64,000 nt of DNA from Rhizobium johnstonii 3841 (GTDB lineage Bacteria > Pseudomonadota > Alphaproteobacteria > Rhizobiales > Rhizobiaceae), in contig NC_008380.1 of assembly GCF_000009265.1 (NCBI RefSeq), positions 2,175,501-2,239,500 of the forward strand. The letters run 5' to 3'. Both the position numbers and the translations under genes were made by a program. Below the pieces are notes generated by a model. That model had not been told where the DNA came from. It made no database searches and worked only from the letters and a program-made list of their open reading frames with translations. Shown here one piece after another: positions 1 to 64,000 of the stretch (positions within the stretch are counted from its first letter, which is position 1; each line of letters starts with the position of its first letter).

Positions 1-1
1 C

Positions 2-1003
2 CCGGCAAGCTTCAGCCTCGGCAGGGTGCTGATGGCGCTGGCAGCGGTGCTGCTTGCAGCTGCCATCCTGCTGGTCGTCGCCTCCAACTGGGAGGCCATC
101 CCGCGCCTGGTGCGCGTGGGCGGCATCCTTGCCCTGATCTGGTTCGTGCATATCGCCGCCGCCCGGATGCTTGCCCGCGGTGCGACAGCGGCCGCAGGCG
201 GCTTGCTGGTCATCGGCGCAATGAGTTTCGGCGGCGCCATCTCGCTGGTCGGGCAGATGTATCACCTCTCCGGAGACGAGCAGACGGTGATGTATCTGTG
301 GTTCGCGATCGCGACGATCTCGGCGATCCTGTTCCGTTCAGCCGCCGTGACCGTCGTCGCCGGCTTCCTCTCCTGGGCATCCTTCGCCGTCTGTCTTGAG
401 AATAACGACACGCATTGGATAGGGTTCGACCCCTGGATGGCGCCTGTCATGGCAATGATCGTCATCGGGCTGGTGCGGTATACCGGCGCCGAGCGAGCCC
501 GCCATCTGGCCTACCTGCTGCTGATCGGCTGGCTCGCCTGGCTCTATACTCTTTATGAGGAGATCGCCGTGGCGCTTGCCTTTGCAGTCGGCGGCATGGC
601 GGCCTTCGTACTGACGGCGTTGCCGCTCCGGCCTATTGCCTCCTTGGTCAGAAGCGCCGGTGCGGCTCCTGCCTTCTACAGCTTCCTCGTCGCCGTAATC
701 GGCTTCCTGCTGCTGCATATCGAGATCGAGGATGGCTGGGGGCTGGTGGTGCTCGGAGTGGTGACGCTTGCCGCTTCCGTGCTGGCGATCGTCCTGCGTG
801 GCAGGGATAATGGCGCGGTGCGATATCTCGCCTACGCGACCTTTGCCGCGGAGATGCTCTATCTCGCCTCCGTCACCGTCGGCTCGATCCTCGGCACGTC
901 GAGCCTCTTCCTCTTCTCCGGTCTCGTGGTCGCGCTGGTCGCCTGGATGGTCATCCGTCTCGAACGGCGTTTTTCGGCGAATGCACAGGGGGAGCGGGCA
1001 TGA
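2..1003 (+). CDS. DUF2157 family membrane protein (5' end outside window)
   Basis: The frame is open to the left edge, so the true start is missing. The visible part encodes about 330 residues of almost continuous membrane segments. The first one, with the motif VASNWEAIPRLVR, matches the conserved start of DUF2157 proteins (A-N-W followed by a basic loop). I see around ten hydrophobic helices and no soluble domain. The stop overlaps the next start (ATGA), and the partner is a GDYXXLXY protein. That pairing is common in bacteria, so the two probably act together at the inner membrane. Function is unknown for the family. Confidence 0.85.
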   Translation, partial: PASFSLGRVLMALAAVLLAAAILLVVASNWEAIPRLVRVGGILALIWFVHIAAARMLARGATAAAGGLLVIGAMSFGGAISLVGQMYHLSGDEQTVMYLWFAIATISAILFRSAAVTVVAGFLSWASFAVCLENNDTHWIGFDPWMAPVMAMIVIGLVRYTGAERARHLAYLLLIGWLAWLYTLYEEIAVALAFAVGGMAAFVLTALPLRPIASLVRSAGAAPAFYSFLVAVIGFLLLHIEIEDGWGLVVLGVVTLAASVLAIVLRGRDNGAVRYLAYATFAAEMLYLASVTVGSILGTSSLFLFSGLVVALVAWMVIRLERRFSANAQGERA

Positions 1004-1590
1004 ACTCGTTCATCGCAAAGCTGCAATCCGGTAAGGGCTATCTGCTTTCGGCCATCATCGTCGCCGGTCTGCAGACCCTTATCCTCGGCACGATCATCCA
1101 GAGCCGGGCGTCGATCCTCAGCGATGGCGCCGAGGTGCTGCTGAAGACGGCGCCCGTCGATCCGCGCGATTTCCTGCGCGGCGACTATGTCGTCTTGAAC
1201 TACGACATTTCCTCGGTGCCGGTGCAGACGGTTTCCGGCGGCATTCCGGCCGAGGCCGGCGAACGGGTGTTATGGGTCCGGTTGAAGAAGCAGGAGGACG
1301 GTTTCTGGACGGTGACCGAATCGTCCTTTCGCGAACTGCCTCCGCAGCCGGAGACCGTGATCCTGCGCAGCCAGCCATTTTATAGTAGTGGACTTGCCGC
1401 CGGCGACAGCATGCGTGTCGAATACGGCATCGAGCGCTACTATGTTCCCGAAGGCGAGGGCAAGCCGATCGAGGAGGCCCGCAATGACGGCAACGTCGCC
1501 ATCGCAGTGCGTGTCTCGCCTGGTGGAAGCGCACAGATCCGCAGCCTGCTCGTTGACGGCAAGCCGGTTTACGACGAGCCGCTTTACTGA
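1000..1590 (+). CDS. GDYXXLXY domain protein
   Basis: A 196-residue protein with one N-terminal membrane helix (about residues 14-33) followed by a periplasmic-type domain. The family signature appears as RGDYVVLNYDIS near residues 60-72. The ATG overlaps the stop of the DUF2157 gene by four bases, showing translational coupling. The family is typically the downstream partner of DUF2157 proteins. Biochemical role is unknown; a membrane-anchored complex with the upstream protein is an inference from the gene pair. Confidence 0.88.
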   Translation: MNSFIAKLQSGKGYLLSAIIVAGLQTLILGTIIQSRASILSDGAEVLLKTAPVDPRDFLRGDYVVLNYDISSVPVQTVSGGIPAEAGERVLWVRLKKQEDGFWTVTESSFRELPPQPETVILRSQPFYSSGLAAGDSMRVEYGIERYYVPEGEGKPIEEARNDGNVAIAVRVSPGGSAQIRSLLVDGKPVYDEPLY

Positions 1591-1660
1591 TCTCGTCGCA
1601 CTTCGGGGCAGGTCGGCTCCAGGGCCGCAAATCCCCTGTCATTGACCGTTCATTTTTCCT

Positions 1661-1688
1661 TTGCCTCGACCAAATCGGGTGATATAGA
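1661..1688 (+). promoter_or_regulatory. Predicted sigma-70 promoter of tRNA-Leu
   Basis: TTGCCT at 1661-1666 and TATAGA at 1683-1688 are separated by 16 bases. They are followed by a GC-rich discriminator (gacgccgcgc) typical of stable RNA promoters. The tRNA begins 55 bases downstream. Prediction by motif only. Confidence 0.45.
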
Positions 1689-1743
1689 GACGCCGCGCTC
1701 CGGAAGGCCTCATGCGCAGGCATAGGCATGCGGTTTTGTGAAC

Positions 1744-1828
<85 letters not shown>

Positions 1829-2028
1829 AGCTGTTTGCAGGCGGGAGACTAAGAATCGGTTGTTCCAGAACAATTGAGAGTTGTCCCGAATAGCCCGCGA
1901 GTGCCATTCCGCTTTGGGCGGAATGATATGGAATTGGGAAAAGCCACGCGCGGCAGGATCGCCGGCGTCGTGCTCATCGAAACGAACGGCGTCTGGGCAC
2001 GGCCGCCACGAAATGAAGGTAGGAAGAC

Positions 2029-3513
2029 ATGCAGGTTATCGAAACGCTCGCTGAAGGGCTGAAGCGCGAAATCAAGGTCGTTATCCCGGCCAAGGACATG
2101 CAAGACAAGATGAATGAGCGTCTTGCCGATGTGAAGGACAAGGTTCGCATCAACGGCTTCCGTCCGGGCAAGGTGCCCGCTGCTCACCTGAAGAAGGTCT
2201 ACGGCAAGTCGATCATGGCCGACCTCGTCAACGAGATCGTCCGCGAGCAGCCGGCCGCCATCCTGTCCAGCCGCGGCGAGAAGTCGGCCACGCAGCCGGA
2301 AATCGCCATGACGGAAGACAAGGACGAAGCCGACAAGATCCTCGCCGCCGAGCAGGACTTCGAATTCACGCTCTCCTATGAAGTGCTGCCGCCGATCGAA
2401 CTGAAGTCGGTCAAGGGCATCAAGGTCACGCGCGAAGTCATCGACATCTCGGACGACGAAGTCAACGAGCAGGTCCTGAAGGTCGCCGAAAGCGCCCGCG
2501 CATACGAGACCAAGACCGGCAAGGCCGCGAATGGCGACCGCATCACCATGGATTACGTCGGCAAGGTCGACGGCGAAGCCTTCGAAGGCGGCACCGACCA
2601 GGGCGCCGAACTGGTGCTCGGCTCCGGCCGCTTCATTCCGGGCTTCGAAGACCAGCTCGTCGGCGTCAAGGCCGGCGCCGAGAAGACTATCACCGTGACC
2701 TTCCCGGCCGACTACCCGGCCAAGAACCTCGCTGGCAAGGAAGCGACCTTTGACGTCACTGTCAAGGAAGTCGCCGCACCTGCTGATGTCGAGATCAACG
2801 ACGAACTCGCCTCCAAGCTCGGCATCGAATCCGCCGACCGCCTGAAGGAAATCGTCCGTGGCCAGATCGAATCGCAGTACGGTTCGCTGACCCGCCAGAA
2901 GCTGAAGCGTCAGATTCTCGACCAGCTCGACGAGATGTACAAGTTCGAGACCCCGAACTCGCTCGTCGACGCCGAATATAACGGCATCTGGAGCCAGGTG
3001 AACAACGACCTCGCCCAGTCCGGCAAGACCTTCGAGGACGAAGACACGACCGAGGAGAAGGCTCGCGAGGAATACAAGACGCTCGCCGAGCGTCGCGTTC
3101 GCCTCGGCCTCGTTCTCTCTGAAATCGGCGAAAAGGCCGGCGTCGAAGTCAGCGAAGATGAGATGCAGCGCGCCATCTACGATCAGCTGCGCCAGTATCC
3201 GGGCCAGGAAAAGCAGATCCTCGAATTCTTCCGCAGCCAGCCGGGTGCCGCCGCTTCGATCCGTGCACCGATCTTCGAAGAGAAGGTCATCGATCACCTG
3301 CTGACCGAAATCGACGTCACCGACAAGAAGGTGACGAAGGAAGAGCTGCTCGCCGAGGAAGAAGGCGAAGCGAAGGCCGAAACCAAGAAGGCCGCGCCGA
3401 AGAAGAAGGCTGCCGCCAAGGCCGAAGCAGCTGACGCCGGTGAAGGCGAAGAAGCCGCACCGAAGAAGAAGGCTGCTCCGAAGAAGAAGGCGGCTGACGA
3501 AAGCGCCGAATAA
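2029..3513 (+). CDS. tig: Trigger factor, ribosome-associated chaperone/PPIase
   Basis: Trigger factor binds the ribosomal exit tunnel and folds nascent chains, with peptidyl-prolyl isomerase activity. The 494-residue product has the N-terminal ribosome-binding signature [14 protein letters not shown] (about residues 44-57). A central FKBP-type PPIase domain follows ([20 protein letters not shown], about 169-188), then the helical C-terminal arms. A Lys/Ala/Glu-rich low-complexity tail (about residues 447-494, repeated APKKKAA blocks) extends beyond the usual E. coli length of 432. The start at 2029 has a purine-rich AGGTAGGA just upstream. A clear intrinsic terminator follows. Confidence 0.98.
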
Positions 3514-3539
3514 TCGCTTTTCGGTTCAGAAGTTTTGAA

Positions 3540-3566
3540 GGCCTCGCCATCGTGCGGGGCCTTTTT
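3540..3566 (+). terminator. Intrinsic terminator after tig
   Basis: GGCCTCGC at 3540-3547 pairs with GCGGGGCC at 3554-3561 (one G-T pair) around a six-base loop, and is followed by a run of five T. It lies 27 bases past the tig stop. Confidence 0.85.
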
Positions 3567-3689
3567 CTGTTATCCAGGGCAGTTCATTCTCGCCGCCTAC
3601 TCCATTGTGTTTATTCATCCGGAACAACAAAGAGTTGCATTAAAGTATAATTAGATGCAGATTTCGCTGATGGTGGGAGGGACCTGAAA

Positions 3690-4112
3690 ATGACTGCAAA
3701 GCACGACATGAAGAAGCTCGTGGAGGAAATTTATGCTGTGCGTGACCGTGGCGATGTCGAAGCTACGCTGGCGCTGATCGGCGAGAATTGCACCTTTCGC
3801 ATGGTCGGCAATACCCGGCTGGCGCCTTTTTCGACTGAAGCAAGCGGGGATTCTTTTCGCCAAGCGATAACCCAGCTTATCACAGTGTGGGATCTATCGA
3901 ATATCAGGACAGCCGGCATCTATGTGGACGAAGATGAGCAGATGGTCTTTGCCCACCGCGAAGGCGAGGTCAGGCACATCCCATCGGGCGTGAGCTTCCA
4001 TACGGAATTCGTCGACAAGATCCATTTCCGAGATGGGAAACCGGTCAAGATCGTCGAATTCGTAGACACGCTGCAAGTAGCCGAGACGACCAAGATGATC
4101 CAAGTCGCTTAA
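3690..4112 (+). CDS. NTF2-like / SnoaL-type small protein
   Basis: The 140-residue product has the NTF2-like layout: an N-terminal helix containing VEEIYAVRDRGDVEATLALI, a strand region around CTFRMVGNT, and a final beta sheet with IHFRDGKPVKIVEFVDT. This cone fold is used by ketosteroid isomerase-like enzymes and by many uncharacterised ligand-binding proteins. No obvious catalytic pair can be assigned. A strong Shine-Dalgarno (GGGAGGGA) precedes the ATG. It stands alone, convergent with the radical SAM gene. Substrate is unknown. Confidence 0.75.
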   Translation: MTAKHDMKKLVEEIYAVRDRGDVEATLALIGENCTFRMVGNTRLAPFSTEASGDSFRQAITQLITVWDLSNIRTAGIYVDEDEQMVFAHREGEVRHIPSGVSFHTEFVDKIHFRDGKPVKIVEFVDTLQVAETTKMIQVA

Positions 4113-4246
4113 ACGGCCAACAAAGTCGGAGCCTTCAAAGCGCGTTGTCAAACTTGATTCATGCGGCGCGCTTTAGCAACATGCGTTGGCTTAGAGTTTG
4201 ATGCTGCCCATGTTTTCGGGCTCAGCCGCCGTTCAAGAATTACCGC

Positions 4247-6016
4247 TCAATGCGCTGTCAGTTGCGCGACTTTCCTGACATGGCTCACGGCTGCGGCGCC
4301 TCCGGCGGTCTGTGTGAAGAGGTGGAGCGTTTCCTCTTCGTCGTCGGCGACCGGCGTCAGAGCCTGATCCATATAGGTCTTTGACTTCGCGTCCCTTGAA
4401 ATCAGGAACGCCGAAATCGTCAGGCCAATGATCGTGCCGGCGAGCGAGGCATGTTTGCGGAAGGTTTCCCAGGCAAAGCGCGGCCAGAAGACGAGAGGAT
4501 TCTCGCGCGGCAGGTCAGGGCGCCGCTCGCCCGGCGTCTTCAGGCGCAGCAGGCCGCTTTGCAGCGGGTGCACGTTTTCCAGCGGCACGGTGGTCGCGAA
4601 GGAGACGAGAACCTTGACGAGCCTTGCGAGCGGCACGCCGGTTGCCACGGCGCGGCGCAGCAGCGTCTTCATATGATCAGGCGAATAATAGAGCGCCCAG
4701 GCCTCGTGGTAGATGTCTTCCCATTCCTGCTTGCTCATCTTCGGATGCGCGGTGCAGACATGCTCGACATCGTAGATGTTGAGATCGGCATCCATCTCGA
4801 CGCCCTTCTTCCACAGGACCTGATGGTCCTCGGAGCCGGGCAGCGGCGTCAGGATGAAGAATTCGATGACGTCGAGCGGCAACTCTTCCTGGATGATCGT
4901 GATGTCGCGGCGGATCGATTCCGGCGTATCGGCGGGGAAGCCCAGGATATAACCGGCAAGCGTCATGATGCCCTGTGCCTTCCAGGCGAGCAGCATCTTG
5001 CGGTATTCGGTGATCTTGTTCTGGTTCTTCTTGGCGGCGGTCAGATTGTCAGGATTGACGTTTTCGAGGCCGATGAAGACGCGGGTGACGCCCGCGCGCC
5101 TGGATTTCTCGATGAAATTGGGGATCTTGTGGCAGAGCGTGTCGACCTGGATCATCAGGCCGAGCGGAATGCCGTCCCGTTCCTTGAGTTCGATCAACCG
5201 GTCGAAGATCGCTTCCCAATCCTTGTTGCGGGCGAAATTGTCGTCGGTGATGAAGAATTTGTGGATGCCCTGCGCCCAGTTCATCCGCACCAGCTTTTCG
5301 ACGTCGTCGGCCGAGCGGAAGCGCGACTTGCGTCCCTGTACGTTGATGATGGTGCAGAACGAGCACTGATAGGGACAGCCACGTCCGGCATCGAAACTGG
5401 TGCTGAGCCCGAGCGTGCGCTGGATATTGTCTTTCGGCAGGAAGGGAACCGGTGTGCCGCCGATGCCGGGAAGGTCGTTCATGAAATTGTAGAGCGGCTT
5501 CAGCTCGCCGGCGGCGGCATCGCGCAGCACCATGTCGAGCCGGCCCTCGGCTTCGCCGGCAAACATCGAGATGCCCATGTCGCGGCAGGCGTCGAGCCCG
5601 ACAGCCTTGCCATCCAGCATCGACAGGCAGCCGGAAACGTGGAAGCCGCCGATCGAAACCGGCAGGCCGGCATCGCGGAAGGGACGGGCGATATCGAGGG
5701 CGCGCGGATATTGGTTAGTCTGGACGCCGACGAGCGCGATCATGCCGAAATTGTCGTGACGCTTGAACTGCGCCAGCAGTCCGGCGATATCGATCCGTGT
5801 ATTGGTCTCGTCGATCACGGTGATATCGATCGCCGTATCGTCCCCGAGCACCCTGCGCTCGGCGCATTCGGCGGCAATGCCGTAGAGCGCCGCCAGCGAA
5901 TTGGAGGGGATCATCGCCCGCCACCAGCGGATGACGTAGCCGTCGTCGTCATAATGCGACGGCTTGATCAGGATCAGCTGAAAACGTCTGCGTGCAGCTT
6001 CCAAGACATGGGACAA
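4247..6016 (-). CDS. B12-binding domain radical SAM protein
   Basis: The 589-residue product begins with a cobalamin-binding-like domain (about residues 60-180, with IALVGVQTNQYP and VSIGGFHVSG). It continues with a radical SAM core carrying the 4Fe-4S motif CPYQCSFC at Cys214, Cys218 and Cys221. Further core elements are FITDDNFARN and FIGLENVN. The last 150 residues are an extension ending in a hydrophobic stretch (GTIIGLTISAFLIS) that may touch the membrane. Class B radical SAM enzymes of this architecture perform methylations or other difficult carbon chemistry. No neighbour identifies the substrate. The antisense strand is also open over most of the gene, a codon-bias artefact. Confidence 0.88.
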   Translation of the reverse strand: MSHVLEAARRRFQLILIKPSHYDDDGYVIRWWRAMIPSNSLAALYGIAAECAERRVLGDDTAIDITVIDETNTRIDIAGLLAQFKRHDNFGMIALVGVQTNQYPRALDIARPFRDAGLPVSIGGFHVSGCLSMLDGKAVGLDACRDMGISMFAGEAEGRLDMVLRDAAAGELKPLYNFMNDLPGIGGTPVPFLPKDNIQRTLGLSTSFDAGRGCPYQCSFCTIINVQGRKSRFRSADDVEKLVRMNWAQGIHKFFITDDNFARNKDWEAIFDRLIELKERDGIPLGLMIQVDTLCHKIPNFIEKSRRAGVTRVFIGLENVNPDNLTAAKKNQNKITEYRKMLLAWKAQGIMTLAGYILGFPADTPESIRRDITIIQEELPLDVIEFFILTPLPGSEDHQVLWKKGVEMDADLNIYDVEHVCTAHPKMSKQEWEDIYHEAWALYYSPDHMKTLLRRAVATGVPLARLVKVLVSFATTVPLENVHPLQSGLLRLKTPGERRPDLPRENPLVFWPRFAWETFRKHASLAGTIIGLTISAFLISRDAKSKTYMDQALTPVADDEEETLHLFTQTAGGAAAVSHVRKVAQLTAH

Positions 6017-6173
6017 GAGTATCTATCTTTCTTTAGAACCTTTGCCCGAAGGCAAAATGGCGTTGAAGACACATACAAGCACGACGTATCAATGCGATTT
6101 AGGAGGTCAAACTAAGGCGTAAAAATCCGCACGGCGCGCAAACGCTTCGCGAAGTGTATCATTCCTCAATATA

Positions 6174-6977
6174 CTACCCGATATCGAGCAGCAATGCGCG
6201 ATGGTCGGAGACTTCGGGCGCCTTGACCACCTCGAATTTGGCAACCTTCACCCCTGGCGTCACCAGCATGTAGTCGGCAAAGCGGCCCTGCTTCAGATAG
6301 TAGGAGGTTCGCGTGTCTACAAGGCCGCTTCCGGTGACCAGGTCGGAAAGCCCGAGTCTGCCGAGAATCGCAAAGGTTGCGCTATCAGGCAGCACGTTGA
6401 AATCGCCGCAGACGATGAGCCCTTCGTCGCCGGGCCAGACCCGCTCGATGAGCCCCACTAGCGCCGCGGCCTGCTTTTCACGCGCCGCCGTGTCGCCCTT
6501 GCCTGCGGGATCGCGCAGGCCATGCATGTGGGCGATGGTCACGGTAGAAGCGTGCTCATGGCTGAAGAGACGGATGCAATGGGCGTTTCGCGGCCGAGGA
6601 TGTTCGCCCCAGCCATCAGCGGAAAAACTGCCGTGCACGAAGTCCAGCCCTTGGGCGATGACGGAATGCGTTTTGTGCACGAAGGTCGCCAGCCCGAATT
6701 CGGCGACAATGACGGTATCGCCGTCGAAGAGTTCGCCTCTCGATGTCGGGCAGAAGAAACCGTCGTGGCCGGGCAGGGCGGTGCTGATCTCGGTAAAGAG
6801 ATTGAAGCGCTGCAGCAGCTCGACGTCGCCGTCCCGATAGACCGACGAGCCCGAGCGGGTGCCGGGTGCGCGCAAAACCTCCTGCAGGCACAGCACGTCG
6901 GGATCGGCCGCCGTCACATATTCAATCAGCGCCTCATGAAGCCTGCCGCCCCATGCGTTCAAGGAAATGATGCGCAA
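6174..6977 (-). CDS. Endonuclease/exonuclease/phosphatase family protein
   Basis: The 267-residue product has the metal-dependent EEP fold signatures in order: ISLNAWGG and LCLQEV near the N terminus (metal-binding Asn and Glu), HMHGL in the middle, CGDFNVLPDS (Asp/Asn catalytic pair), and the terminal SDHRALLLDIG with the catalytic Asp-His. The fold covers exonuclease III-like nucleases, inositol phosphatases and sphingomyelinase-like hydrolases. No signal peptide is seen, so it is probably cytoplasmic. Substrate is unassigned. It lies between the radical SAM gene and sthA on the same strand, with gaps that argue against tight coupling. Confidence 0.85.
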   Translation of the reverse strand: MRIISLNAWGGRLHEALIEYVTAADPDVLCLQEVLRAPGTRSGSSVYRDGDVELLQRFNLFTEISTALPGHDGFFCPTSRGELFDGDTVIVAEFGLATFVHKTHSVIAQGLDFVHGSFSADGWGEHPRPRNAHCIRLFSHEHASTVTIAHMHGLRDPAGKGDTAAREKQAAALVGLIERVWPGDEGLIVCGDFNVLPDSATFAILGRLGLSDLVTGSGLVDTRTSYYLKQGRFADYMLVTPGVKVAKFEVVKAPEVSDHRALLLDIG

Positions 6978-7041
6978 TGTGATTCGGCTCCGTTTTGGTG
7001 GCCGGACTTAGACGGCCGTTCCCTCGGCGACGCGACGGATT

Positions 7042-8451
7042 TTAGAGTTCCGACTTGATGTCGCCCATTCGGTTCCAGGCATCGAGGCCGGCGATCTTGT
7101 AGGCTTCGGCGAGCGTCGGATAGTTGAAGGTGTTCTCGACGAAATATTCGACGGTCCCTTTGAGATTGAGCACCGCCTGGCCGATATGCACCAGCTCGGT
7201 GGCGCCTTCGCCGACGATATGCACGCCGAGCAGGCGGCGGGTCTTCAGCGAGAAGATCAGCTTCAAAAGCCCGGTGTCGAGGCCCATGATATGACCGCGC
7301 GACGTCTCGCGGAAGCGGGCGATGCCGCATTCATAGGGAATACCTCGCTCCTTCATCTCTTCTTCGGTCAGGCCGCAGGTCGAAATCTCGGGCACGGCAT
7401 AGATGCCGTAAGGGAAATATTTCGGCGGCTCCTTGGCGACCGCGCCGACCGCGACGCGGGCGGCGATGCGGCCCTGTTCCATCGAGGTCGAGGCAAGGCT
7501 CGGAAAGCCGACGACGTCGCCGGCGGCATAGATGTTGGCAACCGATGTCTGGAAGGTTTCCGGATTGACCTTGAGACGGCCGCGGCTGTCGGCTTCGAGG
7601 CCGATGGCCTGAAGGTTCAGCGCATCAGTCGCCCCCATGCGGCCGGCGGCGAAAAGCACCATGTCGGTCGTCAGGCGCCGGCCGCTGTCGAGCGTCAGCT
7701 CGACCTTGCCGTTTTCGAGCCTCTCCACCTTGTCGGCCTTCTGGCCGAGCAACAGCTTCATATTGCGGTCGCGCAGCTGGTAGGTAAAATCCTCAATGAT
7801 TTCCTTGTCGATGAAGTCGAGCATTGTCGCCTTCGGGTCGATGACGGTGACGGCGGTGTCGAGCGCGCTGAAGATCGTCGCATATTCGATTCCGATGACG
7901 CCGGCGCCGATGACCACCATCGATCGCGGCAGATCCTGGATGTCGAGCAGTTCGTCGCTGTCGAGAACGGACTTGCCGTCGAAGGGCATGTAATTGGGGC
8001 GGAACGGTTTTGTGCCGACGGCGAGCAGCACGCTGGCGGCGGTGACCTGCGTGGTCTCGCCGTCATCCTTGATTACCTGCAGCGTCGAGGCATTGATGAA
8101 GCTCGCCTTGCCGCGAATATGCTGCACGCGGTTGCGGGCGAACTGGTGTTCCAGCACCTCGACCTCGTGGTTGAGCGTAATCAGCAGGCGCCGGCGCAGG
8201 TCATCTGCACTGATCTCTTCCTTGACGCGGTAAGACCGGCCGTAGAAGCCGCGTTCGCGCCAGCCGGAAAGATTAAGCGCAGTCTCGCGCAGCGTTTTGG
8301 AAGGGATGGTGCCGGTATGCACTGACACGCCGCCGACGCGTTTGCCTTGCTCGATGACAAGCACTTTCTTGCCGAGTTTTGCCGCCTGGATCGCGCCGCG
8401 GCGCCCTGCGGGACCGCTGCCCACCACAACGAGATCGTACTGAAGCATCAT
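7042..8451 (-). CDS. sthA: Soluble (Si-specific) NAD(P)+ transhydrogenase
   Basis: This flavoprotein interconverts NADPH and NADH. The 469-residue form starts at the ATG pair 8446-8451, next to the FAD motif VVVGSGPAGRRGA. A second open stretch extends to 8505 but adds residues unlike the family. The NAD(P)H-binding motif VVIGAGVIGIEYA and the FAD motif IYAAGDVVG are present. The position of the redox-active cysteine pair of dihydrolipoamide dehydrogenases reads GGVSVHTGTIPSKTLR, without cysteines, which distinguishes transhydrogenase from lipoamide or mercuric reductases. The C-terminal dimerisation domain is complete. Confidence 0.93.
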   Translation of the reverse strand: MMLQYDLVVVGSGPAGRRGAIQAAKLGKKVLVIEQGKRVGGVSVHTGTIPSKTLRETALNLSGWRERGFYGRSYRVKEEISADDLRRRLLITLNHEVEVLEHQFARNRVQHIRGKASFINASTLQVIKDDGETTQVTAASVLLAVGTKPFRPNYMPFDGKSVLDSDELLDIQDLPRSMVVIGAGVIGIEYATIFSALDTAVTVIDPKATMLDFIDKEIIEDFTYQLRDRNMKLLLGQKADKVERLENGKVELTLDSGRRLTTDMVLFAAGRMGATDALNLQAIGLEADSRGRLKVNPETFQTSVANIYAAGDVVGFPSLASTSMEQGRIAARVAVGAVAKEPPKYFPYGIYAVPEISTCGLTEEEMKERGIPYECGIARFRETSRGHIMGLDTGLLKLIFSLKTRRLLGVHIVGEGATELVHIGQAVLNLKGTVEYFVENTFNYPTLAEAYKIAGLDAWNRMGDIKSEL

Positions 8452-8667
8452 CAAGCCCCGGATTGGAAAGGAATCATATTGCGACGCAAAATGTCGCCCG
8501 TCCATCGTTAGCCGGTCAATGTTACAGATTGTTTTACGGCCACCTGATTGGTCCTGACGGGTGTTTTTTCGGGCAAGTGAGCCCTGCGAGAAACAGCTTT
8601 ACGCCATGGGTCGTAGCCGACGAAGAACGGCATGGGCGCTTGGCATGCTCGGTGGCTCGACGGCTTT

Positions 8668-9855
8668 TCATGCACGGGTGATGTAGTCCGCGGAAATATC
8701 GCCGACCTTGGTGACGCCGAGCAACGCCATATTGCTATGCAGTTCCGTCTTCAGGATATCGGCCGCCTTAAGCACGCCCGGCAGGCCCGCGACGGCAGCG
8801 GCATAAAGGAACGGCCTGCCCACGAACACGAAACGGGCCCCGAGCGCGAGGGCCTTCATGATGTCCGTCCCACGCCTGAAACCGCCATCGACCATGACGG
8901 CAACGCTGTCTCCAACACGGGATGCAATCTCCGGAAGGACCTGAAGGGGAGATGCGGTACCGTCGAGCTGGCGGCCGCCATGGTTGGAGACGATCACGCC
9001 ATCCGCCCCGGTGTCGACAGCCCGCGCCGCGTCGTCAGGATGCATGATCCCCTTCACCACGAGTTTGCCGGACCATCTGTTGCGTATCCGCTCCAGATGG
9101 TTCCAGTTGAGATGGTCGCGCCTGCCGAAATCGCGCGTGACATTCGAGGAGATGATCGGCGCGCCCCTTGTGGCATAGGAATTTTCAAAATGTGGAATGC
9201 CGTGCCGGGCGATCGTGCGCAGGAATGTGCCGGTGGTCCAGCGCGGGTGCGAGATGCCCTGCCATGCCAGGCGGAGACCGGGACGCAGAGGCGTCGAAAA
9301 TCCGGCCCTTACATTGTTTTCACGGTTTGGCAGCGTGGCTGTATCCACGGTCAGCAGAAGCGTGCGCAAGCCGGCCGCGCCGACGCGATCGATGAGAGCA
9401 TCGATACGGTCGGGTTCGCCGGGGAGATAGGCCTGAAACCATGCTTGCGGCGAAACTGCAGCGATCTCTTCCAAGGGGATAAGCGATGAACCGCTTATGA
9501 TCATCGGGATTCCCGATTGATCCGCTCCCTGCGCAAGCACGATGTCACCTCGATAGGCCATCAGCGCGCTGATACCCATCGGCGCGATGCCGAATGGTGC
9601 GGCATGGGTCTTGCCGAAGAGGCTCGTCTCGGTGCTGCGTTTCGAGACGTCCCGAAGGACACGAGGCTGGAAGGCATAGGCCTGGAAAGCCTCTGCATTA
9701 TGCCGCAGCGACGCATTGGTCTCTGTTGCGCCTGCGATGTAACCGAACAGCGGCTTTGGCAGATGTCGCCGCGCCTTTATTTCAAAGTCATCGAGGCAGA
9801 GCACGTCGCGGCAGAGCCGGGTCGATCGATCGGTGTTGCCGCTGCGGATCGTCAT
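8668..9855 (-). CDS. lldD: FMN-dependent L-lactate/2-hydroxyacid dehydrogenase
   Basis: The 395-residue alpha/beta-barrel protein belongs to the L-lactate dehydrogenase (cytochrome) / glycolate oxidase family, which oxidises L-2-hydroxyacids to 2-oxoacids. It has the N-terminal phrase LFGYIAGATETN, where many members have DY(I/V)xGGA(E/D)xExT. The active site SNHGGRQLDG carries catalytic His292 and the substrate Arg. The FMN phosphate loop VMVDGGFRRGTDIMKALALG is intact. No membrane anchor is evident. The precise substrate is not certain; L-lactate is the default for this subgroup. It has no obvious operon partner. Confidence 0.85.
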   Translation of the reverse strand: MTIRSGNTDRSTRLCRDVLCLDDFEIKARRHLPKPLFGYIAGATETNASLRHNAEAFQAYAFQPRVLRDVSKRSTETSLFGKTHAAPFGIAPMGISALMAYRGDIVLAQGADQSGIPMIISGSSLIPLEEIAAVSPQAWFQAYLPGEPDRIDALIDRVGAAGLRTLLLTVDTATLPNRENNVRAGFSTPLRPGLRLAWQGISHPRWTTGTFLRTIARHGIPHFENSYATRGAPIISSNVTRDFGRRDHLNWNHLERIRNRWSGKLVVKGIMHPDDAARAVDTGADGVIVSNHGGRQLDGTASPLQVLPEIASRVGDSVAVMVDGGFRRGTDIMKALALGARFVFVGRPFLYAAAVAGLPGVLKAADILKTELHSNMALLGVTKVGDISADYITRA

Positions 9856-10041
9856 GGAGCTTCATCTTCTCGGTATTTCGGGCGGGCATTGTCCAGGCTG
9901 TGGTGGTGCCGGACTGCATACAATCGCGCACCACCGAGTGCTGTCAACTCCGGCATCCCTCAGTCTTCTCGCGGGATGGACCAGGGCATGGTCGACGCGC
10001 CGGGGCTCTGCGTCTCGTCGGCGATCAGCCGCAGTGTTTGT

Positions 10042-10869
10042 TCAGATCAGCTTCAGCCCCTTCAGGCTGACATGGCCATCCTTGCCGATGATGATGTGGT
10101 CATGGACGGTGATATCGAGCGCCTTGGCCGCATCGATGATCACCTTCGTCATGTCGATGTCGGCACGCGATGGCGTGGGATCGCCCGAGGGGTGGTTGTG
10201 CACCAGGACCATCGCCGTTGCCGAAAGCTCGAGCGCGCGTTTGACCACCTCGCGCGGATAGACCGGCGTATGGTCGACCGTGCCGCGGCCCTGCACCTCG
10301 TCGGCGATCAGCACATTGCGCTTGTCGAGGAAGAGGATGCGGAACTGTTCGCGAGTCTCATGCGCCATGGCGGCATGGCAATACTGGATGACAGAAGACC
10401 ACGAGGACAGGACCTGTTTGGTCCTGAGCTCGCTCTTCAGGGTCCGATGGGCGACAGTCGAGATCAGCTTCAGGTCGAGCGCCACGGCCTCGCCGACGCC
10501 CTTGACTTCCATCAGCAGCGCCTGAGGCGCACCGAAAACGCCGGCGAGCGAGCCGAACCGTTCGATCAGCGCCTTGGCGATCGGCTTGGTGTCGCGCCGC
10601 GGGATCAGACGGAAAAGCAAGAGCTCGAGGATTTCGTAGTCGGCCAGCGCCGCATCGCCTTGCTCCCGGAAGCGGTCACGCAACCGCTCGCGATGGCCGT
10701 GATAATGCTCTTGGCCGGCAAGCGAGGCGGGTAGGGCGGCCCTGGCATTTGGTGCGGACGGTTTCTGCGGCTGTCCGCCAAAAAACGAACGTTCATCGGC
10801 GGCAATCGGTTCTTGCGTCTCGAAAGGCAGCTCGTCGTCGGAAGATGTCGAAACAGGCCCCTTCGCCAT
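10042..10869 (-). CDS. radC: RadC family JAB1/MPN domain protein
   Basis: The product has an N-terminal helix-hairpin-helix region and a C-terminal JAMM metal-binding domain with [16 protein letters not shown]. The family name comes from an old radiation-sensitivity allele, and the true function remains unclear. I choose the ATG at 10869 (275 residues, MAKGPVST), seven bases after the map stop, over an upstream open stretch that would overlap map. The gene follows map in the same direction and probably shares its transcript. Confidence 0.9.
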
Positions 10870-10876
10870 CGGATCG

Positions 10877-11713
10877 TCACCCGTTGTGCGACGGCAGACC
10901 GGGGCGGTCGAGCCCACCCGGCGACAGTGTGAAGATCTCGCAGCCATCGGAGGTGACGCCGACGGTATGTTCGTACTGCGCCGACAGCGAGCGGTCGCGG
11001 GTGACTGCCGTCCAACCGTCGGCCAACACCTTCACATGCGGCCGGCCGAGGTTGATCATCGGCTCGATGGTGAAGATCATGCCTTCGCGCAGTTCCGGCC
11101 CCTCATTGGCGCGGCCGTAATGCAGGATATTCGGCGAATCGTGGAACAGCCGGCCGACACCGTGGCCACAGAAATCGCGCACCACCGAACAGCGCTCGGC
11201 CTCTGCATAGGTCTGGATCGCCTCGCCGATCGCGCCGGTGCGGGCGCCAGGCCTGACGGCGGCAATGCCGCGCATCAGCGATTCATAGGTGACCTCGAGC
11301 AGCCGCTCGGCAGCACGCTTGACGACGCCGACGGGATACATCCGGCTGGAATCGCCATGCCAGCCGTCGAGCACGAAGGTGACGTCGATATTGACGATAT
11401 CGCCGTCACGCAGCGGCTTGTCGTTCGGAATGCCGTGGCAGACGACGTGGTTGATCGAGGTGCAGGTCGATTTGGTATAACCGCGATAGTTCAGCGTCGC
11501 CGGATAGGCGCCGTGATCCATGCCGAAATCGAAGACGAACCTGTCGATCTCATCGGTCAGCAGGCCGGGCTTGACGATGTCGGCAAGCGCATCGAGGCAG
11601 CGAGCGGTCAGCTGGCATGCCCTTCGCATGCCCTCGAATGCTTGCGCGTCATAAAGCCGGATGGCGCCCGTATTCTTCGGGGGCGCAGTAGAGGCTTCGA
11701 TATAGTTCACCAT
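10877..11713 (-). CDS. map: Methionine aminopeptidase, type I
   Basis: Removes the initiator methionine from nascent proteins. The 278-residue pita-bread enzyme shows the dinuclear metal ligands in order: Asp in NIDVTF, Asp in HGDSSRM, His in GHGVGRLFH, Glu in TIEPM, and Glu in YEHTVGV. The substrate-pocket phrase [12 protein letters not shown] is present. It is the first gene of the map-radC pair. The 247-base interval to the divergent TetR gene must hold promoters in both directions, but none is convincing by eye. Confidence 0.97.
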
Positions 11714-11960
11714 TGCAGGGCCTTAGCGGAGATTGTTAGATTTGTTCATAATGCAGCTATGCCGGGTTCGTCCATCACGATCAACCGCCCGGACGAGATT
11801 TCTGAGCGGATCCGATCGCCCAACGTGCAGTCTTCCACATCCGTTCGACGGACAATCCTCGGTCCGGCTGGAATATCCACAATCTTCCCAAAGGGATAGG
11901 ATTGATTGCGTGAAGTCTCCCCGTTACTCACCGATTGGTGACAGCGGGGAAGGGTCGATC

Positions 11961-12620
11961 ATGCTGAATGAAGCCGTAAATCTTGAAAATTCACCCGGGA
12001 CCGGCGAGGGGCCGGAACGGCGCGTGCGTGATCGCGGCGCCACCGAGCGCGCCATCCTTGCCGCCGCCAAGGGGCTGCTCGCCGAGGAAGGCTTCCAGAA
12101 TTTCGGCATCAATGCGGTCGCCCGCCGCGCCAGTTGCGACAAGCAGCTGATCTATCGTTACTATGGCGGCCTCGACGGCCTGGTCGAGGCGATCGGCGCC
12201 GATCTCGGCACGTGGGTGAAGGATCGCATCCCGGAAGACGCCGGCGGCATGTTCCTGCTCACCTATGGCGACCTGATGGAGCGGCTGTCGCTTCTTCTCC
12301 TCGACGCCTTGAGAAGCGATCCGCTGATGCGCCGCATCCTCGCCTGGGAGATATCGGAAAACACCGAGCAGGTGAGGCGCTTGTCCGAGGCGCGTTCGAA
12401 GGCGCTCGCTCTCTGGCTAGAACGCATGCGCGGCTCGCTGGCGCCGCCGAAGGCCGTGGATGCCGCAGCCGTCAACGCCGTCGTCATCGCCGCGATCCAG
12501 CACCTCGTGCTTGCCGCTGCGGCCGGCGGGCAGTGCGCCGGCCTGTCGCTGAAAACACCCAAGGACTGGGAGAAGGCGGCAACGGCGCTGAAGCGCATCG
12601 TGCGTGGCGTCTACGGCTGA
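11961..12620 (+). CDS. TetR/AcrR family transcriptional regulator
   Basis: The 219-residue form starting at ATG 11961 has GGGGAAGGG upstream as ribosome-binding site. The N-terminal HTH spans about residues 27-75, with ERAILAAAKGLLAEEGFQ followed by the recognition element CDKQLIYRYYGGLDGLVEA. The rest is a helical ligand-binding domain of unknown specificity. It is divergent from map. The next genes encode small membrane proteins rather than an obvious efflux target, so the regulon cannot be guessed. Confidence 0.9.
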   Translation: MLNEAVNLENSPGTGEGPERRVRDRGATERAILAAAKGLLAEEGFQNFGINAVARRASCDKQLIYRYYGGLDGLVEAIGADLGTWVKDRIPEDAGGMFLLTYGDLMERLSLLLLDALRSDPLMRRILAWEISENTEQVRRLSEARSKALALWLERMRGSLAPPKAVDAAAVNAVVIAAIQHLVLAAAAGGQCAGLSLKTPKDWEKAATALKRIVRGVYG

Positions 12621-12750
12621 TACCTGCCCTATCCACAGGGGGCGGGCGCCGTGTTAACCTTAACAAATGGTTTACGTTGCGTGGGGGTGCTTAACGCGAC
12701 AGTCTGGCGGCGAGCAGAGATGGTATGAGTAGAAGCCCCGAGTGACGCCC

Positions 12751-12924
12751 ATGGGAACCAAGATCGCTAAAGCCGCGTTTCTGGTGACGGCGATGATGTT
12801 TTTCGCAGTCCTGGCGCTGGATATCGCAATTCCGACGCTAGTGCTTTGCATCATGGCATTGTCGACCTGGTTGGTCTCCCTCGATCTGCCCCTGGCGCGC
12901 AAGCATGGAGGAGAGGCCGCATGA
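12751..12924 (+). CDS. Small membrane protein, 57 residues
   Basis: ATG at 12751 gives MGTKIAKAAF and one long hydrophobic region (about residues 7-43, two helices or one bent helix). A GTG at 12742 is an alternative. The stop overlaps the ATG of the next gene (ATGA), so the two are translationally coupled. I do not recognise the family. Confidence 0.6.
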   Translation: MGTKIAKAAFLVTAMMFFAVLALDIAIPTLVLCIMALSTWLVSLDLPLARKHGGEAA

Positions 12925-13253
12925 AGTGGTTTCTGATCTTCTGGGCCGGCCCCATCGTCTTTCTGGGCGGATGGTACTGGCTTTCCTATTACGACATGAG
13001 TTTCGGCATCTTCATGCTGAGCCGGCAGGTCCATGACCTGACGTTCGAACTTTACGGCGAGGCGCTCGGCATTCCGCCGGAGACCATCCCGCCGCTCGTT
13101 GCCCGCGCGATCGCGGTGGACAGCCTCGTCGTCTTCGCCATCCTGGCCTTCCGGAAGCGCAAGTCGATCATTGCCTGGTGGAAGGCGCGTCAGGCGCTGA
13201 ATTCGTCTCCATCAGACCTTGCCAGCAAGGAAAGCCTGTCGAGCGCGCCCTGA
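12921..13253 (+). CDS. Small membrane protein, 110 residues
   Basis: Starts at ATG 12921, overlapping the stop of the preceding small membrane gene, with GGAGGAGAGG as ribosome-binding site. It has an N-terminal hydrophobic helix (about 3-22), a middle segment, a second helix (about 66-82), and a basic then Ser-rich tail. The 3' end overlaps the convergent ruvX gene by 64 bases. No recognised domain. Confidence 0.65.
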
Positions 13254-13684
13254 AGGATGAAGCTTGCCGCGGCCGAATCGATCCGTTCGGCCCGCTTGGC
13301 GCGGGAGACGTCCATTTCGAGCAGCGTCCGTTCGGCCGCAACCGTCGAAAGCCGCTCATCCCAATAGACGAAGGGCAGCGCCGTCTTCTGCTCCATATTA
13401 CGCACGAAGGCGCGTGTCGCCTGCACGCGCGGACCTGCTGATCCATCCATGTTCATGGGTAGGCCGATAACAAAGCCTGCGACCTTTTCCGATTGTGCGA
13501 AGTCGAGCAGCGCCTGCGCATCGATGGCGAACTTGACGCGGCGGATCACCGTGCGCGGCGTGGCGAAGCGCCGTCCGAGATCGGACATCGACAGCCCGAT
13601 CGTTTTGGTGCCGAGATCGAGGCCGGCAATTGCCTGTCGCGGAGCGAGCGTTTCGGCCATTTCCTCGATCGTCAGCACCGTCAT
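13190..13684 (-). CDS. ruvX: Putative pre-16S rRNA nuclease / Holliday resolvase-like YqgF
   Basis: The 164-residue RNase H-fold protein carries the catalytic acidic positions in [18 protein letters not shown] and [11 protein letters not shown]. YqgF in E. coli processes the 5' end of 16S rRNA; the Holliday junction role is inferred from fold. The start is preceded only by a short N-terminal extension ([17 protein letters not shown]) before the conserved core. The 3' end overlaps the opposite-strand membrane gene. Confidence 0.93.
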
Positions 13685-13755
13685 CGCCGTTTCATCCCGT
13701 CAAAACAAATTGAAGTCGCCGCCGCTTTTCTTTGCGGCCGCATAAGATATGTCCT

Positions 13756-13908
13756 TAAAGCATGTCGCGCAAAAGTGTGCCGCGGTTTTGCGATAACGAC
13801 ATGCGCAAAAACAAAGATCTAAAATGCTGGAGCGAATCTGAAAGATTGCGACGCGTTTTAGGGCATGACGCCGAAAAGTGTGAGCGGTTTTCGGACGACA
13901 TCATGCTC
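13756..13908 (+). repeat. Palindromic intergenic repeat, two-hairpin copy
   Basis: Contains two imperfect palindromes, 13760-13804 and 13863-13906. Each has GCATG(T/A)CG-type outer arms and CAAAAGTGTG / CGGTTTTG-type inner arms. They flank the shared word agcgaatctgaaagattgcg (from 13832). The same block in inverse orientation lies at 22473-22567. It resembles the RIME/mosaic palindromic elements described in rhizobia; the family name is an inference. Confidence 0.75.
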
Positions 13909-13965
13909 TCATTCTTTGATGTGGCATCGAAACCGGCTTTGCATCACGTAATAAGGAGACATTTC

Positions 13966-14670
13966 ATGAAGATCACCTGGCTCGGCCATTCCGCCTTCCG
14001 CATCGAGACATCAAAGGCGAAGATCCTGCTCGATCCATTCCTCAGCTATAACGCCTCCTTTTCCGGCCAGGATATCAAGGATGTTTCTGCAGGCATCACT
14101 CACATCCTGTTGACGCACGGCCATGGCGATCATGTCGGCGATACCGTGGCACTCGCCAAGGAAACCGGCGCTGTCGTTCTCGCCAATGCCGATCTCGCCG
14201 CTTGGCTCGGCTCCAAGGGCGTCGACAAGATCGAGATGGGCAATACCGGCGGCACGATCGCGCTCGGCAGCTTCTCGGCAACCTTCACCAATGCGCTGCA
14301 CTCCTCCGCCCAGATCACCGAGGACGGCGTCTCGCACGCACTCGGCAACGCCAACGGCCTGATGCTGCATTTCGACGACGAAGCCTCGATCCTTGCCATG
14401 GGCGATACCGACATCTTCTCCGACATGGCGCTGATCAATGAATTGCACCAGCCCGATATCGGTTTCGTGCCGGTCGGCGACCGCTTCACCATGGGCGGCG
14501 CTGTGGCAGCACTTGCCTGCCGGCGCTATTTCAACTTCAAGACCGCGATCCCCTGCCACTACGGCACCTTTCCGATCATCGACCAGACGGCCGAAAAATT
14601 CGTTGCCGGCATGGACGGATCGAAGACGGATGTGAAGGCGATCAGGCCTTCCGAGAGCCTGTCGATCTGA
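13966..14670 (+). CDS. UPF0173 metal-dependent hydrolase (metallo-beta-lactamase fold)
   Basis: The 234-residue protein starts at ATG 13966, preceded by AAGGAG. An upstream extension of the frame runs through the repeat element and is not part of the gene. The metallo-beta-lactamase motif [10 protein letters not shown] and later metal ligands ([15 protein letters not shown]) are intact. It is the short UPF0173 type, close to YtkL-like proteins. The physiological substrate is unknown. It is followed by gatC after 69 bases on the same strand. Confidence 0.92.
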
Positions 14671-14739
14671 CGAAATCCCGTTGCACACGGCGGACATGGC
14701 CTTTATAGCGGGTAGGAAAAATCCTATCCGGAGAATGCC

Positions 14740-15027
14740 ATGTCCGTCGATCTTGCCACCGTGAAGCGCGTCGCCCGCCTTGCTCGTATTGCCGTCTCCG
14801 AGGACGAGGCAAATCGCATGGTCGGCGAGCTGAACGGCATCCTTGGCTTCGTCGAGCAACTCTCCGAAGTGAATGTCGACGGCGTCGAGGCGATGACGTC
14901 GGTGACCCCGACGGCGATGAAGAAGCGGACCGATGAGGTGACCGACGGCAGCAAAGCAGCCGATATCGTCGCCAATGCGCCCGTCACCGACCACAATTTT
15001 TTCCTGGTGCCGAAAGTCGTCGAATAA
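14740..15027 (+). CDS. gatC: Asp/Glu-tRNA amidotransferase subunit C
   Basis: The 95-residue product matches GatC from its N terminus ([16 protein letters not shown]) to the acidic end ([12 protein letters not shown]). GatC stabilises the GatA-GatB heterodimer that makes Gln-tRNA(Gln) and Asn-tRNA(Asn) from misacylated precursors. It is followed by gatA after 56 bases. Confidence 0.96.
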
Positions 15028-15083
15028 GGCTTCGAAGTCTCTTTCCGACCCTGTTGCCATTCCAGATCTGAAGCGAAAACACG

Positions 15084-16565
15084 ATGAGCGAACTCACCAG
15101 CCTGACCATTGCCGAAGCCCGCCAGAAGCTGCGCGCCAAGGAAATCACCGCGATCGAACTGACCGAAGCCTATATCTCGGCGATAGATGCGGCCAATGGC
15201 CGGCTTAACGCCTATATCAAGGTCACGCCGGATCTCGCCCGCGTCATGGCGAAGAACTCCGACGAGCGCATCGCCGCCGGCAAGGCAGGCGAACTCGAAG
15301 GCATTCCGCTCGGCATCAAGGATCTCTTTGCCACCGTGGGTGTCCACACCCAGGCCTGCAGCCATATACTCGATGGTTTCGAGCCGCGTTATGAATCGAC
15401 CGTCACGCAGAACCTCTGGGATGACGGCGCCGTCATGCTCGGCAAGCTCAACATGGACGAATTCGCCATGGGCTCGTCGAATGAAACATCCTATTACGGC
15501 CCAGTGATCAATCCCTGGCGCGCCGCAGGCTCCAACCAGCAGCTCGTGCCCGGCGGCTCGTCGGGCGGTTCGGCCGCAGCCGTCGCTGCGCATCTTTGCG
15601 CCGGCGCCACCGCAACCGATACCGGCGGCTCGATCCGCCAGCCGGCCGCCTTCACCGGCACCGTCGGCATCAAGCCGACCTATGGCCGTTGCTCGCGCTG
15701 GGGCACCGTCGCCTTCGCCTCTTCGCTCGACCAGGCAGGCCCGATCGCCCGCGACGTACGCGATGCCGCGATCCTTTTGAAGTCGATGGCAAGCGTCGAC
15801 GCAAAGGACACGACATCGGTCGATCTGCCGGTGCCGGATTACGAAGCAGCTCTCGGCCAATCGCTGAAAGGCATGAAGATCGGCATCCCGAACGAATATC
15901 GTGTCGACGGCATGCCGGATGAGATCGAGACGCTTTGGCGCCAGGGCATCGCCTGGCTGAAGGAAGCCGGTGCCGAAATCGTCGACATCTCGCTGCCGCA
16001 TACCAAATACGCTCTTCCAGCCTATTACATCGTCGCTCCCGCCGAGGCATCTTCGAACCTCGCGCGCTACGACGGCGTGCGCTACGGCCTGCGTGTCGAC
16101 GGCAAGGATATCGTCGACATGTATGAGAAGACGCGTGCTGCGGGCTTCGGCAAGGAAGTCAAGCGCCGCATCATGATCGGCACCTACGTGCTGTCGGCCG
16201 GTTATTACGATGCCTATTACATCCGCGCGCAGAAGGTGCGCACGCTGATCAAGCGCGATTTCGAACTCGCCTTCGACGCCGGTGTCGATGCCATCCTGAC
16301 GCCGGCAACGCCGTCGTCGGCCTTTGGCGTTGCCGATGAGAACCTCGCCGCCGATCCGGTGAAAATGTATCTGAACGACATCTTCACGGTGACGGTCAAC
16401 ATGGCGGGCCTGCCCGGCATCGCCGTGCCCGCCGGCCTCGACCACAAGGGCCTGCCGCTTGGCCTGCAGCTGATCGGCAAACCCTTTGACGAGGAAACCC
16501 TCTTCAAGACCGCCCATGTCATCGAGCAGGCAGCCGGCCGGTTTACGCCGGCCAAGTGGTGGTAA
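15084..16565 (+). CDS. gatA: Asp/Glu-tRNA amidotransferase subunit A (amidase)
   Basis: The 493-residue amidase generates ammonia from glutamine for tRNA-dependent amidation. The Ser-cisSer-Lys triad is visible: Lys79 in GIKDLF, cis-Ser159 in GGSSGGS, and nucleophile Ser183 in [10 protein letters not shown]. The C-terminal region ([14 protein letters not shown]) is complete. Its stop overlaps the start of a GNAT gene by ten bases, so the transcript continues. Confidence 0.97.
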
Positions 16566-17056
16566 CGGATCTAACGATCCGAAGAATAGCGGCTGCCGAC
16601 CACGAAGCGGTCGGCGCCGTCGGTTTTGCCGCATGGGCCGCCAGCGATGCCTTCGAGGACAGCTATCTCGATCCCGATGTGATCGCCAGGGTGCGGCACG
16701 AGTTCGCCATCTTTCCTAAGGAAGCGAAAGGCGAGGTCTTCGTTGCCGAACGGGACGAGACGATCGTCGGCTGGGGCGCGCGTGAAAATCAATCGAACTA
16801 TATGTCCGACCTCTGGGTGCATCCCGATCACCAGGGCAACGGCGTCGGCCGGGCTCTCCTGCTTCATTTGTGCGACTTGATGGCTGCAGAGGGGTTGGCG
16901 ACGGCCAGGCTCGACACGCACGCCGGGAATAAGGGCGCAATCCGGCTCTACGAACGCTGCGGCTTCACCATCTTCTGGCGTGGCCGCGAATTTTCCAAGA
17001 GCATGGGCGTCTCGCTTGAAAAGGTGCATCTGGAGAAGCGGTTGGCTGACCGATAG
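16556..17056 (+). CDS. GNAT family N-acetyltransferase
   Basis: A GTG start inside the end of gatA gives a 166-residue protein. The acetyl-CoA pyrophosphate loop is visible as [15 protein letters not shown], followed by [19 protein letters not shown], the canonical motif B. It shares clear similarity in order and wording with the GNAT at 17972 (both have GWxARE, then MSDLW or ISDFW). The two look like a local duplication. Substrate is unknown. It is translationally coupled to gatA. Confidence 0.88.
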
Positions 17057-17078
17057 CGGGAACCAGCAAGGAGGTCTT

Positions 17079-17354
17079 ATGGCGAACAGTGATCTTGCGC
17101 AATTGATCGAGGCAGTTGATCGCCTCGCTGCCAGCGGTTTCACCATGGGCGCGGAGTGGCAGGCGGTCCACGACATCTGCCAGCGCCACGAAGGCGAACA
17201 GCCGTTCGACTGGGGGCACGCCCTTTGCCATCGCATCGAGGGCGATGACTGGAACGCCGACTACTGGTATCGCCGCGCCGGCAAGGCGCGTGGCACGGGC
17301 ACGATGGCCGACGAGTGGTCGGCGATGCGGACGGAACTCTCTGCAAAGGCTTGA
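17079..17354 (+). CDS. Conserved hypothetical protein, 91 residues
   Basis: The ATG at 17079 has an excellent ribosome-binding site (AAGGAGG at 17068-17074) and lies 22 bases after the GNAT stop. The small acidic protein contains HDICQRHEGEQPFDWGHALC and DDWNADYWYRRAGK, rich in Trp, His and Asp, suggesting a compact soluble fold. I do not recognise a named family with certainty. Context suggests co-transcription with gatCA-GNAT. Confidence 0.75.
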   Translation: MANSDLAQLIEAVDRLAASGFTMGAEWQAVHDICQRHEGEQPFDWGHALCHRIEGDDWNADYWYRRAGKARGTGTMADEWSAMRTELSAKA

Positions 17355-17403
17355 GGCGATATCCCGATCGCGCCCGTTCGAGACGCGATCAGGAGTGCCA
17401 CTA

Positions 17404-17661
17404 TTACCTGTTGTTCAGCTGCGACCTGACCAATCTCAGCCCTCTTTCGGTGATCCGGTAGGGCTGACCGCCTGAGGACTTGATTGCCCTCAGGCGCTTC
17501 AGCCTGCGGAAGAGATCAAGGTCGACGCCGGGATAGAGCCAGCCGTCGCGGGTGAAGCAACTGACCGCCTCAATCTTCCTGTCGTCGTCGCGGGTAATTT
17601 CAATGCGGCCGCCTTGGGCCATGAGATGCAGGATGCGCTGCTCCGTGCGAGAAATGTCCAT
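17404..17661 (-). CDS. yjhX: YjhX-family putative toxin (UPF0386)
   Basis: The 85-residue protein matches the UPF0386/YjhX pattern end to end: MDISRTEQRILHLMAQGGRI, then CFTRDGW, then RLKRLRAIKSSGGQPYRITERG, then RSQLNNR. In E. coli, YjhX is the proposed toxin of the YjhX-YjhQ pair, where YjhQ is an acetyltransferase. Here no same-strand partner is adjacent, but GNAT genes lie on both sides on the opposite strand. A toxin role is therefore only suggestive. Confidence 0.87.
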   Translation of the reverse strand: MDISRTEQRILHLMAQGGRIEITRDDDRKIEAVSCFTRDGWLYPGVDLDLFRRLKRLRAIKSSGGQPYRITERGLRLVRSQLNNR

Positions 17662-17971
17662 GTGTGAGATCCGGTATCGCGCCCGGCAGGGCGCACAAAA
17701 ACGATCTGGCGCTCATTCGAACGTCAGGGCTTCGTTTTTTTCGGGCCCATGCGCGCAAGCGAACTTGCGGGCAGGGCCTTTACCGGGTCTCAGGCAGGCT
17801 CAACATAAAACACCTCGATAGGGTTTATTATTCAGCCCGGAAAATTCGGTCAAGAGCGTGTTCTCAGCTCAAAACCAGTCGAAAACCTCACTTTTGCCCG
17901 ATCATCCCTTTGGAGGTACTGGTAAATTCCGCGACTCAATGGTCTAGTTGAGGTGTAACGCGGAGGTGTCG
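17662..17971. other. Gap between yjhX and GNAT gene
   Basis: About 310 bases hold the divergent upstream regions of yjhX and the GNAT gene. An open frame of 95 codons on the plus strand has no family resemblance and no Shine-Dalgarno. I see no RNA gene. A stretch around 17868-17915 faintly recalls the palindromic repeat, but too weakly to call. Confidence 0.5.
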
Positions 17972-18481
17972 TTGATCCACATTCGCAATGCCCGCGACGG
18001 TGAAGCGGAGCTATTGAGCGAGATCGGGCTGAGGGCCTGGCAAAATGCGATGGCGTCGATCGGCGAATCGGACGCGATGATCGATGCAGCGCGCAACGCC
18101 TTTCGGAACTTCGTGGAAAACGACTGGCTGACCATCACCGTCGTCGAGCAGAACGGCCAGGTCGCAGGCTGGGCGGCGCGCGAGGGATTGGACGAAACCA
18201 TCTCGGATTTCTGGATCGATCCCGTCTTCACCCGCCAGGGCCTCGGTTCGGCCCTTCTCGTCCGCATCGAAAAGGAGATCGCCGATCAGGGCCTCGAGAA
18301 GGCGGCGATGCAGACCCATTCCGGCAATAGCGAGGCGATCGGCTTCTTCCGGAAGCACGGCTACAGCATCCATTGGCTGTCGGTCGCCTACAATCCGAAG
18401 CTTGATCGCGACGTACCCTCCGTTGGACTGACGAAACAGCTCGTTTCGGATAGCCAAGGCGCGTATGGGCTGGAATTCTGA
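17972..18481 (+). CDS. GNAT family N-acetyltransferase
   Basis: The likely start is TTG 17972 (MIHIRNARDG), because GGAGG at 17962-17966 sits five bases upstream. A GTG at 17966 overlaps that site, so it is less likely. The acetyl-CoA motif reads TRQGLGSALLVR and the later motif THSGNSEAIGFFRKHGY. Sequence order and wording follow the GNAT at 16556, suggesting paralogy. Substrate unknown. It converges with the DUF1294 gene. Confidence 0.87.
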   Translation: MIHIRNARDGEAELLSEIGLRAWQNAMASIGESDAMIDAARNAFRNFVENDWLTITVVEQNGQVAGWAAREGLDETISDFWIDPVFTRQGLGSALLVRIEKEIADQGLEKAAMQTHSGNSEAIGFFRKHGYSIHWLSVAYNPKLDRDVPSVGLTKQLVSDSQGAYGLEF

Positions 18482-18485
18482 TGCT

Positions 18486-18797
18486 TCAAAAATCCTGAAG
18501 AAGGAGAGGGCTCCATTGCGGCAAGAAGGCGAGCACAGCAATCAGTGCGCCGTGCAGGATCAGGATCGCCGCCAGGATTGACCGGAACGGCTCCTTTCTC
18601 GTCTTGTGCCGCAGCAGCTGCTGTGCAGCCAGCGCGCCAAGGCTGCCGCCGATCAACGCAAGGATGAGAAGTGTGCGCTCGCTGATGCGCCGCCTGCCGT
18701 GACGTGCCGCCTGCTTGTCAAAGAAATAGATCGAGAACACCAAGAGGTTCAGCGCCAGAAACAGTATGGCCCATTTGATAATATCGATCATCGTCAT
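18486..18797 (-). CDS. DUF1294 small membrane protein
   Basis: The 103-residue product matches DUF1294: an N-terminal helix with NLLVFSIYFFDKQAARHGRR, then RRISERTLLILALIGGSLGA, a basic RHKTRKEPFRS loop, and a final helix. Some family members carry an extra cold-shock domain, which is absent here. Inner-membrane location is predicted from three hydrophobic segments. Function is unknown. Confidence 0.88.
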   Translation of the reverse strand: MTMIDIIKWAILFLALNLLVFSIYFFDKQAARHGRRRISERTLLILALIGGSLGALAAQQLLRHKTRKEPFRSILAAILILHGALIAVLAFLPQWSPLLLQDF

Positions 18798-18926
18798 AGG
18801 GGAACCCTACCGCGGCTCCGTTAATGGACGGCAAAACCGCAATGCGCGCCATGGCGAAAGCCTTGCACCGGCACGCCATTTCCTTTACCTCACCAGTGGA
18901 AAAGAACAGCCTGCAAAGAGCATCAG

Positions 18927-20429
18927 ATGACCCTTGTCGACGTCCGCACGCCTGATCCGAAACGCTTCATCCCCGGCGCCACCGGCGACTGGGAAGTCAT
19001 CGTCGGCATGGAAGTCCATGCCCAGGTGCTGTCCAATTCGAAGCTCTTCTCCGGCGCCTCGACGGAATTCGGCAAGCCGCAGAATTCGAACGTCTCGATG
19101 GTCGACGCCGCCATGCCCGGCATGCTGCCTGTGATCAACGAGGAATGCGTCAAGCAGGCTGTTCGCACCGGCCTCGGCCTGAAAGCCCAGATCAACAAGC
19201 GCTCCCTGTTTGATCGCAAGAACTATTTCTATCCCGACCTGCCGCAGGGCTATCAGATCTCGCAGTTCAAGGATCCGATCGTCGGCGAGGGCAAGATCGT
19301 CATTTCGCTCGGGCCGGATCGCCAGGGCCAGTTCGAAGATATCGAGATCGGCATCGAGCGCCTGCATCTGGAACAGGATGCCGGCAAGTCGATGCATGAC
19401 CAGCACGCGACCATGTCCTATGTCGATCTCAACCGTTCCGGCGTTGCCCTGATGGAGATCGTCTCCAAGCCCGATATGCGCTCGTCCGACGAGGCCAAGG
19501 CCTATATGACCAAGCTGCGCTCGATCGTGCGTTATCTCGGCACCTGCGACGGCAACATGGACGAGGGCTCGATGCGCGCCGACGTCAACGTCTCCGTCCG
19601 CCGTCCGGGCGAGGATTTCGGCACGCGTTGCGAGATCAAGAACGTCAACTCCATCCGTTTCATCGGCCAGGCGATCGAATATGAAGCCCGTCGCCAGATC
19701 GGCATTCTGGAGGACGGTGGCAAGATCGATCAAGAGACTCGCCTCTTCGACCCGAACAAGGGCGAAACGCGCTCGATGCGCTCCAAGGAGGATGCGCACG
19801 ACTATCGTTATTTCCCCGATCCGGATCTGCTGCCGCTCGAATTCGACGACGCCTTCATCAAGGCGCTCGAAGCCGATCTGCCGGAACTGCCTGACGACAA
19901 GAAGGAGCGCTTCGTGCGCGAGCTCGGCCTGTCGATCTACGACGCCTCGGTGCTCGTTTCCGAAAAAGCGATCGCCGATTATTTCGAAGCCGTCGCCGCA
20001 GGCCGTGACGGCAAGACGGCCGCCAACTGGGTGATCAACGATCTGCTCGGCGCACTGAACCGCACCGGCAAGGACATCGAGCAGACGCCGGTTTCGCCGG
20101 CCCAGCTCGGCGCCATCATCGATCTCATCAAGGCGGGAACCATATCCGGCAAGATCGCCAAGGATCTCTTCGAGATCGTGCTCGCCGAGGGCGGCGATCC
20201 CGCCGAGATCGTCGAGGCGCGCGGCATGAAGCAGGTGACGGATACCGGCGCGATCGAAAAGGCCGTGGACGAGATCATCGCGGCCAATCCCGATCAGGTC
20301 GAAAAGGTCAAGGCGAAACCGACCATGGCAGCATGGTTCGTCGGCCAGGTGATGAAGGCGACCGGCGGCAAGGCCAATCCGCAGGCTGTTCAGGCCCTCG
20401 TCAAGGCGAAGCTCGGCATCGAGGAGTAA
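18927..20429 (+). CDS. gatB: Asp/Glu-tRNA amidotransferase subunit B
   Basis: The 500-residue kinase-like subunit activates the misacylated tRNA carboxylate before amidation by GatA-derived ammonia. It has the N-terminal [19 protein letters not shown], the central [15 protein letters not shown] and [11 protein letters not shown], and the helical plus YqeY-like tail ending near [17 protein letters not shown]. The gene is separated from gatCA by about 2.3 kb of GNAT and small genes. A GNAT gene begins three bases after its stop. Confidence 0.97.
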
Positions 20430-20432
20430 GCG

Positions 20433-20936
20433 GTGTATTTCGTCCGCACCGCCGGCGAGCGCGACCTGGAGAAGGTGCGCGCCCTCTTGGTGGAGAGCTT
20501 TCATGCCACCTATGACAGCCTGCATGGCAAAGCCAAGGTGGCGGATCTGATCGCCCATCTCTTTTCGCCGGCGGCGCTGAAGACGCGCCTCGTGCGAAAG
20601 GATGCCGAATTCCTCGTTGCCGATGACGGCCGCAATATTGGCGGCATGGGTTATGCGGCAATGTCGCAGCAATTGACGAAGACTGTCATGCTGCATCTCC
20701 TCTATGTCAGGCCGGCGCTGCAGCGCCAAGGTATCGGCCGCGATATCTTCGCCGAGCTCGAAACCTGCTTTCCCGATGCCGAGATCATGCGCCTCGAAGT
20801 CGAACCGCAAAACGCTGCCGCGATCGCCTTCTATCGCACGCACGGCTTCACCGAGATCGGCCGCAACGAGAATAGCGGAGCCGGACAATCCGGCATTCCG
20901 GCGCTGATCTTCGAAAAACCACTCGAAGGGCATTGA
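20433..20936 (+). CDS. GNAT family N-acetyltransferase
   Basis: GTG start three bases after gatB. The 167-residue protein has motif A as YVRPALQRQGIGRDIFAE and motif B as LEVEPQNAAAIAFYRTHGFTEIG. The N terminus VRTAGERDLEKVRALLVESF is typical of GNAT proteins, and a central segment reads ATYDSLHGKAKV. Operon position suggests co-expression with gatB and the next GNAT. Substrate unknown. Confidence 0.87.
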   Translation: MYFVRTAGERDLEKVRALLVESFHATYDSLHGKAKVADLIAHLFSPAALKTRLVRKDAEFLVADDGRNIGGMGYAAMSQQLTKTVMLHLLYVRPALQRQGIGRDIFAELETCFPDAEIMRLEVEPQNAAAIAFYRTHGFTEIGRNENSGAGQSGIPALIFEKPLEGH

Positions 20937-20940
20937 GACT

Positions 20941-21414
20941 GTGGCGGCCGAGTTGCCCGACATTCTCATTCGTCCGGCGCGCCGGGAAGACCTGCCGGCG
21001 CTGGTGGCCATGTTTTCGGCCGACGCACTCGGCGGTCACGGCGATACCACGGAAGCTGAAGCCTTCCCGGATTATCTCAGGGCCTTCGCCGTCATCGAGG
21101 CTTCGCCCGACCAGACGCTTTACGTCGCAGAGCGCGGCGGCGAGGTCGTCGGCACGTTCCAGACGATGGTGACGACGTCGCTCACCGGCCGAGGCTCCTC
21201 GGCGATGATTATCGAGGCGGTGCAGACACGCGCCGATATGCGCGGGCAGGGGGTCGGCGGACTGATGATCGAATTCGCCATTGCCGAGGCAAAAGGCCGC
21301 GGTATCGGGCGGGTAGCGTTGACCTCGAATGCGATACGCAAGGATGCCCATCGTTTCTATGAAAGGCTGGGCTTCAAGCCCTCGCATCTCGGCTTCAAGA
21401 TGGCTTTGAAATGA
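20941..21414 (+). CDS. GNAT family N-acetyltransferase
   Basis: GTG start four bases after the preceding GNAT gene. The 157-residue product carries VQTRADMRGQGVGGLMIEFA (acetyl-CoA loop) and ALTSNAIRKDAHRFYERLGF-type motif B. It resembles the PhnO/aminoglycoside-like small GNAT group. Target unknown. It is the last gene of the gatB-GNAT-GNAT run. Confidence 0.88.
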   Translation: MAAELPDILIRPARREDLPALVAMFSADALGGHGDTTEAEAFPDYLRAFAVIEASPDQTLYVAERGGEVVGTFQTMVTTSLTGRGSSAMIIEAVQTRADMRGQGVGGLMIEFAIAEAKGRGIGRVALTSNAIRKDAHRFYERLGFKPSHLGFKMALK

Positions 21415-21517
21415 CCCGTGACTGTCGCGGAATCGCTGGACAATTCGGCTTGGCGACGGCATAAGCGAGGAAACGAATTCTGGTTTGGCTCGCATCTGGC
21501 GGGCACAAGGAAAAGAC

Positions 21518-21916
21518 ATGTGGAATCTTCTGGTTCAGACCTTTACCTGGTGGAACGGTCAGACGATGGGCACGCGTTTTGCGACCTGGCGTTTTGGCAA
21601 GCGCGTCGGCGAGGATGAATTCGGCAACGTCTACTACGAAGGCGGCATGTCCTCCTACGGCCTGCCGAAGCGTTGGGTGATCTACAAGGGTTATGCCGAA
21701 GCCTCCGCCATTCCGCCGGGCTGGCATGGCTGGATGCATCATCGCACCGATGTTCCCCCGTCCAAGGAAAACTACGTCGCCAAGGATTGGCAGAAGCCGC
21801 ACCGGCCCAACCATACCGGTTCGCCGCAGGCCTATCGTCCGGCGGGCTCCATCGCCGTTCCGGGTGAACGTCCGCGCGTCACCGGCGATTACGATGCCTG
21901 GACGCCGGGCAACTGA
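21518..21916 (+). CDS. NADH:ubiquinone oxidoreductase subunit NDUFA12 family
   Basis: The 132-residue protein starts at ATG 21518 (MWNLLVQTFTWWNGQT). It contains the family core VGEDEFGNVYYEGG, PKRWVIYKGYAEASAIPPGW and WMHHRTDVPPS, the signature of the 17.2 kDa accessory subunit of complex I. Alphaproteobacteria encode this mitochondrial-type supernumerary subunit away from the nuo operon. It likely docks on the peripheral arm of the complex. Neighbour DUF2155 follows after 115 bases. Confidence 0.95.
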   Translation: MWNLLVQTFTWWNGQTMGTRFATWRFGKRVGEDEFGNVYYEGGMSSYGLPKRWVIYKGYAEASAIPPGWHGWMHHRTDVPPSKENYVAKDWQKPHRPNHTGSPQAYRPAGSIAVPGERPRVTGDYDAWTPGN

Positions 21917-22031
21917 GACGGCTCGACCGGGCGATCCAAAGACCCGGCTTTTGGCCACAATTGACCTTTACCCGCAGGTTGGCCGCGCTTGACCGCGGCC
22001 GCGAACTGAAAATGTCTGGAGACGGGTACAT

Positions 22032-22472
22032 ATGAAGCTCTTCACGCGGAACATGGTCCTGCGTGCCGCCGGATCGCTGCTGGCGCTCTCGGCCCTGCTT
22101 CCACCAGTTGCGGCAAATGCCGCACGCATCGAAAATCCGGTTGCCGTCTTTTCCGGCCTCGACAAGATCACCGGCCGCATCACGACCTTCGACGTCTACG
22201 TCAATGAGACGGTACAGTTCGGTGCGCTGCAGGTAACGCCGAAGGCCTGTTATTCGCGCGACCAGTCGGAAGCACAGAAGATCGACGGTTTCGTCGAGGT
22301 CGACGAGATCACCCTCGACCGCAAAATCCGCCGCATCTTCACCGGCTGGATGTTCGCCGCCAGCCCCGGCCTCAACGCCGTCGAGCACCCGATCTACGAC
22401 GTCTGGCTGAAGGACTGCAAGACAAGCTCGGACGTCCCGGCTCCTGACGGCACCAAGGCGACAGCCCGCTAA
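22032..22472 (+). CDS. DUF2155 periplasmic protein
   Basis: The 146-residue product has a signal peptide (about residues 1-30, cleavage near VAANA) and the DUF2155 core: AVFSGLDKITGRITTFDVYV, then FGALQVTPKACYSR and RIFTGWMFAASPGLNAVEHP. DUF2155 is an alphaproteobacterial periplasmic family of unknown function, often found next to the NDUFA12-like gene, as here. The stop touches the inverse copy of the palindromic repeat. Confidence 0.93.
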   Translation: MKLFTRNMVLRAAGSLLALSALLPPVAANAARIENPVAVFSGLDKITGRITTFDVYVNETVQFGALQVTPKACYSRDQSEAQKIDGFVEVDEITLDRKIRRIFTGWMFAASPGLNAVEHPIYDVWLKDCKTSSDVPAPDGTKATAR

Positions 22473-22567
22473 AGCGCATCGCAATCTTTCAGATTCGCTC
22501 CTCGCGCTTGTCTTTGTTTTCCGCATGTCGTCATCGAAAAACCGCTACACACTTTTGCGCGACATGC
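22473..22567 (-). repeat. Palindromic intergenic repeat, one-hairpin copy
   Basis: Inverse-orientation copy of the element at 13756-13908. The word cgcaatctttcagattcgct appears at about 22480, and the palindrome GCATGTCG...CGACATGC spans 22523-22567 with inner arms CGAAAAACCG and CACTTTTGCG. It directly abuts the DUF2155 stop codon and precedes the convergent aat gene, where it may act as a transcript end. Confidence 0.75.
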
Positions 22568-22603
22568 TTTGGCGCGTGCCGCCCGAAGCAGGCAGCGTTT
22601 GGG

Positions 22604-23218
22604 TTAAAACTTAAGGTGCGGCGATTCCATCGCCGCGGTAAGCATCGCGGCATAATCGGCCTTCGGAACGTCGATCGCTCCGAATGTCTTCAGGTGCTCG
22701 GTGGTGAACTGGGTGTCGAGCAGGGTGAAGCCCCTTTCCCGCAGCCGGTCGACCAGATGAACGAGGCAGATCTTCGAGGCATCCGTTCGGCGCGAGAACA
22801 TGCTTTCGCCGAAGAAGGCCGAGCCGAGCGAGACGCCGTAGAGGCCGCCGACCAGCTCATTGCCCTCCCAGGCTTCGACGGTATGGGCATGGCCCATGTC
22901 GAAGAGCGTCGAATAAAGCGATCTGATCGTCCTGTTGATCCAGGTGCTCGGGCGCCCGGATGTCTCCTCCGCACAGGCAGCGATGACCTGATCGAAAGCG
23001 TGATCGAAACGGATCTCGAAGGGTTTCTTGCGCACCGTCTTGGCAAGGCTTTTCGACACATGGAAATGGTCGAACGGCAGCACGCCGCGCAGTTCCGGTT
23101 CGACCCAGAAGATTTCCGGGTCGTCGGCGGATTCGGCCATCGGGAAGAGGCCGATGGAATAGGCGCGCAGGAGAATGTCAGGGGTTATGCCTGGTGACTT
23201 CCTGCGCGATCCTGCCAT
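22604..23218 (-). CDS. aat: Leucyl/phenylalanyl-tRNA--protein transferase
   Basis: Adds Leu or Phe to N-terminal Arg/Lys of proteins, marking them for ClpAP (bacterial N-end rule). The 204-residue protein shows [40 protein letters not shown], the catalytic region [20 protein letters not shown], and FFGESMFSR. The stop is followed by the palindromic repeat. The aat gene lies seven bases after accC on the same strand, so it is probably the last gene of that operon. Confidence 0.96.
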
Positions 23219-23225
23219 TCCTGTC

Positions 23226-24575
23226 CTATGCCGCCGGTGTATTGGCGAGGTATTCTTCCAGCCAGTGGATGTCGTAATCGCCGTTGGCGATATCCTGGTT
23301 GGAGACGAGATCCTGGAACAGCGGCAGCGTCGTATTGATGCCGTCGACGACGAATTCGTCGAGCGCCCGGCGCAGGCGCATCATGCATTCGACGCGGGTA
23401 CGGCCGTGCACGATCAGCTTGCCGATGAGGCTGTCGTAATAGGGCGGGATCTTGTAGCCCTGATAGGCGCCGGAATCGATGCGCACGCCGAGGCCGCCCG
23501 GCGCGTGGAAATGCGTGATCGTACCGGGCGAAGGCACGAAGGTGCGCGGGTGCTCGGCATTGATACGGCATTCGATGGCGTGACCGGAAAAATGTACTTC
23601 ATCCTGCGTCACCGAGAGACCGCCGCCGGAAGCGACGCGGATCTGCTCGTGCACCAGGTCGATGCCGGTGATCGCTTCGGTGATCGGATGCTCCACCTGC
23701 AGGCGGGTGTTCATTTCGATGAAATAGAACTCGCCGTTTTCGTAGAGGAATTCGATCGTGCCGGCGCCGCGATATTTCAGCTTCTTCATGGCGTCGGCGC
23801 AGACCTGGCCGATCTTCATGCGCTGCTCGACGTTGAGTGCCGGCGAATTCGCCTCTTCCCAGACCTTCTGATGGCGCCGCTGCAGCGAGCAGTCGCGCTC
23901 GCCGAGATGGATGGCATTGCCTTCGCCGTCGCCGAACACCTGGATTTCGATGTGGCGCGGCTTGCCGAGATATTTTTCCATGTAAACGGCATCGTTGCCG
24001 AAGGCGGCTGCCGCTTCCGTGCGCGCCGTCGACCAGGCCTCGATCAGGTCGGCCTCGCTCTTGGCGACCTTCATGCCGCGTCCGCCGCCGCCGGCCGTGG
24101 CCTTGATCAGCACGGGATAGCCGATTTCAGCCGCCGTCTTCAGCGCATCCTCTTCGGTCTTCACTTCGCCGTCCGAGCCCGGAACGACGGGAATGCCGAG
24201 CTCGAGCGCCGTCGTCTTGGCGGTGATCTTGTCGCCCATGATGCGGATATGGTCGGCCGTCGGCCCGATGAAGGTAATGCCGTGGGCTTCGAGGATATCG
24301 GCGAACTTGGCATTCTCCGACAGAAAGCCGTAGCCCGGATGCACGGCGTCAGCGCCGGTGATCTCGCAGGCGGCGACGATCTGGTGGATGTTGAGATAGC
24401 TCTCGCGCGAGGAGGGCGGGCCGATGCACACACTTTCGTCGGCAAGGCGCACATGCATGGCATCGGCGTCGGCGGTGGAATGAACCGCGACGCAGGCGAT
24501 ACCCAGCTCCTTGCAGGCCCGGAGCACGCGAAGGGCGATTTCCCCGCGATTGGCGATGAGGATTTTCGAAATCAT
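23226..24575 (-). CDS. accC: Acetyl-CoA carboxylase, biotin carboxylase subunit
   Basis: ATP-dependent carboxylation of biotin on AccB, the first step of fatty acid synthesis. The start at 24575 gives 449 residues beginning [16 protein letters not shown]. The upstream open stretch adds a non-conserved extension. ATP-grasp features are complete: the glycine-rich loop [26 protein letters not shown], and the catalytic region [16 protein letters not shown]. accB lies ten bases upstream. Confidence 0.98.
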
Positions 24576-24585
24576 GGGCATCGGC

Positions 24586-25056
24586 CTATTCGATGACGAC
24601 GAGGGCTTGGCCGTATTCGACGGGATGTCCGTCATCGACGAGGATCTCGGTCACCTTGCCTGACTTCGGCGAGGGGATCTGGTTCATCGTCTTCATCGCT
24701 TCGATGATGATCAACGTCTGGCCTTCCTTGACGGTTGCGCCGACTTCGATGAACGGCCGCGCGCCCGGAGCCGGCGCCATGTAGACGGTACCCACCATCG
24801 GTGCATTGACGACATTGGCCGGGTTGCGGCTGGGAGCTGCGGCAGGCGCAGCAACGGCTGACGCAGCGGCGGCTGCGGGCGCGGCATAACCAGGTGCTGC
24901 GATCGGCGCCTGGACATATTGCGGCGTGCCGGCGCGCGAAACGCGGATGCGCAGGTCGTCCTGCTCAACCTCGATCTCCGTCAGATCCGTTTCGTTCAGA
25001 ATATTGGCGAGATCGCGGATCAGTGCCTGGTCGATACCCGATTTCTTTTCAGCCAT
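24586..25056 (-). CDS. accB: Acetyl-CoA carboxylase biotin carboxyl carrier protein
   Basis: The 156-residue protein (start 25056, [10 protein letters not shown]) has an N-terminal domain, an Ala/Pro-rich flexible linker (about residues 50-78) and a biotinyl domain with the lysine in [12 protein letters not shown]. An upstream open stretch to 25155 runs into aroQ coding sequence and is not used. It carries biotin between AccC and the carboxyltransferase. Confidence 0.97.
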
Positions 25057-25076
25057 GGTGTTGCCCTGTCTTCTTC

Positions 25077-25514
25077 TTATGCCGTGATGTTCTTCAGCGC
25101 GTGGAGCGCCAGGATGTAGCTGTGAGGCCCGAAGCCGCAGATCACGCCTTTGCATGCGGGCGCGATCATCGACTTGTGGCGGAATTCTTCCCGTGCATGC
25201 ACGTTGGATATGTGGAGCTCGACGACGGGAATGGAAATAGCGCGGATCGCATCATGCAGCGCGACCGATGTATGCGTATAGGCGCCTGCATTGATGGCAA
25301 CGCCGACGGCCTTTTCGTCGGCCTCATGGAACCAGTCGACGAGCGTGCCTTCGTGGTTGCTCTGACGGAAGTCGATATCGAGGCCGAGTTCGCGGCCCGC
25401 GGCCTTGCAGTCCGCCTCGATGTCCTTGAGCGTCTTGCCGCCATAAATGCCGGGCTCTCGTTTACCCAGCATGTTGAGGTTGGGGCCGTTCAGGACAAAA
25501 ATCGTTTGCGTCAT
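25077..25514 (-). CDS. aroQ: 3-dehydroquinate dehydratase, type II
   Basis: Third step of the shikimate pathway. The 145-residue dodecameric-type enzyme has the catalytic lid NMLGKREPGIYG (Arg and Tyr), FRQSNHEGTLVDWFHEA, INAGAYTHTSVALHDA and the catalytic His region VVELHISNVHARE. It is the first gene of the run aroQ-accB-accC-aat, with a 20-base gap to accB. The aroQ-accB-accC order is a frequent bacterial arrangement. Confidence 0.97.
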   Translation of the reverse strand: MTQTIFVLNGPNLNMLGKREPGIYGGKTLKDIEADCKAAGRELGLDIDFRQSNHEGTLVDWFHEADEKAVGVAINAGAYTHTSVALHDAIRAISIPVVELHISNVHAREEFRHKSMIAPACKGVICGFGPHSYILALHALKNITA

Positions 25515-25675
25515 CGAATGTTCCGTAAAATGTACGACGGCAACCTATAGACTCCGCGAAGGCTGAATGAAAGCCCTTACGGATTGGCCAGCGGCAATCG
25601 TGCCACATTTGTCCACATGGTTGAAACACTTCGATTTTGGCGATTTGATGGGCTGACGGCTGGCGACTGGTTTGC

Positions 25676-26434
25676 TCAGCAGGCGGTCTTGCCGCAGCTG
25701 CGCATGTTCTTGACCTTGGCTTCGAGATCGTCGAGCCCGACGGCGCCGGGCACCAGTTCGTTGCCTATCACATAGGAGGGCGTGCCGCTGATGCCGAGAC
25801 TGGAGGCGAGCTGGTAGGTCGCCTGGACTATACCGTCATTCGGGCTTTTTGCCATCTCGGCGCGGATCTTGTCCTCACTGACGCCGAGCGAAGCGGCGAC
25901 CGCGACCGCCGTTTCGTCAGAGGCGCGGCCTTCGGTGCCGAGAAGGGCGACATGGAAATCGGCATATTTCTCCGGTGCGAGCTTGCGGAAGGCGTCGGCC
26001 ACCTTGTGGGCGGCGACTGAATCCGGCCCGAGGATCGGGAATTCCTTGAGGACGAAACGGACGTTCTTGTCCTTCTTCAGCATCGCCTGCATGTCGGGAA
26101 GCGCATGGCGGCAATAGCTGCAATTATAATCGAAGAATTCGACGACAGTGACATCACCCTTGGGATTGCCGAGCGTAACGTCATTCTTCGATTCGAAGAT
26201 GTCGGTGCTGTTCTCTTCGATCGCCATATTGGCCTTCACCGACCGCTGGGCCTCCTGCTTCTTCTGCAGCGCATCCTGGACTTCGAGCATGATCTCGGGG
26301 TTCTCGATCAGGTATTGCTTGATGAATTCGCCGAACTCCTTCTTCTGCTGGTCGTCGAGCGCTGCCGCCGGAAGCGGAAGGGCGATCGATGCGGCAAGCG
26401 CCAGTGCGGTGAAGGTCTTCGGGAAGAATGCCAT
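25676..26434 (-). CDS. DsbA-family (Com1-like) thiol:disulfide protein
   Basis: The 252-residue periplasmic protein has a signal peptide (cleavage near residue 25, LPAAA-LDD). An N-terminal helical segment with DQQKKEFGEFIKQYLIENP is typical of the Com1/DsbA-like group. A thioredoxin domain has active-site Cys105-Ser-Tyr-Cys108, with the cis-Pro loop SGTPSYVIGNELVPGAV. Two further cysteines near the end (MRSCGKTAC) may form a structural bond. It probably oxidises or isomerises disulfides in exported proteins. Confidence 0.92.
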   Translation of the reverse strand: MAFFPKTFTALALAASIALPLPAAALDDQQKKEFGEFIKQYLIENPEIMLEVQDALQKKQEAQRSVKANMAIEENSTDIFESKNDVTLGNPKGDVTVVEFFDYNCSYCRHALPDMQAMLKKDKNVRFVLKEFPILGPDSVAAHKVADAFRKLAPEKYADFHVALLGTEGRASDETAVAVAASLGVSEDKIRAEMAKSPNDGIVQATYQLASSLGISGTPSYVIGNELVPGAVGLDDLEAKVKNMRSCGKTAC

Positions 26435-26615
26435 GATATCCTCGTCATCGGCGATATGGTCGTCTCTTCATCGAGAAGACCGTCGCCGGGTTAATGGACT
26501 TGAATGCGTCGCGTCAAGGTACGGTGCGTTCGGTTCTGCTCAAACCAGAATTTTTCGTCCGCGCGCGGCCCTCGCGGGATTGTGATGAGCCGATTAATGC
26601 GGCAATTGTCGGGCC

Positions 26616-27803
26616 GTGATTTCAGAAGCTGAGCGAGAAACGATCTTGTTTTCCATATCGAAACGCAGCGAAGTCGAGTCTTTTCACGCCATGGACGTCC
26701 TGGCGGAGGCGACGAAGCGGCGTGCGGCCGGCCATCCCGTCATCTCGATGGCGGTTGGCCAGCCCTCGCATGCGGCACCTCTAGGGGCCCTCGAAGCGGC
26801 GCGCGCAGCCCTTGCCGAAGGCCGGATCGGTTATACCGATGCGCTGGGGACGGCACGGCTGAAATCGGCGCTCGCCTGGCACTACAAGGATCGCCACGGC
26901 CTGGAGATCGATCCCAAGCGCATCGCCATCACCACCGGTTCCTCGGCCGGCTTCAATCTCGCCTTCCTGTCGCTCTTCGATGCCGGCGATGCGGTGGCGA
27001 TCGCAAGACCCGGTTATCCCGCCTATCGCAATATCCTCGGCGCGCTGGGCCTGAAGGTTCTCGAAGTGCCTGTAACGGCCGAGACCCACTTCACCCTGAC
27101 GCCGCAAAGCCTCGAAGCGGCGCAGAAGGAAAGCGGCATCACGCTGAAAGGCGTGCTGCTCGCAAGCCCCGCCAACCCGACTGGCACAGTGACCGACCGC
27201 GAGGGGCTGAAGGCGCTTTCGGATTACTGCGCGGCCCATTCCATCGCCTTCATCTCCGATGAAATCTACCACGGGCTGACCTTCGCCGGCGAAGAGGCGA
27301 GCGCACTGGAGCTGACCGACGAGGCGATCGTCATCAACTCCTTCTCCAAATATTATTGCATGACCGGCTGGCGAATCGGCTGGATGGTGCTTCCCGAGCG
27401 CCTGGTTCGGCCGATCGAGCGGGTGGCGCAGAGCCTCTATATATCCCCGCCCGAACTTTCTCAGATCGCCGCCACGGCCGCTCTAAGCGCCGGCGCCGAG
27501 CTCGATCGTTACAAGGCCAGTTACGCCGCCAACCGCGATTTGCTGATGCGACGACTGCCGCAGATCGGGCTTTCGATCGCCTCGCCGATGGACGGCGCCT
27601 TTTACGCCTATCTCGACGTCACCCGCTTCACCAATGACAGCATGGGCTTTGCCAAACGCATGCTCGCGGAAATCGACGTCGCCGCAACGCCCGGTCTCGA
27701 TTTCGATCCGCTGGAGGGAAATCGAACGCTGCGTCTGTCCTATGCGGGTTCGGAGGCGGAGATCGCCGAGGCGGTGGAGCGAATCGCAGCCTGGTTGAAG
27801 TAA
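26616..27803 (+). CDS. PLP-dependent class I/II aminotransferase
   Basis: The 395-residue fold-type I enzyme has ASPANPTGTV, FISDEIYHGLTF (PLP contacts), and the Schiff-base lysine in NSFSKYYCMTGWRIGWM. The start is uncertain: GTG 26616 opens the frame, while TTG 26646 (LFSISKRSEVES) fits related proteins, and neither has a good Shine-Dalgarno. It is close to alanine or aspartate aminotransferases, but the substrate is not fixed by sequence. It stands alone, divergent from the DsbA-like gene. Confidence 0.88.
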   Translation: MISEAERETILFSISKRSEVESFHAMDVLAEATKRRAAGHPVISMAVGQPSHAAPLGALEAARAALAEGRIGYTDALGTARLKSALAWHYKDRHGLEIDPKRIAITTGSSAGFNLAFLSLFDAGDAVAIARPGYPAYRNILGALGLKVLEVPVTAETHFTLTPQSLEAAQKESGITLKGVLLASPANPTGTVTDREGLKALSDYCAAHSIAFISDEIYHGLTFAGEEASALELTDEAIVINSFSKYYCMTGWRIGWMVLPERLVRPIERVAQSLYISPPELSQIAATAALSAGAELDRYKASYAANRDLLMRRLPQIGLSIASPMDGAFYAYLDVTRFTNDSMGFAKRMLAEIDVAATPGLDFDPLEGNRTLRLSYAGSEAEIAEAVERIAAWLK

Positions 27804-27842
27804 CGTCCGCTGCCGGGCAAGCGGCGGTGCGCACTCCAATCC

Positions 27843-29183
27843 TCAGCTACGCCGCGAAAACAGCGAGGCAAGCGTCGAAGACGGTTTGTTGTTCAGCCGC
27901 GGCACCACCACGAGCTGCTTGATGTCGCCGCGCTTGTAGGCGGCGAGGAAGCGGCGGTAATCCTTGAACGAGACGCAGCCGTTGGAATCGCCGTTCTTGC
28001 CGAGCATGTAGGTGTGGGCGAGCAGGCCGACACGGTCAAAGATGGCGTCCGAACCCTCGACCGGCGTCAGCCGCAGCGCCTCGACGCCGTGAAAAAGGCT
28101 CTCGCGCATGGTAAGAACATAGGTGTGCGGCGGCGTCGGTCCGCGCATCTTCTTATTTGCGAAACGCGGGTTGTCGCGCATCTTACCGAGCCCGGAATGG
28201 GCCTCGAGCCGCTCGCCGTTCGGCAGATAGACGATGCTGTTTTCGATATCGTAGATCGCCACGCCCGCGCGCAGCTTCGGCGAGAAGACCGGCTTGTCGT
28301 AGCGCGGCACTGCATCGTCCTCGTCATCCTCGATCGGCGAGTTTGGCTGGGCGTAGGCAAGCACAGGCTCGGCTGAGCGCTGCGAACCCTTGGAGGCCGG
28401 TGTCGGTTTGCCGATGAGGCCATCGGGACGTGCCATCGGCAGCGGCACCGAACCTTCATCCGGCGCCAGCACGAGATCGAAGGGGGGCGCGTCGTCCGCC
28501 GCGGCGACGGCCACCGGTGTGGGTGCCGAGGCGGGAATGGAGGCGGTTCTGACAGGAGGTGTGGTTGGCTCGACCGGGGTCGGCGCGATTTGCCGGGATC
28601 CGGCATCGGCAAGAGCAAGCAAGGTCGGGAGTTCGGCTGCGGCGACCGCCTCCTTCGAGGGAACAATGATCCGGTCACCGTCGTCTTCGGCCGTCTCTGC
28701 CGAGGCGACCTCGACTGGCGCCGCCGCGATCACGTCGTCCTTGCGGAATTTGGCGCTGTCGGAGATCGCCGCCACGACCGGCTGTTCGGCAGCCATGGCG
28801 AGCCGATTGTTTTTAGCGAGAACCGCAAGCGCCGTTGCAGCGGCGGCGGTCTTTTCGGCATGGGATTGAATGAGGCTCGCCGTCAGCGGGACCTTCGGCT
28901 TCGCATCGAAGGCGGCCAGCCGGTCGGCCTTGCCGACATGGATCAGCCTCTCATGGCGCGTTGACGGAGCCACCTTCGGCGCAGCGCCGAGCTGTGCCAG
29001 GCGATCGGACGGAGAATAGGGAGCGGCTATCGAGTGCATCGTCGCGAAGGTCGCGATCAGCCATGTCGAGGTCAGAAATCCGGCGCCGACAACACCGTAA
29101 AGGAAACCGCGAGATCTGCGCCAACGGAAAGCAGATCCGCCAAGAGGGGTGACGTCATCGAACGTCCCGACCGCACACGCCAT
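27843..29183 (-). CDS. Membrane-anchored DUF2778 (L,D-transpeptidase-like) protein
   Basis: Start chosen at 29183 (MACAVGTFDD), giving 446 residues. Layout: one N-terminal membrane helix (FLYGVVGAGFLTSTWLIATF), a long low-complexity Ala/Pro/Val-rich periplasmic linker, then a C-terminal DUF2778 domain with LEAHSGLGKMRDNP, PPHTYVLT and the catalytic-type motif GDSNGCVSFKDY (Ser/Cys like L,D-transpeptidases). The same domain forms the Tlde1 antibacterial effectors. The anchored rhizobial form is more likely a housekeeping peptidoglycan enzyme. It lies downstream of phaC. Confidence 0.8.
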   Translation of the reverse strand: MACAVGTFDDVTPLGGSAFRWRRSRGFLYGVVGAGFLTSTWLIATFATMHSIAAPYSPSDRLAQLGAAPKVAPSTRHERLIHVGKADRLAAFDAKPKVPLTASLIQSHAEKTAAAATALAVLAKNNRLAMAAEQPVVAAISDSAKFRKDDVIAAAPVEVASAETAEDDGDRIIVPSKEAVAAAELPTLLALADAGSRQIAPTPVEPTTPPVRTASIPASAPTPVAVAAADDAPPFDLVLAPDEGSVPLPMARPDGLIGKPTPASKGSQRSAEPVLAYAQPNSPIEDDEDDAVPRYDKPVFSPKLRAGVAIYDIENSIVYLPNGERLEAHSGLGKMRDNPRFANKKMRGPTPPHTYVLTMRESLFHGVEALRLTPVEGSDAIFDRVGLLAHTYMLGKNGDSNGCVSFKDYRRFLAAYKRGDIKQLVVVPRLNNKPSSTLASLFSRRS

Positions 29184-29390
29184 ACTACACTCGTCTTTCA
29201 AACTCGCTACGCAGGCCGGCGGCACTGACTGACTACACTTCGCCGGGGCCGGTACAGGCGTAAATGGGCCGAATTTAGACCACCCACGACGTCCGACTGT
29301 CTCGCAAGGATGACGAATTATGGTTTCTAATTTGTTTACGCTGCGTCGCTCTTTCTTTCGACGTCTCAAAAAGAGATGCGTTGGGCCTTC

Positions 29391-31271
29391 TCAGGCGCGC
29401 TCCATCACATAACTTCCCGGCGCTTCCTCGATCGCGTTCAACGCATCGCCGCCGGGTTTGCGTGCCGGCACGCGTCTGCCGTCATGCGTCTCGATCCAGG
29501 CCTGCCAATGTGGCCACCATGATCCTGGCGTCTCGGTCGCCTGCTCGAGCCAGGTCTCGTAGTCCCCCTTGGCGGGGCCGCCCGTCCAGTATTGATATTT
29601 CTTCCTGTCGGGCGGGTTGACGACGCCGGCGATATGTCCGGAGCCGGTCACGACGAATTCCACCTTGCCGCCGAAGAACTGGCTGCCGAAGAAGACGGAC
29701 TTGGCGGGTGCGATGTGATCCTCGCGGGTGGCGAGATTATAGATCGGGATCTTTACGTCCTTCAGCGACACGGACTTGCCGTCGAGGATCATCTCGTTCT
29801 GCGTCAGTGCATTCTTGAGATAGCAATTGCGCAGGTAGAAGGCATGGTTTGCCGCTGCCATGCGGGTCGAATCGGCGTTCCAGAACAACAGGTCGAAGGG
29901 CAGGGGATCCTGGCCCTTGAGGTAGTTGTTGACGAAATAAGGCCAGATCAGCTCGGAGGCGCGCAACATGTTGAAGGCCATCGACATCTTCGTGCCGTCC
30001 AGATAGCCGGCCGCCTGCATATGCTCTTCAAGCGATTCAAGCTGCTCCTCGTCGACGAAGACCTTGAGGTCGCCGGCATGGGTGAAGTCGACCTGGGTGG
30101 TGAAGAGTGTCGCGGTTTTGATGCGCTTGTTCTTCTCCTTGGCATGTAGCGCCAGTGTCGCGGCAAGCAGCGTGCCGCCGACGCAGTAGCCGACGGTGTT
30201 GACGTCCTTCTCGCCGGTCGCCTTCTCGATTGTATCAAGCGCGAAATCGATGCCCTCGCGGGCATAGGCCGCCCAGTCCTTGTCGGCGTGGCGCGCATCC
30301 GGGTTGACCCAGGAAATGACGAAGACCGTCTGACCCTGGTCGACGCACCATTTGATGAAGGATTTTTGCGGATTGAGGTCGAGAATATAGAACTTGTTGA
30401 TCCAGGGCGGGCAGATCAACAGCGGCCGCTTCAGCACCGTTTCGGTCGATGCCTCGTACTGGATGATCTGGCAAATGTCGTTCTGGGCGATCACCTTGCC
30501 TGGCGTCAGCGCCATGTCACGACCGACGGCGAATTTCGTCATGTCGGTCTGGCGAAGGCGAAGATCGCCATGTCCGGCAGCGATATCCTCGGCCAGCATC
30601 TTCATCCCCCGCACCAGATTGGCGCCGCTGGTCGCGATCGTCTCGCGGTAGAGCTGCGGATTGGTGGCGATGAAGTTGGTCGGCGAAAGCGCTGCCGTGA
30701 TCTGCTTCACGTAGAAGCCGGCCTTGTGTTTGGTGTGCTCGTCGAGTCCTTCGGTCTCCGACACCATCTTTTCCACCCAGTCGGTCGTGACGAAATAGAC
30801 TTGGCGGAGAAAATCGAAGAACGGATTCTTCTGCCAGTCCTCGTCCGAAAAGCGCTTGTCCTTGCGGGTGTCCGGCTCGGGTGGCGTGGGATCGCCCTGC
30901 ATGCGCTGCATCGAGCGCATCCAGATGCCGAAGAACGAGGACATCAGTTGCGTCTGTGCCTCGAAGGTGCGGCGCGGATCGGAAATCCAGTATTCGGTGA
31001 CCTTGGAAAGCGTCTTGACCATGTCGGTCATCGGATCGGCGGCGCTTTCGGTGATCTCGCCGCGTTCGCGCGGCGCAAGCCAGGCAGAGGCTGCTTGTCC
31101 GAGATTTTCGAGCGCCCGGGCGAAATTCATCGCCATGGCCTCAGGATCCTTCAATAGATAGGGATCGAGATCGGTCGCGTCGAAGCCGGCCTTGCCGCCA
31201 TTCTCCTGCTTGCTGTCGGTCACCATTTCCTCCGGCGGCAGCACCACTCTTTTTATCCATTCGTTGTACAT
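29391..31271 (-). CDS. phaC: Class I poly(3-hydroxyalkanoate) synthase
   Basis: Polymerises 3-hydroxybutyryl-CoA into PHB storage granules. With start 31271 (MYNEWIKRVV) the product has 626 residues. Open codons continue to 31337, and an internal Met at 31223 is also possible. The lipase-like box GYCVGGTLLA carries nucleophile Cys363. The catalytic Asp lies in TREDHIAPA and the His in GSGHIAGVVNPP. WINKFYILDLNPQKSFIKW and the C-terminal ETPGSWWPHWQAW are characteristic of class I enzymes. No phaE or phasin gene is adjacent. Confidence 0.95.
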   Translation of the reverse strand: MYNEWIKRVVLPPEEMVTDSKQENGGKAGFDATDLDPYLLKDPEAMAMNFARALENLGQAASAWLAPRERGEITESAADPMTDMVKTLSKVTEYWISDPRRTFEAQTQLMSSFFGIWMRSMQRMQGDPTPPEPDTRKDKRFSDEDWQKNPFFDFLRQVYFVTTDWVEKMVSETEGLDEHTKHKAGFYVKQITAALSPTNFIATNPQLYRETIATSGANLVRGMKMLAEDIAAGHGDLRLRQTDMTKFAVGRDMALTPGKVIAQNDICQIIQYEASTETVLKRPLLICPPWINKFYILDLNPQKSFIKWCVDQGQTVFVISWVNPDARHADKDWAAYAREGIDFALDTIEKATGEKDVNTVGYCVGGTLLAATLALHAKEKNKRIKTATLFTTQVDFTHAGDLKVFVDEEQLESLEEHMQAAGYLDGTKMSMAFNMLRASELIWPYFVNNYLKGQDPLPFDLLFWNADSTRMAAANHAFYLRNCYLKNALTQNEMILDGKSVSLKDVKIPIYNLATREDHIAPAKSVFFGSQFFGGKVEFVVTGSGHIAGVVNPPDRKKYQYWTGGPAKGDYETWLEQATETPGSWWPHWQAWIETHDGRRVPARKPGGDALNAIEEAPGSYVMERA

Positions 31272-31376
31272 CGTGATCGAACGAGAAAACAAGTTCCACC
31301 CGCATCGGCTCATGCTATTGCTTTGTGGCTGCGACAAATTTAACAGTCGAAGCAGTCAAAACTGGATTTTTGAGGC

Positions 31377-31790
31377 ATGACGAAGAACGGCATTCGGCAC
31401 ATCGCAACCTTCAACCGCACCGCACTGATCTGCGCCGCGGCGGCGATGGCCCTTGCCGGATGCAATCTGACGGCGGAACAAAAAGCTGCAGCCGCCGCCA
31501 AGCGAGCGGCGCCGACCGCCGTCGTCATGCCGGCCACCAAGGGCGAGGCGGCCGAGGGCGGCCTTGCAAAATACCAGGACGGCTATCCGAATTTCGGCGC
31601 GCCGCTGACCGCCGCCAATGTCCAGATGAGCGACGAGCAGGCGGCCGAACTGCAGCATCAGCTGACGGCACTTGCCGCCCGGCGCAAGGCAGGCGCGCTT
31701 TCGGAAGCCGAATATCAGGCCAAGGTCGCCGAAATGCGGCGTCTCGCCGCCGAACACGGCACTGATACGCTGTCTGAAATCTCCAAATAG
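31377..31790 (+). CDS. Small lipoprotein
   Basis: The 137-residue product has a lipoprotein signal (TALICAAAAMALAGC), with lipobox LAGC placing the lipidated Cys near residue 29. The mature part is Ala/Glu-rich with a predicted helix at the C terminus (RRKAGALSEAEYQAKVAEMR), a SHOCT-like short pattern. It is divergent from phaC, sharing the 105-base interval. Function unknown. Confidence 0.78.
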   Translation: MTKNGIRHIATFNRTALICAAAAMALAGCNLTAEQKAAAAAKRAAPTAVVMPATKGEAAEGGLAKYQDGYPNFGAPLTAANVQMSDEQAAELQHQLTALAARRKAGALSEAEYQAKVAEMRRLAAEHGTDTLSEISK

Positions 31791-32011
31791 ACCTTGCCTT
31801 TCAGGCAATTTGGACGCAAAGCCTTCGGCAAGGATCGGAAGATACGATTTTCCCGATAAAGCGCGTTTCGCGGCCTTTCCGTCAAAGATTCGCCGCGTCG
31901 CTTGGGTCTGATGAATACGGCGTTGCGATTCTGAAGTTCGTGTCGCAGCCGCCGGGAGACGGAACGAACTTCGACTGCGGCCCGAAATGCCGCCTTTCCA
32001 TGGGGAATGAG

Positions 32012-33229
32012 ATGGAAGAGTTTCACAAAGTCCGGCGTTTGCCGCCTTATGTTTTCGAACAGGTCAACCGTTTGAAGGCAAGCGCGCGAGCGGGCGGCGC
32101 CGATATCATCGATCTCGGCATGGGAAACCCCGACCTTCCCACTCCTCAGTCGATCGTCGACAAGCTGTGCGAGGTCGTGCAGGATCCGCGCACGCACCGT
32201 TATTCCTCTTCCAAAGGTATTCCGGGCCTGCGCCGCGCCCAGGCCGCCTATTATGCCCGCCGTTTCGGCGTCAAGCTCAACCCGGATACCCAGGTGGTCG
32301 CCACCTTGGGCTCCAAAGAAGGCTTCGCCAACATGGCGCAGGCAATCACCGCGCCCGGCGACGTGATCCTCTGCCCGAACCCCACCTATCCGATCCACGC
32401 CTTCGGCTTTCTGATGGCGGGCGGCGTGATCCGTTCCATGTCGGTGGAGCCGGATGCGAGCTTCTTCGAACCGCTCGAACGTGCCGTCCGGCATTCGATC
32501 CCGAAGCCCTTGGCGCTGATCCTCAACTATCCCTCGAACCCGACGGCTTTTGTCGCGACGCTCGATTTCTACAAGGACGTCATCGCCTTTGCGAAAAAGC
32601 ACGACATCATCGTGCTCTCCGACCTTGCCTATTCGGAAATCTACTTCGACGGCGCCCCGCCGCCGTCGGTTCTCGAAGTGCCGGGCGCGATGGACGTGAC
32701 CGTCGAGTTCACCTCGATGTCGAAAACCTTCTCCATGCCGGGCTGGCGCATGGGCTTTGCCGTCGGCAACGAGCGACTGATCGCGGCGCTCACCCGCGTC
32801 AAGTCCTATCTCGACTACGGCGCCTTCACGCCGATCCAGGTGGCGGCGACGCATGCGCTGAACGGCGACGGTTCCGACATTGCGGAAGTCCGCAACGTCT
32901 ATAAACGCCGTCGCGACGTCATGGTCGAAAGCTTCGGCAAGGCCGGGTTCGACGTGCCGCCGCCGGCTGCGACGATGTTCGCCTGGGCGAAGATCCCGGA
33001 AAAGTTCCGTGATCTCGGTTCGCTGGAATTCTCCAAGCTGCTGGTCGAGAAGGCCGACGTCGCCGTTGCCCCGGGCATCGGCTTCGGCGAAATGGGCGAC
33101 GACTACGTCCGTCTGGCACTTGTCGAGAACGAACACCGCATCCGCCAGGCTGCGCGCAACATCAAAAAGTTCATGTCGACGGCGGACGAGACGATGCACA
33201 ACGTCATCTCGCTCAACGCCCACCGTTAA
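32012..33229 (+). CDS. alaC: PLP-dependent aminotransferase, AlaC type
   Basis: The 405-residue form starts at ATG 32012 (MEEFHKVRRLPPYVFE), after GGGGAA. Key elements are LGMGNPDLPTP, CPNPTYPIHAFGF, NYPSNPTA, SDLAYSEIYFDG and the PLP lysine in SMSKTFSMPGWRMGF. These match the glutamate-pyruvate aminotransferase AlaC and related enzymes annotated as aspartate or LL-diaminopimelate aminotransferase. It lies directly upstream of hom, separated by a structured 66-base interval. An amino acid biosynthesis role is likely. Confidence 0.9.
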   Translation: MEEFHKVRRLPPYVFEQVNRLKASARAGGADIIDLGMGNPDLPTPQSIVDKLCEVVQDPRTHRYSSSKGIPGLRRAQAAYYARRFGVKLNPDTQVVATLGSKEGFANMAQAITAPGDVILCPNPTYPIHAFGFLMAGGVIRSMSVEPDASFFEPLERAVRHSIPKPLALILNYPSNPTAFVATLDFYKDVIAFAKKHDIIVLSDLAYSEIYFDGAPPPSVLEVPGAMDVTVEFTSMSKTFSMPGWRMGFAVGNERLIAALTRVKSYLDYGAFTPIQVAATHALNGDGSDIAEVRNVYKRRRDVMVESFGKAGFDVPPPAATMFAWAKIPEKFRDLGSLEFSKLLVEKADVAVAPGIGFGEMGDDYVRLALVENEHRIRQAARNIKKFMSTADETMHNVISLNAHR

Positions 33230-33241
33230 TTCCAACCTTGA

Positions 33242-33280
33242 AGACAGCCGCAGATCTGCGGCTGTCTCTCACGAGAGACA
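33242..33280 (+). promoter_or_regulatory. Two overlapping hairpins between alaC and hom
   Basis: A perfect 26-base palindrome (33242-33267, centre AGATCT) overlaps by five bases a second stem-loop (TGTCTCT at 33263-33269 with AGAGACA at 33274-33280, loop CACG). They cannot form together. The second ends a few bases before the hom ribosome-binding site (AGGA). There is no T run, so it is not a simple terminator. Confidence 0.6.
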
Positions 33281-33295
33281 TTTCAGGATCGATCC

Positions 33296-34621
33296 ATGGC
33301 AGATGCCCTCAAAATCGGCATTGCGGGCTTGGGCACCGTTGGCGCCTCGCTTGTCCGCATCATTCAGCAGAAAAGCAACGAGCTTGCCGTTACCTGCGGG
33401 CGTCCGATCACCATCACGGCCGTTTCGGCACGTGACAAGGCGAGGGACCGCGGCATCGATCTTTCCACTGTTACCTGGTTCGACCGGCCGGAAGACCTTG
33501 CCGAAAAAGGCGATATCGACGTCTTCGTCGAGTTGATGGGCGGCGCCGAAGGGGCTGCCAACGTCTCCGTGCGCACGGCGCTCCAGCGTGGTCTCCATGT
33601 GGTGACAGCCAACAAGGCGCTGCTTGCCTATCACGGCGTCGAGCTTGCGACGATTGCCGAGGAGAAGGGTTCGTTGCTGAACTTCGAGGCAGCAGTCGCC
33701 GGCGGCATCCCGGTCATCAAGGCGCTACGCGAATCGCTGACGGGCAATTCCGTCTCGCGCATCTATGGCATCATGAACGGCACCTGCAATTACATCCTGA
33801 CCAAGATGGAGAAGGAGGGGCTTTCCTTCGCCGAATGCCTCAAGGAAGCGCAGCGGCTGGGCTATGCCGAGGCCGATCCGGCCTTCGATATCGAGGGCAA
33901 CGACACGGCCCACAAGCTTTCCATCCTCACGACCCTCGCCTTCGGCAATCAGATCGCCGCCGACGACATCTATCTCGAAGGCATCACCAACATCTCGATC
34001 GAGGATATCCACGCCGCTGCCGAGCTCGGTTATCGCATCAAGCTCTTGGGCGTTGCCCAGCGCACCGATACCGGCATCGAACAGCGCGTCCACCCCACAA
34101 TGGTGCCGGTCGATTCGGTCATCGCCCAGGTCGACGGCGTCACCAATGCGGTGGCGATCGAATCCGACGTGCTCGGCGAACTGCTGATGGTCGGCCCGGG
34201 CGCTGGCGGCAACGCCACGGCCTCGTCGGTGCTTGGCGATATCGCCGATATCGCCAAGAGCCAGCCGGGCGCCCAGCGCGTGCCGGTGCTCGGCCATCCC
34301 GCAGCGACGCTGGAGCCCTACCGCAAGGCGCAGATGCAGAGCCACGAGGGCGGCTATTTCATCCGCCTGACCGTGCTCGACCGCACCGGCGTCTTTGCCA
34401 GCGTCGCAACCCGCATGGCCGAAAACAACATATCGCTGGAATCGATCGTCCAGCGCTCCAAACAGCATCTGGCGCCATCGCACCACCAGACGATCATCCT
34501 CGTCACCCACGCGACGACGGAAGAATCGGTGCGCAAGGCGGTCGCCTCGATCAAGTCGGAAGGTTATCTCTTCGGTGAGCCGCAGGTCATTCGCATCGAG
34601 CGGCCCAAGGAAGAAGGCTGA
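33296..34621 (+). CDS. hom: Homoserine dehydrogenase with ACT domain
   Basis: Reduces aspartate semialdehyde to homoserine on the way to Thr and Met. The 441-residue product has the NAD(P)-binding motif GIAGLGTVGASLV, VTANKALLAYHG, the catalytic region GIMNGTCNYILTKM and EADPAFDIEGNDTAHK. The C-terminal ACT domain (RLTVLDRTGVFASVATRMAE) is the usual site of threonine feedback. A terminator follows 29 bases downstream. Confidence 0.97.
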   Translation: MADALKIGIAGLGTVGASLVRIIQQKSNELAVTCGRPITITAVSARDKARDRGIDLSTVTWFDRPEDLAEKGDIDVFVELMGGAEGAANVSVRTALQRGLHVVTANKALLAYHGVELATIAEEKGSLLNFEAAVAGGIPVIKALRESLTGNSVSRIYGIMNGTCNYILTKMEKEGLSFAECLKEAQRLGYAEADPAFDIEGNDTAHKLSILTTLAFGNQIAADDIYLEGITNISIEDIHAAAELGYRIKLLGVAQRTDTGIEQRVHPTMVPVDSVIAQVDGVTNAVAIESDVLGELLMVGPGAGGNATASSVLGDIADIAKSQPGAQRVPVLGHPAATLEPYRKAQMQSHEGGYFIRLTVLDRTGVFASVATRMAENNISLESIVQRSKQHLAPSHHQTIILVTHATTEESVRKAVASIKSEGYLFGEPQVIRIERPKEEG

Positions 34622-34650
34622 ACCTTTTTCCCTTGCCGGAGGACGTTGAG

Positions 34651-34677
34651 CCGCCCTGTCTCTGCAGGGCGGTTTTT
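34651..34677 (+). terminator. Intrinsic terminator after hom
   Basis: CCGCCCTG (34651-34658) pairs perfectly with CAGGGCGG (34665-34672) around a six-base loop and is followed by TTTTT. Confidence 0.9.
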
Positions 34678-34780
34678 CTGCTTTTCGTTCAACCCTCCGT
34701 TACAGAAGTCTATATTAACAGATACCGAAATATTGATATAACTAAACCATAGATGGTGAGTCGTCTGCGTGGAGAATTTC

Positions 34781-35026
34781 ATGAGCAAGGACAGCCACGC
34801 CGGGAAGGGGTATGGCTGCCCGAGCGAGGTGCCGCCGGACCATACTGATATGCTTGAGGAAATCCTCAAGCCGGCCTACCGTGAAATTCGTCAAGAGGTC
34901 TCTGATGAGGCTGATGACGAGGAAAACACGGAAGGCCGTAACTGGGCCATTCTGCTGACGCTGTTTTCGTTCGTGCTGGTGCAGTTCGCCGGCATCGCCA
35001 TGATCATCTGGGCGGTGTTTTGGTAA
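34781..35026 (+). CDS. Small tail-anchored-like membrane protein, 81 residues
   Basis: ATG 34781 (MSKDSHAGKG) is preferred over GTG 34769. The N-terminal half is acidic and soluble (DMLEEILKPAYREIRQEVSD, DEADDEEN). The C terminus is one membrane helix (WAILLTLFSFVLVQFAGIAM) with almost no tail beyond it. I do not recognise the family. It stands between hom and recJ. Confidence 0.65.
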   Translation: MSKDSHAGKGYGCPSEVPPDHTDMLEEILKPAYREIRQEVSDEADDEENTEGRNWAILLTLFSFVLVQFAGIAMIIWAVFW

Positions 35027-35106
35027 AAATGCGTGTCTGCAAATCCACCGCTATGTTATCTCCGCTGCTCCTGTAGAAAGAGCAGATGAAGTCAGCGGAG
35101 TATGGC

Positions 35107-36909
35107 ATGGCAGATCTCGTCGATCCGATACAGCGCGCGTTTCTCGGCGTGGAGAAATCCGCGCTCGACAATCGCTGGGTCGCGCGGCTCGACCAGGCCG
35201 GGCAGAACCGTGCGCTGGCCATGTCGCAAATCCACGGACTGCCGGATCTGATCGCCCGGGTGCTCGCCGGGCGCGGCGTGACGGTAGACGAGGCGATCGA
35301 ATTCCTCGACCCGACGATCCGCAGCCTGATGCCCGATCCCCATAAGCTGACAGACTGCGAAAAGGCCGCGACCCGCCTCCTGCGCGCGATCGAGCGCGGC
35401 GAGAGCGTCGCTATCTTCGGCGACTACGACGTCGACGGCGCAGCCTCCTCGGCCCTGATGTTCCGCTTTCTCAGCCATTTCGGCGTCAGGGCGACCATCT
35501 ATATCCCCGACCGAGTCTTCGAAGGTTACGGCCCCAATCCGGCGGCGATCAATCAGTTGGTCGACAATGGCGCTCAGCTGATCGTCACCGTCGATTGCGG
35601 CTCCACCAGCCACGAGGCGCTGGCCGCCGCTGCCGCGCGCAATATCGATGTCGTCGTCATCGATCACCACCAGGTGACACATGAGCTGCCGCCCTGCCAT
35701 GCGCTGGTCAACCCGAACCGTGAGGACGATCTCTCGGGGCAGGGGCATCTTTGCGCGGCCGGCGTCGTCTTCATGGTGCTGGTCGCGACGCTCCGGCTGC
35801 TGCGCGCGGCCGGTAACAAGCGCATCCTGGCGATCGACCTGCTGCAATGGCTGGATATCGTGGCTCTTGCGACGGTCTGCGATGTGGTGCCGCTGAAGGG
35901 CCTCAACCGCGCCTATGTGGTGAAGGGGCTGGTCGCTGCCCGCCACCAGAGCAATGCCGGGCTTGCCGCACTATTGCGCAAGGCGGGGCTCGCGGGTCCC
36001 GTGACGCCTTATCATTTCGGCTTCCTGATCGGCCCGCGCATCAATGCCGGCGGGCGGATCGGCGACGCGGCACTCGGAAGCCGGCTGCTGACGCTTGATG
36101 ACGCCGGAGAGGCTGATGTGATCGCGCAGCGCCTTGACGAGCTCAATCGCGAACGCCAGGCGATGGAGGCGATCATGCTGCAGGAGGCCGAAGCCGAGGC
36201 GCTTGCCGAATATGGCGACGGCGAGGGCGCCTCCGTCATCGTCACCGCCCATGAGAAATGGCATCCCGGCATCGTCGGGCTGATCGCGGCGCGGCTGAAG
36301 GAGAAGTTCAAACGGCCTGCCTTCGCGATCGCCTTCGATCCCTCCGGCCGGGGCACCGGCTCGGGCCGCTCCATCAACGGCTTCGACATGGGCAGAATGG
36401 TGCGGGCTGCTGTCGACGAGGGACTGCTCGTCAAGGGCGGCGGTCACGCCATGGCCGCGGGGCTGACGGTCGAGCGCGCCAATCTCGGCAGGCTGAGAAC
36501 CTTCTTCACGGAGAAAGCCGAGAGGACGGTGGCCGGCCTCGTCGCCAACGAGACGCTGAAGATCGATGGTGCGATCGGCGCAAGCGGGGCCACCCTCGAA
36601 CTCATCGACCGCCTGGAGGCCGCCGGCCCCTATGGCTCTGGCCACGCACAGCCGCTCTTTGCCGTGCCGGCGCATCGTTTGCGCGACGCCCGCCTGGTCG
36701 GTGAGAAACATGTGAAGGTGACGCTGGAGGCCATGGACGGATCGCGACTCGACGGCATCGCCTTCCGCGCCGCCGACACGCCGCTTGGCAATCTTCTCAT
36801 CAATTCACGCGGCGCCAGCCTGCATGTCGCCGGTTCGCTCGGTGCCGACCACTACCAGGGTGCACGCCGCATCCAGCTCCGCGTCTGCGATGCTGCGCCG
36901 GCGAAATAG
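35107..36909 (+). CDS. recJ: Single-stranded-DNA-specific exonuclease RecJ
   Basis: 5'-3' ssDNA exonuclease of recombination and mismatch repair. With start 35107 (MADLVDPIQR) it has 600 residues; ATG 35086 is an alternative. DHH-family motifs are present in order: FGDYDVDGAASSALM, TVDCGSTSHEAL, VIDHHQVTHELP, DIVALATVCDVVPL and INAGGRIGDA. The DHHA1-type region reads SGRGTGSGRSI and GGGHAMAAGL. The C-terminal OB-like part is complete. Confidence 0.97.
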   Translation: MADLVDPIQRAFLGVEKSALDNRWVARLDQAGQNRALAMSQIHGLPDLIARVLAGRGVTVDEAIEFLDPTIRSLMPDPHKLTDCEKAATRLLRAIERGESVAIFGDYDVDGAASSALMFRFLSHFGVRATIYIPDRVFEGYGPNPAAINQLVDNGAQLIVTVDCGSTSHEALAAAAARNIDVVVIDHHQVTHELPPCHALVNPNREDDLSGQGHLCAAGVVFMVLVATLRLLRAAGNKRILAIDLLQWLDIVALATVCDVVPLKGLNRAYVVKGLVAARHQSNAGLAALLRKAGLAGPVTPYHFGFLIGPRINAGGRIGDAALGSRLLTLDDAGEADVIAQRLDELNRERQAMEAIMLQEAEAEALAEYGDGEGASVIVTAHEKWHPGIVGLIAARLKEKFKRPAFAIAFDPSGRGTGSGRSINGFDMGRMVRAAVDEGLLVKGGGHAMAAGLTVERANLGRLRTFFTEKAERTVAGLVANETLKIDGAIGASGATLELIDRLEAAGPYGSGHAQPLFAVPAHRLRDARLVGEKHVKVTLEAMDGSRLDGIAFRAADTPLGNLLINSRGASLHVAGSLGADHYQGARRIQLRVCDAAPAK

Positions 36910-36957
36910 AGCAGTCGCGCAAGAGCGCTGACGATGGGAAGTGCCAAGGGGAGAAAG

Positions 36958-37032
36958 TGGTACGCCCTAGGGGAGTCGAACCCCTCTTCCCAGAATGAAA
37001 ATCTGGTGTCCTAACCGATAGACGAAGGGCGC
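36958..37032 (-). tRNA. tRNA-Glu (anticodon UUC), copy 1
   Basis: A 75-base cloverleaf with 5' GCGCCCT, D-loop TCTATCGGTTAGGA, anticodon stem CCAGA/TCTGG around loop TTTTCAT (anticodon TTC), T-arm AGGGGTTCGACTCCCCT and encoded CCA. It is identical in its body to copy 3, and its 5' flank is repeated there too. Confidence 0.97.
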
Positions 37033-37050
37033 TTCCTTCGTGGTGGCGCC

Positions 37051-37079
37051 CTTATAGTCAGCACCTTCGAAGGCCGCAA
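37051..37079 (-). promoter_or_regulatory. Promoter of tRNA-Glu copy 1
   Basis: On the minus strand TTGCGG (37074-37079) and TATAAG (37051-37056) are 17 bases apart, followed by a GC-rich discriminator before the tRNA. The same arrangement precedes the two other tRNA-Glu genes, which supports the call. Confidence 0.7.
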
Positions 37080-37285
37080 GCGCCAAGGCACGAAAAAATC
37101 ATCGTTTTCGCCGATTTTTTTGCTGCTGTGGAAAATCGCGGCGTTGGTTACGGCGGAGTGGAGAAAAATCGAGCCGGTGGGCTAGGATGGGCCGCGTTGC
37201 GCGAACCCGAAGGGTTCTCCTCAAGGGGACTCATAGGGCCGGCCAAGGTCGATCGAAACGGATGACGATGGCCTATCATCAACAG

Positions 37286-37360
37286 TGGTACGCCCTAGGG
37301 GAGTCGAACCCCTCTTTACAGAATGAGAATCTGTCGTCCTAACCGATAGACGAAGGGCGC
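37286..37360 (-). tRNA. tRNA-Glu (anticodon CUC), copy 2
   Basis: Same acceptor, D and T arms as the neighbouring tRNA-Glu genes. The anticodon stem is ACAGA/TCTGT with loop TTCTCAT, giving anticodon CTC, which reads GAG. CCA is encoded. A weak A/T-rich hairpin on this strand at about 37094-37122 could be its terminator. Confidence 0.97.
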
Positions 37361-37373
37361 AGGCAGCCTCGTT

Positions 37374-37402
37374 AAAATAGGAGCGCACGCCGGCTTCTGC
37401 AA
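37374..37402 (-). promoter_or_regulatory. Promoter of tRNA-Glu copy 2
   Basis: On the minus strand TTGCAG (37397-37402) and TATTTT (37374-37379) are separated by 17 bases, matching the promoter geometry of the other two tRNA-Glu genes. Confidence 0.6.
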
Positions 37403-37434
37403 GCGGAAGTGATGGCTTCTTTATGGAGAGAAAG

Positions 37435-37509
37435 TGGTACGCCCTAGGGGAGTCGAACCCCTCTTCCCAGAATGAAAATCTGGTGTCCTAACCGATAGAC
37501 GAAGGGCGC
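37435..37509 (-). tRNA. tRNA-Glu (anticodon UUC), copy 3
   Basis: Body identical to copy 1 (anticodon TTC). About 28 bases of 5' flank (cttccttcgtggtggcgccc and the -10) and the 3' flank (GAGAAAGTGG) also match copy 1, showing a recent duplication or gene conversion. Confidence 0.97.
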
Positions 37510-37527
37510 TTCCTTCGTGGTGGCGCC

Positions 37528-37556
37528 CTTATAGTCAGGCGTTTTGAATCCCGCAA
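37528..37556 (-). promoter_or_regulatory. Promoter of tRNA-Glu copy 3
   Basis: On the minus strand TTGCGG (37551-37556) and TATAAG (37528-37533) are 17 bases apart. Both hexamers are identical to those of copy 1, while the spacer differs. Confidence 0.7.
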
Positions 37557-37706
37557 GCGGAATTGCGGTTTTCTTTCAAAAAAATGACAGGAAATCCGAG
37601 TGCGTTCGGGAAGCCGATTATTGAAGCTGAATCAATAAGCTGCCGGTTGTTGCTTTAACGAGACGAGGCGGCGCTGCCCTAACGTAATGTGGAAATCGCG
37701 CGGCCG

Positions 37707-38774
37707 TCAGATCGCTCTTGCCGTCGTTATCGGTGGGCGCTTGCCGCCGCAGCCCCAGTTCCAATCGCGGGTTTTGCCAGTGTCGAGGTGAACCGAATCC
37801 GTGTGGCAGTAGGTGCCGACGCCGCCGCGGTCGGGCAACGAGCGGATATAGGCGGCGATATCCCATTTCGTCACGCCGTCGATCTGGATGTCGGCAGCCT
37901 CGCAGCTCTTGTGCATCGATTCGTCGGCGCCGCCGACGAGGCGGTTATGCTCTTCGTCACGGTAGCCGGAGGTGACGATAACCGGCCGGCCGAAATGACT
38001 TTCGACAATCTTGATCACTTTCAGCAGGTCGGGCTTGAAGCAGCCGACCTCGACCTTGTCGTTCTGGAGATGCAGCCCGTTCGGCGCGATGCGCGTCATG
38101 CCGGGCAGGGCCGCCTTGTGCAGCAGGCCCGAGAGGCTGCCGAGCAGGTTTTGCTTCGGCGCGCTGTAGAGCGCGTTCATCGTCGCGGTCGGAATGCTGC
38201 CCGTCGCCAGCGACGCCGTCTGCACGGGCGCAAGCTGCGTGCTGCTATTCTGCGATGATTGCTGCGGCAGCACCGGCTCCGCCGGCTGTTGGGGCACGGG
38301 CGGCTGGCTGTAGACGCTGCTTCGCGCAGGTGCTGCACCTTCCACCGGCACATAGGCTTGCGGCTGAATGACGGTGGACGTGCTGTTGTTCTGCGGCGCC
38401 GGCTGGTGATCGGAAAAGATGCTCATCGCCTGCGCGTTGATCCGGGTCGACTGCAGGACGAGCCCGCCGATATTGGCGGGCGCCGCCGTCGCCGAGCCGG
38501 CGGGGGGGACTGCTGCATTCGGATCTTGTGCCACCACCTGAGGCGCACCCTGGACGCCGGAGACGTTGACGAGCCGGGGATCGGTATAGACCGAACGTGG
38601 GGCAGGGCTTGCAGGCGCTGCCGTGGCCAGCTGCGGTGCTGCGGCCGGCACAGCCGGAACCACCGCCGCCGAATCCAGCGCCTTCTTGTCCGACGCGCAA
38701 CCGGACAGCACCAGCACCGAGGTGGCGATCAGCAAAGCGCCCGTCACGGGCATCCGCATCTGCATCTTACGCAA
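37707..38774 (-). CDS. M15-family D-Ala-D-Ala carboxypeptidase-like lipoprotein
   Basis: The 355-residue product has a lipoprotein signal (LLIATSVLVLSGC), with lipidated Cys near residue 26. A long Pro/Gln/Ala-rich linker follows, then a C-terminal peptidase M15 domain. Zinc-site motifs are visible: SMHKSCEAADIQI (His and Asp) and DSVHLDTGKTRDWNWG (second His). Such proteins trim peptidoglycan peptides from a membrane anchor. The domain is at normal length, and the linker suggests it must reach across the periplasm. Confidence 0.85.
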   Translation of the reverse strand: MRKMQMRMPVTGALLIATSVLVLSGCASDKKALDSAAVVPAVPAAAPQLATAAPASPAPRSVYTDPRLVNVSGVQGAPQVVAQDPNAAVPPAGSATAAPANIGGLVLQSTRINAQAMSIFSDHQPAPQNNSTSTVIQPQAYVPVEGAAPARSSVYSQPPVPQQPAEPVLPQQSSQNSSTQLAPVQTASLATGSIPTATMNALYSAPKQNLLGSLSGLLHKAALPGMTRIAPNGLHLQNDKVEVGCFKPDLLKVIKIVESHFGRPVIVTSGYRDEEHNRLVGGADESMHKSCEAADIQIDGVTKWDIAAYIRSLPDRGGVGTYCHTDSVHLDTGKTRDWNWGCGGKRPPITTARAI

Positions 38775-38900
38775 GCGACAGTCTCCAGTTGATGCGGAAA
38801 ATAAGCGAAAAACGCTTCTCTATCCGCTTCGAGTCGCCAGGAGATTGCCTGCGGCGTCGGATCGCGGCAAGCGCCGAGGCGCCGGCCGGACCCGAAATCG

Positions 38901-38938
38901 AAAAAGCCGCAAGCCTCGCAAAAGCCTTGCGGCAAAAA
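38901..38938 (-). terminator. Intrinsic terminator after gloA
   Basis: GCCGCAAG (38906-38913) pairs with CTTGCGGC (38926-38933). On the minus strand the stem is followed by a T run (the AAAAA at 38901-38905). A-tracts on both sides could make it work in both directions. It starts three bases after the gloA stop. Confidence 0.8.
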
Positions 38939-38941
38939 CCC

Positions 38942-39382
38942 TTACCAGGCGCCGGTATTGCCCATCGAGGCCCAGGGCTCAGTGGCCGGAAGCGGGTTGC
39001 CCTTCTGCAGGATTTCGATCGAGATGCCGTCGGGCGAGCGCACGAAGGCCATGTTCCCGTCGCGCGGCGGCCGGTTGATGGTGATGCCGTTGTCCATCAG
39101 ATTCTGGCAGGTGGCGTAAATATCGTCGACCTCATAGGCGAGGTGGCCGAAATTGCGACCTCCGCTATAATCTTCCGTGTCCCAATTGTAGGTAAGCTCG
39201 AGGCAGGGGGCTTTTTCGCTGCGCGCACGGTCGAGATCGTCGCGAGCAGCCAGGAAAACCAGGGTGAAGCGGCCCTTCTCGTTTTCGTGGCGGCGAATTT
39301 CCTCCAGTCCGAACAGCGTGGTGTAAAAGGCAAGCGACGTGTCCAGGTCTTTGACACGAACCATTGTATGTAGATAACGCAT
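38942..39382 (-). CDS. gloA: Lactoylglutathione lyase (glyoxalase I)
   Basis: Converts the methylglyoxal-glutathione hemithioacetal to S-lactoylglutathione. The 146-residue form begins at 39382 (MRYLHTMVRVKDLD) with GGAG upstream. Metal ligands are visible: His in YLHTMVRV, Glu in CLELTYNW, His in FGHLAYEVDDIY and Glu in ISIEILQKG. Glutathione-contact NRPPRDGNMAFVRSPDG is present. Ni/Co-type length, without the long loop of Zn enzymes. Confidence 0.96.
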   Translation of the reverse strand: MRYLHTMVRVKDLDTSLAFYTTLFGLEEIRRHENEKGRFTLVFLAARDDLDRARSEKAPCLELTYNWDTEDYSGGRNFGHLAYEVDDIYATCQNLMDNGITINRPPRDGNMAFVRSPDGISIEILQKGNPLPATEPWASMGNTGAW

Positions 39383-39577
39383 TCTATTTACTCCTTTATT
39401 GGGGCTGGCTTTTTTCGGCGAACCGAGGTCAGCTTCGGGCAAGTCAACTTTATAAAATGTGCACCTGGGAATAACCGAAAACTAGGACTTGCGCTTATCC
39501 GTTACCAAGATGTTAATCTTGATTTCAAGAATCAGTTAACCGTAACAGTGTGACGCGTATTCGAGGGGCTGGCGACA

Positions 39578-40156
39578 ATGGCTGACAGGATTTCATCGAA
39601 CGAATACTCCGACCTCGACGAGCTATCAGGAGAGGCGGTCGATCTTGTTGAAATCACCGGCGTCGTCAAGTGGTTCGATGTCGCCAAGGGTTTCGGCTTC
39701 ATCGTACCCGACAACGGCTTGCAGGATGTTCTCCTGCACGTGACCTGCCTGCGCCGCGACGGTTACCAGACGATCCTTGAGGGAACGCGCATCGTTGCCC
39801 TCATCCAGCGCCGCGAGCGCGGCTACCAGGCTTTCAAGATCCTCTCGATGGACCAGTCGACCGCGGTTCATCCCTCGCAGCTGCCGCCGGTACGCACCCA
39901 TGTGCAGGTTACCGCGACGAGCGGCCTCGAGCGTGCGCTGGTCAAGTGGTTCAACCGCACCAAGGGCTTCGGCTTCCTGACGCGCGGCGAGGGCACCGAA
40001 GATATCTTCGTGCATATGGAGACGCTCCGCCGCTTCGGCCTGACGGAGCTCCGCCCCGGCCAGGTGGTTCTCGTCCGCTTCGGCGACGGCGAAAAGGGCC
40101 TGATGGCCGCAGAGATCCATCCCGACGTTCCGAGCCCGGCAAGCCGGTCGCACTGA
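39578..40156 (+). CDS. Protein with two cold-shock domains
   Basis: The 192-residue protein carries two nucleic-acid-binding cold-shock domains. The first is [19 protein letters not shown] (about residues 28-46). The second is [19 protein letters not shown] (about 124-142), with the RNP2-like [13 protein letters not shown]. The domains are joined by a linker of about 30 residues. This duplicated form is common in rhizobia and is likely an RNA chaperone. A 195-base leader region separates it from the divergent gloA. The DUF192 gene follows two bases after its stop. Confidence 0.93.
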
Positions 40157-40158
40157 AC

Positions 40159-40647
40159 ATGCGCGGCCTAATCCTATTTGATGCCATCAGAAGCGCCTTA
40201 TTGGCGCTTTTTTTCATGGTTGCGCTGCCGGCCTTGGCTGACGAGGAGATGCGGTTCGACAAGGAGCCGCTGCTCATCCAGACCGCTGCGGGCAAGGTGC
40301 TGCATTTCACCGTCGAGATCGCCGCGACCCCGGATCAGCGCGCCCGCGGACTGATGTTTCGCAAGACGATGGCCGATGATGCCGGCATGATCTTCGATTT
40401 CGACCAGCCGCGGCGCGTCACCATGTGGATGGAAAACACCATCCTGCCGCTCGACATGCTTTTTGCCGACGACACCGGCACGATCCGCCACGTCAAGGAA
40501 AAGGCAGTGCCCTATTCGCGCGACATCATCGATTCGATGGTTGCGGTGAAATACGTCGTCGAACTCAATGCCGGCATCGTTGCCAAACTCGGAATCAAGC
40601 CCGGCGACAGGATCGTCAGCGCCACGACGACGAAGAAGGCGAAGTGA
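40159..40647 (+). CDS. DUF192 exported protein
   Basis: The 162-residue protein starts at ATG 40159, two bases after the cold-shock gene stop. It has a signal peptide (AIRSALLALFFMVALPALA), then the DUF192 domain with TPDQRARGLMFRKTM, GMIFDF, VTMWMENTILPLDMLFAD and VVELNAGIVAKLGIKPGDR. DUF192 is a small beta-barrel family of unknown function. An intrinsic terminator-like hairpin lies inside its signal peptide codons. An in-frame ATG at 40216 would remove most of the signal. Confidence 0.92.
   Translation: MRGLILFDAIRSALLALFFMVALPALADEEMRFDKEPLLIQTAAGKVLHFTVEIAATPDQRARGLMFRKTMADDAGMIFDFDQPRRVTMWMENTILPLDMLFADDTGTIRHVKEKAVPYSRDIIDSMVAVKYVVELNAGIVAKLGIKPGDRIVSATTTKKAK
40191..40214 (+). terminator. 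Terminator-like hairpin inside DUF192 signal peptide
   Basis: AAGCGCC (40191-40197) pairs perfectly with GGCGCTT (40203-40209) around a five-base loop and is followed directly by TTTTT. It would end transcripts of the cold-shock gene unless a translating ribosome from 40159 disrupts it. Confidence 0.75.
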
Positions 40648-40706
40648 CGGCGCATGCGAGCCGCGACGCGGCTGTCAAGGAATTCAACAATATCGGGATA
40701 TTTGAA

Positions 40707-40783
<77 letters not shown>

Positions 40784-40970
40784 TGCCGTGAATGGCAGGG
40801 GAGATACACGGTTCACTTCGCCGTCGCAACCCATAAATCCAGCTCTGGCCGAAGATTCCTCGCCGGACCTGTGGATGCAAGACAGAAAAATCTTGATAGG
40901 CCGCCAGCCTGCTTGCCGGGCGCACGAGTTCGGTGTGCCTGGCGCAATTGTACGTCAGCACAAGGCTACC

Positions 40971-41084
40971 TTAGCCGTGGGCGATCAGGCCGATATATTG
41001 GGCGTAGCTGATGACAACGTAGAAGAACGCCGTGATGCTAGCACCTATGACAATGGCATTGAACTCCGCCGAACGTTTGATCAT
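40971..41084 (-). CDS. Possible 37-residue membrane miniprotein
   Basis: A short frame from ATG 41084 gives a basic start (MIKRSAEFN) and one continuous hydrophobic helix ([20 protein letters not shown]), ending IGLIAHG. It has good codon usage for this genome. The ribosome-binding site is weak. No recognised family. It sits between tRNA-Pro and the NDUFS4-like gene. Confidence 0.4.
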
Positions 41085-41423
41085 GAGCTGCAAATCCACT
41101 GAATCGATTGAGCCGCAAACTAGTGCCGAGGGAAGGCAGCGGCAATCAGGTTGTGATCACAAGGTGAGACAAGCGGAAATATTGCGAAATCCGGCCGGCA
41201 ATCACCGGATTTGCAGGGAGGCGGTGTCGGCCGTCATGCGAACGGAGTCGGCAGCCGTGTCGCGCACCGCCTTTTTTCTTGAAAAAGCGGGGATTCGCGG
41301 CTAAGCAAAATTCATCTCTTGGCATTATCCTCAGCGATGATGCCAAGGCCCGAGAACGGGCCGGCAACGGGATTGAGACCATGAAAGGCGGGCGCTGCCC
41401 GCATAGTCGGAGACGCTGCAGTC

Positions 41424-41729
41424 ATGTCTGCCAAGATCTATCGTCCAGCCAAGACCGCCATGCAGTCCGGCAAGGCCAAGACCCATCTCTGGGTGCTTGA
41501 ATACGATCAGGAGTCGGCGCGCAAGATCGATCCGATCATGGGCTACACTTCCTCGGGTGATATGCGCCAGCAGGTGAAGCTCACCTTCGAAACGCAGGAA
41601 CTCGCCGAAGCCTACGCCCAGCGCAACGGCATCGAATACCGCGTCATCGCACCGAAGGATCCGGTCCGCCAAGTCGTCGCCTATCCGGACAATTTCCGCT
41701 ATACCCGCACGCAGCCCTGGACGCATTGA
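41424..41729 (+). CDS. ETC complex I subunit, NDUFS4-like family
   Basis: The 101-residue protein matches the ETC complex I subunit family related to mitochondrial NDUFS4. It has AKIYRPAKTAMQSGKAKT, HLWVLEYDQES, PIMGYTSSGDMRQQVKLTFE, ELAEAYAQRNGIEY and the C-terminal YPDNFRYTRTQPWTH. With the NDUFA12-like gene at 21518 it is a second mitochondrial-type accessory subunit of complex I outside the nuo operon. It lies just before tRNA-Arg. Confidence 0.94.
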   Translation: MSAKIYRPAKTAMQSGKAKTHLWVLEYDQESARKIDPIMGYTSSGDMRQQVKLTFETQELAEAYAQRNGIEYRVIAPKDPVRQVVAYPDNFRYTRTQPWTH

Positions 41730-41786
41730 GATTTCTGGTCCAGATATGCCGCATCCGGTCGCGCTCGTGAGACGCGGCCGCCGGAC

Positions 41787-41863
<77 letters not shown>

Positions 41864-42226
41864 CTCAACTAATTGATTTTAAATCTGTTTTTGAATCATC
41901 CGATTGTTTTCGCGGGATTGGTTTGTCCCTGCGCTGGCTGATCTGGGCATTTTGCGGCTTATGGTTTGTCCATATTTGGTTTTCACTCGTACTGCGTCAC
42001 AACCGTCTGCCTAGATCGTTACGCTTTCGACCTCGGTATCTGTTCGGATGAATCCGTATTTTCATCGGCGGGGAGGGGCGGGGCAGGCCGATAATCGCAA
42101 GCTTCGGTATTCTCCGGACAAAATAGGACCAGCACAGCGCAAACGGATGGGTCGAGCAGTGACAACGCTGTCGACTCCCAGCTAAAGAATTACTGGCAGA
42201 GGCTATGAAGAGATTCGGAGGGGCTT
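41864..42226. other. Gap between tRNA-Arg and the STAND gene
   Basis: About 360 bases of lower GC DNA. It holds no integrase and no second copy of the tRNA 3' end. A TTG-initiated frame of 42 codons (from 41923) and a 14-codon ATG frame (42205) that runs into the next start are visible, but neither has support. The promoter of the large gene should be here; no clear hexamers. Confidence 0.5.
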
Positions 42227-45200
42227 TTGTTTGGCGGCGGCGTTTCTGACAAATTCGGGAATATATACGAATCCCTTTGGGCGGTCCGTCAACTGTTGGA
42301 TGTGCTCTACGGTCGGAAAAGAGCGATCCGCCTTGAGGGCATCAGCAAGGAGTTCAAGGGATTTGAGTTCGCAATCGACGAGGGCGACTTCAAGTCTTGG
42401 CATCAGACGAAGATAAATGCTCAGAGCCAGAACTGGACCATTCGCGCGTTGGAACGGGAAGGGGTTTTGGACGCATTTGCAGCGCGTCTTTCTGCAACAA
42501 CGCGCGACCGCTGCGTGTTCGTTTCGCAGAGTCCTGCCGTCGATCTCGCCGATCTGTCGAGCAAGGCCTCGTACGCAAGCGACTTCGCCGATTTCGATCG
42601 AGGCCTGCTACCGACCCCCAGAGAAAAGTTCGTCAGTTTCTATTCCACCGTGGAGGTGGAGCCGGCGGTCGCTTTCGACTGGCTTCGCCGCTGCGAATTT
42701 CGAACCTTACCCCAAGACGAGATCATGGCGACGGTCGAGGACTTCGCCAGTCTACTCTTCGAGAATAAAGCGGATGCAGCGTATCCTGCATTGCGGGCCT
42801 ACTTGGAAGGCAGGCTCAATCGCGACCTCACCACTGAAACCGTCCGAGCGGAAATCCCTTCCGATACCGAGCTGCGGATCAAAGAATGGTCCCTGAAGCC
42901 AACCCTTCGTTCGAAACTGCAAGACGAAACCGAAGGCTATCTGAACTCTTTCACACCGTTCGGCGCATCAGGACACATCCTCGAACGTTCGCAGGCTGAC
43001 GAGATTATCTCACTACTCAAGAACCCATCCGGGCCTCGTGTGGTCATGGTTAGCGGTGTCGCCGGCTGCGGCAAATCGGGAGTCGTCCGCGAGGTATTGA
43101 AAGACCTCGATGATCGTGAGGTTGTGCACCTGGCATTCCGGGTTGATCAACATTTGGAATGCAAGTCTTCCTTGGATTTCGGCAAGGCGCTCCTCGGTTC
43201 AGAAGAGAGTCCGGTAACTGTCCTGAAGGGGCTGTCCCCGACGCAGACGGCTGTGCTCGTTGTGGATCAGCTCGATGCCATCAGCGAGATATCCGGCCGC
43301 AACGGAACCTCCAAGAACGCGGTTCTCCGCATGATCGACGAAGCACGCCGATATGCGACGGTGCGCGTCGTTTTAGTTTGCCGCACGTTCGACATAGAGA
43401 ACGACGAACGCATCAAGCTGCTCAAGCAGAGCAGCGACTTCAATCAAGTGAATATTCCACTGTTGGAGTGGGAGGACGATGTTGCTCCGTTGCTCGCCAA
43501 ACTTCAAGTCAACGCCGAAGCGCTAGACACGACGCAACAGGAATTACTCCGCCTGCCACTCAATCTCGCCGTTTTCGCCGAGATCGGCGGGGCTGGCGAC
43601 ACGCAGTTCGCCAGCCGCAACGACCTCTTCGAAAAACTGCTTAGGAAAAAGCAGAGTTCCATCGTGGAAAACCGCGCGCCGCCGGGCTGGGCGCTAATGG
43701 CTCCGTTGACGCGACTTAGCGAATGGATGAGCTCGCGCCAGAAACTGGACGCACCTGCCAGCGTTCTCGACGACTTTCATCGAGGCGTTGATATCCTCGC
43801 ATCCGAACACCTCATTGTGAGATCACGAAATACGGTCAGTTTCTTCCACGAAAGTTTTTTCGACTATGTGTTTGCGCGTTCATTCGCTGCGGGAAAACAA
43901 AGCGTTGTCGATCTGCTGACTTCCACCGAACAGCACCTGTTTAGGCGCACCCAAGTGCGCCAGATTTTGGAAAGTCTACGACAGAGTGATCACTCTCGTT
44001 ACCTGTGCGAATTGAAGGAAGTTTTGAATTCATCGGACGTGCGGTTTCACATAAAGATCGCACTCGCAAAATGGTTAGCGGCTTTGGGTTCTCCTACCAT
44101 CTCCGAGCGCAATATCGTCCTCGCGCTTGACGATCACAGTCAGCCTTTTTCCATTGTTGTGCGAACCGCAATCCAGGGGACGGCTGGCTGGTTCGATATA
44201 CTCGTAGAAAACGGATGGTTGGCTCAACAGCTAGAAAGCCCGGTGGAGCAACGAAGACGTGTACTCTTGTGGTGGCTGGAGAGTGTTGCGGGCGATCGGC
44301 CGGAGCGCGTTGCGGCTATCCTCGACGCTTGGTGGCGCGGCGACGATAAGAGGGCCACGGATTTGTTTCAGTGGTTTGGTTACATCCGGCGACAGAAGAC
44401 TGACACCGCCCTTATTGAGCTTTGCACCCGCTTGATGGCTTCGCAGCCATCAATCCTATTTGCAGGGAATGATCTCCGCCGTGAGCTGCTCATAGCGACG
44501 TGGATAGCGAGCGAAAACGTGGACGGCTCGTCATCGATTTTGAAAACCTATTTCAACGCGTGGTTCGAGCATCACCCAGACGACCACCCGTTCGCGCGCG
44601 ATGCAATCAAGGAACTCGACCTGCATTCTCTGTCCGAGCTTGGCAAGAAATCACCAAGGGCATTGCTGGAGGGGACAGTCGACGCTTTGGCACGCACCTT
44701 TCAAATCATCGAGGAGAAAACGATCTCGGGTGCTGTCGACTACACCTTTCATTATAGGCCCTTGGGCGAAGTAACTACAGGATCAGATCGCTTTCTGCAG
44801 TTCATCCGGAGCGCGCTCCAACGAGTCGCACTGGAGAACCCCGACGTTGCAGGAGGCCTCCTCGATCGCATTGATCCTCGGAAGAATGTGGCGGCGATCC
44901 ACCTGCACCTTGAAACCGTTGCCGCGAATCCAAGCGCACTTTCGATTTATTTCCTCGCCGTTCTTGAGTTTCCGGAGGTTTTCGAGGCCGGATGGGAAGG
45001 AGCGCGGTGGAAGTCTTTCGCAGACGCAGCCCGAGGAACATTACCGCATCTGGCAGAGGTCGACCGGTGCGCTGTCGAGGACGTCGTCCTCACGCATTGG
45101 CCAGAGATCGCCTACGCCAAGGAGTTCGCAGCGGATTCCACGGCAGAAGGTCGACGTTACTGTCTGGGAAACCTGGCGCGGTCCGGTTACGAGCAGTTTT

Positions 45201-46780
45201 GCATCTTGCACACGATCGGTCCGGAAACCTTGGGGCGCGCAGCTCGGAGCCGCCTCGCTGAACTCGGGAGGAAGTTCCAAGAGGAGGATGTCGGGCAGCC
45301 AAACCAGTTTCAGATGACCTTGGTCCGCTCTCCAATTTCGGACAGCAGAGCCAAGCATATGAGTGACGAGAACTGGCTCGAGGCGATTGAAGAATATCAC
45401 AGCGATAGTAGACGGGATCGCGGAGATCGACGGACCGGAGGAGCCAGACAGCTAGCTTTGGTTTTAAACAGCGTCACCAAAGCGCATCCAGTTCGCTTCG
45501 CTCGTTTACTTCCCCGAATTCCGAGCAATGCCAATCATGTCTATGCCGGCCAATTGCTTCAGGGGCTGGTGGAGGCCGTGAGCGTCGACTTGGACACATT
45601 ACGCGTAGCAATACTGAATGCACATGAAAGGGTTGGGCGGCCTTTCGGCGAGATCATATGTCGTGCTTTCCACAATTACCCTGACCTATGCGAGGATGAG
45701 CCGTGCTGGACCGCACTGCTGTGGTATATTCAATTCGGTCACGCCACCGACAGCCGGGAGCTCAGCGATTCGTTTGCTGGGCAGGAGCTCGTGACGATCG
45801 AGTACCTCGTCGAGAGAGGAAGCAAGCTACACATCCGAGGGATCAACAGCGTACGTGGATGGGCCTTGGAAGCTCTCACCCAGGTTTTGTGGCATATTCC
45901 GCAGCGTCGTTCCCAGGCGTGGGAGCTGTTGGAAAGTCGCGTTGGCACAGAGACGGACCTGAGCGTTCGATGCTGCCTGACAGGTCCGCTGACACCGATG
46001 TTCAATGTGGACAAGATACGTTGTGCGTGTCTGCTCGAACGGCTGGTAGAGCAAAGCCTGGTTCCCGATAATGCCTTGTCACCCCTGATCACGCGTCCTG
46101 CTACGGCCTTGCTGCCGTATTTCATTCATCAGGTTCCCGATACCGGAAATCGTCTGCTAAACCGAATGGCCGTCTCTGAAGACGAGCGAACTCGTCTTGT
46201 GGCGGCGTGGCATGTCATGCGCGCGAGTTACCATGATTCGACCTACGTAGATTGGGCCGAGAGCTTGGAACGATCTCATCTGGATGCGAGACGGCTCTCC
46301 GCGGATATCGCCTCGCAGGCAATCGCAGAGGCGACGCTAAGAGCGCGATCGGTCGACAAGGTTCGGCGCTACTTCGATGACGAAGACGATGGCGTCCGAA
46401 AGAAAGCGGCTCAGACGTTCCGACACATCCCACGCGATCAGTTCGATCTTTTGACCGATTTGGCCAAACACTTCCTGGATAGCAGAGCCTTCTATGAAGA
46501 TTCCTTCGCCTTTTTACATCTACTGGAGGAAGTGCAGGGCAATGTGGCTGATCTGGTTATCGCAAGCGCGGAGAAGCTACTAGCCGATGCAACCACGTCG
46601 GCCGACGGTCCCGAAAAACATGACATGGCCTGGCACCAACTTCACGAACTCATCAACCTTGAATACGCTAATTCGGAGCAGGAACCTGAGCTCAGAAAGC
46701 GGTTGCTCGACGTGGTCGATCGAGTGCTGTTGTTGGAACTGCGTGGTGCGGAACAGATTCTGAAAAAACACGAACGTTGA
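42227..46780 (+). CDS. PD-(D/E)xK-like nuclease plus STAND-type NTPase, Avs-like
   Basis: The 1,517-residue product starts at TTG 42227, five bases after GGAGG (42217-42221). The N-terminal domain (about 1-200) has the pattern Glu37 (RLEG), Glu47 (GFEF) and Gln60-Thr-Lys62 (WHQTK), resembling Cap4/Mrr-type PD-(D/E)xK nucleases. An NTPase follows with Walker A GVAGCGKSG (Lys283) and Walker B LVVDQLDAI (Asp347). Roughly 900 C-terminal residues are helical and repeat-like. Nuclease + STAND NTPase + long sensor is the layout of Avs anti-phage proteins that detect viral proteins and cut DNA. No closer family assignment is possible by eye. Codon use is weaker than in the core genes. Confidence 0.8.
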   Translation: MFGGGVSDKFGNIYESLWAVRQLLDVLYGRKRAIRLEGISKEFKGFEFAIDEGDFKSWHQTKINAQSQNWTIRALEREGVLDAFAARLSATTRDRCVFVSQSPAVDLADLSSKASYASDFADFDRGLLPTPREKFVSFYSTVEVEPAVAFDWLRRCEFRTLPQDEIMATVEDFASLLFENKADAAYPALRAYLEGRLNRDLTTETVRAEIPSDTELRIKEWSLKPTLRSKLQDETEGYLNSFTPFGASGHILERSQADEIISLLKNPSGPRVVMVSGVAGCGKSGVVREVLKDLDDREVVHLAFRVDQHLECKSSLDFGKALLGSEESPVTVLKGLSPTQTAVLVVDQLDAISEISGRNGTSKNAVLRMIDEARRYATVRVVLVCRTFDIENDERIKLLKQSSDFNQVNIPLLEWEDDVAPLLAKLQVNAEALDTTQQELLRLPLNLAVFAEIGGAGDTQFASRNDLFEKLLRKKQSSIVENRAPPGWALMAPLTRLSEWMSSRQKLDAPASVLDDFHRGVDILASEHLIVRSRNTVSFFHESFFDYVFARSFAAGKQSVVDLLTSTEQHLFRRTQVRQILESLRQSDHSRYLCELKEVLNSSDVRFHIKIALAKWLAALGSPTISERNIVLALDDHSQPFSIVVRTAIQGTAGWFDILVENGWLAQQLESPVEQRRRVLLWWLESVAGDRPERVAAILDAWWRGDDKRATDLFQWFGYIRRQKTDTALIELCTRLMASQPSILFAGNDLRRELLIATWIASENVDGSSSILKTYFNAWFEHHPDDHPFARDAIKELDLHSLSELGKKSPRALLEGTVDALARTFQIIEEKTISGAVDYTFHYRPLGEVTTGSDRFLQFIRSALQRVALENPDVAGGLLDRIDPRKNVAAIHLHLETVAANPSALSIYFLAVLEFPEVFEAGWEGARWKSFADAARGTLPHLAEVDRCAVEDVVLTHWPEIAYAKEFAADSTAEGRRYCLGNLARSGYEQFCILHTIGPETLGRAARSRLAELGRKFQEEDVGQPNQFQMTLVRSPISDSRAKHMSDENWLEAIEEYHSDSRRDRGDRRTGGARQLALVLNSVTKAHPVRFARLLPRIPSNANHVYAGQLLQGLVEAVSVDLDTLRVAILNAHERVGRPFGEIICRAFHNYPDLCEDEPCWTALLWYIQFGHATDSRELSDSFAGQELVTIEYLVERGSKLHIRGINSVRGWALEALTQVLWHIPQRRSQAWELLESRVGTETDLSVRCCLTGPLTPMFNVDKIRCACLLERLVEQSLVPDNALSPLITRPATALLPYFIHQVPDTGNRLLNRMAVSEDERTRLVAAWHVMRASYHDSTYVDWAESLERSHLDARRLSADIASQAIAEATLRARSVDKVRRYFDDEDDGVRKKAAQTFRHIPRDQFDLLTDLAKHFLDSRAFYEDSFAFLHLLEEVQGNVADLVIASAEKLLADATTSADGPEKHDMAWHQLHELINLEYANSEQEPELRKRLLDVVDRVLLLELRGAEQILKKHER

Positions 46781-47090
46781 GTAAAGGTTGGTTGGCCGTT
46801 CCGCCTCGCCCACGCATCGGTTCCTGGAGAGTTAGGCGTCTGGTGAGTTGGGCGGCCTGTCGTTCGCTTTGGTGTCATGCCTCAACGGGCCGCGATGGCG
46901 TGTTGTACTATCGATGCTCGTCCGGGGACGCATTTGTGTATCTGATTTCAATTACGTGAGTACGCGCCGCGGGTGCGGCATCTCGAACGCTCATGATTCG
47001 ACAGGGGAAACGGGTGAAGAAGCTCCTTTTGGTCAAATTCGGGTGGTCCGATCATTAGCGCGACTTGTCCGCCCGCCCGCTCTCCCACGC
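46781..47090. other. Gap after the STAND gene
   Basis: About 310 bases between convergent genes. An open frame on the plus strand crosses it and runs on against two recognised minus-strand genes, so it is not real. No terminator hairpin with a T run is convincing. Confidence 0.5.
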
Positions 47091-47645
47091 TTAAACGTCA
47101 AGAAAGCCGAGTGCCCGCGCCTTGGAGAGTGCGGAGCTGTCGTCCGCCGGCAACCACCAACTCTTGTCGGTCAGAGACCAGCGCGCCCCGATGCCCTTAG
47201 CTTGGTCCTTACGCGCGTATGGGACCGAAAGGGGGACTCGTATCGTATCCGGAGCAGATTCCATGTGCGGCGTTTTGCGGCCTCCCTTGCCACGTCTTCG
47301 GTCGAGGGCCGCCAAGGCTACGTCGATTGCGGGATCGTCGCGCGGTCGCAACTTAGCCTGCTCCGCCCATGGCGGTGCTTCAATTCTTCGCCAGGTCTTG
47401 TAGGTACCGGGGACCGGGACCATCGCAAGGCCTTCCTTCAGACCGCCCTCAAGGCCGTACACATCCATAAGGACCGATGGATTGCCGAAGTAAGGAGCAT
47501 GTTTGGTAAACATACCAGCGCGGATGATGCGTGCCAGGGTCCCGCCCCAGGTGGTCCGGCGTATCCAGAACCCCGGCCCACCGTTGGCAACGAGCATTTC
47601 AAAGACATTCTGGCCATCGATGTCCCTCCAATCATCCTCGTGCAT
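47091..47645 (-). CDS. DUF5710-like C-terminal domain protein
   Basis: The 184-residue product ends in a short domain, LSVPYARKDQAKGIGARWS followed by KSWWLPADD. This matches the DUF5710 pattern (VPY..K..AK..GA.W....W..P) found at the ends of plasmid and phage primases and antirestriction-type proteins. The N-terminal 100 residues (GFWIRRTTWGGTLARI, VYGLEGGL) are unrecognised. A ribosome-binding site AGAAGG precedes the ATG. It lies downstream of the RelA/SpoT gene on the same strand, 165 bases away. Confidence 0.7.
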   Translation of the reverse strand: MHEDDWRDIDGQNVFEMLVANGGPGFWIRRTTWGGTLARIIRAGMFTKHAPYFGNPSVLMDVYGLEGGLKEGLAMVPVPGTYKTWRRIEAPPWAEQAKLRPRDDPAIDVALAALDRRRGKGGRKTPHMESAPDTIRVPLSVPYARKDQAKGIGARWSLTDKSWWLPADDSSALSKARALGFLDV

Positions 47646-47810
47646 GCCTTAAACCTTCTTTTTTCAAATCCAGCTGCATTTGAAGGTCCGGCCCGCGCCT
47701 GGGTGCACCCAGGTGAGCTCGAATTCAAACAAGTTCGCTTACTTTCACCTGTGCCACAAAGGCGGTGCTGCGGTGGCGCGCTTCGAGCCGCCGCTATCGT
47801 CTCAGGAGTT

Positions 47811-48995
47811 TCAGCTTGGATACCAGCGTGTATAGTGCCGGTTCAGATTGCGCACATCCCCTTGGGGCTGCGGTTTCGGAATTTTCACGCGCTCTTGCTG
47901 AATCAGAGTGAATTCCAGAGCATCCTGACCTTGAACAATCCTTCTCAGGTTGTTCAAGAAGACACCCACGTCGCCGAAATAATTCGGGTATGTTCGCACG
48001 AGGTTGTTAACGCGTGAGACTTCGACGGTCACGACTTTCGAACGTGTGAGGCCATCCTCGATCTGCCGTTCGATGATTGCGAGGCGAGCCTGAAGCTGCA
48101 ATATTTCCGAGTATCGCTGGACTGTGACGGTGTGGTCATCGTTGTTGTAAACGATTAAGAAGAACTTCCCATCACCGTAGAGGTATGTCTCGGCATAGGT
48201 GGTCGCTGTGCGAATATTCTCCAAAGTGGAAATCGCGTCCAGCTTCGTTTCTAAAGCTTTGATTTCGGCAATTCGAAGCGACCGGTCGGGCACGCCGGGC
48301 GCAGCCGGGCAACCCTCGACATAGGCGAACTCCCCCGACATAAGCTTGAAGAGACGGAGCCAGTCGGCATTGCCGTGATGATGTTTCAAATCCTCGCCGT
48401 TGAACAGGCTTACCGCTTCGACTGCGGTCGCCCATGAGTGTTGGAGGCGTGTGCGAATTTGGAACTCTACCCGGCGACCGGCAAAGACCGATTGTTCCTT
48501 CTTCCGAGGGCAAAACTCGAAAGAGATATGATGGCTACGATACCCGTCGTCTTTCGGCGCATCGATATAAGGCCATTGCCGCCGGTCATGATGAGGAAAT
48601 CCTTCATTGATCTCAGCAAGCAAGGATCGAACACCCTTGATATCATCGAGGATGGCGCGACAGCCTCCGATATCCTGCATGCGGTCGAGGTGAATGTCGG
48701 ACTCGCGGAGCTTCCGTCGAATGCTGGGCATGCGCTTCGGTCGAGCGGCCATATCACCCTTGATGCCAATTTTGCGCATGCGATATGCGGCAGAGAGATA
48801 GACGGAGCGCATAGGGAAGAAATGGCTGTCGCGCCACGAATTCGCGACGGCAAAAACATGATGCGCATCCCGCCAGTCAACATCGGAATATAGGCTCAGT
48901 TCGTCTTTCAGCCTTTTCCCGGCCGCTCGTACTTCCTGTATGCTGAATTGAAGTTCGGGATAAATCGGCATCACGAATCGGGTCCAAGTGTCCAC
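47811..48995 (-). CDS. Orphan RelA/SpoT-domain alarmone synthetase-like protein
   Basis: The 394-residue protein has a (p)ppGpp synthetase fold at about residues 80-195: RPKRMPSIRRKLRES (85-99), MQDIGGCRAI (106-115, Asp108), PKDDGYRSHH (147-156, Tyr152) and VEFQIRTRLQHSWAT (176-190). There is no HD hydrolase domain and no TGS/ACT domains, so it is not the housekeeping Rel/SpoT. It has an 80-residue N-terminal and a 200-residue C-terminal extension. Small synthetases of this fold include toxins (toxSAS) and the phage sensor CapRel. Location beside a STAND nuclease suggests defence, as inference. Confidence 0.87.
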   Translation of the reverse strand: MDTWTRFVMPIYPELQFSIQEVRAAGKRLKDELSLYSDVDWRDAHHVFAVANSWRDSHFFPMRSVYLSAAYRMRKIGIKGDMAARPKRMPSIRRKLRESDIHLDRMQDIGGCRAILDDIKGVRSLLAEINEGFPHHDRRQWPYIDAPKDDGYRSHHISFEFCPRKKEQSVFAGRRVEFQIRTRLQHSWATAVEAVSLFNGEDLKHHHGNADWLRLFKLMSGEFAYVEGCPAAPGVPDRSLRIAEIKALETKLDAISTLENIRTATTYAETYLYGDGKFFLIVYNNDDHTVTVQRYSEILQLQARLAIIERQIEDGLTRSKVVTVEVSRVNNLVRTYPNYFGDVGVFLNNLRRIVQGQDALEFTLIQQERVKIPKPQPQGDVRNLNRHYTRWYPS

Positions 48996-49349
48996 TCGGA
49001 CATTTTAGCATTTCGCAATGGAGCAATCATCAACCAAAGAGCGCAATGCACAGATCGACACGCGCAAACTAAGCTACTCCCATCAACCGCGTGACCGTTT
49101 TCCGGATGCCGCTCGGCGAGCTCTTCCATCGTCTCGGAGGTCGGGCGAGCCAAAACAGCTCTGGCATCACATTGGTACACAAAACGCCAATTCGGCAGAC
49201 GGAAATCCCAAGATTCAGGCTGTTGGGCAAGGCGTGGCAGGAATCCCGATATCAACAGCTGCTGTTTAATTCAGTCGAAGTGGAAATACTTGCATCAACC
49301 ATTGGTAGTTTAGTATATTCTAATGGAGACAAGGTTTGGGGGATTCCAC
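48996..49349. other. Gap between RelA/SpoT and membrane protein genes
   Basis: About 350 bases between divergent genes. It contains only short frames without family resemblance. The last 60 bases are A/T-rich (TAGTATATTC) and probably hold the promoter of the gene at 49350. Confidence 0.5.
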
Positions 49350-50309
49350 ATGAGCGGAGAAACCGTTGCGAGTATCGTCGTCGGTGAGAAAGACTACACT
49401 GGATTGCCGATAACAGCCGTCTATAGCAAAGTCAGCAACGTTTACGCCGTTTACTGCAATCCCGAGCGTGTCATGGTTCAATTTGCCGATGATGCGGGAC
49501 TTGGCAGCGAACAACGTCTGGCCCTAGCCCATCTTGCGCCCCTGCGGGGAGAAATAAACGGTATCATTGACGGCTGGCGCAAAAGCCAATTGCCTTGGCC
49601 GTGGACCCATACATCTAAGGCGAAACGGTATGACCGTCGCACTGCCGACGCAATGGTGGTCGCTCTGCAAGGCGACCAAATGTCTGCTGAGGCGTTGCTT
49701 AGGGCTGTGAAGGTCGATCTTGTTGAAGAGCGCACGTCGATTGGGCGCTCGAGTTACATCATCTATGCGACGATTTGCTCCATCCTCATCTTCTCCATCT
49801 TTGCCTTGCTGAGCAGTGGGGAAAGTGTCGATGACAGCACGGCCTTCGGCGTACTCACGGCGGAAGACAGTTTGTGGCTGGCGACTGGTATCGGCTGTCT
49901 TGGCGCACTGTTTTCAATTGCAATTGGAATCCGGAGCCGCACGATCCATACCGATCTCAGAACTCGAGATAATATTGTTGATGCCACCCTTAGAATTGTA
50001 ATTGGCGCGATCTCGGCTGTTGTGTTGTTTGCCCTGTTTAAGAGCAAACTCATATCGTTTGCGCTCGGCGAGAACAAATTTGATATCGCCGCAAAGGGAC
50101 CAGAGATGGTGCACTTTGCATTTATCGTTGCGTTTTTTGCTGGCTTTTCGGAGCGCCTGGTCGGCGATTATCTCGGCACGACCGTACTCAAGGGATTTGG
50201 AAATCAGGCCGGCCTAGTGCCGATGGCACCGCTTTCAACCGCGACAATCGCAAACCAGCAGAAGGAGGCAAATGAGAAAAGCCCGCTTGGCAGGCCGCCG
50301 CATCTATGA
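49350..50309 (+). CDS. Four-helix membrane protein of unknown family
   Basis: ATG 49350 (MSGETVASIV) has GGGGGA six bases upstream; ATG 49323 has no such site. The 319-residue product has a soluble N-terminal part of about 140 residues. Four membrane helices follow: YIIYATICSILIFSIFALLS, LWLATGIGCLGALFSIAIGI, VIGAISAVVLFALF, and FAFIVAFFAGFSERLVGDYL. The pattern resembles a cytosolic domain with a membrane module, as in effector-type defence proteins, but I cannot name a family. It stands alone in the accessory region. Confidence 0.75.
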   Translation: MSGETVASIVVGEKDYTGLPITAVYSKVSNVYAVYCNPERVMVQFADDAGLGSEQRLALAHLAPLRGEINGIIDGWRKSQLPWPWTHTSKAKRYDRRTADAMVVALQGDQMSAEALLRAVKVDLVEERTSIGRSSYIIYATICSILIFSIFALLSSGESVDDSTAFGVLTAEDSLWLATGIGCLGALFSIAIGIRSRTIHTDLRTRDNIVDATLRIVIGAISAVVLFALFKSKLISFALGENKFDIAAKGPEMVHFAFIVAFFAGFSERLVGDYLGTTVLKGFGNQAGLVPMAPLSTATIANQQKEANEKSPLGRPPHL

Positions 50310-51333
50310 CTTTGAGCTTTGCATCCCCGAGCCAACCGATCACGCCCTCCTGCTGCGATTTAATGTATCACAATGTTAGGCCGAGCTGATTGACGCTTGA
50401 ACGCTTCTATCAGCCTAACCTTCGGGTTGCGGCCGCGAACGGACGCTGACCTGTATCGTGCCTAGCGGAAGAGCCTACGAGTTCAGAGGCGCAAGTCTGG
50501 TGGCATTTGCTACATAATTCTGCAATTTAGGACAACCGGTACACGTCACCAGAAACCTGGACTGAAGACTCCCCGAGCCCGTTCCGTGGGCTTTGTTCCT
50601 ATGTTGAAATATCGAATTTCAGATCATTCCATTTGTTCGTCAAGCAGCCTTGCGCATATCAGTAATTTTCTAAAATTCCGACAAAACATCTAGATAGAAT
50701 CGGACGAGATGCCGACAATCCGAGCGTTGCTAAACAGGCGGGCTATATATCCAGTTGCCAAAACAAGATCGAGATTGTCGGTTCCGTAATCTTGTTTGAT
50801 TTCCTTGATTTCTATGTAAAATTGCAGCCTCATTTTTCCGTTCACGGAGCGTTGCTTCGGGAGTTACGACCACAAGAGATCGGTCATCATTCGGTCTTAT
50901 TCGGCAGCCAGCGAGGGTGAAGCCCACCAAACCCAAATCCATGGTTTTGGAATTACTAGCGTCCTGATGTAGAATGGCTGTACGCGTCCAGGATAACGGC
51001 GAACGCCAATGTGTAGGCGGGCTGAGACGATAAAAACGTCAACTTGGAAATTCTTCTGCCTTATTGCCATCTCCATAATCACTTGGTCTATCCTCAGTAG
51101 ACTCAAAGACATACCTAATAAAATCACTTCAGAGAGAGCATCGTCATTGACACAGGTTGCAAAACTGCATAGTATCTCTCTTTAAGAGTAGTTCGTTATT
51201 TGGCGCAGAAGCGCCTTTTATGGTCGTGCGACGTCTGTTCCCGGAGTCCTTCTTGCCGTTTTACACCCGGGGAAGGAAATCGTCATGACCGTGCCCTAAT
51301 CTCGCCCTGCCGACGCAAGCCGTGGATCGCGCG
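50310..51333. other. One-kilobase gap, lower GC
   Basis: No supported gene. Two overlapping minus-strand frames (50730-50942 and 50897-51127) could be pieces of one decayed gene, but I recognise no family in them. No repeat, tRNA or clear promoter is visible. The base composition is lower in GC than both the core and the following operon. Confidence 0.5.
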
Positions 51334-51627
51334 ATGGCCATCGACTTCGAGTTGCACCTTCAGGAAGGTTTCGACGGCGAGACCGTCGTGATCGAGGTGG
51401 ACGGTGTGGAGATTGCGCGGGTCGAGGCCCGCACCCGCATGCAGACCGGTCTTGCCCATATCGAGAAACTGCGGCTGAAGCCGGGTCAAACGGTGGTCGT
51501 GCGCCTGCCAGACCTGAGCCTGTCCGCCGAGCACCGAGTCGTCGCCGGCCGGCCTTTCATCCAAGTGACATTGAAAAACGGCGCGCTGCGCATCGAGGCC
51601 ACCGAGACCACGCCCGGATATCTGTAG
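51334..51627 (+). CDS. Small predicted beta protein, metzincin operon partner
   Basis: ATG 51334 (MAIDFELHLQEGFDGE) gives 97 residues; GTG 51322 is an alternative. The alternating pattern (TVVIEVDGVEIARVEART, PGQTVVVRLPDL, FIQVTLKNGALRIEATE) predicts a beta sandwich. No signal peptide or membrane helix. The metzincin-like gene begins 65 bases later on the same strand with the same high-GC codon style, so the two form one unit. Family unknown. Confidence 0.7.
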   Translation: MAIDFELHLQEGFDGETVVIEVDGVEIARVEARTRMQTGLAHIEKLRLKPGQTVVVRLPDLSLSAEHRVVAGRPFIQVTLKNGALRIEATETTPGYL

Positions 51628-51692
51628 GAGCAGCCTGCTTGCCTCGGTCGTTCAGACCGGCCCGGCCCACACTTTTGGAGGAGAGCTTCACC

Positions 51693-53984
51693 ATGGCCAA
51701 GAAACCGACTCCCGACGACACGCCCGAGCCCGCGGTGATGATTCCGGATGACCAGCATCCCGACTACGCCGATGGCATGATCAGCGATCCGGACGACCTG
51801 GCCGCGATGGCCGCCATAGACGAGTTCCCGCTGCAGCCAAATCCTGGACCGTTCCCCCTGCCGCTGCCGCCAACACCGCTCCCGGGACCGCTGGTGCCGC
51901 TGCCGCTGAACATCTGCGGGCCGGTGAGCGGTCGCTACGCGCGGGTGCTGGTGCCGCCGCCGGGACAGATCGCGCCACTGCCGCTGCTGCCGGGCTTTCC
52001 GGTGCCGCCGACCCAGCCGCCGACACTGTTTCCGCCCACTTTCATCACGGTGCGTGTGGATGTCGACCGGTTCTTCCCCCAGCGCCGCATCTCGGTCGAG
52101 GCGCGCCGCCTGTTCCCGAACCAAACCTCGCACCTGATCGCCGAGGTGACGTCGGACGCCTGCATCGGCTATTTCAAGCGCCGCATCGCTGCGCGGATCA
52201 CTTATAGGGACGGTCCAGCGGCACTGATCCCCGGCGACAACCTGATCTTCGAGGCCAAGCGGGCTGGAGGCCGCGGCTACGGCACCTACACGCTGACGCT
52301 ACGCAATGGCGGAACGACCGTCGCGACGCACAGCCTCGCGTTCCAGTCGATCTACTTCGATGCGGTGGAGTTCGAGGTGGACCGCGTTGCAGACGCGGCA
52401 GCGCCTACCACGACGCACGCCACCCAGAGCCATCCCAACCGCCCGGCTGACCTGCCTAACGAGACGATCTCGATGGCGACGGTTTATCAGCGCGCGGGCT
52501 TCGAGGTGACGATGTCACCCAACTCGTCCCTCGTCCCCATCACAGGGGCAGGGTCCAACAGCACGTGGTCCGACGGCGAGATGCACAACGCTATGGTGGC
52601 CTTCTGGTCGCGCTTCGCGGACAAGCCGCTATGGGCGATGTGGGTGCTGTTCGCGCGCCAACACGACCAGGGCTTCTCGCTCGGCGGGATAATGTTCGAC
52701 GACATCGGCCCGAACCACCGACAGGGCACAGCCATCTTCACCGACAGCTTCATCCAGACCGTGCCCGCGGGCGATCCAAACCCCGCGGCATGGCGTAACC
52801 GAATGGTGTTCTGGACGGCGATTCACGAGATGGGCCACGCTTTCAATCTCGCGCACAGCTGGCAGAAGGCGCTTGGCAACCCGTGGATTCCGCTCGCCAA
52901 CGAGCCGGAGGCTCGCAGCTTTATGAACTACCCGTTCAACGTTGCAGGTGGCCAGGCGAGCTTCTTCTCGGACTTTCGGTTCCGCTTCAGCGACCAGGAA
53001 CTGATCTTCATGCGCCATGCGCCGCGGCGCTTCGTACAGATGGGCAACTCCGATTGGTTCGTGAACCACGCGTTTGAGGACACGACGGCGCTCGATTTCC
53101 CACGCAACTGGAGGCTGGAGATTCGGCCGAACCGCGCCGTCAACGAGTATGCGTTCATGGAGCCGGTGAAACTGGAGCTGAAGCTAACCAACGCGTCGAG
53201 CGGACCAAAAGAGGTGGAGGCCGACATGCTGGACGACGGCAAGCACATTGCGGTCTATGTCGGGCGCGAAGGCGGGCTAACGAAGCGTTGGAGCCCGTTT
53301 GTGACGCGTTGCCACGAGATGCACCATGACACCATCGCACCGGGCGCGTCGATCTATGGCGCGCACATGATCGGAATCTCGACCAACGGGTGGCTGATCG
53401 ACGAGCCGGGCTTCTATACGTTGCAGGCGGCGGTCGACATGAACGGGGAGATCGTCATCTCAAACGTCCTGCGCATCTACGTCGCGCCGCCCGCCTCGGA
53501 CGCGGAGAGCAAGCTGGCACCGGACTACTTCACTGAGGACGTGGCCCGTGTCATCGCCTTCGAAGGAGCGCCGGAGCTGGCGAAGGCCACCGACACGCTG
53601 CGGGACGTTGTGAAGCGCTGCCCTAACAACCCGGCCGCGACCCACGCGGCGGTGGCCGTCTCCTCACCGATGCTCCGTAACTACAAGCTGCTGGCGGCCG
53701 GTCCCGATGCGACGCTGACAGTCAAAGGCACGGCGGCCAAAGTCGCAGAGGCGGCGAAGATGCAGATAGAGACGCTGCTCAAGACACCAGACGCGGCAGC
53801 GGATACCATGGGCCACATCGACTACTTCGCCGACCTGGCCCGGCTGGCCGAGGCGCTGGAGAAGTCAGGCGACAAAAAGGAGGCGATTAAGGTGCTGAAG
53901 ACCTCCATCGCCACCATGAACAAGCGCGGTGTGATCGCGACAGTCGTCAAAGAAACCGAGACAAAGCTCGCGAACATGGGCTGA
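51693..53984 (+). CDS. Metzincin-like zinc metalloprotease, 763 residues
   Basis: ATG 51693 (MAKKPTPDD) is preceded by GGAGGAG. The protease core has the extended zinc motif HEMGHAFNLAH (His378, Glu379, His382, His388) and a Met-turn-like SFMNYPF (Met411), the metzincin hallmark. Order: an acidic N terminus, a Pro-rich stretch (about residues 50-115), a beta-like domain (about 120-235), protease (about 250-460), a second beta-like domain (about 465-610) and a helical C terminus. No Sec signal is visible, so it is either cytoplasmic or exported by another route. Very GC-rich codon use distinguishes it from its AT-richer flanks. Confidence 0.85.
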   Translation: MAKKPTPDDTPEPAVMIPDDQHPDYADGMISDPDDLAAMAAIDEFPLQPNPGPFPLPLPPTPLPGPLVPLPLNICGPVSGRYARVLVPPPGQIAPLPLLPGFPVPPTQPPTLFPPTFITVRVDVDRFFPQRRISVEARRLFPNQTSHLIAEVTSDACIGYFKRRIAARITYRDGPAALIPGDNLIFEAKRAGGRGYGTYTLTLRNGGTTVATHSLAFQSIYFDAVEFEVDRVADAAAPTTTHATQSHPNRPADLPNETISMATVYQRAGFEVTMSPNSSLVPITGAGSNSTWSDGEMHNAMVAFWSRFADKPLWAMWVLFARQHDQGFSLGGIMFDDIGPNHRQGTAIFTDSFIQTVPAGDPNPAAWRNRMVFWTAIHEMGHAFNLAHSWQKALGNPWIPLANEPEARSFMNYPFNVAGGQASFFSDFRFRFSDQELIFMRHAPRRFVQMGNSDWFVNHAFEDTTALDFPRNWRLEIRPNRAVNEYAFMEPVKLELKLTNASSGPKEVEADMLDDGKHIAVYVGREGGLTKRWSPFVTRCHEMHHDTIAPGASIYGAHMIGISTNGWLIDEPGFYTLQAAVDMNGEIVISNVLRIYVAPPASDAESKLAPDYFTEDVARVIAFEGAPELAKATDTLRDVVKRCPNNPAATHAAVAVSSPMLRNYKLLAAGPDATLTVKGTAAKVAEAAKMQIETLLKTPDAAADTMGHIDYFADLARLAEALEKSGDKKEAIKVLKTSIATMNKRGVIATVVKETETKLANMG

Positions 53985-54116
53985 GGTAAGCGAAACCCTA
54001 CGGCGGTTGCGTGACGACGATGCGAGGTAGTGCCTCGCGGCGACGGCGACAGTGACGAATGGCAACGTCTGTTTCGCTTAGATTAATGTAGTATACCATC
54101 AACGTGTTTCGCCAAC

Positions 54117-54257
54117 ATGTCTTCTGCCGGGGCCGGGGCCGAGGAGGAAAGTCTGGAGGCACCGATACGCGAGAGCTCGAAACTCTCGTTCAAGTCGGGG
54201 AAGAAGCGCATCGAAACCAAGCTCGATGAATCCGGAAAGGCGATCGAAAAGCCCTGA
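54117..54257 (+). other. Possible 46-codon gene remnant
   Basis: A frame from ATG 54117 to TGA 54257 encodes a hydrophilic basic/acidic tail ([18 protein letters not shown]). No ribosome-binding site. It abuts the breakpoint of the truncated dinB on the other strand and may be the 3' end of a gene lost in the same rearrangement. Confidence 0.25.
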
Positions 54258-54597
54258 TCTGCAGCGAGATTGATTTGTAGACGTCAACACGCGGCCTGAC
54301 GAAGATCAGGTCGGGACATTTGCGCCTGGCCGTGACCGATGGCATGGCAGAGTGAACGCCGAACTTGCGGGCTTCGTAGCTCGCGGCGGCAACGACGCCA
54401 CGCGCCTCCGATCCCCCGACGGCGACCGGTTTGCCCCGAAGCTCCGGATTGTCGCGCTGTTCCACCGAGGCGTAGAAGGCATCCATGTCAATATGGATGA
54501 TCTTTCGCGGCCGGTCTTGTGGCGAAGGTTCAAGTTCAGTCATCGCGCGAACAGGTCGGGGCTCGGCGGTCGACGTCTCGGTAATGTCATGGCACAT
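54247..54597 (-). pseudogene. dinB: Truncated DNA polymerase IV (dinB)
   Basis: The first about 115 residues of a Y-family polymerase are intact: [20 protein letters not shown] with catalytic Asp residues, [27 protein letters not shown] and [16 protein letters not shown]. The similarity stops abruptly at about 54250. After that the frame continues only briefly with unrelated residues to 54190. Full DinB is about 350-430 residues, so palm, fingers, thumb and little finger are mostly missing. The gene is broken and probably not functional. Confidence 0.85.
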
Positions 54598-54659
54598 AGG
54601 AACGGATCGCGGTCTGGTTGGTCATCAGGGCAGGGGATTGCACATGCTTCCCGATCGCC

Positions 54660-54995
54660 TCAATCCTCATCCTCGTCAGGCGGAGAGTCCAGCATTTCCA
54701 GCTGGTGTTCAAGGCTGGCGATCTGATCGAACAGCACCTGCTCGTAGTTGGAAAGAACGTTGCCAAGATGCGCAAGGGCTTGCAGTGGCGGCCCGCTGCC
54801 GTCAATCATCGTAATGGCGATCTCTGCGCCATAGGCGAGATCGATATAGCTCTGAACGAGCTTCAGCTCGTTTCTGGCAAACTCGATGTTCGAACGGATC
54901 GCTGCCGCATTCAGCTCCTCCGCCGACCTACCGAAGATCGTGCCAGCTAACAATTCAAACCGCTTTTCCTCGAACGAGACCACATTTTCCGTCAT
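54660..54995 (-). CDS. Hypothetical protein, 111 residues
   Basis: Starts at ATG 54995, overlapping the stop of the upstream gene (54992). The product is predicted helical (RSNIEFARNELKLVQSYIDL, LGNVLSNYEQVLFDQIASLE) with an acidic tail (SPPDEDED), suggesting a helical-bundle or coiled-coil protein. No family recognised. It may be co-regulated with the divergent imuA operon, but this is not shown. Confidence 0.65.
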   Translation of the reverse strand: MTENVVSFEEKRFELLAGTIFGRSAEELNAAAIRSNIEFARNELKLVQSYIDLAYGAEIAITMIDGSGPPLQALAHLGNVLSNYEQVLFDQIASLEHQLEMLDSPPDEDED

Positions 54996-55276
54996 GGGAT
55001 ATCCTCCTTGTTAAATGAAAGACCGGCGGCGAGCAGGCAGGGAAAGCGGGTCTGGCAGCGGTCGATGCCATCGTCAGTATTCATCCGGGAGCAGCCGAGG
55101 GTCAGTCGCCGGCGAAGCTGAAGGAAGGTGAAACTCGCACCGTATTGCTTGACCAACATCTTTCGATCCAGCTTTGCATTCCGATCATATGCCCTGCACT
55201 CGACCGTAATGACACTCCCGCGATAGTCTCGGAGCGTCGTCGGTTCGCCATAGGTATTTTTTCTTATCGATGACAT
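54992..55276 (-). CDS. Hypothetical protein, 94 residues, possible degenerate zinc site
   Basis: The product reads SSIRKNTYGEPTTLRDYRG, then VITVECRAYDRNAKLDRKML and LRRRLTLGCSRM, with Cys again in DRCQTRFPCL. Four cysteines are spread as in a zinc ribbon whose first CxxC is incomplete (CRAYD). It is translationally coupled to the 111-residue gene. Divergent from imuA with a shared 180-base interval containing the LexA box. Confidence 0.65.
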   Translation of the reverse strand: MSSIRKNTYGEPTTLRDYRGSVITVECRAYDRNAKLDRKMLVKQYGASFTFLQLRRRLTLGCSRMNTDDGIDRCQTRFPCLLAAGLSFNKEDIP

Positions 55277-55386
55277 TTTCTAAGCCTGTGGACGGTAGGC
55301 ACTTACCGATTTGAATTCGTTCGATCTTCCGATCCAGCAGCGGTGTGGATGACCGATCTCCGAAATGCCCGCCCGATATATGCGCG

Positions 55387-55421
55387 TTGACTCACATTTG
55401 GATTGGGAACAAATAGGGAAC
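55387..55421 (+). promoter_or_regulatory. LexA (SOS) box over the imuA promoter
   Basis: A perfect GAAC-N7-GAAC operator (55407-55421) matches the alphaproteobacterial LexA consensus. TTGACT at 55387-55392 with CAAATA at 55410-55415 (17 bases apart) forms the probable promoter, so LexA would cover the -10. It lies 36 bases before the imuA start. Confidence 0.88.
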
Positions 55422-55456
55422 ATACTCGCTTTCGCGGGTAATGGAAACCAATTTTG

Positions 55457-56224
55457 ATGAAGCCCTACATGGCGCAGATCAGCGCGAACCCGATCATCTC
55501 CGAACTCCGAGATCGCATCCAGCATCTCGAAGGACCTGTAGTCCGTCCGAAAGCTGTTCTTCCGTTTGGGGTGCGAGAGATCGATGAGCGGCTTCCGAGT
55601 GGCGGGCTCGCCTACGGTGCGGTCCATGAATTCGCCGGAGGTGGGGCAGGGGCCATCGACGGAGCGGCCGCTGCCCTGTTTGCCGCGGGAGTGGCGGCGC
55701 GGACAAAGGGCAAGGTCGTCTGGTGTCTGGCGCGGCCCGACCTTTTCGCGCCCGCACTGGCCCAAGTCGGACTCCATCCGGATCGTGTCATCTACGTCGA
55801 GGCGGTCCGTGAAGAGTATGTGCTCGAAAGTTTCGAGGAGGCCTTGCGGTTCGGCGGGCTTGGGGCCGTCGTCGCCGAGTTGGTGCGGTTACCCATGGTC
55901 GCCTCGCGACGCCTGCAGCTTGCCGCCGAAAGCTCCGGCACCATTGGCTTGATCGTCCGACGATGGCGAAGGCCGACCGAGGCAGGGGATTTCGGACACC
56001 CGACCGCGGCCGCCTCGCGCTGGCGCATATCGGTCCTGCCCTCGGAACCGTTGCCGGTTCCCGGGATCGGCCGGGCGCGGTGGCTGGCGGAGCTGATCAG
56101 GGTCAAGGCAGGAGAGAGCGCGGATTTCGTAGTAGGTGCATGTGATGGCCAGGGTCGTATCAGTATTTCTTCCGACGCTGCCGACGGATCGGGTCAGACG
56201 CGCCGATCCATCTATTCCGGTTGA
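55457..56224 (+). CDS. imuA: ImuA, SOS mutagenesis accessory protein
   Basis: The 255-residue RecA-like accessory factor of the ImuA-ImuB-DnaE2 mutasome. Characteristic stretches are VRPKAVLPFGVREIDERLPS, GGLAYGAVHEFAGGGAGAID, KVVWCLARPDLFAPALAQVG and ALRFGGLGAVVAELVRLP, followed by RARWLAELIRVKAGESADF. ATG 55457 is chosen; ATG 55469 is possible. The 3' end overlaps imuB by 80 bases, so the operon is tightly packed. LexA box upstream. Confidence 0.93.
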   Translation: MKPYMAQISANPIISELRDRIQHLEGPVVRPKAVLPFGVREIDERLPSGGLAYGAVHEFAGGGAGAIDGAAAALFAAGVAARTKGKVVWCLARPDLFAPALAQVGLHPDRVIYVEAVREEYVLESFEEALRFGGLGAVVAELVRLPMVASRRLQLAAESSGTIGLIVRRWRRPTEAGDFGHPTAAASRWRISVLPSEPLPVPGIGRARWLAELIRVKAGESADFVVGACDGQGRISISSDAADGSGQTRRSIYSG

Positions 56225-57659
56225 AGCGCCGCTTGTCATTGTCGCCAGGAGCGGATCGAAACGGTGGCTCTTCGCGGTCGACGCCAATGCCGCTCGGCTC
56301 GGGCTGCATCCGGGCATGCCCGCGGCCAAGGCCCAGGCGCTTGTCCAGGGGTTGCATATGGTCGACGCCGATCCGGCTGCCGATCTCGCGGCGCTTGAAC
56401 GGCTGACCTTGTGGATGCTCACCCAATATTCGCCCATCGTGGCAATGGACCCCCCGGACGGGATCGTCATGGACACCGAAGGAGCCGATCACCTGCAGGG
56501 CGGCGAGGAACCGATGCTTTCGCGCCTGGTCAACAGCTTCCGCGCCAAAGGACTTCCGGTCCGTGCGGTTGTGGCCGACACCTGGGGAGCGGCCCATGCG
56601 TTGGCGCGGTCGGCCGCCGGCGAAACGCGCATCGTCCCGCCAGGGCAGACGACGGATACCGTGGCCCGGCTGCCGATCTCCTCGCTTCGTCTCGATGGGG
56701 AGATCGTGAAGAGCCTGCGCACCCTCGGTTTTCGAACCGTCGGCGAACTGGCAGCAACCCCGAGGGCACCGCTGACGCTACGTTTTGGACCGGAAATCGC
56801 CCGCAAGCTCGACCAGATGTTCGGAAGAGTGGCCGAACCCATCGATTCGATCCGCTCGCCCGAATTCGTCGAAGTCCATCGTTCCTTCGCGGAACCCATC
56901 GGAGCACCGGAAACCATCGCCAAGTATGTCGCGCAACTCGTCCGCAGGCTCTGCCACGCCTTGCAAGAAAAGGGTCTCGGAGTTCGTCGCGCCGACCTGA
57001 TCGTCCATCGCGTCGACAATACCGTTCAGGCGTTGCGGGCGGGGACAGCCAAACCTGTTCGGGACATTCCCTGGTTGACGAAGCTCCTGCATGACCGCAT
57101 CGAACGTATTGACCCCGGCTTCGGCATCGAAAAGCTCAGCCTCGTAGCCATCATGGTCGAGCCGCTGGACGAGAAGCAGACCGTCTCCGGACTGGTCGAT
57201 GCCGCCGAGGTCGACGTCACGTCGCTAATCGATATCCTTGGGAACCGCGGTACGCAACGCATCTACCGCCTGGCCCCTGTCGCCAGCGACGTGCCCGAAC
57301 GCTCTGTCCAGCGGATTTCGCCAGTTGCCGACGAGAACGGACAGAGCTGGCCGATGATCTGGCCGCGCCCGGTGCGATTGATGGATCACCCGGAGCTGAT
57401 CGACGTGATGGCTCTACTGCCTGACCATCCGCCGGTTTGGTTTACCTGGCGCGGAAAACGGCGGCGGGTGAAACGTGCCGACGGGCCTGAGCGCATTTTC
57501 GGAGAATGGTGGCAACGAACATCCGAATGGGCCGCCGTTCGTGACTATTTCACGGTCGAGGACGAAACCGGCGAACGCTACTGGATTTACCGATCCGGCG
57601 ACGGCGTCGATCCGGAGACCGGTTCTCATCGCTGGTTCATCCACGGGACCTTCGCATGA
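56145..57659 (+). CDS. imuB: ImuB, Y-family polymerase-like mutasome hub
   Basis: The 504-residue product has the Y-family fold but not its catalytic DxD: the N terminus reads [16 protein letters not shown] where active polymerases have DMDAFYA. ImuB is known to be catalytically dead and to tether ImuA and DnaE2 to the beta clamp. Conserved parts include [48 protein letters not shown]-like end ([16 protein letters not shown]) and [11 protein letters not shown] 56145 lies inside imuA. The stop overlaps the dnaE2 start (ATGA). Confidence 0.95.
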
Positions 57660-60600
57660 GGTACGCCGAGCTCCAGGTCACGACGCATTTCAGTTTCCTG
57701 CGCGGGGCATCCTCGGCGGAAGAATTGTTCGCGACGGCAAAGCGGCTGGGCATCGAGGCACTCGGCATTGTCGACCGCAATTCGCTGGCCGGCATCGTGC
57801 GGGCGTTGGAGGCATCGCGCGCGACTGGCTTGCGGCTGGTCGTCGGCTGCCGTCTCGATCTTCAGGACGGCATGTCTATCCTGGTCTATCCGACCGACCG
57901 CGCGGCATACTCTCGGCTTACTCGGCTGCTGACGCTTGGGAAGAGCAGGGGCGGGAAAGCGAACTGCATCCTGCATCTCGACGACGTTGCACTTTATTCT
58001 GAGGGACTGATCGGAATCCTGTTGCCGGACCTGCCGGATGAGACCTGCGCGATCCAGCTTCGGAAGATGGCCGAGGTCTTTGGCGACCTGGCTTACCTCT
58101 CGCTCTGCCTGCGCCGCCGGCCAAACGATCAGATGCGACTGCACGAGATGTCCAACTTGGCGGTCCGGCACAAAGTGAAGACCGTCGTGACCAATGATGT
58201 CCTGTTCCATGATCCGTCCCGCCGCCAGCTCCAGGATGTCGTCACCTGCGTCCGAAATCGGACTACAATCGACGATGTCGGTTTCGAGCGTGAGCGTCAT
58301 GCCGACCGTTATCTCAAGCCGGCGACGGAGATGGAGCGGCTTTTCTCGCGCTTTCCGGAAGCGCTCACACGGACGATGGAGATCGTCGACCGCTGCCGCT
58401 TCAGTCTCGAGGAACTGACCTACCAGTATCCCGAAGAGATCGTTGTACCCGGCAAAACGGCTCAAGCATCGCTTGAGCAGTATGTTTGGGAATGTGTGCC
58501 AAATCGGTATCCGGATGGTCTGCCGGCCCACGTCGAGAAAACGATCCGCCATGAACTCGCGCTCATCGAGATCATGCGTTATGCCCCCTATTTTTTGACG
58601 GTTTTTTCGATCGTCCGCTTTGCCCGGTCCCAAGGAATCCTCTGCCAGGGGCGCGGTTCGGCCGCCAACTCCGCCGTCTGCTTTGTCCTTGGCGTCACGT
58701 CCATAGACCCGGAAACCAACGATCTGCTCTTCGAGCGTTTCGTCAGCCAGGAACGCGACGAACCTCCGGACATCGACGTTGACTTCGAGCACGAACGCCG
58801 CGAGGAGGTCATCCAATGGATTTACGAGACCTATGGCCGCAACAAGGCCGCACTCTGCGCGACCGTGACGCGCTATCGCACAAAAGGGGCGATACGTGAT
58901 GTCGGCAAGGCGCTCGGCCTTCCGGAGGACTTGATCAAGGCATTGTCGTCCGGGGTCTGGGCGTGGACCGAGGAAGTGGGAGAGAAGCAGGTCAGGGAAC
59001 TCAATCTCAATCCTGACGACCGCCGTCTCGCATTGACGCTTCAACTGGCGCAACAACTGATGGGAGCCCCACGCCATCTCGGTCAGCACCCGGGCGGCTT
59101 CGTACTTACCCATGACCGGCTCGACGACCTGGTGCCAATCGAACCGGCCTCGATGGTAGATCGCCAGGTCATCGAATGGGACAAAGACGATGTTGAAGCC
59201 CTGAAGTTCATGAAGGTGGACGTGTTGGCGCTCGGTATGCTGACCTGCATGGCCAAGAGCTTTGCGTTCCTTAACCAGGAGAAGGACGTCGATCTCGATC
59301 TCGCGACAATCCCGCAAGAGGAGGCCAAGACCTATGCGATGATCCGGAAGGCCGACACGCTCGGCACATTCCAGATCGAGAGCCGAGCGCAGATGTCGAT
59401 GCTGCCGCGTCTAAAGCCTCGGACCTTCTACGACCTTGTCATCCAGGTGGCTATCGTCCGGCCGGGTCCGATCCAGGGCGACATGGTGCACCCCTATCTC
59501 CGTCGCCGGGAGGGCAAGGAGAAGGTCGAATACCCAACACCCGAACTGGAGGCGGTCCTGCACAAGACGCTTGGCGTGCCGCTGTTTCAGGAGTCGGCCA
59601 TGAAGGTGGCCATGGTCTGCGCCGGCTTCACGGGCGGGGAGGCGGATCAGCTCAGAAAGAGCATGGCGACCTTCAAGTTCACCGGAGGCGTGAGCCGCTT
59701 CAAGGACAAGCTTGTGAACGGGATGGTCCGCAATGGCTATACGTCGGAGTTCGCGGAGAAGACTTTCAGCCAACTCGAAGGCTTCGGTTCTTATGGCTTT
59801 CCCGAGAGTCACGCCGCGAGTTTCGCCCTGATCGCCTACGCAAGCAGCTACATCAAATGCCATTTCCCTGATGTCTTCTGCGCAGCGCTCCTAAACTCGC
59901 AGCCGATGGGCTTCTATGCTCCGGCCCAAATCGTGCGCGATGCCCGCGAGCATGGCGTCGAGATTCGCCCGGTATGCGTCAACCAGTCCCGTTGGGATTG
60001 CACGCTGGAACCAGTCGGGGACACCGACCGACATGCTGTGCGGCTTGGAATGCGGATGGTGCGAGGTCTGGCAACGGCGGATGCTGCCCGTATCGTGGCC
60101 GCACGAGCGGATCAAGCGTTCGACAGCGTCGACGACATGTGGCGGCGGTCCGGCGTTCCTGCTGCATCGCTGGTAGAACTGGCCGAAGCGGACGCCTTTC
60201 ATCCATCTCTCGGGCTGGAGCGCCGCGATGCGCTCTGGGCGATCAAAGCATTGCGAGACGAGCCTTTGCCGCTGTTTGCGGCGGCGGCAGAGCGGGAGGC
60301 AAAAACCATTGCCGAGCAGCAGGAGCCAGCGGTCGAACTGCGACAGATGACGCAGGGGCACAACGTGGTCCTGGATTACGGGCATGCCGGCCTGACGTTG
60401 CGCGAACACCCTGTCAGCTTTCTGCGTCGAGAACTCGCGGAACGCCGGATCGTCACCTGCACGGAGGCGATGTCGGCCCGTGACGGCCGCTGGCTAATGG
60501 CGGCTGGTCTGGTTCTCGTGCGTCAGCGGCCGGGGTCGGCAAAGGGCGTGATCTTCATGACCATTGAAGACGAGTCAGGCGTCGCCAACGTCGTCATCTG

Positions 60601-60916
60601 GCCCAAGCTGTTCGAGCGGTCGAGGCGGGTGGCGCTCGGAGCGTCGATGATGGCGATCAACGGTCGCATTCAGCGCGAAGGCGATGTCGTTCACCTGGTT
60701 GCACAGCAGCTGTTCGATCTCTCGGGAAGCCTGACAGGCCTTGCAGATCGCGATCTGGAATTCCGGCTGCCGACGGGGAAGGGAGATGAATTCAGCCACG
60801 GCACGCCTGGTAGGCCGGATTCACGCAAGCGGTCAACGGGAATGAAGTCTCGGGATATTTTCATTCCTGATTTGCATATCGATCAGCTAAGACTGAAGAG
60901 CCGGAATTTTCATTAG
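57656..60916 (+). CDS. dnaE2: Error-prone DNA polymerase DnaE2 (ImuC)
   Basis: The 1,086-residue C-family polymerase performs translesion synthesis after DNA damage. An N-terminal PHP domain ([20 protein letters not shown]) is followed by the polymerase core: [15 protein letters not shown] and the catalytic acids in PDIDVDFEH (Asp372, Asp374). [32 protein letters not shown] and a C-terminal OB domain ([19 protein letters not shown]) follow. The end (LRLKSRNFH) matches the family terminus. Start overlaps the imuB stop. Confidence 0.97.
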
Positions 60917-61014
60917 ATGGCACTTCGGTGTCCCGCCCTGGTGCTCACTGCTTTCGATTGGCAGCATCGCACCAATACCGATCATTGCTAATCAGATGAA
61001 AGGCTAGGATTTGT

Positions 61015-61233
61015 TTATCCCTTAGGATCACCAACTCCTAGAGCCACGCGAACAAAATTAAAAAATGAGCCAATAAAAAATCCTATAATCAATCCGCCCC
61101 AATTGCTAAGAATTTCTGGCGGCTTTCCATACGTAATAGATGAATATATCACGGCACCGACTATACTTATTGATATTATTCCTATTATTGCCATTCCAAC
61201 GGAGGCAATAATTAATATAAGTTTCGTTTGCAC
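61015..61233 (-). CDS. Small membrane protein, 72 residues, low GC
   Basis: Two membrane helices (LILIIASVGMAIIGIISISI and WGGLIIGFFIGSFFNFV) flank a short loop (SSITYGKPPEILS). Codon use is strongly AT-shifted (aat, att, ata), unlike the core genes. It lies ten bases downstream of the secreted-protein gene on the same strand, so the two probably form one transcript. No family recognised. Confidence 0.6.
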   Translation of the reverse strand: MQTKLILIIASVGMAIIGIISISIVGAVIYSSITYGKPPEILSNWGGLIIGFFIGSFFNFVRVALGVGDPKG

Positions 61234-61243
61234 GGTATGTTTC

Positions 61244-61756
61244 CTACTTTGGTGAAGTGCATACGACTGTGTCTATTGAATACCCACATTTATTTCCGGC
61301 ATACGTGTTCATGCGCTGTACAATACTGCTCTCGCAGCGTGCTGCGGCCCATGACTTTACATCCGCATAGCAATAAAGATAAACATCGTGGGGTTTGCAT
61401 GCACGTTCATACTCGCCAGAGCATACGCGATAAGTCACGGTTGGCGGAGGAGGCTTAGGCTGAGGAGATAGAAGGCCGATCACTGTGGTCAGGCAGCTTA
61501 CATAGTCCTTATATTCGGCCTGGTTTACCTTTCCGAGGTCAACGCCGTCTCGGCTAATGGAAACGGTTCCGTTACCAGTGGTAGATAGTTCAAGGTTATC
61601 AACAGTCACCTCACCTTGAGATTTACTCACCAGACTACCAATGCCAGCGCATACCTTGGCTGCGCGAACCTCAATCGCATCTTGTGCCATGCTTGCTTGA
61701 GGTACAAGCGCCGCAGCAAATAACAACATTGCGGTGAGAGCTGTAACATTGCGCAT
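61244..61756 (-). CDS. Secreted cysteine-rich protein, 170 residues
   Basis: A Sec signal peptide (TALTAMLLFAAALVPQASMA, cleavage near residue 24) precedes a mature domain with eight cysteines, six of them in the last 65 residues (RVCSGEYERACKPHDVYLYC, then RCESS, KCGYS, VVCTSPK). This suggests a disulfide-stabilised periplasmic or exported domain. A Pro stretch (PQPKPPPP) separates two halves. No family recognised. It is first of a two-gene unit. Confidence 0.7.
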   Translation of the reverse strand: MRNVTALTAMLLFAAALVPQASMAQDAIEVRAAKVCAGIGSLVSKSQGEVTVDNLELSTTGNGTVSISRDGVDLGKVNQAEYKDYVSCLTTVIGLLSPQPKPPPPTVTYRVCSGEYERACKPHDVYLYCYADVKSWAAARCESSIVQRMNTYAGNKCGYSIDTVVCTSPK

Positions 61757-62152
61757 TTCGACCCTCGTGCACTGGCAAGGCAGTGTAGGTCGACTACATG
61801 CCTGACGCGCTGAAACGGCACATGAAACAGTGTGTATAACTAAAGATTAATGCACTATTTCTCTTGTGATGCAAGCTAAAATTACTTTCGCTGTGCCGAG
61901 TACACGTATCTTTCTATGTTCGCCTTGGGCCGAATAATGCCATTTGGGCCTGCGCTGATCATAAAATGTCGCGGCTTTCAATGCCTTGCCTGTCGCCAAA
62001 CGGCTATTCCGCCCGCGCCTACTTTTTAACAGGCCTCGCCACTCATCATCGCCGCGAACTCTCTTTTGCGTGCAATTTAACCGAAGCTATTCATGGTTCG
62101 TCTTTAGGTTGATGCGATAGAAGCATCATCCAGCGCGGAACACGATGACTTC
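61757..62152. other. Gap, lower GC
   Basis: About 400 bases between divergent genes at 61756 and 62153. Only short frames and no convincing RNA gene, repeat or promoter motif. Confidence 0.5.
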
Positions 62153-63196
62153 ATGCACTACCTCGGGCACTTTCTCAGTTTCGTAGGCGTACCCTACGCC
62201 ATTGGCTTCCTTGCCTTATGTTTCTGGCGGCGTTGGTGGTTGCTCGTACCCGCTGGGCTCGTGGCGGCAGGTCTGGTCAAAACAGAATACGCCAGTGTCA
62301 ATGCCTCGGACGGGGCCGGCGTGGCATTCGGGATCATCCTCGTGGTATTCGCGATGATTGGTGCCGCCAGCGGTTTTATAGCAAGTGGAGTTGTGTTGAT
62401 CGGCCGTATGACCCGACTGCGGGCGCTACGGGCCGTATACGTGCTTCCTGCCGTCTTCATCTTAGGTTTCGGAAGTTATTTCGCAGTCACCTGGACCCAG
62501 CAGAAAATCAGGGAGGCTCGCTATGCGCCGCCTGCTGCCGCATGTCTCGACAACCTGCATCCGGCCCGGATTGCCGATGTCGCTGTCGCGATTCCGGTCG
62601 CGCCTGGTATCTTGCTCTTCGGCAATGGAATGAGTGACGAGCATTACATTCTCTGGAGCAATCCAGATGCCCGCGCCTTCTGTGGCGAGGCGGATGGAGG
62701 CAACGCGACCTTGAAGTCCGTGGTCTTCATGCTGGATGGCAGTCCGGCGCGGCGAGAAATGGAGACCAAACGACCGTTCTGCTCACGTCCTCAACCGGAG
62801 TATCCCTGGGCCGAGATGGCTTGCCACCTGATCCCGACCGACGTTATTCCCGACAAGCCTGTCCAAATGACGGTTTCCGTCAAGGCTCCGGGCTTCGATC
62901 CCTCGGTCCGCGAACGTGAGGTCATGTTGAAGAACCAGGCCATTGTGGCGTCCGATGGCCTCAGAACCTATCGCTCCCAAAACGACTTCTATCTGCAGCG
63001 GCCGGACGGATATTTCGCTCGATGCCACGACCATCGATCCAAAAGCCAACCTTGGCTCTCCTGCACGGCAACAGAGGAGTTATCAGAACAGCTCGCCATC
63101 TCGTACGAATTCAGAACCACAGCCGAGCTTTTCATAAAACAGTCGGTGGTCGTCGCGGCCAATGCCCGAGCGATCTTCAATTCTCTCAAACCATGA
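62153..63196 (+). CDS. Membrane protein with C-terminal soluble domain, 347 residues
   Basis: Four hydrophobic helices lie in the first 125 residues (FVGVPYAIGFLALCFW, WLLVPAGLVAAGLV, VAFGIILVVFAMIGAASGFI, VYVLPAVFILGFGSYFAV). A periplasmic-type domain of about 220 residues with five to six cysteines (ACLDN, AFCGE, PFCSRPQ, MACHL, FARCHDH, LSCTA) follows. No family recognised. GC content is back near the core level. No adjacent co-directional partner. Confidence 0.7.
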   Translation: MHYLGHFLSFVGVPYAIGFLALCFWRRWWLLVPAGLVAAGLVKTEYASVNASDGAGVAFGIILVVFAMIGAASGFIASGVVLIGRMTRLRALRAVYVLPAVFILGFGSYFAVTWTQQKIREARYAPPAAACLDNLHPARIADVAVAIPVAPGILLFGNGMSDEHYILWSNPDARAFCGEADGGNATLKSVVFMLDGSPARREMETKRPFCSRPQPEYPWAEMACHLIPTDVIPDKPVQMTVSVKAPGFDPSVREREVMLKNQAIVASDGLRTYRSQNDFYLQRPDGYFARCHDHRSKSQPWLSCTATEELSEQLAISYEFRTTAELFIKQSVVVAANARAIFNSLKP

Positions 63197-63600
63197 ACGT
63201 TCATTCGCTATGCGCGGCAAGGCGCTCCGCCGTACAGTCCCCGGGGCATCATCAATCTTTGCCAGAAGGAAAGGTAGCAATAGGCGTTCAACGTTCACTG
63301 CTGCAATGACACAAGATCGGATCACCCTACCATCGGAGGTAGGAGCAGCTGTCCGCTCGCGGCCGGACCAAGAAAACGTTCAGGCCCAGTTTTTGGCGTA
63401 AGCGGTGTCCCGGCCGCCTTGACCAAGATGCTTTAAGCAGTTTCGAAGACTGTGGCCACGACGGGACGACTGCTTCGCGCCATAAGCGGTCATCGCCGCC
63501 CGTCCAAGAACGGTCCATACTCTCACGGATCGTTGCTACAAATGATAAAAGCTGCGCTGATGTCCTCAACAAAAAACGCCCTTGACTCCTCCGTCAAAAA
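63197..63600. other. Gap before the SOS-controlled gene
   Basis: About 400 bases with only short shadow frames on both strands. The last 20 bases contain TTGACT (63582-63587), the probable -35 element for the gene at 63662. Confidence 0.5.
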
Positions 63601-63615
63601 GAACAAAATGGGAAC
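63582..63615 (+). promoter_or_regulatory. Second LexA (SOS) box with promoter
   Basis: A perfect GAAC-N7-GAAC operator at 63601-63615. TTGACT at 63582-63587 and CAAAAT at 63604-63609 (16-base spacer) form the likely promoter, with the operator covering the -10, almost the same geometry as at imuA. The gene start is 47 bases downstream. Confidence 0.8.
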
Positions 63616-63661
63616 ATCCATGCGGCAACTGATATTCCCATTTCTGAGTGGAGGATTTGGC

Positions 63662-64000
63662 ATGCCCACTATTTTGTACAGACACAATCAGAATATCTCG
63701 CCCTCCGATGTCATGAAGATCGCGATCTACGCGGAGCATGTTGGCAGACAGTGCTATGACGTTTTCGCGGAAGATGGTTCGAGCTCTCGGTCGGAAGGTC
63801 TGTCCCGTCGAGCGCAGGCCGTGTCCGATTCCCTCGATTTTGGGAACGAACCATATCTCTCGCCGGAGACGACGAAGAAGGTGCTCGACCTCCACAATAT
63901 GGTCTCTGGCATGTGCTTCGATAGGTTCGGTGAGCGTGGCCATATGGGCAAGACGATGGACCTGCTCGGAATGGTGCAGGACGTGGACGATGTTCTCGAC
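63662..64000 (+). CDS. Unknown SOS-controlled gene, 3' end outside window
   Basis: The frame is open to the right edge, giving 113 visible residues. ATG 63662 (MPTILYRHNQNISPSDVM) follows GGAGGA by six bases; in-frame ATGs at 63608 and 63620 lie in or near the operator. The visible part is soluble and mixed helical (SPSDVMKIAIYAEHVGRQC, SPETTKKVLDLHNMVSG, MDLLGMVQDVDDVL). No family recognised. The upstream LexA box suggests a role in the DNA-damage response. Confidence 0.7.
   Translation, partial: MPTILYRHNQNISPSDVMKIAIYAEHVGRQCYDVFAEDGSSSRSEGLSRRAQAVSDSLDFGNEPYLSPETTKKVLDLHNMVSGMCFDRFGERGHMGKTMDLLGMVQDVDDVLD

Follow-up and report, generated by a model that had tools for sequence, protein, structure and literature searches.

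An Avs-like candidate immune protein with a predicted nuclease domain, a NACHT-type switch and a HEAT/ARM-type solenoid, encoded beside tRNA-Arg in Rhizobium johnstonii 3841

The window analysed here is a 64-kb stretch of the genome of Rhizobium johnstonii 3841 (contig NC_008380.1), and the gene under study encodes a 1517-aa protein whose parts are listed in Table 1. The reading frame is intact and runs from a TTG start to a TGA stop. The start proposed in an earlier note on this DNA, together with its good Shine-Dalgarno sequence, holds, since GGAGGGG is a plausible ribosome-binding motif and the six codons between the preceding in-frame stop and the TTG include neither ATG nor GTG. Among ORFs of at least 80 aa it is, as had been claimed, the first gene after tRNA-Arg. 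The same note saw DNA of a different style here; GC in 1-kb windows is 0.55-0.58 over the gene and 0.56 at 41-42 kb, lower than the 0.57-0.66 at 36-41 kb, although the difference is modest. A promoter scan found none, where 2.0 would be expected by chance. The protein matches no PADLOC family and no NCBIfam family at E<=1, has weak matches only in PHROGs (best E 0.026), and finds one match in its own genome. The frame is not a chance one, since 76 of 110 candidate stretches from a genome collection of species representatives encode relatives that are 24 to 73% identical in their best segment.

Table 1. Features at the locus, in positions of the window
Feature	Position	Strand	Basis
tRNA-Arg(TCT), left edge of strain-specific DNA	41787..41863	+	ARAGORN; blastn match ends in same-genus stretches
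GGAGGGG, likely Shine-Dalgarno, 3 bases before the TTG start	42217..42223	+	read from sequence
Predicted nuclease-STAND NTPase-HEAT/ARM protein, 1517 aa, whole ORF including stop	42227..46780	+	ORF list; homologues; conservation
Predicted PD-(D/E)xK nuclease domain, residues 1-215 (E37, E47, Q60-x-K62)	42227..42871	+	conservation; model; VIA; Pfam in relatives
Predicted NACHT/STAND NTPase with winged-helix part, residues 244-560	42956..43906	+	Pfam below cut-offs; VIA
Walker A GVAGCGKS, residues 277-284	43055..43078	+	G280, G282, K283 each 62/62
Walker B AVLVVDQLDA, residues 342-351 (D347-Q348-x-D350)	43250..43279	+	D347 61/62; Q348, D350 62/62
FFHESFFDY, winged-helix histidine motif, residues 539-547	43841..43867	+	F539 to D546 each 62/62
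Helical middle region, residues 561-1027 (561-700 well conserved, 701-1000 variable)	43907..45307	+	model; per-segment identity
HEAT/ARM-type solenoid, presumed sensor, residues 1028-1517	45308..46777	+	VIA; Pfam HEAT in relatives
RelA/SpoT-domain gene, 394 aa, separate from the system, candidate defence protein	47811..48995	-	Pfam RelA_SpoT 3.5e-16; PADLOC PDC-S33 2.6e-102

The gene lies in strain-specific DNA that starts at tRNA-Arg. Twelve same-genus stretches were compared by blastn, counting matches of 100 bases or more, and in all 12 the match that spans the NDUS4-tRNA block runs out 0-23 bases past the 3' end of the tRNA. Positions 46785-50400 are partially matched in 4 of the 58 other genomes of the genus (best 569 bases at 82%, in genome G055), and 51300-54000 has just two matches in other genus genomes, of 31 and 71 bases. 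The two best matches to 46785-50400, the one in G055 and a second in G036 (68%, 517 bases), fall on a gene for a DUF5710 protein (47091-47645, minus strand, E 7e-10). Farther downstream, 56136-60916 carries a gene for an impB/mucB-type polymerase and, after it, one of the DNA polymerase III alpha type, whose 1086-aa product we take to be DnaE2-like, and looks like a mutagenesis cassette. The 12-stretch comparison also covered window positions 37285-40650 and 41400-41868; in 4 of the 12 relatives (L114, L117, L119 and L120) the 37285-40650 block stands reversed, directly after tRNA-Arg, which points to an inversion in one lineage. Insertions at this site are indicated by three other genomes, G026, G011 and G044, in which tRNA-Arg, whole or as its 3' part, recurs 5, 38 and 58 kb downstream. 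For the copy in the window, an integrated element at the tRNA is unsupported: a second copy of the last 24 bases of the tRNA, allowing up to 2 mismatches, is absent from the genome, and none of the 29 matches to the tyrosine-type Phage_integrase model in the genome lies in the window.

The RelA/SpoT-domain protein encoded on the opposite strand, which also matches phrog_4773 (E 4.2e-66), is a second candidate defence protein in the same strain-specific DNA, perhaps an alarmone-synthetase toxin. Co-conservation of this neighbour with the 1517-aa family was considered and rejected: PDC-S33 finds matches in 21 of 23 genomes with a homologue, yet 11 of 14 control genomes have them as well, and with matched frames of 704-965 aa they look like common RelA/SpoT enzymes.

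Conservation was counted in an alignment of 62 full-length, single-frame homologues; the other 14 of the 76 loci, which were truncated, split or shorter matches, were left out. The earlier note had placed a PD-(D/E)xK-like site at Glu37, Glu47 and Gln60-x-Lys62, and three of these residues are near-invariant (E37 in 61/62; K62 in 62/62; E47 in 57/62, replaced by D in the remaining five), whereas position 60 is weaker, with Q in 48 homologues and S in 14. In the model the strands are predicted at residues 33-36, 48-51, 56-62 and 95-100, and E37, E47 and K62 sit on or beside the first three. The same part of the protein aligns by VIA with chain 8zue_A of a Hachiman complex (residues 10-221; Z 14.0, 3.6 A, 191 residues) and with chain 9c1m_G of a HerA-DUF complex (residues 4-215; Z 13.8, 3.3 A, 171 residues); the structure listing names the complexes only, and the matched chains are probably HamA and DUF4297. 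The earlier note would have been refuted by a non-nuclease fold in residues 1-200; the fold comparison instead gave chains of nuclease-containing defence complexes for residues 4-221. Support from sequence is thin: the Pfam model Cap4_nuclease is matched by 3 of 30 family members, the best of them over model positions 2-175 of 200 at E 4.7e-4, below the cut-off, and residues 1-233 of the 1517-aa protein match no Pfam model at E<=10, Cap4_nuclease included. From the modelled fold and the kept site residues, our analysis suggests that residues 1-215 form a nuclease of the Cap4/DUF4297 type, for which DNA cleavage is predicted. A study of the DUF4297-HerA nuclease dimer gives the SeAvs3 and EcCap4 nucleases as its top Dali matches, and describes the formation of nuclease dimers upon SeAvs3 tetramerisation (PMC11291478).

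The part that follows is, by motifs and predicted fold, a STAND NTPase of the NACHT type, as residues 244-560 combine a P-loop, Walker A and B motifs, an arginine and a histidine with a predicted NACHT fold. The Walker residues Lys283 and Asp347 named in the earlier note are kept in 62 and 61 of the 62 homologues, R386 and H541, which we take to be the sensor arginine and the winged-helix histidine, are invariant (62/62 each), and P444 is near-invariant. The Pfam models AAA_16, nSTAND1, nSTAND_NTPase5 and NACHT all match under their curated cut-offs. By VIA, residues 224-691 resemble NLRP9 (Z 24.1), NLRC4 (Z 23.9) and NOD2 (Z 21.9), with NLRP3 within Z about 20-24.

About 900 helical repeat-like residues had been expected to make up the rest of the protein, and the model of residues 560-1517 (pLDDT 89.4), nearly all helix, contains about 950. 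The earlier note could put no name to the repeats; they can in fact be named as HEAT/ARM type from fold matches and from Pfam HEAT matches in relatives. From about residue 1028 on, the model resembles the PP2A scaffold A subunit (6ef4; VIA Z 16.9, 6.0 A, 424 residues) and importin alpha chains (Z about 14-16), where the fold lists are filled by single folds and the PP2A and importin matches are compatible with TPR or other repeats. Among the 30 family members Pfam HEAT matches 15 and HEAT_2 matches 8, and no TPR model occurs among the 25 of 27 families listed. Compared with four close homologues, the protein is 66-73% identical in residues 1-130 and 244-700, 62% in 131-243 and 50-60% across the eight segments that make up 701-1517; in the family as a whole, 1001-1120 is a better-kept piece of the C-terminal part. 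This faster evolution of the C-terminal part is what one would expect of a sensor, and we infer from it that the part may do the sensing. In accounts of STAND proteins, C-terminal repeats usually sense the signal (PMC8195603, PMC7159879).

The relatives, one of them a full-length homologue with 73% identity in its best segment, come from Pseudomonadota, Actinomycetota, Cyanobacteriota, Chloroflexota, Planctomycetota and other phyla. Their occurrence is sporadic, with a match in 2 of 100 relatives of the strain (its own genome and, partially, G011) and, class-wide at E<=1e-100, in 2 of 289 genomes (its own and G131). In a tree built by a quick method the sequences mostly cluster by phylum (10 changes against a minimum of 8), with a few mixed clades and with two Mesorhizobium copies set apart; a tree that mostly follows the phyla suggests that the family is old and not solely mobile. 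Matches occur in twelve plasmid records, and in three of these they cover 80% or more of the query. At the settings used no relative turned up in phage records or in viral contigs, the latter scanned with two short patterns only. In seven relatives the coding sequence is divided between frames (L010, L017, L025, L027, L028, L052 and L077). On a plasmid of Nostoc MS1 (L141:4794-10619), a distant relative lies in two parts flanking an IS630 transposase gene.

Relatives exchange the N-terminal effector and keep the NTPase switch. Among plasmid matches found by tblastn are related NTPases annotated, for example, as SEFIR or caspase proteins, and Pfam identifies SEFIR in a protein from a Nostoc C057 plasmid (1.2e-13), caspase in one from a Tolypothrix plasmid (1.6e-12) and PNP_UDP_1 in one from G011 (6e-12). 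The nuclease profile is absent from all three at E<=10, and the NTPase profile is found in each (E 9e-49, 2.5e-38 and 9e-42, respectively, against a set of only a few sequences). The sensor profile, searched against the same small set, is found in two of the three, the SEFIR protein (E 9e-41) and the PNP protein (E 2e-40). In the caspase protein the C-terminal half is not found with the sensor-only profile at E<=10, and a shared sensor is therefore claimed for the SEFIR and PNP proteins only; the full family profile reaches position 1489 in the caspase protein. The G011 protein, from the same genus as the window genome, is a 1752-aa frame (L150:3215-8470, minus strand) with a nucleoside phosphorylase, the NTPase and the sensor, a sister system. 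Modularity as such is already known, bacterial STAND proteins being described as combining varied N-terminal effectors (PMC8195603, PMC7159879); our literature search found no description of a NACHT and HEAT/ARM chassis with exchangeable effectors.

The surroundings of the homologues are suggestive of enrichment in candidate defence genes. One hundred flanking ORFs matched 70 PADLOC families at E<=1e-10, against 16 families for a control of 100 ORFs that surround RelA genes, taken from 14 of these genomes; since families and not proteins are counted, and one protein may match many methyltransferase models, the difference is no more than suggestive. Among the 25 of the 70 families listed are type II restriction-methylation, reverse transcriptase, Cas1, PDC-S71 (2e-120), PDC-M30B and PDC-M41B. 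The control families include MADS-type models (mad3 at 3.3e-57) as well as helicase and NYN models, and MADS-type matches in the flanks carry no weight, because they occur in both sets and are stronger in the control. On a Sinorhizobium numidicum plasmid (L137:8866-11721), multiubiquitin, ThiF and DUF6527 genes lie upstream of the homologue, with an integrase gene between. A homologue on a Rhizobium phaseoli plasmid has sugar-transport and metabolic genes as neighbours. Restriction to core contexts, which would have spoken against the earlier note, is not what is seen: homologues occur on plasmids, in strain-specific DNA and in flanks with candidate defence genes.

The domain order, the conservation of the active sites, the predicted folds, the patchy distribution and the exchange of effectors form the basis of our proposal that the 1517-aa protein is very probably a single-gene, NLR-like immune sensor-nuclease that works like Avs3 and Avs4 and acts by abortive infection. 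The resting protein would be a closed monomer. An invader's protein, most likely one from a phage, would bind the HEAT/ARM solenoid, upon which the NACHT-type switch (K283, D347, R386 and H541) would exchange its nucleotide and the sensor-nuclease would form an oligomer. The oligomer may then pair the nuclease domains into active dimers; these would cleave double-stranded DNA, and the infection would be halted with loss of the cell. Several observations weigh against the proposal: the protein matches no PADLOC or NCBIfam model at E<=1, and its residues 1-233 no Pfam model at E<=10; the Pfam NTPase matches stay under their cut-offs; the Rhizobium phaseoli homologue has sugar-transport and metabolic neighbours; the tree largely tracks the phyla; and neither a tyrosine-integrase match nor a repeat of the tRNA marks the island. 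The nucleases of Avs1-4 have been described to kill by cutting phage and host DNA upon recognising terminase, portal or another phage protein (PMC12931631); by analogy, the same mode of killing may apply to the 1517-aa protein.

The same machine could be directed at another enemy, such as plasmids or other mobile DNA, or could guard a host process that becomes disturbed, in place of sensing a phage protein. The STAND chassis and the effectors of the family suit either target, and competition between plasmids is plausible for the copies carried on plasmid records; that no relative was met in phage records or viral contigs at the settings used concerns carriage and not target. Against this stand Avs3 and Avs4, which are the nearest among the fold matches whose trigger is known and whose structure titles describe them in complex with phage terminase and portal, and the candidate anti-phage genes in the flanks of homologues, and we consider the alternative unlikely, though it keeps some weight. 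It is improbable that the protein is a strict member of Avs1-4 recognising terminase or portal: Avs3 and Avs4 rank first in Foldseek, and 9 of 30 family members match the PADLOC Avs2 model at E<=0.01 (best 9.5e-8), but the protein itself matches no PADLOC model at E<=1, the family profile finds 9n00 at 6.8e-72 and no chain named Avs among the best 60 of its 95 PDB matches (last E 0.22), and the fold matches of the solenoid are HEAT/ARM proteins.

A role as an ATPase in DNA repair or regulation, for instance as a STAND regulator resembling MalT that uses its N-terminal domain to bind DNA without cutting it, would fit the appearance in the VIA fold list of 8bob, a maltose-system structure (Z 16.3) whose chain is presumably MalT. 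The kept active-site residues, the sporadic distribution and the caspase and SEFIR domains that occupy the same position in relatives make this reading very improbable. Decay of the gene has even less to commend it; several relatives are split over frames and the Nostoc relative lies on both sides of a transposase gene, but the copy in the window is a single open frame with all the named residues, and one of its full-length homologues reaches 73% identity in the best segment.

We return, then, to the sensor-nuclease reading. The family is separate and uncharacterised, and shares its chassis with 9n00 and, partly or wholly, with the SEFIR, caspase and phosphorylase proteins. It is possible, at slightly less than even confidence, that it stands next to Avs1-5 as an independent sensor chassis, in which a NACHT switch and a HEAT/ARM solenoid with a new class of trigger accept nuclease, SEFIR, caspase or nucleoside-phosphorylase effectors as plug-in modules. 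The two members within one genus, in the window genome and in G011, have different effectors, so the same kind of trigger may have different outcomes: if this is true, a like trigger would lead to DNA cutting in one strain and to nucleotide depletion in another. Whether or not it is, the bacterial NLR-like receptors gain a family that is phylogenetically wide yet sporadic, with a presumed sensor of HEAT/ARM type and effectors that can be exchanged, and the identity of its trigger would directly test the convergence of different receptor families on a few phage proteins.

Among known systems, animal NLRs share the NACHT and winged-helix fold (NLRC4, NLRP9 and NOD2, Z 22-24). NLRC4, NLRP9 and NOD2 carry leucine-rich repeats and other N-terminal domains, whereas the 1517-aa protein has the HEAT/ARM solenoid and the predicted nuclease in those places. 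The nuclease subunits of HerA-DUF4297 and Hachiman resemble residues 4-221 in fold (Z about 14) but partner a separate motor protein, while here the nuclease domain is fused to a STAND switch. The PADLOC candidate PDC-M54A is matched by 20 of 30 family members (best 4e-21); it is a candidate only, and the 1517-aa protein itself does not match it at E<=1. No paper naming PDC-M54A or PDC-M54 was found in a literature search.

The Avs-like layout claimed in the earlier note is borne out by conservation, by the predicted structure and by the order of the Foldseek hits. For the model of residues 1-760, Avs3 (8dgc, E 9e-14) and Avs4 (8dgf, E 2.5e-12) come first, and EfAvs5 (9jap) is found at 4.8e-7; the TM of 0.25-0.30 and rmsd of 21-22 A to Avs3 and Avs4 indicate that the domains match singly and that their relative arrangement differs, and with a pTM of 0.68-0.69 for both models (1-760 and 560-1517) the overall domain arrangement in the models is not reliable. 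Like Avs1-4, the protein has an N-terminal effector, a central STAND NTPase and a C-terminal helical part in one chain, and like Avs3 and Avs4 it has a predicted nuclease in the first place and a large helical part in the last. It differs from Avs3 and Avs4 in its sequence-profile matches, those listed being without Avs, and in a solenoid that resembles HEAT/ARM scaffolds. In Avs1-4 the C-terminal sensor is TPR-like. The description of the 1517-aa protein as Avs-like is thus supported, and membership of Avs1-4 is not established by sequence.

The closest solved relative by sequence is 9n00 (also 9n01 and 9yix), an 'AAA family ATPase' of 1523 aa, for whose structure a literature search found no paper. 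The N-terminal fragment of 9n00 matches PADLOC LmuA (1.1e-7) and PDC-M54A (6.1e-8). The relationship is distant, with a single-sequence phmmer E of 1.1e-14, but length and order are similar, and the family profile aligns in two stretches (profile 10-654 and 883-1492), so that homology extends over the NTPase and the C-terminal half. With 9n00 as the nearest solved relative, structure-guided work on the 1517-aa protein becomes possible.
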